35,290 nucleotides of DNA from Allorhodopirellula solitaria (GTDB lineage Bacteria; Planctomycetota; Planctomycetia; Pirellulales; Pirellulaceae): NCBI RefSeq assembly GCF_007859855.1, contig NZ_SJPK01000028.1:1-35290 (forward strand), given 5' to 3'. Position numbers and translations under genes: made by a program. The first letter of the stretch is position 1. Every line of letters starts with the position of its first letter. A model generated the notes under the pieces. It saw nothing but the letters and a program-made list of their open reading frames with translations, was not told the origin of the DNA and searched no databases. Positions 1-35,290 of the stretch are shown here, piece after piece.

Positions 1-214
1 TCGGCCAGCGCTGTTACTCTGTCCATGCGGAAACTCCGTTCTCCGAGGTGACGAGGTTGTAATTCAAGTCACTTTATGAACGGTTTTCCGCTTTTTTTAT
101 AGATCAATCCTTAACTTGATGCCTATGAGGTCAGCGCAGCGCCACCTACGGTCGTTCGTTGGTCGTGGAACGTCGACCCCGAAGTGGGTCGCAGATCCCG
201 GCATGAATGATCTT

Positions 215-286
215 CAACCCCATTCGGGGTTGGCTCTTGAGTTTCGCTTTTTATCCGGTGGTGTTCGCTCGCGCTCAAACCACCGG
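215..286. repeat. two REP-like palindromes
   Basis: Two hairpins lie close together. CAACCCC at 215-221 pairs with GGGGTTG at 226-232 over a 4-nt loop. CCGGTGG at 255-261 pairs with CCACCGG at 280-286 over a loop rich in CGCTCG. Palindromes of this sort recur between genes in Rhodopirellula-like genomes, so a dispersed intergenic repeat is the likeliest reading. That family assignment is from memory of such genomes and cannot be tested within this window. Confidence 0.55.
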
Positions 287-337
287 CAATTTTCTTAAAC
301 GCCTTCGGCGTAGGGTCACGTGTGGATAATCAACAGG

Positions 338-372
338 AGGCGACGAGTCCAAAGCCGCGGGACTCGTCGCCT
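338..372 (-). terminator. strong hairpin downstream of the giant gene
   Basis: A perfect 13-bp inverted repeat: AGGCGACGAGTCC at 338-350 pairs with its complement at 360-372 around a 9-nt loop. It lies about 175 nt beyond the stop of the minus-strand giant gene. No clean U-run follows on either strand, so it may be a factor-assisted terminator, an mRNA 3' stabilising structure, or just a repeat. The structure is certain; the role is inferred. Confidence 0.45.
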
Positions 373-548
373 CGTTCACAACTAGAACCGACACTTATTC
401 ATCGTGTGTTGCGTATTGACCACGCGGTGCTAACACGCTGTCAGTTAGCCTCCAACTCTCCGTTGCAGGCGGTTTAAAATATCGCCAACGGTTTGATCGT
501 CGCGAACAACACCGCAAGCATCTTTGTTGGGACGTTGCAATCGTCTGC

Positions 549-3500
549 TTACCACCGATTGGTCGTCGCCAATAGTTCGATCTGGAACGATAGATCGGAA
601 GCTTCGGTCTCCATTGGATCTGCATCGGTCATTCCGTCCCAACTCGAAAAGACGTCGTCAACTCGCACCTGCGAGTCGTCTTTTGACGCAGCCGTTGAGA
701 AATTGACTAGTCCCTCGGCGACATCGCGAATGACCGTTCCGAACTCCCTGGCACCTTCATCGTCGTGATCTGTGATCACTATAGAAGGAACTTCTGGCAA
801 AATCACGGACGGCACGGGTTCGGGATTCACGACCTGTGTGACGAGCTCGTTGAGATAGTTGATCACGTTGAGCACGTCCAAGGCCGTGATGAATCCATCT
901 CTGTTAACATTGAGCATCGGACCCTGGTCCTGGATCGTGCTGCCAGACTCGACCAGGATCGATTCGCCCGACGACGATTGCTCCAAATTGAGGTAGTTGA
1001 TAATCGTCAATGCATCCAAGGCTGTGACGCTGCCGTCGCGGTTGACATCATATGGATTGTCAAGGTTCGTTGTGCTAAGTGTCATCACACGCACAGGTTC
1101 CACGGGATCTCCTCCTGCGGGTACCAAGGGAGGATCAAAATTGCCGACAATAGGCAAGGCGAGCGAATCACCAAACGTTGCGAATAAATCCTGTCCAAAC
1201 GGCTGTGGTGTGAAAGTGATCTCGTTGCCTCCCGACCCGTCAGTCGCAGCCGTAATCCGTTCCACCACGGAGGTGGACGACACGGCGGCATGCAACTGAA
1301 TCTCTTTCCATGCAATCTGATTGTTCGCATTGCCCTGGTAGTTCGCCAGCACAATAGGCTTAATGAACGCGGTTCCTGGACGGAACTGCGTGGTGGCAAC
1401 TCCCGTTCCACTCAGCGTCACTTCATACCTCGTCCAAACATCCGGAACCGATTGATACTGCAGTCCCGCGTAGTTGTAACTGACTCCCGATGTGGCGTTG
1501 CGAACCGCGGAGCCCGCGGCAATCAGAGGCCCCGTCCAAGGCTGATGCAACGTGATGACATTTCCCGTAACGCCACCAGGTCCCCAGGTTCCATTGACCC
1601 GATCGATCGCAACATTGCGGGTGTACGTGTAATCGTCATAGGTGTGACCCTGACTATCGGTGTACCCGTACCAGGCTAGGCTACGTTGGTGAGCGGGGCC
1701 CCCGTTGGCCCAACCCACCGCATTCTGCAGGAAGACTTGAGTGTCACCCGGTTTCAAATCTGCGGTCAGCACTGTATCGGTCGCACTCGCATATTTGAGC
1801 ACATGCCAGGGAAGGATTCTCTGATAGTCGATGTCGTAACTGGCAAACCCGAAGTACTGTTTGTTGGCTGGATCATACAATCCGCCGGCTCCATCGCCTG
1901 ATCTAGCTTCGCCGGAGAGCACATAGCTCTTGGTGGGATCGATGGAGACGAACTCATCGGCTGGCCTGGATTGAAAGGACTGAGTTATTTGCACCAGCTC
2001 ATTGCCCGCAAACAATGCATCATTGAGTAGCGTCTTGGGTGTCCTTTGGCTCATCAAGACATAGAACTCAGCCTGTTCCTCGGGTGACACGCCAGCACCG
2101 TCAGGCTGCCATAATCCGATATCATCCAATCCGTCTCCGTTGAAATCCGCAGCAAACGGAATTTCACGAACACCGGGGAAACCGAACGTGAAGGAAGCAT
2201 CAGTCATTCCATCGATGCCATCGTCACTGAGATCGAGCACGAATAGGTCATTCGACCAAGCGCCTAGATCGTCGATGCCATCGCCATCAAAGTCACCGAC
2301 AAACGGCAACCCGACCATGTTCCCTGAAAGAGAACTGTCAAGCAAGAAATCATGATCGGTATCGAGATACCATGTGCTGCCTGCCTTCAGCCCCACCTCG
2401 TCACCGTTTACCGCATTGGCGTCAAAATTACCCGCGACGGGTAGCCCACTGATCTGAGCGGGATCTCGGACGACGAGATCGGGAACTCCATTGTTATTGG
2501 TGTCAATCAACCAACGGAAGGATCCCCCGAACGAACCGTATGTCGCGAGTTTGTCGTACCCATCAGCGACATCAGCCTCACCGACTACAAAATTCCCGGC
2601 AATGATACGAGAGGTTTGGCTGCCCAGTTTGTAGACGATGTCCTCGTTGGTATCGTCGCTGCCTGTCGCTTCGGGATCGAATAGGTTATTCCCATTGGTA
2701 TCGATATAGACACTGCCCTTGGCGTACACACCGAGTTCGGCTCGCGAATCCACAGTGAAACGAGCTATGAAATCGCCGCCTGCGACTGTGTCACCGGAGG
2801 GTAACGTGGGGCTGCCCTGCGGCTGCTGGGCATTGCTTTCGCCATCGAGTTTGCTCCCGCTCGGGTCAACGATGGAGTCGCTCAGCGTGAGTGTGTAGCG
2901 ATCGTCCGGCAGTGGCGAGTCGAACCGCAGTTCGATCGTTGCTGTCGCTAGGTCACCTTCGAAGACGGGAGCATTCACCACAAAGATATCCGCGATCGGG
3001 ATAATCCCATTGTGGTCTCCCGTCAACGTATAGAGACCTGCTGCCGAGGAAATGTCGGTGTCCAACGCCCCGTAAACGAATCCGGGAAATCGAGTCGGTA
3101 GGTCCTGAATGTTGATGGTCAGGCTATTGACCAGCGGCGTGGGCCCTTGGATTATCGGTTTAACGTCAAAAATATTGTAGGTGGAATTACCTGTGATCTG
3201 AATTGCCTGCTGCGGCCCGGCGCCATCCGGATCGAAGATCTGTGGTCCGAGCTTATCCATATCTGCAACGCTGATGTCATAAATATTGATTGAATCAGGC
3301 GTCGCACCCTGGATACGCACCAAGTAGCTTTCCCCTTCCTTCGCACCGATTGTCTGGATTGCATCGTCCATCTCCGCTGGCAGACGTGCGATCGGTTTTC
3401 CATCGGCATGGAACATGTCAATGCGCAATCGTCCGTCACCAGGCAGACCTGGTTGGCCATTGGCGAGGGTGGGGAGCGCGTCAATGAGCACCTTGAATTG

Positions 3501-6500
3501 AAAGGTGCCTGTCTTCGAAGCGATAAAGCGATACCAGTCCACGTCTCCATTGAGATCCGATCCGAGTCCGAACGGATCAACCAGGGCGCCAGGATTAATA
3601 TTTGGCTTGGCCGTGCTTTCGGCCAGGTCGGGTAATTCGGCGGGATTATGAAAATTACTGTTGTACGAGAAGGGATCCGGATGGAACACGACGATACGGC
3701 CATTTCCATCACTACCGGTACCACCAAACGTATTGCTGGAGGCGTCGGCATCAAGCGGTGCGATGTTGACGTATTCGATCCCTTCATAGGACACCGGTGG
3801 CAAGTCGCCCACGATGACCGAACCGCTCCGCTGATCAGGGCCCTGATGGATTTGGATCGTATTGCCAATTCCTTGGTCCTCGACGACCAATCGGTCGCTG
3901 GCATTGTAAAGGTCGCCATGAACGCTGAACTGCAGTTTGGAGCCGCCGATCGGATCGGGCGAGACCAGGATCCGATCGTCACCTGCGTTGGCTTGGAGCG
4001 TAACCATATCGATTCCCGACCCTAGAACCACTGGTTCCAGCGTTATCCCCGTGGAATCCTGGAGCGTCACCAACCGCGTCGCTGCCGATGCAATCAATAC
4101 ATCGTTACTGTCCGTTCCTTCGACAATGACTATGTCGGTGCCGCCGCTACCCCCGGTCGCGGTGACGGCGTCGGCGCCCGCGAAGTCGAACGTTGGCGCT
4201 CGATTGGATCGATGGCTTCCACTACCGCCATTGGCGGGATTGACGATGAATTGGTCGTCCGCATCGGTGCCGTGCATGAATAGCCTGTCGTCGCCCTGTC
4301 CTCGATAGACAACTTGTTCGATACCACCAAAGTTGATGATCGAGGACAGTTCCGCGACGTCGATTTCGGTCGGGCTGTATGTGACCGTCTGCACGCCCTG
4401 AGTTTCCAGTTGAAAAACATCACCTTGTTGGCCCACGCCGGTGGTTGCACCGGGCGTGGCGCCTTCGATGGTGAAGTCCACGTCCCAGACAGCGACATTG
4501 GGGTCCAGCGTCTGCAGGACTATGTCGTCGTCGCCAGACAGGGCGTTCACCGTGAACACTGGCGTATCAAGGAACAGGACGCTCGGCCCGATGTTGAGAC
4601 TGACGGTGAAGTCTTGTACGCCATCGGCTCCCGCATGCGTGGAACTGTCGCGAGCGATGATGGTGGTGTCGTCGTCACCATTGGTACCCAGGAAAACGCC
4701 CGCGCCGCCCCCAGTAACGGATACCTCCTCAATGTGATCCCAGCTCACACGCTGGACCCCGGCCTGCTGAGGGACAAATCCTCCCGAGTCATTTTCCGGT
4801 CCTGGTTCGAGTGTGTAGCCGGTCACCGGCAGGAAGTGAATCAAGTCACCAGCAGTGGAGCCGATCGGGTCGCCGCCGTCGACGAATACTGGGATCGTCC
4901 CGGGGGTAATCTCAAATGTGTCATCACCGCCATTGCCATTGAGCGTCAGGCCGACATAGTTCTCTGTATCGACGTTGAAAAGCCCGACGAGTTCGAAGTC
5001 ATTGTTGAGAAGGAACGTCGTATCGGCCGCCGAGGTGTCACGTTGGTTGACGATCAGGGTCTCGTCTTCGCCGAGGTTGGCGTTCGCCGCAATGTCCTCC
5101 ACATTCGTGAACGAGACCAGTTGGCTGTTTAGCGCCGCCGTCACACCCGGCGAATCAATATGCCCCGCCTGGGGAGCGGTCGCCGTCACGCGCGTACTAT
5201 CGATCAGACCGGCCACGTTGTTGTAGGTGATCTGATCCGTTGCAGCGCCGCCATCGATCGCAACGGCGACATTCCACGGCAACACCGAAGTAGCGAACGG
5301 TGTCACGTCAATCACGTCGGCTAGATCGCCAGCGTTGAAAGTGAAACTGTCCACACCGCTGAAAGAGATGGGAACGCCACCGTTAAGCGTGAACGTGCCC
5401 GCTCTCGAGCCAGTACCCGTGAGGATCAACTCGTCGGAGTCGCCGGACTCCGCCAAGAGTGTGACGTTGCCGCCACCGCTGGCGTTGATGATATTGACAA
5501 ACTCAAAGTTGTTGAACGTCACCGGTTGCTGACCCTCGGCTGTGATTTGGTTACCAACGATCGTCACCGGCAGACCATTGGCGATGAAGTTCAGCGTGTC
5601 CTCGCCATCCTCCGCATCCACGATGATCGGTGTCGTGACCTGCGGTGTGATCGTAAACGTGTCATCGTCGTCGGCAGTTGGGTCGACGCCGATGGTGGCC
5701 AGCGGCGCGATGAGCGTGCCAGCGACAATCACGTCGGCACCGATTGTGTCGGCCGCGTCGTCGTTGAAGTCGGCTTTGATGACAATCTCGGTACTTGCCT
5801 GGATCGTCGACCCGGGCGAAATCGCGACATTGTCACCGGCGCGGAGCGTGACGGATGAGCTCGTCGACTCGATGGTTGCACCTGAGTTCACCGTCAGGTC
5901 ATCACCAGCGCCGGGCGTGTCCGCCGCAGTCAGCACGATGGCGCCCGCCGCCGTGATATCCGAGTCGATCGTCAGAGGGCTGCCTGAGTTGATCGTCACG
6001 GCAGCCACCGCGTCGCTCGCGATGATCGGGCCAGTGACAGTGATGCCCTCTCCGGCCACCGTACTGCCGTGATTGGAGATGATGACATTGCCGCCACCGG
6101 AGTTCGAGATCCCGGTGATGTCGAGCGCCGCCTGGGCACCGACGGTGTTGGCAATCGCGATGTCGCCGCCTGTTGTGTTGGCTGCGTTGATTGTGGCCAC
6201 GCGTGTCTCGAGCGGATCCGAGGCTCCACCGATGCCACCAATGGCGTCAATTCGCAGCCCTGTGGCCAGGATATCCGCCCCGGCTCCGGCGTCGGCGTCG
6301 CTGATGGCGCCGGTCGAGATCAGCGTGACGCTGCCGGTGGTCTGAATCAGGTCGACGGCCGTGCTACCGACGACTTGCAGAAAACTATCCGTCGGGCCAG
6401 CAGTCACATTCACCACTCCGCTGACGTCGAGGCCGAGTGGGGCGGAGACAGTGCCGATCACATTCGCCTGATCGCGGGCCAGGATGGCCTGGTCACGGAT

Positions 6501-9500
6501 GCGTTCAGAGGCATCGCGAACGATCGCCGACTTGGTGGCAGCTGCTAGCGTAATCGAGGTCGATTCCGCGAATGCCTGTTGTGTCACGATGGCGAGCTCC
6601 AACCGGTCCCTCGCCGAGTTCCACTTGAAATTCGCCGTGGTGTCCTCAGCACCCACGACGGCCAGTTCAATCGATTCCACGGTGAGTCCGATGGCCAAGC
6701 CGGTGCTCACTGCTTCCAGAGCATTCGAGACGACTTGAAGAGACGCCTGGACGGCGAAGGTACCGGCGTCACCAATCAGAGGAATAGCTTGGGCGGGGCC
6801 AGCAACTAACAATGCAGCCGTAGCCGCAGTTGTTGCTACCAAGGCGGCAGTGTCCGCAGCGGCCGCTGCAATGCTCAGGTTGTCGACGAGATCCTGTTTC
6901 GCGTAGTACTCGATGTCCAGAAGTTCGGCTTCCGTCTTTAGCTGCTCCACCGTGACTCGACCTGTCGCCACCTCGGCGTCGAGGATCGCCTGTCCATTGC
7001 CCAAGGCCTCGACTGCGGTTTGCTCCGCAGCGGCCTCCGCCTTCGCGGCTGCCGCCTCTGCAATCCGAAAGGTTTCGTCGAGTTCGGCCTCGCGTGCCGT
7101 TGGAGCTGCGCCGCTGAGTGTTGTCGTTCCAGCGATCACGTTGATCGCCGATCCGTTGCCGTCGACAATGACCCCAACGCGAGATTCGACCGTCACATCT
7201 CCCGCCCCAGCATCGAGCTGGCCAATGGTGATGGTTCGCTCGGCACCCACCAAGATGTCTCCGCCAGCGGTCTTGAGGTTGCCTATCACGGCGACTGCTC
7301 CGCTGCCCACAACCGTCCCCGCTTGGATGCTAATCGTGCCTGCGACTGAAGTCTCGATCGTGTCAGCGGTATCAAGAAATACGATGGCCCCAGTCGGTGT
7401 CCGCAGCACAAGAGAACGCCCGGGAGCGATCGTCGCGTTGTTGTCTCCGATGTTTTCAATCGTGATCGACTCGGCATCGAACGTCAGCGTGCCGCTGCCC
7501 GCCGCTTCGAGCGAGGCTTCGGTAAGCAAGAGCGGGCCGGTGAAAGTCAAATTCGATCCCACCGCGCCGCCGTTCGCTAGGGCCACCTGATCCACCTCCG
7601 CCTCGAGTGGGTTCGCCGGGGTGCCGATCCCACCAGGAGCGGCGATGTCAAGCGTTTTCGCGATGATATTGACTTCCATGGGCGGCGGTGGATCGTTGCC
7701 GTCGGTAATCGATCCGTCGGCGCGCAGCTTCACCGTGTCGCCCTTGGCGATCGCAGTGTTCAGGAGGATGCTGCCCGCGCTGTCGATATCAATATCTGCG
7801 GCCTGCCCCAGTGCTGTCGCGGTGAGGGCCAGACTCGCGAGGTTTGCGTCGCTCAAGAAAATGCCGCCGGTCGTCGTCGCGGCCGTGATGGCTGACACAT
7901 TGGTCTCGATCTTGTTGCCCGACGTGCCAATCATGGACCCATTCAAAGTGGCACTGTTGGCGCTAACATTGGTGGCGGCGCCGTTCCCATCGAAGACTTC
8001 GCCCGATGCAGTCAAAGTGACTTCCTGGCCGGTCGCATTCACCGCGCCAAGGGTCAGGTTCCCTGAAGCGGAAACGGAAACTCGCGCACCCGTTGCCACT
8101 ACCGACGTCAGCACAAGTGCCTTTTTGTTGGCAAGCACCAATCCACCACCCGCTCCGGCGTCTGCCGTCAGAGCGTTGACCGAACTCTCCAGCCCCTCTC
8201 CGCCCAAACCGACACCGTTCGCCGCGACCAGGATGAGTGTGTCCGCCGATACATTGTTGTCAGCGCCGTTCCCGTCCAGAATCGTGCCATTGGTATCGAG
8301 GGCGACCTGACCCGGTGAGGAGACGAACCCCACGGTCATGTTGCCGGTCATGTTGCTCACCTCGATGTCGCCGACCGTCGCTGAGGCGTTGATTGTGAAC
8401 GCATCAGCCTCGCTAATAAAAACGCCCCCGGTGTCCGTCGTCACGGTCAATGACGTGATGTCCGTGTCAATCTTATTGAGGGAATCGCCGATGGCGGCCC
8501 CCGACGCGAGTTTTGTTGAGCCACCGCGAAGGTCCACGACGGCATCGTTGGTGTCATCAACGATCGCTCCCCCTGCGGTGATGCTGACGTTCCGAGTGCC
8601 TGCATCGACGAGGCCAAGCTTGACGTCGCCAGTCGTGGTTTCAAACGTCAGGGCCGCGCCCGCGGCGTTGAGCACTTGGGTGCTCGCGACAAACGAGAGG
8701 GAACCGCCGAGGAAGTTGATCGCCACATCGCCCGCGTTCGTGCTGGCCGCGACGGAGTCAATCGCGACCAGGCCACCACTCCTGTTGTCAATGTAAATCG
8801 AAGCGGCGGGAGTGATACCAATCGCGGCGGCACTGACGCTCGCGCGCAAGTCGGAGGTATTGGTCTCAAGCGGATCGAGGGCAATTCCGATGCCCGACGC
8901 GCCAGTCAGTTCGACGATCGAGCCCGTGATGTTCACGGCCGACCCGTTGTCATCGAGTAGCGCTCCGCCGCCGTTGGCCACGGTGACCGTGCCTTGCGCC
9001 GCGATGGTTTTGATTCGCAGGCTTGAGCCCGAACTCGTCAGCAGCACTTGGTTATCCGCCCCGCCGGCGACGACAGCCACCGCCGTGCTTGCAATCAACT
9101 GTGCCAAGAAGATTGGACCGTCGGTTGTGTTGGCACTGAAAGTCTCGACCGTCGATTCAATCGCGTCGCCGTCCTGTCCAACCGCGCCGTTAGCGACGAG
9201 GTTTTGGGCCCGGGCCAAGACGTTGTTTGACGCTTGATTGATGTCCAGTATTCTGCCCGCCGCGGAGCTGATCGTGACCATATCGGGGGCCGTGACGCTG
9301 TTGAGCAAGATATCTCCCTGGGCCGAAATCGAGACATCCTTTGTCCCAGCATGTGGATTCACAGGAGGATCCGCAGGGTCAAGCTGTGGATCGAAAACGA
9401 CGATCTGGTCTCCATTGAGCAACGGGGTTTGCCCTCCCTCCTTCGCCAGGACAGAGTTGATGATCAGGCCTGGCCCATTCGAATCGGCGATGTAAATGCC

Positions 9501-10361
9501 GCCGTCGTTGGTCGTGGCAGTGAGCGATCCGATCGCGGTTTCCATCGGATTGCTGGCCGTACCGATCGCGCTGTTGGTCCCCGTCGTCGTCAGATTCACG
9601 CCATTGGCAGCGGTAAGATTGACAGCCGCGCCGTTCCCGTCGGTGATCGCCCCGTTGAGTGCAGTCAGAGCGACGAACCCCGCGCCGGCCGATACGGTTC
9701 CAAGAGCCACGCCTCCAGCGGTGTCGGTAATGAACACACCACCGGTGACGGTCGCGGCGTCGAGGTTCGTGCTGTCGACCTCCAGTGTGGGATTCGTATC
9801 GGTCAGCTTGCCAATGCCCGTGGCAGCAGCGAGGTTGATATCGGTGGCCACGATGTCCGGATCACTCGTATTGTTGTCCGTGATCGAGCCGCCGTTGGCG
9901 TTGATTGTGACCGTGCCACTGCTTGTGACTGGGCCGTTGAGCGTAACGTTCTCCGCCGTCAAGGACAGGTTTCCACTAAGCATCAGGTCGGCAATCGTTG
10001 CCGAGTCAGTACCGCCGAGCAGATCGATGTTGATGGACGACACGTCGCTGGCCGTACAGGACACCACCATCGTGCCCGATCCCAAACAGCTTGCCGCTTG
10101 CGTGCCGCTGAGCGTGATGTTCTCCGTATCGGTAAAGCGGTAGTTCGCGCCGACAAGTTCGACTGCCAGCGTGCCAGCAGCTGCGCTGCCGTCGTAATCA
10201 AGGACGCCGCCGCTCAGGTTGAGGGTGGCCAGCATACGACGATCTTCCAAGCGCTCCAGGAAGAGCGATGCCGTCGAAGACCGTTGCAACGTACGACGGC
10301 GGCGTCGCAGAGAGCGTGATCGCGACAACGAAACACGTCTGGATCCAAACAACTTACTCAT
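549..10361 (-). CDS. giant LEPR-XLL/dockerin surface protein, adhesin-like
   Basis: About 3,270 residues, probably secreted or cell-surface. The ATG at 10,361 is preferred because AGGAA lies 6-8 nt upstream; a GTG 33 nt further out has no such site. The basic N-terminus (residues 1-30) leads into a LEPR-XLL-type motif, FLERLEDRRMLA (about 34-45). Residues ~50-2,200 are Gly/Ala/Asp/Thr-rich degenerate repeats of short beta strands, many built round 'ITDGNG' or 'DDNGSA', as in beta-helical adhesins. An Ala-rich helical block (about 1,087-1,311) interrupts them. A pre-peptidase-C-terminal-like domain follows (about 2,273-2,368; 'DVDWYRF' start), then FG-GAP-like calcium motifs (DFDGDGIDDLG, DFNGDGLDDIG; about 2,690-2,754). 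Two dockerin type I repeats end it (DVNRDGSVTALDAL, about 3,105; NVNRDGFITALDVL, about 3,152). Adhesion, matrix or substrate binding is inferred; no catalytic domain was recognised. Confidence 0.9.
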   Translation of the reverse strand: MSKLFGSRRVSLSRSRSLRRRRRTLQRSSTASLFLERLEDRRMLATLNLSGGVLDYDGSAAAGTLAVELVGANYRFTDTENITLSGTQAASCLGSGTMVVSCTASDVSSINIDLLGGTDSATIADLMLSGNLSLTAENVTLNGPVTSSGTVTINANGGSITDNNTSDPDIVATDINLAAATGIGKLTDTNPTLEVDSTNLDAATVTGGVFITDTAGGVALGTVSAGAGFVALTALNGAITDGNGAAVNLTAANGVNLTTTGTNSAIGTASNPMETAIGSLTATTNDGGIYIADSNGPGLIINSVLAKEGGQTPLLNGDQIVVFDPQLDPADPPVNPHAGTKDVSISAQGDILLNSVTAPDMVTISSAAGRILDINQASNNVLARAQNLVANGAVGQDGDAIESTVETFSANTTDGPIFLAQLIASTAVAVVAGGADNQVLLTSSGSSLRIKTIAAQGTVTVANGGGALLDDNGSAVNITGSIVELTGASGIGIALDPLETNTSDLRASVSAAAIGITPAASIYIDNRSGGLVAIDSVAASTNAGDVAINFLGGSLSFVASTQVLNAAGAALTFETTTGDVKLGLVDAGTRNVSITAGGAIVDDTNDAVVDLRGGSTKLASGAAIGDSLNKIDTDITSLTVTTDTGGVFISEADAFTINASATVGDIEVSNMTGNMTVGFVSSPGQVALDTNGTILDGNGADNNVSADTLILVAANGVGLGGEGLESSVNALTADAGAGGGLVLANKKALVLTSVVATGARVSVSASGNLTLGAVNATGQEVTLTASGEVFDGNGAATNVSANSATLNGSMIGTSGNKIETNVSAITAATTTGGIFLSDANLASLALTATALGQAADIDIDSAGSILLNTAIAKGDTVKLRADGSITDGNDPPPPMEVNIIAKTLDIAAPGGIGTPANPLEAEVDQVALANGGAVGSNLTFTGPLLLTEASLEAAGSGTLTFDAESITIENIGDNNATIAPGRSLVLRTPTGAIVFLDTADTIETSVAGTISIQAGTVVGSGAVAVIGNLKTAGGDILVGAERTITIGQLDAGAGDVTVESRVGVIVDGNGSAINVIAGTTTLSGAAPTAREAELDETFRIAEAAAAKAEAAAEQTAVEALGNGQAILDAEVATGRVTVEQLKTEAELLDIEYYAKQDLVDNLSIAAAAADTAALVATTAATAALLVAGPAQAIPLIGDAGTFAVQASLQVVSNALEAVSTGLAIGLTVESIELAVVGAEDTTANFKWNSARDRLELAIVTQQAFAESTSITLAAATKSAIVRDASERIRDQAILARDQANVIGTVSAPLGLDVSGVVNVTAGPTDSFLQVVGSTAVDLIQTTGSVTLISTGAISDADAGAGADILATGLRIDAIGGIGGASDPLETRVATINAANTTGGDIAIANTVGAQAALDITGISNSGGGNVIISNHGSTVAGEGITVTGPIIASDAVAAVTINSGSPLTIDSDITAAGAIVLTAADTPGAGDDLTVNSGATIESTSSSVTLRAGDNVAISPGSTIQASTEIVIKADFNDDAADTIGADVIVAGTLIAPLATIGVDPTADDDDTFTITPQVTTPIIVDAEDGEDTLNFIANGLPVTIVGNQITAEGQQPVTFNNFEFVNIINASGGGNVTLLAESGDSDELILTGTGSRAGTFTLNGGVPISFSGVDSFTFNAGDLADVIDVTPFATSVLPWNVAVAIDGGAATDQITYNNVAGLIDSTRVTATAPQAGHIDSPGVTAALNSQLVSFTNVEDIAANANLGEDETLIVNQRDTSAADTTFLLNNDFELVGLFNVDTENYVGLTLNGNGGDDTFEITPGTIPVFVDGGDPIGSTAGDLIHFLPVTGYTLEPGPENDSGGFVPQQAGVQRVSWDHIEEVSVTGGGAGVFLGTNGDDDTTIIARDSSTHAGADGVQDFTVSLNIGPSVLFLDTPVFTVNALSGDDDIVLQTLDPNVAVWDVDFTIEGATPGATTGVGQQGDVFQLETQGVQTVTYSPTEIDVAELSSIINFGGIEQVVYRGQGDDRLFMHGTDADDQFIVNPANGGSGSHRSNRAPTFDFAGADAVTATGGSGGTDIVIVEGTDSNDVLIASAATRLVTLQDSTGITLEPVVLGSGIDMVTLQANAGDDRILVSPDPIGGSKLQFSVHGDLYNASDRLVVEDQGIGNTIQIHQGPDQRSGSVIVGDLPPVSYEGIEYVNIAPLDADASSNTFGGTGSDGNGRIVVFHPDPFSYNSNFHNPAELPDLAESTAKPNINPGALVDPFGLGSDLNGDVDWYRFIASKTGTFQFKVLIDALPTLANGQPGLPGDGRLRIDMFHADGKPIARLPAEMDDAIQTIGAKEGESYLVRIQGATPDSINIYDISVADMDKLGPQIFDPDGAGPQQAIQITGNSTYNIFDVKPIIQGPTPLVNSLTINIQDLPTRFPGFVYGALDTDISSAAGLYTLTGDHNGIIPIADIFVVNAPVFEGDLATATIELRFDSPLPDDRYTLTLSDSIVDPSGSKLDGESNAQQPQGSPTLPSGDTVAGGDFIARFTVDSRAELGVYAKGSVYIDTNGNNLFDPEATGSDDTNEDIVYKLGSQTSRIIAGNFVVGEADVADGYDKLATYGSFGGSFRWLIDTNNNGVPDLVVRDPAQISGLPVAGNFDANAVNGDEVGLKAGSTWYLDTDHDFLLDSSLSGNMVGLPFVGDFDGDGIDDLGAWSNDLFVLDLSDDGIDGMTDASFTFGFPGVREIPFAADFNGDGLDDIGLWQPDGAGVSPEEQAEFYVLMSQRTPKTLLNDALFAGNELVQITQSFQSRPADEFVSIDPTKSYVLSGEARSGDGAGGLYDPANKQYFGFASYDIDYQRILPWHVLKYASATDTVLTADLKPGDTQVFLQNAVGWANGGPAHQRSLAWYGYTDSQGHTYDDYTYTRNVAIDRVNGTWGPGGVTGNVITLHQPWTGPLIAAGSAVRNATSGVSYNYAGLQYQSVPDVWTRYEVTLSGTGVATTQFRPGTAFIKPIVLANYQGNANNQIAWKEIQLHAAVSSTSVVERITAATDGSGGNEITFTPQPFGQDLFATFGDSLALPIVGNFDPPLVPAGGDPVEPVRVMTLSTTNLDNPYDVNRDGSVTALDALTIINYLNLEQSSSGESILVESGSTIQDQGPMLNVNRDGFITALDVLNVINYLNELVTQVVNPEPVPSVILPEVPSIVITDHDDEGAREFGTVIRDVAEGLVNFSTAASKDDSQVRVDDVFSSWDGMTDADPMETEASDLSFQIELLATTNRW

Positions 10362-11006
10362 GGTTTTTCCTGGAAACTGACCGGGCGCAATCACGATGGC
10401 TCACTCACATATCCTCTCGTCTATACAGAGGGGAAAGGTGATACTCGCCATCGGCGTACATTGGCAGCAGGAACGGGCTCCTAGCGGCGGCGCGAGAAGA
10501 GGGGCCCTGCACCCCCATCCGTGGTGATGTCACGTATATGAATGTATATCATTGGTAAACGCAATAGTGCGGATGAGCACCCGGTTTGGTGAGTTGATTC
10601 AGAATGCACTCCTCGGGCCTGCCTGCGACCGATCGCGGACAGCGGCCAGCTTCCGTGAGCTCGCGCCCCCGCCCCCGCTGGCCTGTCATCCCGCAGCGTT
10701 CGAGCGAAGCTCTCCAGTTGATCGATTGGCAGCCCACCCGAATGCCTTGGCATTTGCCAAGCGAACGCCAGGTCGCTAGTCACGCCGCTGCATGACCTGT
10801 TCATTCATTCGCAGCGCGACGATGCCATCGAGTTAAATCACGGTCTCCCGTCCTCGTCGGTATCAAATGAGTTCCGGATTGCACTTCAACCTTATCGGCT
10901 GATCAGAACGAATAGCGTCCGCGGACTAGCTGAAGCAGTCCTTGGCCTTGCGTGGCAATCCCCTTCGCGAGAAATATTGCCAAACCCACAGCAACTCGTG
11001 AGATCA
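10362..11006. other. intergenic region, no supported gene
   Basis: About 645 nt between two minus-strand genes. Short frames exist on both strands (around 10,481-10,804) but they overlap one another, look compositionally random and lack start signals. The stretch should contain the promoter of the giant gene near 10,362-10,560, but I see no convincing -35/-10 pair. The AT-rich patch at 10,530-10,560 (TATATGAATGTATATCATT) is the only notable local feature. Confidence 0.5.
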
Positions 11007-12989
11007 CTAGGTTTGCTTTAGGAACCTCGCAAAGATGTCACGATTCACGGCATCATTCCCCGCTTGGAAGTACGACGAATGGGCGCACGCCGGTGAAACC
11101 AATCCAAATGTCGATTTGCAGCCGTGAGGATCCAGACGCAAGAACTCCTGGTCCACGTGCATTCCCGTGGCTCGGATGCTGCCTCCGACCCCGTCTCCAC
11201 GGGCATCCAGATTCGTCCACTCATTGACGATGGCCGGCTTGTGCCCGCTGCTCGGACGCAATTGCTTCGCGACGTATCCAATCGATAGTGCTGCGCCGAC
11301 GGTGAACCAGTTCTTCACTCGGCCACGCAGCCCCTCTCGCGAGAGCACGTGCAGCGCCTCGTAAGCCACAATGGTTCCCCAGCTATGACTCACAAGCTCA
11401 ACGGAATCACCTCGTTCAAGGAGTGGGCGTAACACATCGGTTGCTTCGCCAATGACCAATTTTCGAATGCGATCGCTGGACAGGTATTTGACGAAATCAT
11501 CAATGCAGTCCAAGCCGGGGATGCCAAAGAGTGCCCGCGGCATAGCCCCCGGCGGCATTGGATCTCGTGACAAACCCGATGAGCTACGCCCGACTTCACG
11601 CTCGGCAATCTGCTCACCTGCTTCGCGAACCATCCGTTCCGCCAGAACCGCCTCCAACACCGTTCTTGTTTGTTGCATTTCGAGCGGGTCGATTTCCGAT
11701 GCGAGACTGCGACTCGTTCTCGACACATGCTCACTCCACAACACCTCTTTTCTGTTCGCGTTGAGTTCCACTCGCAATGCTGCTGCCAGATGCGGTGCCA
11801 TCGCGTCGAACCAATCATCTGAGTAACCAGACTCGTGCTTGCAGATCCCGTGGACGTAGACCAACGAACGTGTCCCCGAACGCATTGTCGCCGAGCCAGC
11901 GACAGCCGGTTGCTCGCGTGAAACACCCAGATGATCAGCGATTTGCTGCATGATCTCGAGCAGTTTGGACCAATCATCTCCGTCTACCCTGCTCGGCACC
12001 CTCTCGTCCTCATCGCCACCGAATAGGATCGACGTTGTCGAATCAGGTTCCAGTTGCGGGACTTGGCTAAAATTACTCCGCTTCAGCGATTGACGCAGCG
12101 TTTTGATAACCCTATCAGCGGCGAAACCCTCATTGCTCATACGAGCGGCTTGGCAAAAGTGATAGGTAAATGCGCCATGGAAATCGTTGTCAATGTAGGC
12201 GTCGGCACTGGTTTGGTCGTCACGACAACCAGACCACAGCACATGATTCATGGACTTTTCTTCGCCGCTTCGGCTTCGAGTCGAGCGCATGAGTTCGCGG
12301 AATGACCTCGATTTCCTGGCTTTCTCGACTGCCAAGTCGATCTCTGCCGGTGGCTGCACAAATCTTGCCAGTACCGTTGCTTTGCCAATCTCCGAATGCA
12401 ATTCCGGTCGGACGTCGATGGGTGCACTGCGACTGCGTCGCCCGCTATCAAGCTGAGCTCGTTGTATCGCAATCTCATCAAGCGACTGCGCTGACGCGCT
12501 CGCGTAGTCCCCCCTGACTGCTCGGCTCAGCTCCGGTTTGATCATTCGCGTCGCCGTCCCGCTGTGACAACAATCGAGCAAGAACGTCACATGCACTCCG
12601 TCGGGGATCTTCTTGGTCCATTCTGCCAGCTCGTCGTCGAGTAGGTATGTCGACGGATCATCCCAAGCCATGCCGTACAAACACAGCAATTCGTCTCGAC
12701 AATCCGCTTCGCCCGTCTCACCGTCCAAATCGGCGGTATAGGACCCGTGTCCCGAAAAATGGAACACCAAGCGGTCGCCGGGTTTCGCTCCGCGCAGCAA
12801 CCACTTCCAACCCTTATCCATCACGGACTTAGTGACTTCGTCGTCCGTTTTCACGCGAATGTTGTCTTCGTCGAAATCAAACGCATCGACGAGTAGCTGT
12901 TTGAGAGACTCCGTGTCACTGACGCATCCGCGCAGATCGCTGATCGTCTTGTAATTGTTGATCCCCGAAAGGAATGCTTTGTCTGCCAC
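11007..12989 (-). CDS. caspase-like (peptidase C14) and alpha/beta-hydrolase fusion protein
   Basis: 660 residues, probably cytoplasmic; no signal peptide seen. GTG start at 12,989 with GGAGA about 9 nt upstream. The N-terminal ~160 residues are a metacaspase/orthocaspase p20-like domain. The fold start 'AFLSGINNY' leads to the catalytic His in HFSGHGS (His81) and the catalytic Cys in LLDCCHSGT (Cys141). A middle part (about 165-355) holds many R/S residues and a second block, 'NHVLWSGCRDDQTSADAY', typical of the C-terminal half of bacterial caspase domains. From about residue 375 an alpha/beta hydrolase begins (LVYVHGICKHESGY). Its nucleophile elbow is SHSWGT (about 535-540) and a late 'AHSSYF' (about 640) could give the catalytic His. 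Family knowledge: caspase-like proteases act in stress or regulated death. A lipase/esterase effector role for the C-terminus is inference. No neighbouring partner gene was recognised. Confidence 0.88.
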   Translation of the reverse strand: MADKAFLSGINNYKTISDLRGCVSDTESLKQLLVDAFDFDEDNIRVKTDDEVTKSVMDKGWKWLLRGAKPGDRLVFHFSGHGSYTADLDGETGEADCRDELLCLYGMAWDDPSTYLLDDELAEWTKKIPDGVHVTFLLDCCHSGTATRMIKPELSRAVRGDYASASAQSLDEIAIQRAQLDSGRRSRSAPIDVRPELHSEIGKATVLARFVQPPAEIDLAVEKARKSRSFRELMRSTRSRSGEEKSMNHVLWSGCRDDQTSADAYIDNDFHGAFTYHFCQAARMSNEGFAADRVIKTLRQSLKRSNFSQVPQLEPDSTTSILFGGDEDERVPSRVDGDDWSKLLEIMQQIADHLGVSREQPAVAGSATMRSGTRSLVYVHGICKHESGYSDDWFDAMAPHLAAALRVELNANRKEVLWSEHVSRTSRSLASEIDPLEMQQTRTVLEAVLAERMVREAGEQIAEREVGRSSSGLSRDPMPPGAMPRALFGIPGLDCIDDFVKYLSSDRIRKLVIGEATDVLRPLLERGDSVELVSHSWGTIVAYEALHVLSREGLRGRVKNWFTVGAALSIGYVAKQLRPSSGHKPAIVNEWTNLDARGDGVGGSIRATGMHVDQEFLRLDPHGCKSTFGLVSPACAHSSYFQAGNDAVNRDIFARFLKQT

Positions 12990-14260
12990 TGGAATGTCTC
13001 CGAAGGGTGAGTGCGAGAAATGTCTAACGGGCTGTGGCCAATGCTCCCCGGCCTATGAAACATCCATGATAGAGGGGGCTTGCTTACATCCCTAAGGGGT
13101 ATTGTAGCCGACGCCGGATCCGTGGAGGGGTGGTTGTGTACCCCGAGGTAGGATTTGATCCGGAAATCTCGTTTTCACTAATCAACAGACCGCCCGCCAC
13201 CTTCAACCCAGCCAACTTGAACGCAAGACGTGGTCTCCCACTTCGATACTCCGAAGTGAGCAAATTCATTCGAAACCGAGTCACCGTTCAGCAACGGCAG
13301 CGAGTCTCATGGCCTGCCCGACGACACGTTTTTCTCGACAACCTATCAGCGTGAGAACAACTCGATAGAATCCAGTTCGCTGGCACGGCCTAATCAGGTT
13401 GGACAGCAATCTCTTCTGCCCAAAGACGGTTTTCTGTTACCGCCTTCTGCCGGCTTTTTACTACGATGCAAAGACGCTGCGATGACTCAGGTTGAACGAC
13501 TCTCGAATCGTCTCGACGAGACGCAATAGCGTTTCGATCACCGCGCAGATACTAGGCAAAGGGTCGCTGAGCGTCTCAGGCGTAGGGATCAAATCAATGT
13601 CAGTGAAAACGACGTGCTCAAGCACGCCTCTCGCAATCTGGGGTGACGGAGGAGCTGACCGAGAAGGCTGGCACGCGTTTGTTTCAGATCCCGGAGCAGT
13701 CAGACTCGCAAAGCACCAGGAAGATCGATGGCAATGCCGCCAGCGAACGCCTTTTCGATGTGGGCGACTTGGAGCCGAATTTCCTTTCTGCTGCTCGGGC
13801 AATACCCATCGCGACTGTTGGACGAAGTCGACCTCCTTGAACCCTCCCTTTCGTTGTGAACATGTGGTACTGCGGTTGTGGTTTAACACGAAAGAGCCAA
13901 TGTGTGGTGATCTGCCTTACCTGTTCACATTCCGTGCTCTGACTTCTCAGACTTTGAGAAAGCATTTCGGATTGGGGTGGGAAGCGAGTTGGCAACGAAT
14001 CTGAAGCGGTCAGCGGAGAAGGGACCGCTGCGAGTGCGACGCAATCTTTCCTGCTCCGCTACCAGAGTAAAGTTGACGTTCTCTGCGAGTTCCGTGCAGA
14101 TCGCGTTGCCACGCACTTGAAGTGGCATCACGGTCACCCGGCGACCGAATATGAGCTTCAACGCAATCAAACCAACTTCAGGAAGCAAGACAGCCGCGAC
14201 CCATTAATCGACCATCCCGATTAGGCTGGCAAGATTTGCGTCGACGCGAGCGATGCCGGT
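12990..14260. other. 1.3-kb region without a convincing gene
   Basis: Open frames overlap on both strands (for example 13,492-14,004 plus, 13,461-13,889 and 13,684-13,995 minus). None has a recognisable domain, a start signal or clear coding composition, and several are mutually exclusive. Some minus-strand translations (around 13,925-14,188, e.g. 'LIALKLIFGRRVTVMPLQV') look more protein-like, which would fit a decayed gene, but I cannot name it. The right part contains the 5' side of the caspase-like gene (12,990-13,060). Confidence 0.45.
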
Positions 14261-15661
14261 TTACGATGCGAGTACTCCGGGGAGGACGCCGGTGCTGTCG
14301 GCGAATTGGTTGGTGGGGTTGCCGAAGGCGTTGAGCATGGCGAGGTAGAGGTTCGACAGCGGTGTGTTTGGGCTGAAGGAGAGGTGTTGGCCGGTGGCGA
14401 TGCGGCCGCCTGCGTTGCCGCCTAATAGGATCGGCAGGTTGCGTGGGCTGTGACTGTTGCCGTCGCGAAGCCCTGAGCCGAATAGGATCATCGAGTTATC
14501 CAGCACCGTTTTCTCCCCTTCCTTCATGCTCTGTAATTTATTGAGCAGATAGGCATACTGCTGGACGTGCCAACGGGTGATGATCTCGTACTGGGCAAGT
14601 TTCTCTGCGGAGTTTTGGTGGTGCGAGGTGTCGTGGTGTCCTCCGGTAACCCCGTCGAGGAATGCAAAGCTGCGGCCACTAACAGCGTTCCCGAACATGA
14701 ACGTCGACACTCGCGTCGTGTCGGTTTGGAATGCGATCGCCATCATGTCGAGCATCAATCGCACATGTTCGGGAAACTCATCGGGGACGTCCTTGGGCGG
14801 GGCTTGCAAGGAATCCATCGAGACTCTGGGTTTCCAGGCCAAGGCACCTGCCTGTTTCTGGCGTGAGAGCCGTTTCTCGATGCTGCGAACTGACTGCAAG
14901 TACTCATCCATCCGCCGACGATCTTCAACGCCGAGTGATTTCGATAGCTGCTTGGCGTCGTCAATGACTTGGTCTAGCAACAACGTGTCCCGCTCACTCG
15001 ACTTGCCACCCGGACGCGCCGATCGCAGTAAACGCTCGTAGACCAAATGCGGGTTGAGTTCCCGGGCCAGTGGCGTTGTGGGGCCTTTCCAGGCGATGTG
15101 CGAGCCGTAGACGCGTGTATAACCGACATTGGTATCCACGCCCGTCGTCACAGGATCCATGCCGAGCTCGAGAGAGGGCAGTGGGGTCAAGTGCTCGGCC
15201 GATGCCGCTGCGACTTGATCCATCGACTGACCATTGCAATTGAGATCGATGCCGAGCGATTTGTTGATCGTGGTGCAGGTTAAGAAACCGGAGGTTTTGA
15301 CGTAGTGTCCATCACCCGCATTGCTGGCCTGATTCCAAAGATTCGTCAGCACCAAGAGTTGGTCCCGGACATCGGCGAGTGGTTCGAGGGTCGACGACAA
15401 CTCGAACTCACGGCCCTCGCCAGCTGGGGTCCATTTGTCTTGGCGAACTCCGTTGGGCACGAACAGGGCGGCCATGCGAACAGGGGCCTGGTCGTTTGCC
15501 TGTGGATCGGCTGTCGACGCGGTGGCCCGCCTCGGCATCATCGCTTCGAGCCAGGGCAGCGCCAAAGCGGCACCAGTGCCACGCAACAGCGTCCGCCGCG
15601 ACAGAGAGGCGTTACGGAGATTCTGTTGTTGAAGAAACGACATCCGCACTTTATTTGCCAT
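14261..15661 (-). CDS. DUF1552 domain protein with twin-arginine signal
   Basis: 466 residues. The ATG at 15,661 is chosen over the open frame's extension upstream because AGGA lies 8 nt before it and it overlaps the end of the preceding gene by 11 nt, which suggests translational coupling. The N-terminus carries SRRTLLRG followed by a hydrophobic stretch (GAALALPWLEA), a Tat-type signal at about residues 21-42. The rest matches the planctomycete DUF1552 family in order: FVPNGVRQDKWTP, LTNLWNQASNAGDGHY, HHDTSHHQN and LFGSGLRDGNSHSPRNLP. Family proteins are exported and usually encoded next to DUF1592 cytochromes, as here. The reaction is not known, although the C-terminal His-rich and 'SGLRDGNSHSPRNLP' segments recall sulfatase/alkaline-phosphatase-fold relatives (DUF1501). 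Length is normal. Confidence 0.9.
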   Translation of the reverse strand: MANKVRMSFLQQQNLRNASLSRRTLLRGTGAALALPWLEAMMPRRATASTADPQANDQAPVRMAALFVPNGVRQDKWTPAGEGREFELSSTLEPLADVRDQLLVLTNLWNQASNAGDGHYVKTSGFLTCTTINKSLGIDLNCNGQSMDQVAAASAEHLTPLPSLELGMDPVTTGVDTNVGYTRVYGSHIAWKGPTTPLARELNPHLVYERLLRSARPGGKSSERDTLLLDQVIDDAKQLSKSLGVEDRRRMDEYLQSVRSIEKRLSRQKQAGALAWKPRVSMDSLQAPPKDVPDEFPEHVRLMLDMMAIAFQTDTTRVSTFMFGNAVSGRSFAFLDGVTGGHHDTSHHQNSAEKLAQYEIITRWHVQQYAYLLNKLQSMKEGEKTVLDNSMILFGSGLRDGNSHSPRNLPILLGGNAGGRIATGQHLSFSPNTPLSNLYLAMLNAFGNPTNQFADSTGVLPGVLAS

Positions 15662-17618
15662 CGTTGTGGTCCTGATTGGAAGGAAATTCTTGACCGCTCT
15701 TGTACTGAAACGGCACACTCTTGACGATTTCGAGCACCAAGGTCTGGGCTCGGTAGTCGTCCTCGACAACCTTTTCACTGATCGCTTCGACGACGCACTG
15801 GTCCTCATTGGTCAACTGTCGGGCCAACGCATAGCCTAACATTTTGCGGGTAAAATGACGAATGAATGCGTCTTTCCGCTGCATCAACTGATCCTTCAGC
15901 CCGGCTACCCCGGCGAACGTCGTCCCATCGGGGAGCGTTCCTGAAACGTCGATTTCCATCCCATCGACTTCCGTCCGCCAACGGCCCAGCACGTCGTAAT
16001 TTTCCAACCCGAAGCCGAGAGGGTCCATGACGGAGTGGCATGAGGCGCAGGTGGGATCGGCACGGTGCCGTTCGAGTCGCTGCCGCAGCGATAGTTTTTC
16101 ACCATCCTCGGCAACGACTTCTTCGAGATCAGGAACGTCAGGTGGCGGGGGCGGCGGTGCAGTCCCCAGAAGCGTTTCCATGATCCATTTGCCCCGCAAC
16201 ACGGGACTGGTTCGATGCGAATATGACGACACCGCCAGGACGGCGCCCATCCCCAACACGCCGCCGCGATGGCTATCCGCGGGCAACTCAATGTACTTGG
16301 GCTGTTCGCGAAATGTGCCATCGACCCCATAGTGTCTGGCGAGGCTCGTGTTGGCATAGGTGAAGTCGGAGTCGATCCAGTTGAGCAGGGAGCGATTCTC
16401 CGCCAAGAGGTCCTCCATGAAGAACACCGGTTCGTACTTCATCCCGCCGAGGAGCTCTGAGTTTAGCTTCCCGACGACGGCTTCGTTGGGTTGAAACTCA
16501 CGTCCCAGGGCACGCGTCCCGAGCCATTGCTCGACAAAGCTCCTTGCGAAGGCGCGGACTTTGGCATTACGCCGGTGCCCCCGGTCATCCATCCTGCTCC
16601 GGAGCATCCGCTTGATCTGGTCAGCCAGAACAGTCTCGTCTCGCAATTTGCCTTGATCGGCAAGACGCATTAACTCCTCATCGGGCATCGAAGCCCATAG
16701 GAAATACGAGAGCCGTGAGGCCAGTTCATGATCGGAAACGAGAATGGGCTCCGGCTCATCATGCGGTTGCTCCCAGAGAAACAGGAACTTGGGCGACACC
16801 ATCGCTGCTTCGAGTGTGAACTTGATCGCCAGGTCGAAAGATGGATCCTCCACGTAAACCTGTTCGAACAGATCGACGTACTGGCCCCTCTCCTGCTCGG
16901 ATACCGGTCGCCGGAAGGCTCGTGGCAGAAACTTGGCAATGACTTTCTCAGCGGCATCACGCGGCGAGGTATTGGCGGACGGCGTCGAGACGAGGATGGA
17001 TTTGCGATCGCTTGGGTCACTCATCGCGTGCGTCAGAGCAGCTCGGGCGGCGTCCAGGTATTTCTCGGCATGAATCGGCGAAATAAAGAGGGTCTCGGCG
17101 GCGTTGTCAAACCCTTCGCCGCCCGCCCCGTCACTGGGTAAACCATGCCCGGCATTGAGTTGGATCCCCAGCAGGTCGCGGACGGTGTTGGCGTACTCGG
17201 TCCGATTGAGCCGCCGCAGCATCGGGCCACCCGGCGTGACGCCGTCGTCGCAGACAGCGGTATGGATCGTTCCGCGAATCCAGTCCACCATTGCGTTGCG
17301 TTGATCGAGCGACGGTGCATCGCTATCGATCGGCGGCATCTGTTGATCGGCAATCCGATCAGCCACTCGGTTCCATTTTTGGATCGCGAGCGGAATCTGC
17401 TCGGCTTTCTCCAGCGAGCCGAGATCGAGGCCGGCTTCGCCACCCTCCCCGTCATGACAATCCACACAGTAGTCACGCAAGAACTCAACTGCTGCCGGAG
17501 CAGTCATCGCTTGCGGCTGAGCGGTGGAATCGGCGTGCGACGGTGTCCAGGACGCGATCCAAATCGCAGTCGCGGCCAACAAGATGCCGATTCGCGTACA
17601 CATGGGATGCGCGCACAT
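15651..17618 (-). CDS. planctomycete cytochrome c-type protein, DUF1587/1595/1592/1588/1585
   Basis: About 655 residues, exported. A start at ATG 17,618 (MCAHPMCTRIG) is proposed; ATG 17,603 is equally possible. The frame opens as far as a TTG at 17,726, but that extension lacks a ribosome site and would bury the signal peptide. The hydrophobic segment GILLAATAIWIASW followed by SHA is a likely Sec signal and cleavage site. Two CxxCH haem-binding motifs are visible: CVDCH near the N-terminus and CASCH near the C-terminus, the latter in the family-typical context CASCHSVMDPLGFGLENYD. Between them lie LRRLNRTEYANTVRDLLG (DUF1587), FLPRAFRRPVSEQE (DUF1595) and the DUF1592/1588 core. The partner DUF1552 gene overlaps the 3' end. 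These pairs are greatly expanded in planctomycetes; a periplasmic redox or polysaccharide-related role is proposed in general, not shown here. Confidence 0.9.
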   Translation of the reverse strand: MCAHPMCTRIGILLAATAIWIASWTPSHADSTAQPQAMTAPAAVEFLRDYCVDCHDGEGGEAGLDLGSLEKAEQIPLAIQKWNRVADRIADQQMPPIDSDAPSLDQRNAMVDWIRGTIHTAVCDDGVTPGGPMLRRLNRTEYANTVRDLLGIQLNAGHGLPSDGAGGEGFDNAAETLFISPIHAEKYLDAARAALTHAMSDPSDRKSILVSTPSANTSPRDAAEKVIAKFLPRAFRRPVSEQERGQYVDLFEQVYVEDPSFDLAIKFTLEAAMVSPKFLFLWEQPHDEPEPILVSDHELASRLSYFLWASMPDEELMRLADQGKLRDETVLADQIKRMLRSRMDDRGHRRNAKVRAFARSFVEQWLGTRALGREFQPNEAVVGKLNSELLGGMKYEPVFFMEDLLAENRSLLNWIDSDFTYANTSLARHYGVDGTFREQPKYIELPADSHRGGVLGMGAVLAVSSYSHRTSPVLRGKWIMETLLGTAPPPPPPDVPDLEEVVAEDGEKLSLRQRLERHRADPTCASCHSVMDPLGFGLENYDVLGRWRTEVDGMEIDVSGTLPDGTTFAGVAGLKDQLMQRKDAFIRHFTRKMLGYALARQLTNEDQCVVEAISEKVVEDDYRAQTLVLEIVKSVPFQYKSGQEFPSNQDHNDGK

Positions 17619-17955
17619 GACAGATGGGAGGGGAATGAGGCGGGAGGGGGTGAAGCGAGCGGCCGTAGGGGAACAACGAGGTTGGCAGAGTGGCGGGGGA
17701 ATTCGCCATGAGAGAATCTTTCGCAAGACTCATTCACACTGCCGAAGTGACACGATGTTCGTCGGCGCAGGCTTCAGGAGGGATAGTTCACTGTACACGA
17801 AGCGTCAGTGGGATTCACCCCCGCTTTCGGCAGCAGCGGGTGGATTCTCGAGTTGTTCGCTGGGCTCCGACCACCGGCTATCCTCGGAAACGCCCGCGAC
17901 GCAATGGTATTTCACATTCCCGGCAATGGATCGCGAGTTCATTCATCGGACGCGT
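17619..17955. other. intergenic gap, nothing recognised
   Basis: About 340 nt between the cytochrome gene and the SDR gene, both on the minus strand. The plus-strand frames here are short and unlike proteins. I see no clear terminator. The promoter of the DUF1592/DUF1552 pair should lie within about 17,620-17,780. Confidence 0.4.
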
Positions 17956-18864
17956 TTAAGAGCTGCTCCGCTGCGCGTGCTCGACTAAACCGGCGACTGT
18001 TTCTCGCAGCAATTCGGCGCCGCCAAATTGCATTCCCAGAGCTTGGATTTTGTCGGTCGAGATCTGATGCTTGGGCTGCTTGGGCTCACCTGAGATCTGA
18101 GCCGAGCTTCCTGAAAGCTCCTTGGCTAGGTTCGCAACGTCGAGTTCAGAGATGTATTGATCGTAGCAGTTGTAGGCTTCTCCTTTGATCCCATCTGCTT
18201 TAAGAAGGAGGCCGATGGCCTTCGCTACATCAGCGGCATGGACTTCCTTGCCGCCGCGAGAGCATTCAACGCTTTCTCCGCGGACGACTGCCGCGATCAA
18301 GTCGTACCATTTGCTCTGCTCTGCCGGGTGGGCAACACCGTAGACGCCAGTGGGCCGGACAGCGCAGATTGGATAGTCTTGGCCGAGGCCGAAGCTATGA
18401 ACAAATTTCTCAATCGCCGCTTTGTGCGCCCCATAGTGACTCTTCGCCCAGAGGGGATGTGTTTCATCGAGCGGGCGATCATCGAGAATTTTATCGTGGA
18501 CCGCACAAGTCGAGACCGTCACGAAACGCCCGGCACCGGACTGGCGGGCGGCCTGAATCAACTTGAGCGTACCGACCACGTTCTTCTCGACAAAGTCAAT
18601 CAGATCGCCTTCGGCGCCCATGAACCCTGCACCCGGTCGATCGAGCGCCGCATGGACCACGGCATCACAACCATCGACCAACGTGTCAGCTTGCTTTTGA
18701 TCGCCCAGGTTGCCTTCCACCCATGTCAGATCTTGGATGTGCTCGAAACCTTGCCGGTCACTGGAGGCGCGGTGCAAGCAGCGCAGTGAGTGGCCTTCGT
18801 TGTTGAGATAATCGACAATGTAACGACCGATGAAACCTGTCGCGCCCGTCAATGCAATCTTCAT
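17956..18864 (-). CDS. NAD-dependent epimerase/dehydratase (extended SDR)
   Basis: 302 residues, cytoplasmic. ATG at 18,864 with GGAG 6 nt upstream. The Rossmann nucleotide-binding motif GATGFIG is at residues 7-13 and is followed by an acidic-end strand typical of NAD(P) binding. The active site reads YGAHK (Tyr144, Lys148) with an upstream Ser/Thr in VSTCAVH (about 117-123), so the catalytic triad is intact. The region VRPTGVYG is the usual extended-SDR substrate-loop start. Relatives act on nucleotide sugars, flavonoid-like ketones or sterols; the substrate cannot be told from sequence. Its 5' side abuts the tandem-repeat array, so its promoter must lie in the roughly 100 nt at 18,865-18,972 or within the array. 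Confidence 0.9.
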   Translation of the reverse strand: MKIALTGATGFIGRYIVDYLNNEGHSLRCLHRASSDRQGFEHIQDLTWVEGNLGDQKQADTLVDGCDAVVHAALDRPGAGFMGAEGDLIDFVEKNVVGTLKLIQAARQSGAGRFVTVSTCAVHDKILDDRPLDETHPLWAKSHYGAHKAAIEKFVHSFGLGQDYPICAVRPTGVYGVAHPAEQSKWYDLIAAVVRGESVECSRGGKEVHAADVAKAIGLLLKADGIKGEAYNCYDQYISELDVANLAKELSGSSAQISGEPKQPKHQISTDKIQALGMQFGGAELLRETVAGLVEHAQRSSS

Positions 18865-18972
18865 GTCTGTCTCCGTTGGGAGTGTCTCGGATTTCCTTTG
18901 GGAAATGCAACGTATGCTTCGGAGAGGCCGATGTCGAGGCGGTTGGATGCGTACTCGGTGAGGGGGGGAGAG

Positions 18973-19399
18973 CTCGCGACGGTCGTAGCCGTCGGTCGAC
19001 TATGTAGCCAGACGGCTTCGCCCGTCTGGGCTGTGGGAGAGAGTGCCTGTTACTCGCGACGGTCGGAGCCGTCGGTCGACAATGTAGCCAGACGGCTCCG
19101 CCCGTCTGAGCTGTGGAGAGAGTGCCTGTTGCTCGCGACGGTCGGAGCCGTCGGTTGACAATGTAGCCAGACGGCTCCGCCCGTCTGAGCTGTGGGAGAG
19201 AGTGCCTGTTGCTCGCGACGGTCGGAGCCGTCGGTCGACTATGTAGCCAGACGGCTCCGCCCGTCTGAGCTGGGAGAGAGTGCCTGTTACTCGCGACGGT
19301 CGGAGCCGTCGGTCGACAATGTAGCCAGACGGCTCCGCCCGTCTGAGCTGGGGAGAGAGTGCTTGTTGCTCGCGACGGTCGGAGCCGTCGGTCGACTAT
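18973..19399. repeat. tandem array of ~79-80-bp units with internal inverted arms
   Basis: Units begin with CTCGCGACGGTCG at 18,973, 19,053, 19,132, 19,212, 19,290 and 19,369, giving five full copies and a truncated sixth. Each unit holds GACGGTCGGAGCCGTC and, about 20 bp later, GACGGCTCCGCCCGTC, which is the reverse complement of the first arm with one mismatch. Between the arms is TCGACAATGTAGCCA or TCGACTATGTAGCCA. Copies differ at a few positions (CAA/CTA, GTTAC/GTTGC, gain or loss of G in the AGCTGTGGGAGAG linker). The array stops 7 nt before the ThuA gene's stop codon and lies upstream of the SDR gene. One frame stays open through it on both strands, but this follows from the repeat period and is not a gene. 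Confidence 0.92.
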
Positions 19400-19406
19400 G
19401 TTTACC

Positions 19407-20375
19407 CTACTTGGCTGGTGCCAGGGCGGGTTGTATCTCGTCGGCCTTGGCTGTGGGGGTTGCGTCGGCATCGAGGTCGCCGATGGCGTATTGAATTCCG
19501 TCGAGCATGTGACGCAGCATCGCTGGGTTCTGGAAGGTCTCGTTGCGGTGTCCGAAGTTGGTGTAGAAGATTCGGCCATCGCCCGCCTGTCGGATCCAAG
19601 ACACGGGGACTTCACGCGGTCCGTCATCGATTCGCTTGGATACCTCCTCTTGGTTCATGTCGAGGCTCACGAGTAACCGCAAGACCTCGGGGCCTTGATA
19701 GCTTTCCGGCTGGTATTGATAGATCTCGTCACTGTGCCAGAAACCTTGACCGTCAAAAGCGTCGTTGAGGACATGCTCGGGATCATCGAGTTTGAATGCC
19801 CAGGTACCGCCCGCACCCCAGGGGTGACCGCTGAATTGGCCGCCGATCAGCGCCCGACACCTTGGGAAATCACCAAAGTTGTCGCTGGCGGCGTGGATAC
19901 CAGCGAGGCCGTTACCGTCGGCAATGAAGTCGAGCAGAGCATTCTGTTGCGACGGCTCTTGGAACTGCATCCCGGTCGTGTTGTTTAAGAGCACGAGGTC
20001 GTAGTTCGCGAGGTTCTCGTTGGTGAAGACGTCATAAGTGTCGGCAAAGTCTGCTTGGAACGCACCGGTTTTTTCTGCCATCGCCTTGATCGCCTGATTG
20101 GCATAGGGGATGGAACCGTGGACGAAGCCTTCGCAGCGATAGAAGACGAGAATCTTGCGAGTGGCTCGTGGTTTCGCTGTCGGCGTGGCTGGGACGGCGC
20201 GACCAATCGTCTGCTGCGCCGCGTCAGAGAGCGGCTTGAAAATTTCTTGTTTCTTCTTCTGCCATGGATCGACAGTATCCTGGGCGTCCGCAGGGTCGAT
20301 GCCCCAAGTGAGCGAGCAGAGTGTGGAGGCAAGGCAGATGGTCGAGGCGAGCAAGACGCGCGAAAGCTTGATCAT
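19407..20375 (-). CDS. secreted ThuA-domain (trehalose-utilisation-like) protein
   Basis: 322 residues. ATG at 20,375; no strong ribosome site. A signal peptide is likely (residues 1-25, with LLASTICLASTLCSLTWG as the hydrophobic core). The ThuA-like fold, a class I glutamine-amidotransferase-like domain, runs from about residue 73 (RKILVFYRCEGFVHG) through YDLVLLNNTTGMQFQ, GLAGIHAASDNFGDFP, GGQFSGHPWGAGG and WIRQAGDGRIFYTNFGHRNETF to about 300. All family landmark segments are present. Members are common in planctomycetes and are linked to sugar metabolism; the substrate is not predictable. The last ~20 residues are Ala/Pro/Lys-rich. The stop codon is 7 nt from the repeat array. Confidence 0.9.
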   Translation of the reverse strand: MIKLSRVLLASTICLASTLCSLTWGIDPADAQDTVDPWQKKKQEIFKPLSDAAQQTIGRAVPATPTAKPRATRKILVFYRCEGFVHGSIPYANQAIKAMAEKTGAFQADFADTYDVFTNENLANYDLVLLNNTTGMQFQEPSQQNALLDFIADGNGLAGIHAASDNFGDFPRCRALIGGQFSGHPWGAGGTWAFKLDDPEHVLNDAFDGQGFWHSDEIYQYQPESYQGPEVLRLLVSLDMNQEEVSKRIDDGPREVPVSWIRQAGDGRIFYTNFGHRNETFQNPAMLRHMLDGIQYAIGDLDADATPTAKADEIQPALAPAK

Positions 20376-20475
20376 GGGGAACTCAGGTGGGAGGTGGGGA
20401 AGGAGGGCTGTCGCTGAATAGGTCGGCTGACAAGAGCGGAATCATTTCTCCCGACGTGCTTCTCATCGTGTGCGT

Positions 20476-21921
20476 TCAGACCGCGGATGACTCGCGAACG
20501 AGGAGCTGATCGACCTCATTGCTGACGATGACGCCATAGTTGATCGCGCCGAGCCACCCGCTCATGATAATTCCCACGCTGCCGGCGTGGTACATGCCGC
20601 TGATTTGGTCTCCCAACGCGCGGCTGACGGCGAGCCCTTCGAACTTGGTGCCGAAGCTGGCGCCGGATTCATGCATGGTGTAGTGTTGGAACGTTCGCGG
20701 CGTCGCGGCTTCGGCCCGATCGATCTTGTCCCGCACACCAGGGATGTACTTTTCAAGTGCTTCGATCGTGGTCTCGATCAAATCTTGCTTGCTGGCTTCA
20801 TAGTCCGCTGGGTTCAAGTCGGCCCAATCGGACCAGTTCGCATTCGTACTGCTGACGATCGCGTATCGTTCCTTCTTGGTAGGCCGGGTACGCGGGTAGT
20901 AAAAACTAAAGGTTCGCGAGGTGATATCGCGGCTGAGCAACAAGTCGGTGCGAAACTCTTCGGCAGTACTTGTGAAGAACAGGTCGCCACTGGATTCGTC
21001 GATTTCCTCGCCCGGTTTGAGTGCCATGTAGACCTGGGTACTGGAGTTATTCAGACGCACGGCCTCGGTCTGCTCCACGAAATCCCGGTCGAGTTTCTCC
21101 GGCCCAATCATCTTGAGAACTGTCGTGCGGAGGTTCGCATTGCTAACGACAGCCCGGCAGCGAATCGAGCGACCATGGACGCGGACACCTGCAACGCGAG
21201 TCCCTTGGACGGGGCTATCGGAAACCTCGATTTGCTCGACGGGGCAATTGATGCGGATGTCGACACCGTTGGAGACGAGTTCCTTCTTCATCCGGGCGAC
21301 GAGATCGTCGGTGCCGCCTTCATAGATGAACACCCCTTTGCTCATGAAGTTGCTGAACACGATCCCGTAGGTAATTGCGGGGTCTTCCAGGGTCGAGCCG
21401 TTGGCATAGGTGATGGGCTCCATCAGCAAGCGGACGACGTCGTCGCGACCGGGGAAGAACCGATCGAAAAGTTGCCGGGTCGTTGTTGATTGATCGTCGT
21501 AAAAGTTCATGCCCCGCGCGGTGTCGAAGAACTCGCTAACAGTGGCCGCCTCGATACCGAACTGGGTCGTCAACAAGCGAGTGAAATCTTCGCGATTGAA
21601 GGTTGTCGTTAGCGAAAACTGTGGGTTATCGAATCGGATGTTCTTGAGTTGGACAATTCGATCGGCAATGTCGCGACTCCAGTACCGGCGACAGGACTTG
21701 ATCATGCCATGGGGGAAGCCGTGTAGTGAGATGTCGAAGGTATGGCCACCGGGGCGAAGGAACCAGGTCGCCAGTCCACCGAGTTTGTAGTGCTGTTCGA
21801 GCAACAGGACCCGGTGGCCGGCCCGGCCGAGGATATTGGCGGAGGTCATGCCAGCCAAACCGCTGCCGATCACGACGACGTCGTACTCGTCGGCAACCCC
21901 TTTGAGAAAGTCCTTGGCCAT
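20476..21921 (-). CDS. FAD-dependent oxidoreductase, phytoene desaturase/CrtISO-like
   Basis: 481 residues. ATG at 21,921. The N-terminal dinucleotide-binding motif is [14 protein letters not shown] (GSGLAG about 19-24) with the strand-ending Glu in [12 protein letters not shown] (Glu42), followed by the 'GGLATWF' landmark of the phytoene-desaturase / carotenoid-isomerase / retinol-saturase group. The C-terminal FAD segment is [21 protein letters not shown]. The gene diverges from a beta-ketoacyl-ACP synthase (start about 276 nt away) and has a distant paralogue at 23,932 on the other strand. A role in desaturating, saturating or isomerising a polyene or ACP-bound acyl chain is inferred from family and context. 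No carotenoid genes (crtB, crtE) are present in the window. Confidence 0.88.
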
Positions 21922-22197
21922 GAATTTTGACTTGCGTTGAAAAGCGTGGATTGTGGAGTAAACAGGAGAAATCGCTGGCTCATTGTCACCCTGAGCGTCT
22001 TAGATTGTAGGGAATTTCTGCTATCCGTCTTGGGGACACGTCTGGAAAAGCGTGCTCGATGGACTCCACAATCGCCCGGTCGGGGCGTTGAGCCTTTGCG
22101 ACTCCAACGCTACTCTGCGAGGCGACTCTTTCCCGGCAATCCCGCAGCCCGACCGTCGCAACCGGTCCGAGCTCTCACCCTACTCATTGTTTTTGAC
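21922..22197. promoter_or_regulatory. divergent intergenic region between oxidoreductase and ketosynthase genes
   Basis: 276 nt between divergently transcribed genes, so it must contain at least two promoters if the gene starts are right. I could not pick out a convincing -35/-10 pair. The ketosynthase reading frame stays open from a TTG at 21,937, but the translation before 22,198 does not match the family. Confidence 0.4.
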
Positions 22198-23457
22198 GTG
22201 ACCGCTCCTCATTCGGCATTGAAACTCCCCGACGACCAGCGAATTGTCATCACGGGCATCGGGCTAACTTCCCCCAATGGCAACGATTTGGGCTCTTTCC
22301 GCGAAGCGCTGTTGGAAAAACGCAGCGGTGTCCAGCCCTACGAGATTCGCTATTTCGGAGAAACCCTGGCGGGAATCTGTGATTTCAACGCGACCAAACA
22401 TCAGTCCAAAAAGGACATCCGGCGTGGCACGCGGGCCGGCAGTGTGGGCGTCTATACCGCCAACGAAGCGATCGCGGACTCAGGAGTGGACTGGGAAAAT
22501 ACCGACAAGTCACGAGTCGGCATCTACGTCGGCGTGACCGAGCACGGTAACGTCGAGACCGAGAACGAGATTTACGTCATCAAGGGATTTGATTACGACA
22601 CGAGCTGTTGGTCGCATCACCACAACCCCCGCACGGTCGCGAACAATCCCGCCGGAGAGATCGCCCTCAACCTTAGCGTCACGGGGCCGCATTACACGAT
22701 TGGTGCTGCCTGTGCGGCGGGGAATGCCGGGATTATTCAGGGTGCCCAAATGCTGCGTCTGGGCGAATGCGACCTCGCCATCGCGGGCGGGACGAGCGAG
22801 AGCATTCACACGTTCGGGATCTTTGCGAGCTTCAACAGCCAGAATGCGTTGGCAACTCACACGGATCCAGCCGCTGCCTCGCGACCATTCGACAAGAATC
22901 GCAACGGCATTGTCGTCGCCGAGGGTGGGTGTTTGTACACACTCGAGCGGCTCAGTGACGCCAAGGCTCGCGGAGCCGAGATTTATGGCGAGCTGGTCGG
23001 ATATGCGATGAATACGGACGCAACGGACTTTGTTCTGCCCAATCCTGAGCGGCAAGCTCAATGTGTGCAGATGGCGCTGAACAAAGCGGGGCTCGAAGCG
23101 AATCATATCGACATTCTCAGCACCCACGCCACAGGGACGATGAGCGGGGATGCGCAGGAATGCAAAGCCCTGCGATCGATTTTTGGTGAGTGCGACAACG
23201 TGCGGATCAACAACACCAAGAGCTACATCGGGCACGCCATGGGAGCGGCCGGGGCGCTCGAATTGGCAGGCAATTTGATGGCGTTTCGTGACGGGGTGGT
23301 GCACCCGACGATCAATGTCGACGAGCTCGATCCGGACTGCGAGCTGCCCGGATTGGTGCTCAACGAACCGGAGCAGCGGCCACAGGTTGACTACATTCTC
23401 AACAATTCGTTCGGGATGCTAGGAATCAATTCGGTCGTCATTATCGGGCGTGTTTGA
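22198..23457 (+). CDS. beta-ketoacyl-ACP synthase (FabF-like)
   Basis: 419 residues from a GTG at 22,198, which places the family start 'RIVITGIGLTSPNG' near the N-terminus and gives the usual length; the open frame further upstream is unlike the family. It condenses an acyl group with malonyl-ACP. The catalytic Cys is in GAACAAG (Cys172), the two His are in THATGT (His310) and YIGHAMGAAG (His346), and Lys341 is conserved, so the Cys-His-His set is intact. The C-terminal LNNSFGMLGINS replaces the usual NSFGFGGTN. The Cys-flanking residues (CAAG rather than CSSS/CASG) suggest a divergent subfamily, probably not the housekeeping FabF. It is followed by an ACP gene 129 nt downstream. Confidence 0.9.
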   Translation: MTAPHSALKLPDDQRIVITGIGLTSPNGNDLGSFREALLEKRSGVQPYEIRYFGETLAGICDFNATKHQSKKDIRRGTRAGSVGVYTANEAIADSGVDWENTDKSRVGIYVGVTEHGNVETENEIYVIKGFDYDTSCWSHHHNPRTVANNPAGEIALNLSVTGPHYTIGAACAAGNAGIIQGAQMLRLGECDLAIAGGTSESIHTFGIFASFNSQNALATHTDPAAASRPFDKNRNGIVVAEGGCLYTLERLSDAKARGAEIYGELVGYAMNTDATDFVLPNPERQAQCVQMALNKAGLEANHIDILSTHATGTMSGDAQECKALRSIFGECDNVRINNTKSYIGHAMGAAGALELAGNLMAFRDGVVHPTINVDELDPDCELPGLVLNEPEQRPQVDYILNNSFGMLGINSVVIIGRV

Positions 23458-23586
23458 TCGCTTAGGCCTTGTGCGTTTTCGTTCTGGCCCCGAAACTATT
23501 GCCCCCACGCGCCTGATAGACGCGCTGGGATTGCATTTTCTTGTGCCTGGCTCCACCCTTCCATTTCCTCACGTCCACTCGCGTCC

Positions 23587-23838
23587 ATGACCCCCGCTGA
23601 AATTCGCGTTGAAATCCTTGATATCCTCGAAGACATCTCTCCCGATGAGGATCTCAACGGTCTCGATGATCAAAAACCGTTTCGAGACCAACTCGAGCTC
23701 GATTCGATGGATTTTCTCGATATCGTGATGGAGCTGCGCAAACGCCACCGCGTTCAGATTCCCGAGGAAGACTACGGAAATCTCGCTAGCATGGAATCGA
23801 CGGTGACGTATCTCGAGCCCAAGATGAAAGACATCTAA
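23587..23838 (+). CDS. acyl carrier protein
   Basis: 83 residues, starting at ATG 23,587 with no clear ribosome site. The phosphopantetheine attachment Ser is in LDSMDF (Ser40), in the expected place after the acidic first helix and loop (EDISPDEDLNGLDD). It is strongly acidic and four-helical in pattern, of normal ACP length. Placed between a ketosynthase and an FAD oxidoreductase on the same strand, it most likely carries the acyl substrate of this pathway. The motif DSMDF rather than the housekeeping DSLD(T/V) suggests a dedicated ACP. Confidence 0.9.
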   Translation: MTPAEIRVEILDILEDISPDEDLNGLDDQKPFRDQLELDSMDFLDIVMELRKRHRVQIPEEDYGNLASMESTVTYLEPKMKDI

Positions 23839-23931
23839 GGCAGTCTCTCGCTCACGCGTCGGGTTACCATTTGCACGCAGTTTTGGCAGTTCAGGCCGAA
23901 TCAACAGTCCGTTAGCGGAGAGAAGCTTGCC

Positions 23932-25332
23932 ATGTACGATACGATCATCATTGGCGCGGGCATGAGCGGTTTGGCCGCCGGCATTCGACTCGCTCATTTC
24001 GATCAGCGTGTCTGTATTTTGGAGCGACACTATACCATCGGTGGACTCAATTCGTTCTACCGCATGGGGGGCCGGGATTACGATGTGGGCCTGCACGCAA
24101 TGACCAACTTCGCCCGCAAAGGCGATAAACGCGGGCCGTTGGCGAAGCTGATCCGGCAGCTGCGGTTCGGTTGGGAAGATTTCAAGCTCGCCGAACAGAT
24201 TGGATCCTCGATCCGGTTCCCAGGCGTTTCGCTGGATTTCAATAACGACATCGAGCTACTCGAGAATGAGATCGCCGCTCGGTTCCCCGGCCAAATCGAT
24301 GGTTTTCGTAGCCTCTGCGAATCGTTATTGGATTACTCGGACATGGACGGCGGGTCGCCCGAGTTCATGCGGAGCGCTCGCGAGGTGCTCCAGGAGCACC
24401 TGAGCGAACCGCTGTTGATCGAGATGCTGCTTTGCCCACTGATGTGGTACGGCAACGCGCGGCAGAACGACATGGACTACGGCCAGTTCTGTATTATGTT
24501 TCGCGCCTGCTACCTCGAGGGTTTTGGACGTCCCTACAAAGGCGTGCGGACGATTCTCAAAAACCTCGTACGCAAGTTCCGCGGCCTCGGGGGCGAGCTG
24601 AAGCTGCGGCACGGAGTCTCACGGATTCACGTCGAGAATGGACGCGCCGTGGGCGTGGTGCTCGATGATGGAACGGAACTGGAAGGCAAACGCATCCTCT
24701 CGTCGGCAGGTAATATCGAGACGATGCGGATGTGCGATGACATCACAGCCCCAGAGGTTGCCAAGGCGGGCCAGCTGTCGTTTATCGAATCGATCAGCGT
24801 GCTCGACCGCGACCCCCAGGAACTCGGTTTTGACCGCACGATCGTGTTCTACAATGATTCAGAGAAGTTCCATTGGCAGCGTCCCGACGATCACCTCTGT
24901 GATCTCCGCACGGGAGTGATCTGCAGCCCCAATAACTACGTCTACGACGCCGACGAGGGGCAGCTTCCCGATGGCGTGGTCCGCATCACAACGCTCGCCA
25001 ATCACGACCACTGGTGCGAATTGCCTGAAAATAAGTACCAGGCGGCCAAGGTGACTCAGTACGATGCCGCTGTGGCATCGGCCGTGCGGTTCATGCCCGA
25101 TTTTCGATCCCATGTCGTCGCTACCGACGTGTTCACCCCCAAAACCATTCGTCGCTTCACCTTCCACGACAACGGTGCTGTGTACGGTGCACCCGACAAG
25201 CAACTCGACGGTTGCACTCATCTCCCCAATCTCTATCTCTGTGGTACCGATCAGGGATTCGTGGGCATCGTCGGTGCCATCGTCAGTGGGATCAGCATGG
25301 CCAACCGCCACTGCTTGGTGCCTGACGCATAG
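23932..25332 (+). CDS. second FAD-dependent oxidoreductase, phytoene desaturase-like
   Basis: 466 residues, ATG at 23,932 with GGAGAG about 9-14 nt upstream. Dinucleotide-binding motif TIIIGAGMSGLAAG (GAGMSG about 8-13), Glu31 in CILERHYTIGGLNSF, then the 'RDYDVGLHAMTNF' segment. The C-terminal FAD segment is LYLCGTDQGFVGIVGAIVSGISMAN. It is about 94 nt downstream of the ACP gene and probably in the same transcript. It is clearly diverged from the oxidoreductase at 20,476. The function proposed for the set is modification of an ACP-bound chain; the exact reaction (desaturation, saturation, isomerisation) cannot be called. Confidence 0.88.
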   Translation: MYDTIIIGAGMSGLAAGIRLAHFDQRVCILERHYTIGGLNSFYRMGGRDYDVGLHAMTNFARKGDKRGPLAKLIRQLRFGWEDFKLAEQIGSSIRFPGVSLDFNNDIELLENEIAARFPGQIDGFRSLCESLLDYSDMDGGSPEFMRSAREVLQEHLSEPLLIEMLLCPLMWYGNARQNDMDYGQFCIMFRACYLEGFGRPYKGVRTILKNLVRKFRGLGGELKLRHGVSRIHVENGRAVGVVLDDGTELEGKRILSSAGNIETMRMCDDITAPEVAKAGQLSFIESISVLDRDPQELGFDRTIVFYNDSEKFHWQRPDDHLCDLRTGVICSPNNYVYDADEGQLPDGVVRITTLANHDHWCELPENKYQAAKVTQYDAAVASAVRFMPDFRSHVVATDVFTPKTIRRFTFHDNGAVYGAPDKQLDGCTHLPNLYLCGTDQGFVGIVGAIVSGISMANRHCLVPDA

Positions 25333-25358
25333 GTTGGCCTTCAGCTTCAGGGCAGCAT

Positions 25359-25391
25359 AAAAAAACCTCGCATGACTTGCATCATGCGAGG
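25359..25391 (-). terminator. intrinsic terminator
   Basis: The inverted repeat CCTCGCATGA / TCATGCGAGG (25,366-25,375 and 25,382-25,391) with a 6-nt loop is preceded on the plus strand by seven A. On the minus strand this is a 10-bp stem followed by a run of seven U, a textbook rho-independent terminator about 56 nt beyond the stop of the minus-strand gene at 25,447. Confidence 0.88.
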
Positions 25392-25446
25392 CGAATAGAA
25401 GCTTTCTTCTCAGTGGACGCTAGGCCTCCTGATTGACAGCCGTTGC

Positions 25447-26148
25447 TTAGATGTCCGAAGCGGCGTCGGCAGCTTCACCGGCGGCGTCGTTGGCCGCATC
25501 AGCTGCATTGTCAGCAGCGTCGCTGGCGGCATCAGCAGCTTCCTCAGCGCCGTCTTGGACGGGCTCAGGCGGTGCGTTTGCTTCGTCGCTGCTGCTGGGC
25601 ACAGCATCGCCTTCGCTCGCAGCGTCAGCTTCTGCAGCAGGCGCGGCAGCGGCTTCTTCGTCCGATGCGGCAGCTTCTTCGGAAGCGGCAGCTTCGTCTG
25701 CAGCAGCGGCTTCATCGGCCGTCGTGTTCACGCTACCAGGGACGAGAGTCTCGCCTGGTGCGAGTTCGATGCCCTGGCTGCTGGCTGCAGGCTGCGATTC
25801 GAGAACCGAGCTTCCGCTACCGCCACAGCAAGGAGTTGCTTGAGGCGCTGCAGGGGCAGGGGCAGGAGCGGCAGCGCCGCAACATGGCTTCGCCGCATGA
25901 CCGTGATGGCCATGGTGACCATGGTGCTTGTGATGCCCCTTCGAGCTACCACAGCAAGGCTCTGGAGCAGGCTCGCAGCAGGGCTCTGGTGCTGGAGTGC
26001 AGCAAGGTTGTGGGGCTGGTTCGCAGCAGTTGTGCTTGGCGAATAGCCGATGGAAGAGACCACCTGCGTTCGCTGGGCTGCTCATTGTGACCGTCGCACC
26101 CATCAGTAATGCGAAGGCGGCCGTTGCTTTCACCAAATTCCGACTCAT
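25447..26148 (-). CDS. secreted Cys/His-rich, Ala/Glu-rich low-complexity protein
   Basis: 233 residues, ATG at 26,148. A Sec signal is likely (AAFALLMGATVTMSSPANAGG, cleavage after ANA at about residue 28). The next ~90 residues contain repeated 'CC' doublets in Pro contexts (CCEPAPQPCCTPAPEPCC and so on, about seven CC pairs) and a His cluster (HHKHHGHHGHHGH). Such arrangements suggest metal binding or disulfide cross-linking. The C-terminal ~110 residues are acidic Ala-rich repeats (EEAAASDEEAAAAPAAEA; DAASDAADNAADAANDA), probably disordered or helical. No known domain was recognised. It is a single gene with its own terminator, and short palindromes lie in its leader. The Ala-rich part keeps several open frames on the other strand, which are artefacts. 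Confidence 0.75.
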   Translation of the reverse strand: MSRNLVKATAAFALLMGATVTMSSPANAGGLFHRLFAKHNCCEPAPQPCCTPAPEPCCEPAPEPCCGSSKGHHKHHGHHGHHGHAAKPCCGAAAPAPAPAAPQATPCCGGSGSSVLESQPAASSQGIELAPGETLVPGSVNTTADEAAAADEAAASEEAAASDEEAAAAPAAEADAASEGDAVPSSSDEANAPPEPVQDGAEEAADAASDAADNAADAANDAAGEAADAASDI

Positions 26149-26772
26149 CTAATTCTCCCAAAAAGTTTCGGAGTTTTCGGTGCGATCCGAGTTCGCACAC
26201 TGGAAACATTTGGGGTGCAACCGAGCACCCCTGTGAAATTTTTTCACCAGACGACGCCGCACGCTGCGATGCCGTCCTCCCCAGAAACGAGCCAGCCTCC
26301 GAAGATTCCTCCCCGACGGCCTGTGGCGACTTGACCACTTTCGTTCTGCGTTATTGCCTACAGTAGCCACGTTAACGCCGATGTCAATTGCCTAAACCTC
26401 CTAATTTCCACAAGTCGGTTTGGGCTCTCGGGCATCGCTTCGACGAGTGTCGTCGAATGCAAATCGCTACTGCAAAAATAACCTGGCGATCATTCACCAC
26501 GCAGCACTCTTCGTGCCAAAAACGCAAGCCAACGCGCGACGCGTCTGCCGGACGCCATTCGTTTCGGGCTGCGAAGCGGTCTTGGCACCGACGCGTCAGC
26601 GATCCTCTGGCGGTATTTGCCAGCAATCTCGCTGGTGCCTCTGGATTGGATAGTGTGGCAGCCTCGCGTTGGTCAGACTCCGAATCTTGAATCGCAGCAG
26701 AAATGATGAGTATGCATCCAGCCGTCGTGACGAAGCACGCTGCCGTCGGATCAGCCATTTTTCTGCGTCAAA
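26149..26772. other. intergenic region with leader palindromes
   Basis: About 620 nt without a supported gene; the frames at 26,388-26,690 (plus) and 26,384-26,758 (minus) overlap each other and look random. Two palindromes lie 64-99 nt upstream of the Cys-rich gene's start: GGGGTGC / GCACCCC (26,212-26,231) and GTGAAA-TTT-TTTCAC (26,233-26,247). Either could be an operator or leader structure. Confidence 0.5.
26212..26247 (-). promoter_or_regulatory. paired palindromes upstream of the Cys/His-rich gene
   Basis: GGGGTGC (26,212-26,218) pairs with GCACCCC (26,225-26,231); immediately next to it GTGAAA pairs with TTTCAC (26,233-26,247). They sit in the presumed promoter/leader of the gene beginning at 26,148. 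The symmetry is visible; a regulator-binding role is inferred. Confidence 0.35.
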
Positions 26773-27840
26773 CTACTCCAACGCGGCGACCAGTTGTGAC
26801 ACCAAATCAGCCGCTTTTAAATTCTTGTTTGTCCAATCTGTCTTGTCGGTGATTTCCAGTTGCGCGGACGTCATCGGCATCCGCCACCTGTCGACAAATA
26901 CGTCCGTCAAGTCGCGGCGTGCAGCAATCGACGCGCAGACATACCAGTTCAACGATTGCTCGATAGCCGACCTCTCATCGTTCGCTTTCACTTCAGGACA
27001 CTCGTGAAGGGCCTGGAAAAAGTTTTCGACCCACTCGTCGCCTCCGAAATGTCGACGCAGTTTCAGCATGGCGGCTGCGTACAATACCGGTTGATCGCTC
27101 GGAATGATTGCCTGGCTGGTGATAGGGTCTCTTAAACGGTGGGATTTCTCCCCGCTTCCCAGGTTGGTAAATGCGTCCAGGAACGAAAGATCGGACTTCG
27201 CATAAACCTCTTCACAGCCTTCGATGATCCGTCGCGTCGCTGCGTCTTCATCTTGGCACTGAAGTGTGTCCATGCAAACACATCGCATGAAAACTGCATA
27301 GCCCGTTGTGAACAACGAGTGTCGGTCTCCGAAGAGATAGAAATTCCTGCCCATTTCATAGAAATAGTAGTGCGGAAACACATCGCGATTGCGGCGGACA
27401 CTCGGAAAGTCTTTGTCGTAAAACCCAGCGACTTCGATTCCCGAAAACCCTACGTAGCCACAGCCATATCCGCAGGATAGCCCAGGTTTCGGCAATGCAC
27501 AGATCGTAGTTTTATTGTCGATCTGCTTGAGAGGTTTGGGAGCCTTGCCGACGAGGTCAAGGTAGAGTTGCCAACCCGCATCCAGTCTGCCGATAATCCG
27601 AGTCATCGTCTTCGGGTCGTAGTCACCGGGAGTCGTTAATAACACGACGTGCTTGCCCGACCAAGGAACCATTTGGAACGAGACATTCTGCTCTCTCCAG
27701 CGATCTGGATTGAATGCCAGTGCTGAATAATCCACCAATCGGTTCGCGTCTTGGCCGAATCCATTCAGTGCCATTTTGGAATGAGAGATCCCGAGAATCA
27801 CGCATACGACAACAAGCACTCTTGTACTAACTTGCATCAT
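26773..27840 (-). CDS. secreted protein of unknown function
   Basis: 355 residues, ATG at 27,840 with AAGGGG about 6 nt upstream, so the start is well supported. The N-terminal hydrophobic segment VLVVVCVILGISHS is a signal peptide. I recognise no domain. A metallopeptidase-like outline is possible: 'VVLLTTPGDYDPKTMTRIIGRLDAGWQLYLDLVG' resembles the start of gluzincin-type proteins, and 'HYYFYEMGRNFYLF' sits where an HExxH helix would be, but the first His and second His are replaced (YEMGRN), so an active zinc site is doubtful. A Cys-rich patch (SCGYGCGYVG; MRCVCMDTLQC) may form disulfides. The C-terminal part is helical. There is no operon partner. Confidence 0.72.
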   Translation of the reverse strand: MMQVSTRVLVVVCVILGISHSKMALNGFGQDANRLVDYSALAFNPDRWREQNVSFQMVPWSGKHVVLLTTPGDYDPKTMTRIIGRLDAGWQLYLDLVGKAPKPLKQIDNKTTICALPKPGLSCGYGCGYVGFSGIEVAGFYDKDFPSVRRNRDVFPHYYFYEMGRNFYLFGDRHSLFTTGYAVFMRCVCMDTLQCQDEDAATRRIIEGCEEVYAKSDLSFLDAFTNLGSGEKSHRLRDPITSQAIIPSDQPVLYAAAMLKLRRHFGGDEWVENFFQALHECPEVKANDERSAIEQSLNWYVCASIAARRDLTDVFVDRWRMPMTSAQLEITDKTDWTNKNLKAADLVSQLVAALE

Positions 27841-28110
27841 GAAAACCCCTTAGCTAGGACCAGTCCCAAGTGAAGTTGCCCACGGAACATTGAGATCGAA
27901 ACATCGCTCGATCATTGTATTCTGAACTGGGCAGTCGCGTTGGCATGGAAGCAGCGAAACGGATTGGATCATCCGTAGGTGTCGCTGCGCTTGCCTACTG
28001 CTCTTCTCTGGAATCTCTCCAGGATTGGTTGCGGCGGTACACAACTGCCGATACGCGGATCTTCGACTTGAGCGATTGGGCCAGGCGAATCACTTCGCGG
28101 AGATACGGAG
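27841..28110. other. short intergenic stretch
   Basis: About 270 nt. A plus-strand frame runs 27,915-28,148 but begins with TTG, lacks a ribosome site and ends inside the terminator hairpin, so it is not called as a gene. It should contain the promoter of the minus-strand gene starting at 27,840. Confidence 0.4.
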
Positions 28111-28146
28111 AAAACCGCGGTAGCGAATTTGCTAACGCGGTTTTTT
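28111..28146. terminator. bidirectional intrinsic terminator beside the tRNA fragment
   Basis: AAAACCGCG (28,111-28,119) pairs with CGCGGTTTT (28,136-28,144); inside it TAGC pairs with GCTA. T-runs flank both sides (GGTTTTTT on plus; GGTTTTC on minus). It lies only 8 nt beyond the 3' end of the minus-strand tRNA fragment, where a tRNA's own terminator is expected. Confidence 0.8.
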
Positions 28147-28153
28147 GAAGAAG

Positions 28154-28200
28154 CGACGCGGACGGGACTCGAACCCGCAACCTCCGGATCGACAGTCCGA
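28154..28200 (-). tRNA. 3' half of a tRNA (anticodon GTC, Asp-like); probable attachment site
   Basis: Reading the minus strand from 28,200: anticodon stem TCGGA / TCCGG with the 7-nt loop CTGTCGA (anticodon GTC), a 5-nt variable region, T arm GCGGG-TTCGAGT-CCCGT, then a 3' acceptor strand CCGCGTC and discriminator G. The anticodon and T arms are sound. Upstream of 28,200 there is no acceptor 5' strand complementary to CCGCGTC and no normal D arm; instead a perfect 6-bp hairpin CGTGAT / ATCACG occurs. So only the 3' half is present, as left by integration of an element into a tRNA gene. The fragment keeps the tRNA's orientation and terminator, so the element should lie on its 5' side, at higher coordinates. 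Confidence 0.7.
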
Positions 28201-28861
28201 ACCCGTGATAGCCTGGAATCACGCTTTTGCATATAGGCGTGACGTGATATTAGCAGCATTTTTGGCGTTTGCAACTCGATGCAGTCAATCGCACTCAGAC
28301 ACGAGGATTTCGGGTATTCCTCTGTGCCGTTTGGGTATTTACCCGGCGATGAAATTCCGAGAAAACGGACTCGGTGACGCCCGCTCCCTGTCGTGAAAGT
28401 ACCTGCCGAAATCCGGCGCAAATCATGGATGCGAGCACTCGGCCCCTCCCCACAAGCAAACAGTGAAAGTTCACGGGTTGCAGTGCGCAAATTATGGCCA
28501 AAAACACGGGCGTGAGCGTCATAGCATGGATGGGCAAGGGGGTGATTCGACATGGATTCGCCAAAACATCGCGTCCCAAGGCGAATACACTACCTGAAGC
28601 CACCCGTATGGCTGGTTCAGCGGGAGCAGTTTCAGTATCGGATAGACCCTGCCGACGCTGCATCCTGCGGTCGTTTGAGCTCGTCCTACGCGGCACCCTG
28701 CAACACCAATCGCCCGGAATCGAATACACCTCTGTGCGGTTCGAGCCAGTTCGTATTATTCACCCGGTCGGATCCACTGGGACATGGAGAGATGCCGGAT
28801 CTCACTTCGTTCTACTCACACCACCTCTCCGCGACTGGTTGCCGAATGTGTCGGCCGAAAA
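28201..28861. other. element-edge region upstream of hsdR, no supported gene
   Basis: About 660 nt between the tRNA fragment and the hsdR N-terminal gene. Frames at 28,494-28,997 and 28,552-28,899 (plus) overlap hsdR or each other and resemble nothing known. An inverted repeat (CGTGATagcctggaATCACG, 28,204-28,223) lies next to the tRNA fragment. No integrase gene is visible. The promoter of the defence operon is expected in the last ~200 nt, but no clear hexamers were picked. Confidence 0.45.
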
Positions 28862-29350
28862 ATGGATTCAATCGACAAACACTCGCTATCCGAACGTGAC
28901 ATCTGCACCAAGTTCATCACCCCCGCAATCGTGGGTGCAGGTTGGGATGTGCAGCTTCAGGTCCGTGAAGAGGTCACGTTTACCGACGGGCGCGTGATTG
29001 TGAAGGGCCGGTCGACCTCGCGAGGGCCGAAAAAGCGAGCTGACTACGTTCTGTACCACAAACCAGGGATGCCGCTGGCGGTTGTCGAAGCCAAGGACAA
29101 TACGCACTCTGTTGGCGATGGGATGCAGCAAGCCCTGGCATACTCGCACCAGGACTGCCTCGATGTGCCGTTCGCCTTTAGCAGCAACAGCGATGGGTTT
29201 CTGATCCACGATCGCACGGGCACGTTTCCGCACAAAGAGTTCGAAGTGTCGCTCGACCAGTTCCCAACCCCGAAGGACCTGTGGGACCGGAACCTCCGGT
29301 GGCGTGGGATTAACGAGCAGGCCGAAGAGATTGTCGAGTCCGATTTCTAA
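28862..29350 (+). CDS. hsdR: Type I restriction HsdR N-terminal nuclease part (split gene)
   Basis: 162 residues from ATG 28,862; the frame opens further upstream, but only from here does it match the family (ERDICTKFITPAIVGAGWD). It is the PD-(D/E)xK cleavage domain of a Type I restriction subunit: KKRADYVLY gives the Asp (Asp61) and VVEAKD the Glu and Lys (Glu76, Lys78), followed by a Gln-containing helix (MQQALAYS). The frame ends with TAA at 29,348-29,350 and continues in the same frame, starting with GTG, as the helicase part. Homologues have both parts in one chain, so this is either a nonsense mutation, an error, or a real split into two subunits. The nuclease residues are intact. It is the first gene of the operon. 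Confidence 0.88.
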   Translation: MDSIDKHSLSERDICTKFITPAIVGAGWDVQLQVREEVTFTDGRVIVKGRSTSRGPKKRADYVLYHKPGMPLAVVEAKDNTHSVGDGMQQALAYSHQDCLDVPFAFSSNSDGFLIHDRTGTFPHKEFEVSLDQFPTPKDLWDRNLRWRGINEQAEEIVESDF

Positions 29351-31210
29351 GTGGACGCGACCGAGAAGTTTGCACGCTACTATCAGGTAAACGCCATCAA
29401 CCGGACGGTCGAGGCGATTGCATCAGGCCGCGATCGGGCTCTATTGGTCATGGCCACGGGCACCGGCAAGACCTATACCGCGCTCCAGATCATTTGGCGG
29501 CTGTGGAAGTCCGGAGCCAAGAAGCGAATTCTATTCCTCGCCGATCGCAACATCTTGGTGGATCAAACCAAGACCAACGATTTCAAGCCGTTTGGCGGCG
29601 CGATGAACAAGATCCGCAACCGGACCGCAGACAAATCCTTCGAGGTTTTCCTGTCGCTCTATCAGGCAATCACCGGCCCTGACGAAGCGGACAAGGTTTT
29701 CAAAGCATTCTCGCCCGACTTCTTTGGCTTGATCGTGATCGATGAATGCCACCGCGGCAGCGCCAAGGACGATTCCGCATGGCGGGAAATCCTCGACTAC
29801 TTCAGCGGCGCATCGCATCTTGGAATGACCGCGACACCGAAGGAGACGAAGTACGTCTCCAACATCCACTATTTCGGCGATCCCATTTACACGTACTCGC
29901 TCCGGCAGGGGATCGAGGATGGGTTTCTTGCGCCGTACAAGGTGATTCGCGTCGACATCGACAAGGACCTGCAGGGATGGCGTCCGACGAAAGGACAGGT
30001 CGACAAGCACGACAATCTGATCGAAGACCGAATCTACAACCAGACTGATTTTGACCGCTCTCTGGTGCTCGAAAAACGCACCGAGCTCGTTGCCCAACGA
30101 GTGACCGAATTCCTTGCCACCACGAACCCGTACGACAAGACGATTATCTTCTGTGAGGACATCGATCACGCCGAGCGGATGCGTCAGGCAATCGTCAATT
30201 GCAATCCTGACCTTGTTGCCGAGGACGACCGATACGTTGTCCGGATCACTGGCGACAACGCGGAAGGGAAGGCCCAGCTCGACTTCTTCATTGATCCCGA
30301 GTCGCGCTACCCGGTCATTGCGACGACATCCAAATTGATGGCGACGGGAGTGGACGCGAAGACCTGCAAGCTGATTGTGCTGGATCAACGAATCCAATCC
30401 ATGACCGAGTTCAAACAGATCATCGGCCGTGGGACGCGAATCGACGAGGACTACGGCAAGCTATTTTTCACGATCATCGACTTCAAGCGGGCGACCGAGT
30501 TGTTTGCCGACCCCGACTTCGACGGCGATCCCATTTCCGATGAGGACTACGATCCCGAAGCGACAGGATCGGGAACTAAGGGGGGAGGAGATGGCGAGGG
30601 CGACGATACCACCGGAGGCGGTGATCCGCCGCCCGGCCCCGGCGCCAAGAAGTACTATGTCAACGATACGCCGGTCAGCGTGGTCGCCGAGCGGATTCAG
30701 TACTACGGTGCCGATGGCAAGCTGATCACCGAATCGCTGCGTGATTACACCAAGAAGAAAGTGATGTCCCGTTTCGCGTCCATGGACGAGTTCCTGCAAA
30801 CCTGGAACTCAGCCGAAAAGAAAGCCGCGATCATGTCTGAGTTCGAACAGCAGGGCGTCTTGTTCGAAGCACTCGCGGATGACGTCGGCATCGATCTCGA
30901 CCCCTTCGACCTGTTGTGCCATGTTGTGTACGGACAACCGCCCCTGACGCGGCGTGATCGAGCCGAGAAGGTGAAGAAGCGAGATTACTTCACCAAATAT
31001 GGCGATCAGGCACGGGCCGTCCTAGAAGCTTTGCTAGAGAAGTACGCGAACCAGGGCATTTTGTCCATCGAAAGCATGGATGTGCTCAAAGTCGACCCCT
31101 TGGACGAATTTGGAACTCCGGTTGAGATCATCAAGTTATTCGGCGGCAAGGCCGGCTATCTCGCCGCGCTGAAGGATCTCGAAACTCAACTCTACGCCAA
31201 CGCATCCTGA
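29351..31210 (+). CDS. hsdR: Type I restriction HsdR motor and C-terminal part (split gene)
   Basis: 619 residues if translation starts at GTG 29,351, immediately after the in-frame TAA of the nuclease part. It begins with the family's [15 protein letters not shown] segment, then Walker A ATGTGKT (about 35-41), motif II DECH in VIDECHRGS, motif III MTATP, and motifs V-VI ([20 protein letters not shown]). The C-terminal third, after a Gly/Pro linker ([19 protein letters not shown]), is the EcoEI-type HsdR C-terminal domain. All motor motifs look intact, so loss of selection on it is not evident. If expressed separately it would translocate DNA without its own nuclease unless it re-joins the upstream product. 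The next gene starts 4 nt downstream. Confidence 0.9.
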
Positions 31211-31214
31211 GAAA

Positions 31215-32351
31215 ATGGCAATTTATCGATACACCCAAGTCGATATCGTGGCGCTCACTCCCACCAGCTTTTCAGACGTCGCTGTCTCTGAACGTGCGGA
31301 TTTGCAACGTTTGCTCCAGGATCGGATAGAGATTCTTGATCCGAATTTGTTGGTTATCTCGGAGGAGTTTAGCGATTGGGAAGAAAGTAAACGCCGAATC
31401 GACCTGCTTGCGCTCGACCGAGAGGGGAACGTCGTGGTTGTCGAGCTCAAGCGAACCGAGGATGGTGGTCATATGGAGCTGCAAGCGTTGCGATATGCGG
31501 CGATGGTCAGTGCGATAACGTTTGCAGACGCGGAAAAAACTTTCGCGAACTACCTTGCCAAACGTGATGATGTTCGTGACGCGAAAGAGACGCTTTTATC
31601 ATTTCTGGGCTGGGATGAACCCATTGAATCCGATTTCGGAAAAGCCGTGCGCGTTATGCTGGTTGCTGCGGAGTTCTCAAAGGAGATTACGACTTCCGTG
31701 CTGTGGCTTCGCGAGCAGAGGATCGATATATCCTGCGTCCGAATCAAACCCTATGGGACCAGGGAAGAACTGTTTCTGGATGTCCAAACCATCATTCCGT
31801 TGCCGGAAGCAGAGGCGTATCAGATCAAAATTCGTCAGAAGCAGGCAGCCAAGGATGGCAGTACTGTCTCGGCATGGAATGGCCACGACTTCTATGTATC
31901 GCTTGGCGAGTTTGACGATGCGAATTGGGACGATTGCCGAAAATACGGCTTTGTTGCTGGGAGCGGAGGCCGTTGGTTTACCCGGACTCTGGACCACTTA
32001 TTTGTCGGCGCTCGCGTCTTTGTCCTCATTCCGAAACACGGCTACGTCGGCGTCGGCATCGTGAAAGAGAAAAATCAGACCGTTGACAAGTTTATGGTGG
32101 GCGAGGGCAGCGAAGCAAAGTGCCTGCTTGATCTCCCGTTGTCAGCAAAGGATATGAGCAATCACATCGGAGATCCGGACATGTGCAGCAACCTGGTCCG
32201 CGTGGAATGGATCAAGACCGTTTCCAGGGATCAGCCTTTCTGGGAACCAGGATTGTTCGCATCCCGGCACACGGCATGCAAGCTGAAGGACCAAAACACC
32301 ATCGACAGAGTTTGCCAAAGATTTGGCATCGACAGTACGGCAGGAAACTAA
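31215..32351 (+). CDS. NucS/DUF91-like PD-(D/E)xK nuclease with PUA/EVE-like C-terminal region
   Basis: 378 residues, ATG at 31,215, 4 nt after hsdR and 6 nt before hsdM. The N-terminal part (about 1-110) has the NucS/DUF91-type nuclease pattern: Glu50 in LVISEEFS, Asp63 in RRIDLLAL, Glu77 and Lys79 in VVVVELKR, and Gln90 in MELQALRYA. The centre (about 110-220) is helical. The C-terminal part (about 224-290) reads FYVSLGEF, KYGFVAGSGGRWF, VGARVFVLIPKHGYVGVGIVKE, which resembles PUA/EVE-like base-recognition modules. That resemblance is by eye only. Location inside a Type I R-M operon suggests a defence function, perhaps modification-dependent cleavage; this is inference. No hsdS or known Type I accessory has this architecture in my experience. 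Confidence 0.78.
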   Translation: MAIYRYTQVDIVALTPTSFSDVAVSERADLQRLLQDRIEILDPNLLVISEEFSDWEESKRRIDLLALDREGNVVVVELKRTEDGGHMELQALRYAAMVSAITFADAEKTFANYLAKRDDVRDAKETLLSFLGWDEPIESDFGKAVRVMLVAAEFSKEITTSVLWLREQRIDISCVRIKPYGTREELFLDVQTIIPLPEAEAYQIKIRQKQAAKDGSTVSAWNGHDFYVSLGEFDDANWDDCRKYGFVAGSGGRWFTRTLDHLFVGARVFVLIPKHGYVGVGIVKEKNQTVDKFMVGEGSEAKCLLDLPLSAKDMSNHIGDPDMCSNLVRVEWIKTVSRDQPFWEPGLFASRHTACKLKDQNTIDRVCQRFGIDSTAGN

Positions 32352-32357
32352 CGCAAC

Positions 32358-33860
32358 ATGTCTATCTCCACTACGATCAAATCCATTCAAGACATCATGC
32401 GGAAGGATGCGGGCACCTACGGGGATGCCCAGCGAATTGAGCAGCTTGCGTGGATGTTCTTCCTGAAAATTCTCGACGATCGCGAGACCGAGGAGGAACT
32501 GCTCGAAGATGACTTCCAATCACCGATCCCGAACAAGTATCGCTGGCGTAATTGGGCGACCGATGAAGAAGGCATGACCGGCGATAGCTTGCTCGATTTC
32601 GTTGACAACGGACTGCTTCCTGCGTTGAAAAACCTAACCGTCTCGGCGGCTAATCCTCGCGCCGTGGTCATCCGGTCCGCCTTTGACGATGCCAACCAGT
32701 ACATGAAGAACGGCACGTTGATGCGCCAGGTCATCAACAAGATCAATCACATCGATTTCAACAACAGCAAAGACAGGCACCTGTTCGGCGACGTCTATGA
32801 GCAAATCCTCAAAGACCTGCAATCGGCGGGCAACGCGGGCGAGTTCTACACGCCGCGAGCAATCACGCAGTTCATGGTCCAGCAAACCGCTCCGCAGCTG
32901 GGTGAGCAGATCCTCGATCCGGCGTGTGGCACGGGCGGCTTCCTCACCGCCGTCATCGATTACATCCGTGAAGAGACCGGCCAAGTCAAAAAACCGGCTC
33001 AGGAAGATACCCTGCAAGCCAGCATTCACGGTGTCGAGAAAAAGCACTTGCCGCACATTCTCTGCACCACGAATCTGCTGCTGCACGGCATCGACGTCCC
33101 CTCGCAGATCCGCCACGACAACACGCTCAGCCGCCCGCTGCGGGACTACGGTCCAAAAGATCGTGTAGACGTCATCGTCACCAACCCGCCCTTCGGCGGC
33201 ATGGAAGAAGACGGTATCGAGTTGAACTTCCCCAAAGCGTTTCAAACCCGCGAAACTGCCGACTTGTTCCTCGTCCTGATCACGCACCTGCTCAAGGACG
33301 GGGGGCGCGGCGCCATCGTCCTGCCCGATGGCACGTTGTTCGGCGAAGGCGTGAAAACGCGGATCAAGGAACGCCTGCTCGACGAGTGCAACCTGCACAC
33401 GATCGTCCGCCTTCCCAACGGAGTCTTTGCGCCCTACACCAGCATCAAGACCAATCTGCTGTTCTTCACCAAGGGACAGAAAGGCAAGAAAGGGGCTACA
33501 AAAGACATCTGGTTCTACGAGCATCCGTATCCGCCCGGCGCCAAGAGCTACAACAAGACCAAGCCGATCCGCATCGAAGAGTTCGACGCGGAGAAGAAGT
33601 GGTGGGGCAAGCCGGACGCGCGGGGCGGGTTCAAAGGCCGCAAAGCTAGCGAGCGGGCGTGGAAGGTCACCGCGGCCGAAATCATTGAGAACGGCTACAA
33701 CCTCGACATCAAGAACCCACACAACTCCGACACCGGTCCTGGCGATCCCGACGAACTGCTGGCCGAACTGGAATCGATCCGCGCCGCCAGCCGCCAGACG
33801 CTCGACCAGCTCAAAAGCGAGCTCGCCACGGCGCTGTCCTCATCGGGAGGTGGGAAGTAG
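32358..33860 (+). CDS. hsdM: Type I DNA methyltransferase subunit HsdM
   Basis: 500 residues, ATG at 32,358. Adenine-N6 methyltransferase subunit of a Type I restriction-modification system. The N-terminal helical HsdM domain (about 5-130, with AQRIEQLAWMFFLKILDDRE) precedes the N6-Mtase core: AGEFYTPRAI (about 165), SAM motif I ILDPACGTGGFL (about 186-197) and catalytic motif IV NPPFGG (about 276-281). DGTLFGEGVKTRIKERLLDECNLHTIVRLPNGVF is the familiar downstream block. Length is normal and no frameshift is seen. It needs HsdS for target recognition; none is seen upstream, so hsdS is expected to the right of the window. Confidence 0.95.
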   Translation: MSISTTIKSIQDIMRKDAGTYGDAQRIEQLAWMFFLKILDDRETEEELLEDDFQSPIPNKYRWRNWATDEEGMTGDSLLDFVDNGLLPALKNLTVSAANPRAVVIRSAFDDANQYMKNGTLMRQVINKINHIDFNNSKDRHLFGDVYEQILKDLQSAGNAGEFYTPRAITQFMVQQTAPQLGEQILDPACGTGGFLTAVIDYIREETGQVKKPAQEDTLQASIHGVEKKHLPHILCTTNLLLHGIDVPSQIRHDNTLSRPLRDYGPKDRVDVIVTNPPFGGMEEDGIELNFPKAFQTRETADLFLVLITHLLKDGGRGAIVLPDGTLFGEGVKTRIKERLLDECNLHTIVRLPNGVFAPYTSIKTNLLFFTKGQKGKKGATKDIWFYEHPYPPGAKSYNKTKPIRIEEFDAEKKWWGKPDARGGFKGRKASERAWKVTAAEIIENGYNLDIKNPHNSDTGPGDPDELLAELESIRAASRQTLDQLKSELATALSSSGGGK

Positions 33861-33862
33861 CG

Positions 33863-35041
33863 GTGGCCGATAACACTCAACTCACAACGCCAGCTCAGTT
33901 CACCGAACTGCTGAGCACCATCCAGATCGTCGACGGGCGATTGGCTAGCCACGCATCCCGGGCGGTCAACATCAGCTTGACGGCCCGCAACTGGCTGATC
34001 GGTTACTACATCCACCAGTACGAACAAAACGGCGAAGATCGAGCCACCTACGGCGACAAATTGCTCAACCGGCTCTCCGAAGAACTGGGGGAAGCGGGCG
34101 TCAGCCGCACCGAAGCAAGGGAACTGCGTCGCTATCGGAAATTCTATCGGGCCTATCCGAGCATTCGGGAGTCGTTGTCTCCCGAATTCCGCAAACTACT
34201 GCCAGTTAATGACTTCGGGTCAGACGAACCAATTCGGGAGACACCGTCTCCCATTTCGGTGGATCCCATGCGGGACTCACAGAAATCCGTTTCCGCCTCC
34301 GACATCATCACCAAGCTGGCCTTCAGTCACATCGCCGAACTGATCGCTCTGGACACCCCCGAAAAACGCGAGTTCTACGCCGCCCAATGCATCTCTGGAG
34401 TCTGGTCCGTCCGAGAGCTACGGCGGCAGATCGCCAGCCTGCTGTACGAACGCAGCGAACTGTCTACCAACAAACGGAAACTGGATCAGCTCACCGCAAC
34501 CACCGCCGAAACTCAGCCATCGGCACTTGTCATTCGCGACCCGTACATCTTCGAGTTCCTCGGCCTGCGTCCCGCTGAGGTGATGAGCGAATCGCATTTG
34601 GAAGACCAACTGCTCAGCAAGTTACAGGACTTTCTGCTCGAACTCGGGCAAGGGTTCTGTTTCGAAGCACGCCAGAAACGCATTCTGATCGGCGACACCC
34701 ACAACTTCATCGACCTCGTATTCTACCACCGCATCCTCAAGTGCCACGTGCTGGTCGAACTCAAGCTCGAATCATTCAGTCATGAAAACATCGGCCAGTT
34801 GAACACGTACGTCAGTTGGTACGACCGCAATGTGCGGAGTGAAGACGACAACCCACCGATCGGCATCTTGTTGTGTACTGATCATGACAAGTCCCTCGTC
34901 GAATACGCCTTGGCGGGCATGGACAACTCGCTGTTCGTGTCTCAGTACCAACTGCAACTTCCCAGCAAGGAAGTGTTGCAAGCCCAGCTCGACGCCGAAC
35001 GCCAGCGACTGAAATCGCTCAGTGAAGGAGGTGAGCAATGA
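33863..35041 (+). CDS. DUF1016/YhcG-type PD-(D/E)xK nuclease family protein
   Basis: 392 residues from GTG 33,863, only 2 nt after hsdM and with GGAGG about 15 nt upstream. The N-terminal DUF1016 helical region (ARNWLIGYYIHQYEQNG, then YGDKLLNRLSEELG, then FYRAYP) is followed by a variable linker (about 110-155). The C-terminal nuclease domain has Asp284 in NFIDLVFYH and Glu299/Lys301 in VLVELKLESF, then Gln in IGQLNTYV and GILLCTDHDK. The PD-(D/E)xK set is intact. YhcG-family proteins are frequent passengers of Type I R-M operons; their role is not settled. It overlaps the next gene by ATGA. Confidence 0.9.
   Translation: MADNTQLTTPAQFTELLSTIQIVDGRLASHASRAVNISLTARNWLIGYYIHQYEQNGEDRATYGDKLLNRLSEELGEAGVSRTEARELRRYRKFYRAYPSIRESLSPEFRKLLPVNDFGSDEPIRETPSPISVDPMRDSQKSVSASDIITKLAFSHIAELIALDTPEKREFYAAQCISGVWSVRELRRQIASLLYERSELSTNKRKLDQLTATTAETQPSALVIRDPYIFEFLGLRPAEVMSESHLEDQLLSKLQDFLLELGQGFCFEARQKRILIGDTHNFIDLVFYHRILKCHVLVELKLESFSHENIGQLNTYVSWYDRNVRSEDDNPPIGILLCTDHDKSLVEYALAGMDNSLFVSQYQLQLPSKEVLQAQLDAERQRLKSLSEGGEQ
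35027..35036 (+). promoter_or_regulatory. perfect Shine-Dalgarno for the last ORF
   Basis: The sequence AAGGAGGTGA lies within the end of the DUF1016 gene a few nt before ATG 35,038. It matches the full anti-SD and is unusually strong for this window, where most genes have weak or no ribosome sites. Confidence 0.7.
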
Positions 35042-35277
35042 GTTTAGCCGAACCGTTGGATACACCTCCGTGGGAGTCGCCAGAGTGGCAGGAAGCGGTC
35101 TGCCAGACTCCCGGCTTAAAGCCGTTTTTCGACAACCTTGAGTCGTTTGTGGAGTTGCCGAGCGGTTCTTCTCGGAATTTAGTGGCACGTATTTTCCGGC
35201 ATCAGATCGAGTTTGCCGCAGTAAAACAGAATCCTGAGTCGGTAGTTGGCGAAGGAACGAAAGCCTCTTGCGGCTGA
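35038..35277 (+). CDS. small protein of unknown function at the end of the R-M operon
   Basis: 79 residues, ATG at 35,038 overlapping the previous stop (ATGA) and served by a perfect Shine-Dalgarno, so translation is well supported. The sequence (start MSLAEPLDTPPWESPEWQ) is not recognised; Pro/Trp/Glu-rich start, no membrane segment. It is not an HsdS by sequence. The stop at 35,275-35,277 lies 13 nt from the window edge, so nothing more can be said of what follows. A frameshifted longer gene cannot be excluded. Confidence 0.6.
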   Translation: MSLAEPLDTPPWESPEWQEAVCQTPGLKPFFDNLESFVELPSGSSRNLVARIFRHQIEFAAVKQNPESVVGEGTKASCG

Positions 35278-35290
35278 CTTGATGGATTGA

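Follow-up and report, generated by a model that had tools for sequence, protein, structure and literature searches.

We found that a Type I restriction-modification system of the EcoEI kind in Allorhodopirellula solitaria has probably been inactivated recently, by a nonsense mutation in hsdR and by the insertion of an ISL3-family element in hsdS. We put the probability of this reading, which is one of ordinary decay, at about 0.8. The system lies at one end of the stretch of DNA that we analyzed (the window), which is one whole contig of 35290 bases from an assembly of 62 contigs that is 99.92% complete. The first-pass annotation of this DNA had noticed the stop codon in hsdR and had offered four readings of it: a split protein made by termination and reinitiation, a recent nonsense mutation, a phase-variable-like switch, and a base-call error. 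Our analysis favors the nonsense mutation, lends no support to a split made by reinitiation, and makes a phase switch unlikely. The locus would be a clear case of the loss of a Type I restriction system in an environmental planctomycete, in which hsdM and two candidate defense genes are still open, and it is a caution to check the rest of an operon before calling a tidy stop-start joint a designed split.

The stop codon in hsdR

An in-frame TAA codon at positions 29348–29350 splits hsdR into an HSDR_N nuclease part and an EcoEI-type motor part. The nuclease part (28862–29347, forward strand, 162 codons) matches Pfam HSDR_N (2.9e-11) and PDLC03049, the PADLOC profile for Type I HsdR (1e-53); its ATG at 28862 is in the same frame as the TAA, and the list of open reading frames includes a further in-frame ATG upstream, at 28784. 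The motor and C-terminal part (29351–31210, forward strand, 619 codons plus TGA) begins with a GTG directly 3′ of the TAA (0 nt), matches ResIII (3.7e-44), Helicase_C, and EcoEI_R_C (6.3e-34), and closes at the TGA at 31208–31210. The Type I (EcoEI-type) domain order of HSDR_N, SF2 motor, and EcoEI_R_C is present across both parts according to Pfam and PDLC03049, and what is missing is a single continuous HsdR polypeptide, which the TAA interrupts. The reading frames, Pfam, and PADLOC all confirm the earlier description of two parts in the same frame, lying end to end with this one codon between them. Residues 1–161 of the first part align with positions 1–158 of PDLC03049, and the second part aligns from its residue 2 with the profile from position 162. 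Exactly one profile position is left for the stop, indicating that there has been no insertion or deletion and that one residue, rather than a stretch of residues, has been replaced.

To see which residue normally occupies this position, we aligned 61 intact HsdRs, taken from 120 listed database matches (7995 scored). The stop column is occupied by Y in 36 of these homologues, by H in 16, and by F in 9. P0123 and P0122, the closest HsdRs among the matches listed (respectively 88 and 89% identical to the window over the motor part and 88 and 85% over the nuclease part), both have Tyr in this column. A single base change in a Tyr codon gives TAA, and one substitution would account for the stop.

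The stop column corresponds to residue 163 of P0123. In an AlphaFold model of P0123 made from the 61-sequence alignment (mean pLDDT 80, pTM 0.64), this residue lies in a 14-residue coil (159–172) that is flanked by helix 152–158 and helix 173–187 and is located just N-terminal of the motor sequence RYYQ. The first-pass annotation was therefore right that the stop parts the two domains cleanly, insofar as the model places it in an inter-domain coil. A stop that falls exactly in the linker and is followed at once by a start triplet is rare by chance, and this placement counts against decay.

The operon and the interruption of hsdS

The genes are arranged in the order hsdR, PDC-S11, hsdM, DUF1016, hsdS, and the junctions are tight: the first three measure 4, 6, and 2 nt, and at the last the two genes overlap by ATGA. 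The hsdM gene of a complete Type I system is present and open (32358–33860, forward strand; N6_Mtase, 1.1e-77, and HsdM_N), and is 93–94% identical to hsdM in G005, G009, and G023, three genomes in which hsdR and hsdS are both full-length frames. Two PADLOC candidate defense genes, both of them open, lie among hsdR, hsdM, and hsdS. The first (31215–32351, forward strand) is of the PDC-S11 kind and matches PDLC04915 (6.2e-185) over residues 1–376, with no Pfam match; the second (33863–35041, forward strand) is a DUF1016/YhcG PDDEXK nuclease gene (PDC-S02) that matches YhcG_C (1.4e-56) and DUF1016_N. The operon of G005, which belongs to the same genus as the window's genome, contains S11 and has no DUF1016/YhcG counterpart between hsdM and hsdS, and in the G023 stretch a tblastn search did not detect S11.

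A second lesion, which is absent from the first-pass annotation, is found at the far end of the operon, where hsdS is cut after 42 codons by one end of a multi-copy ISL3 element. The 5′ remnant of hsdS (35038–35163, forward strand) overlaps the stop codon of DUF1016 and is 76% identical to residues 1–51 of the G023 HsdS and 60% identical to that of G005. The match to the HsdS of these relatives stops at 35163/35164, exactly at the start of the insertion sequence, of which the window contains one end (35164–35290, reverse strand, corresponding to the 3′ end of the transposase gene) that runs into the contig end. Elsewhere in the genome, these final 127 bases recur nine times at 99–100% identity and twice more at lower identity (87 and 70%), and the terminal repeat alone has 29 matches. 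The attributes of an ISL3 element can be seen in a full copy elsewhere (L152:582-1893, 1312 bp), which has a transposase (DDE_Tnp_ISL3, 2.8e-78), terminal inverted repeats, and an 8 bp target duplication. Because homology to hsdS ends where a repeated insertion sequence begins, we conclude that hsdS is interrupted by that insertion sequence; the contig ends at the element because the element is repeated in the genome.

When the HsdS proteins of G005 and G023 were used as queries, no remainder of hsdS at useful identity was found in the assembly. Other genome matches to the G005 query were only 23–30% identical. Those to the G023 query were 21–39% identical, plus one 48-residue stretch at 54%, and 10 of its 11 other matches lie on C1, C2, C12, and C13, which are contigs with other hsdM or hsdR genes. 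A search for the partner end of the element (the inverted repeat plus the expected duplication) did not find it; the lone genome match differs at 3 of 22 bases. The rest of hsdS has thus either been lost by deletion or fallen into a gap of the assembly, and in place of a complete cognate hsdS there are 42 codons and then the insertion sequence.

In the mechanism that we propose, one substitution would have converted a conserved aromatic codon in the inter-domain linker of HsdR to TAA, and the translation product would be a 162-residue nuclease domain lacking the motor part, which itself would be made in small amounts or not at all. The ISL3-family element would break hsdS after 42 codons and so leave no cognate specificity subunit; with HsdS absent, the system would neither restrict nor modify. 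We infer that the system lost its function through the two lesions, that it did so recently, and that once one subunit had gone the other came under relaxed selection. A 2013 review calls disruptions and scrambled organizations of hsd genes common (PMC3874165), and a truncated hsdR has been described in several strains of Mycoplasma agalactiae (PMC9465063). The proposed decay of hsdR and hsdS at this locus is an ordinary result.

We also noted features elsewhere in the genome and in the window. A second HsdR with EcoEI_R_C, on contig C12 (L164:7042-9527, reverse strand), consists of two overlapping frames with the break inside ResIII and looks disrupted too, and there are HSDR_N frames, open over 1070–1103 residues, on C2 (two), C11, and C13. 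The window encodes a 3281-residue protein (549–10394, reverse strand), in which Pfam recognizes only a dockerin domain, close to its end, and a protein of 660 residues (11010–12989, reverse strand) that carries a caspase-like Peptidase_C14 domain. A tandem array at 18972–19401 (80 bp unit, 5.4 copies, 94% matches) lies inside an open frame at 18758–19627 (reverse strand).

The joint in relatives and selection on HsdR

If hsdR were maintained as two chains, a stop at the joint might be shared with relatives. We found none in 29 loci from the genus, family, and order (L004–L032), none in 80 GTDB loci, and none in the 8 of ten further family loci that contain both parts, so that the stop at the joint is common to no relative compared, which argues against a split. 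A single open frame runs across both parts in 27 of the 29 loci; L023 has no nuclease part in frame, and in L028 a TAA elsewhere follows 470 codons of open frame. The frame check is passed by 77 of the 80 GTDB loci; L052 and L085 fail only because a stop falls among the outermost codons matched, and the hsdR of L047 has a stop inside the motor part, away from the joint. The nuclease part is absent from the stretch covered in two of the further family loci (L117 and L121) and is also absent from the database proteins P0132 and P0152. Another 20 database proteins of ~160 residues end near the joint, some with an altered tail and others just stopping, an observation made at the protein level only. 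The database entry P0001 is a cluster of two sequences, represented here by one of them. Judging by these sequences, related hsdR genes appear to be disrupted now and then, in no case at the joint among the loci compared. We rejected one further candidate sign of an old, adapted split, a burst of changes around the joint, which was apparent in comparisons with L004–L006, the three closest relatives among the genomes; most of the residues concerned are already present in P0123.

According to the first-pass annotation, all of the catalytic and motor motifs on both sides of the stop look intact. The domains are indeed found, but 3 of the 200 columns that are invariant in the other 61 sequences are altered in the window (G110S, F208L, and D289G in P0123 numbering). 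In the same test, P0123 and P0122 have zero changes, and five other sequences of the 61 reach three. At sites where five outgroups all share one residue, 12 changes are found in the window alone, compared with 4 for P0123 and 4 for P0122 (p = 0.016, with the branches treated as equal). The tree groups the window with P0123 (support 99). Its terminal branch lengths (0.081 for the window, 0.097 for P0123, and 0.072 for P0122) show no acceleration, which counts against decay, as does the fact that both parts of HsdR are otherwise open and well conserved and that hsdM, S11, and DUF1016 are open.

In comparisons with G005, G009, and G023, dN/dS is low in both parts of HsdR (0.055–0.071 and 0.038–0.045), like that of hsdM (0.043–0.055) and S11 (0.041–0.059). 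The low values in both parts speak for a functional split, but dS in hsdR is 1.9–2.5, which is near saturation, and dN/dS is therefore uninformative on recent change. As far as the sequences can tell, the selection picture fits a loss of hsdR that would be recent relative to the divergence between the window and P0123.

Two chains or one, and known systems

The alternative that survives best, although we consider it improbable, is that the ribosome ends at the TAA and restarts at the adjacent GTG, and that separate nuclease and translocase chains then reassemble. TAA and GTG adjoin, the stop falls in what is modeled as an inter-domain coil, the junctions of the operon are otherwise tight, and restart over very short distances is established (PMC10666635), so that some restart at the GTG is possible. 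According to the same source, the commonest natural stop-start spacings are −4 and −1. As in coupled genes, the start at the joint is close to the stop; the accompanying ribosome-binding signal is lacking, however. Shine-Dalgarno-like pairing is absent at GTG 29351 (−2.5 kcal/mol): the background median is −2.1 kcal/mol, and among 221 background start triplets 41% score at least as well. The corresponding values are −5.7 for hsdM, −11.6 for DUF1016, and −13.4 for hsdS, and those of hsdR (−1.7) and S11 (−1.5) are no better than that of the joint. GTG 29351 is also the only in-frame start that would give the whole motor, the next ones (29444 and 29450) being at the ATP-binding motif. The truncation of the cognate HsdS argues against a working split as well. 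Once hsdS is broken, the enzyme has no known partner that could bring it to DNA. Finally, we found no published natural split of HsdR into nuclease and motor in the portions of the open-licence literature available to us, including parts of PMC6158711, PMC2602864, PMC3120642, and PMC12707154. If the split did work, it would mean that the nuclease and translocase of a Type I enzyme can function on separate chains. A natural two-chain HsdR that perhaps acts outside site-specific restriction, and is kept as a target-independent nuclease/motor pair beside PDC-S11 and DUF1016, seems to us a long shot.

It is similarly doubtful that the TAA is a base-call or assembly error and that the chain is whole in the cell. 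The genome is a draft in 62 contigs, and a single substitution would explain the stop, but such an error would leave both the insertion sequence in hsdS and the excess changes at conserved sites unexplained. Read-through of the TAA by a suppressor tRNA or by recoding, giving the full chain, is very unlikely: the frame does go on without an insertion or deletion, but ARAGORN, run on the 43 tRNA-match loci rather than on the whole genome, named 42 of the 43 matches, and no anticodon among these reads TAA, TAG, or TGA. ON/OFF switching of hsdR through simple repeats has been proposed in mycoplasmas (PMC9465063), but a reversible phase-variable switch can be dismissed almost completely here, as the stop arose by substitution and no tandem repeat in 28862–31210 is listed by Tandem Repeats Finder.

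Recent decay of a once complete system, the reading that we prefer, can be set beside three known cases. The window resembles systems with an EcoEI/EcoAI-type (Type IB) HsdR in that HSDR_N, the ResIII motor, and EcoEI_R_C occur in order and hsdR shares an operon with hsdM and hsdS; the solved relative 3h1t spans both HsdR domains. In contrast to those systems, the HsdR chain of the window is divided by a stop and its hsdS is interrupted. Mycoplasma agalactiae PG2 is reported to have an eroded locus in which hsdR stops prematurely, with insertion sequences near its loci, but the stop there arose when a poly(A) tract gained two bases, and methylation has continued (PMC9465063), whereas in the window the stop came about by substitution and hsdS is interrupted as well. 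In CglI (R.CglI and H.CglI), a nuclease and a helicase-like ATPase are likewise encoded separately; CglI, however, is described as a dedicated two-protein enzyme (PMC5737866), whereas the two parts in the window appear to come from one gene that was continuous until recently.
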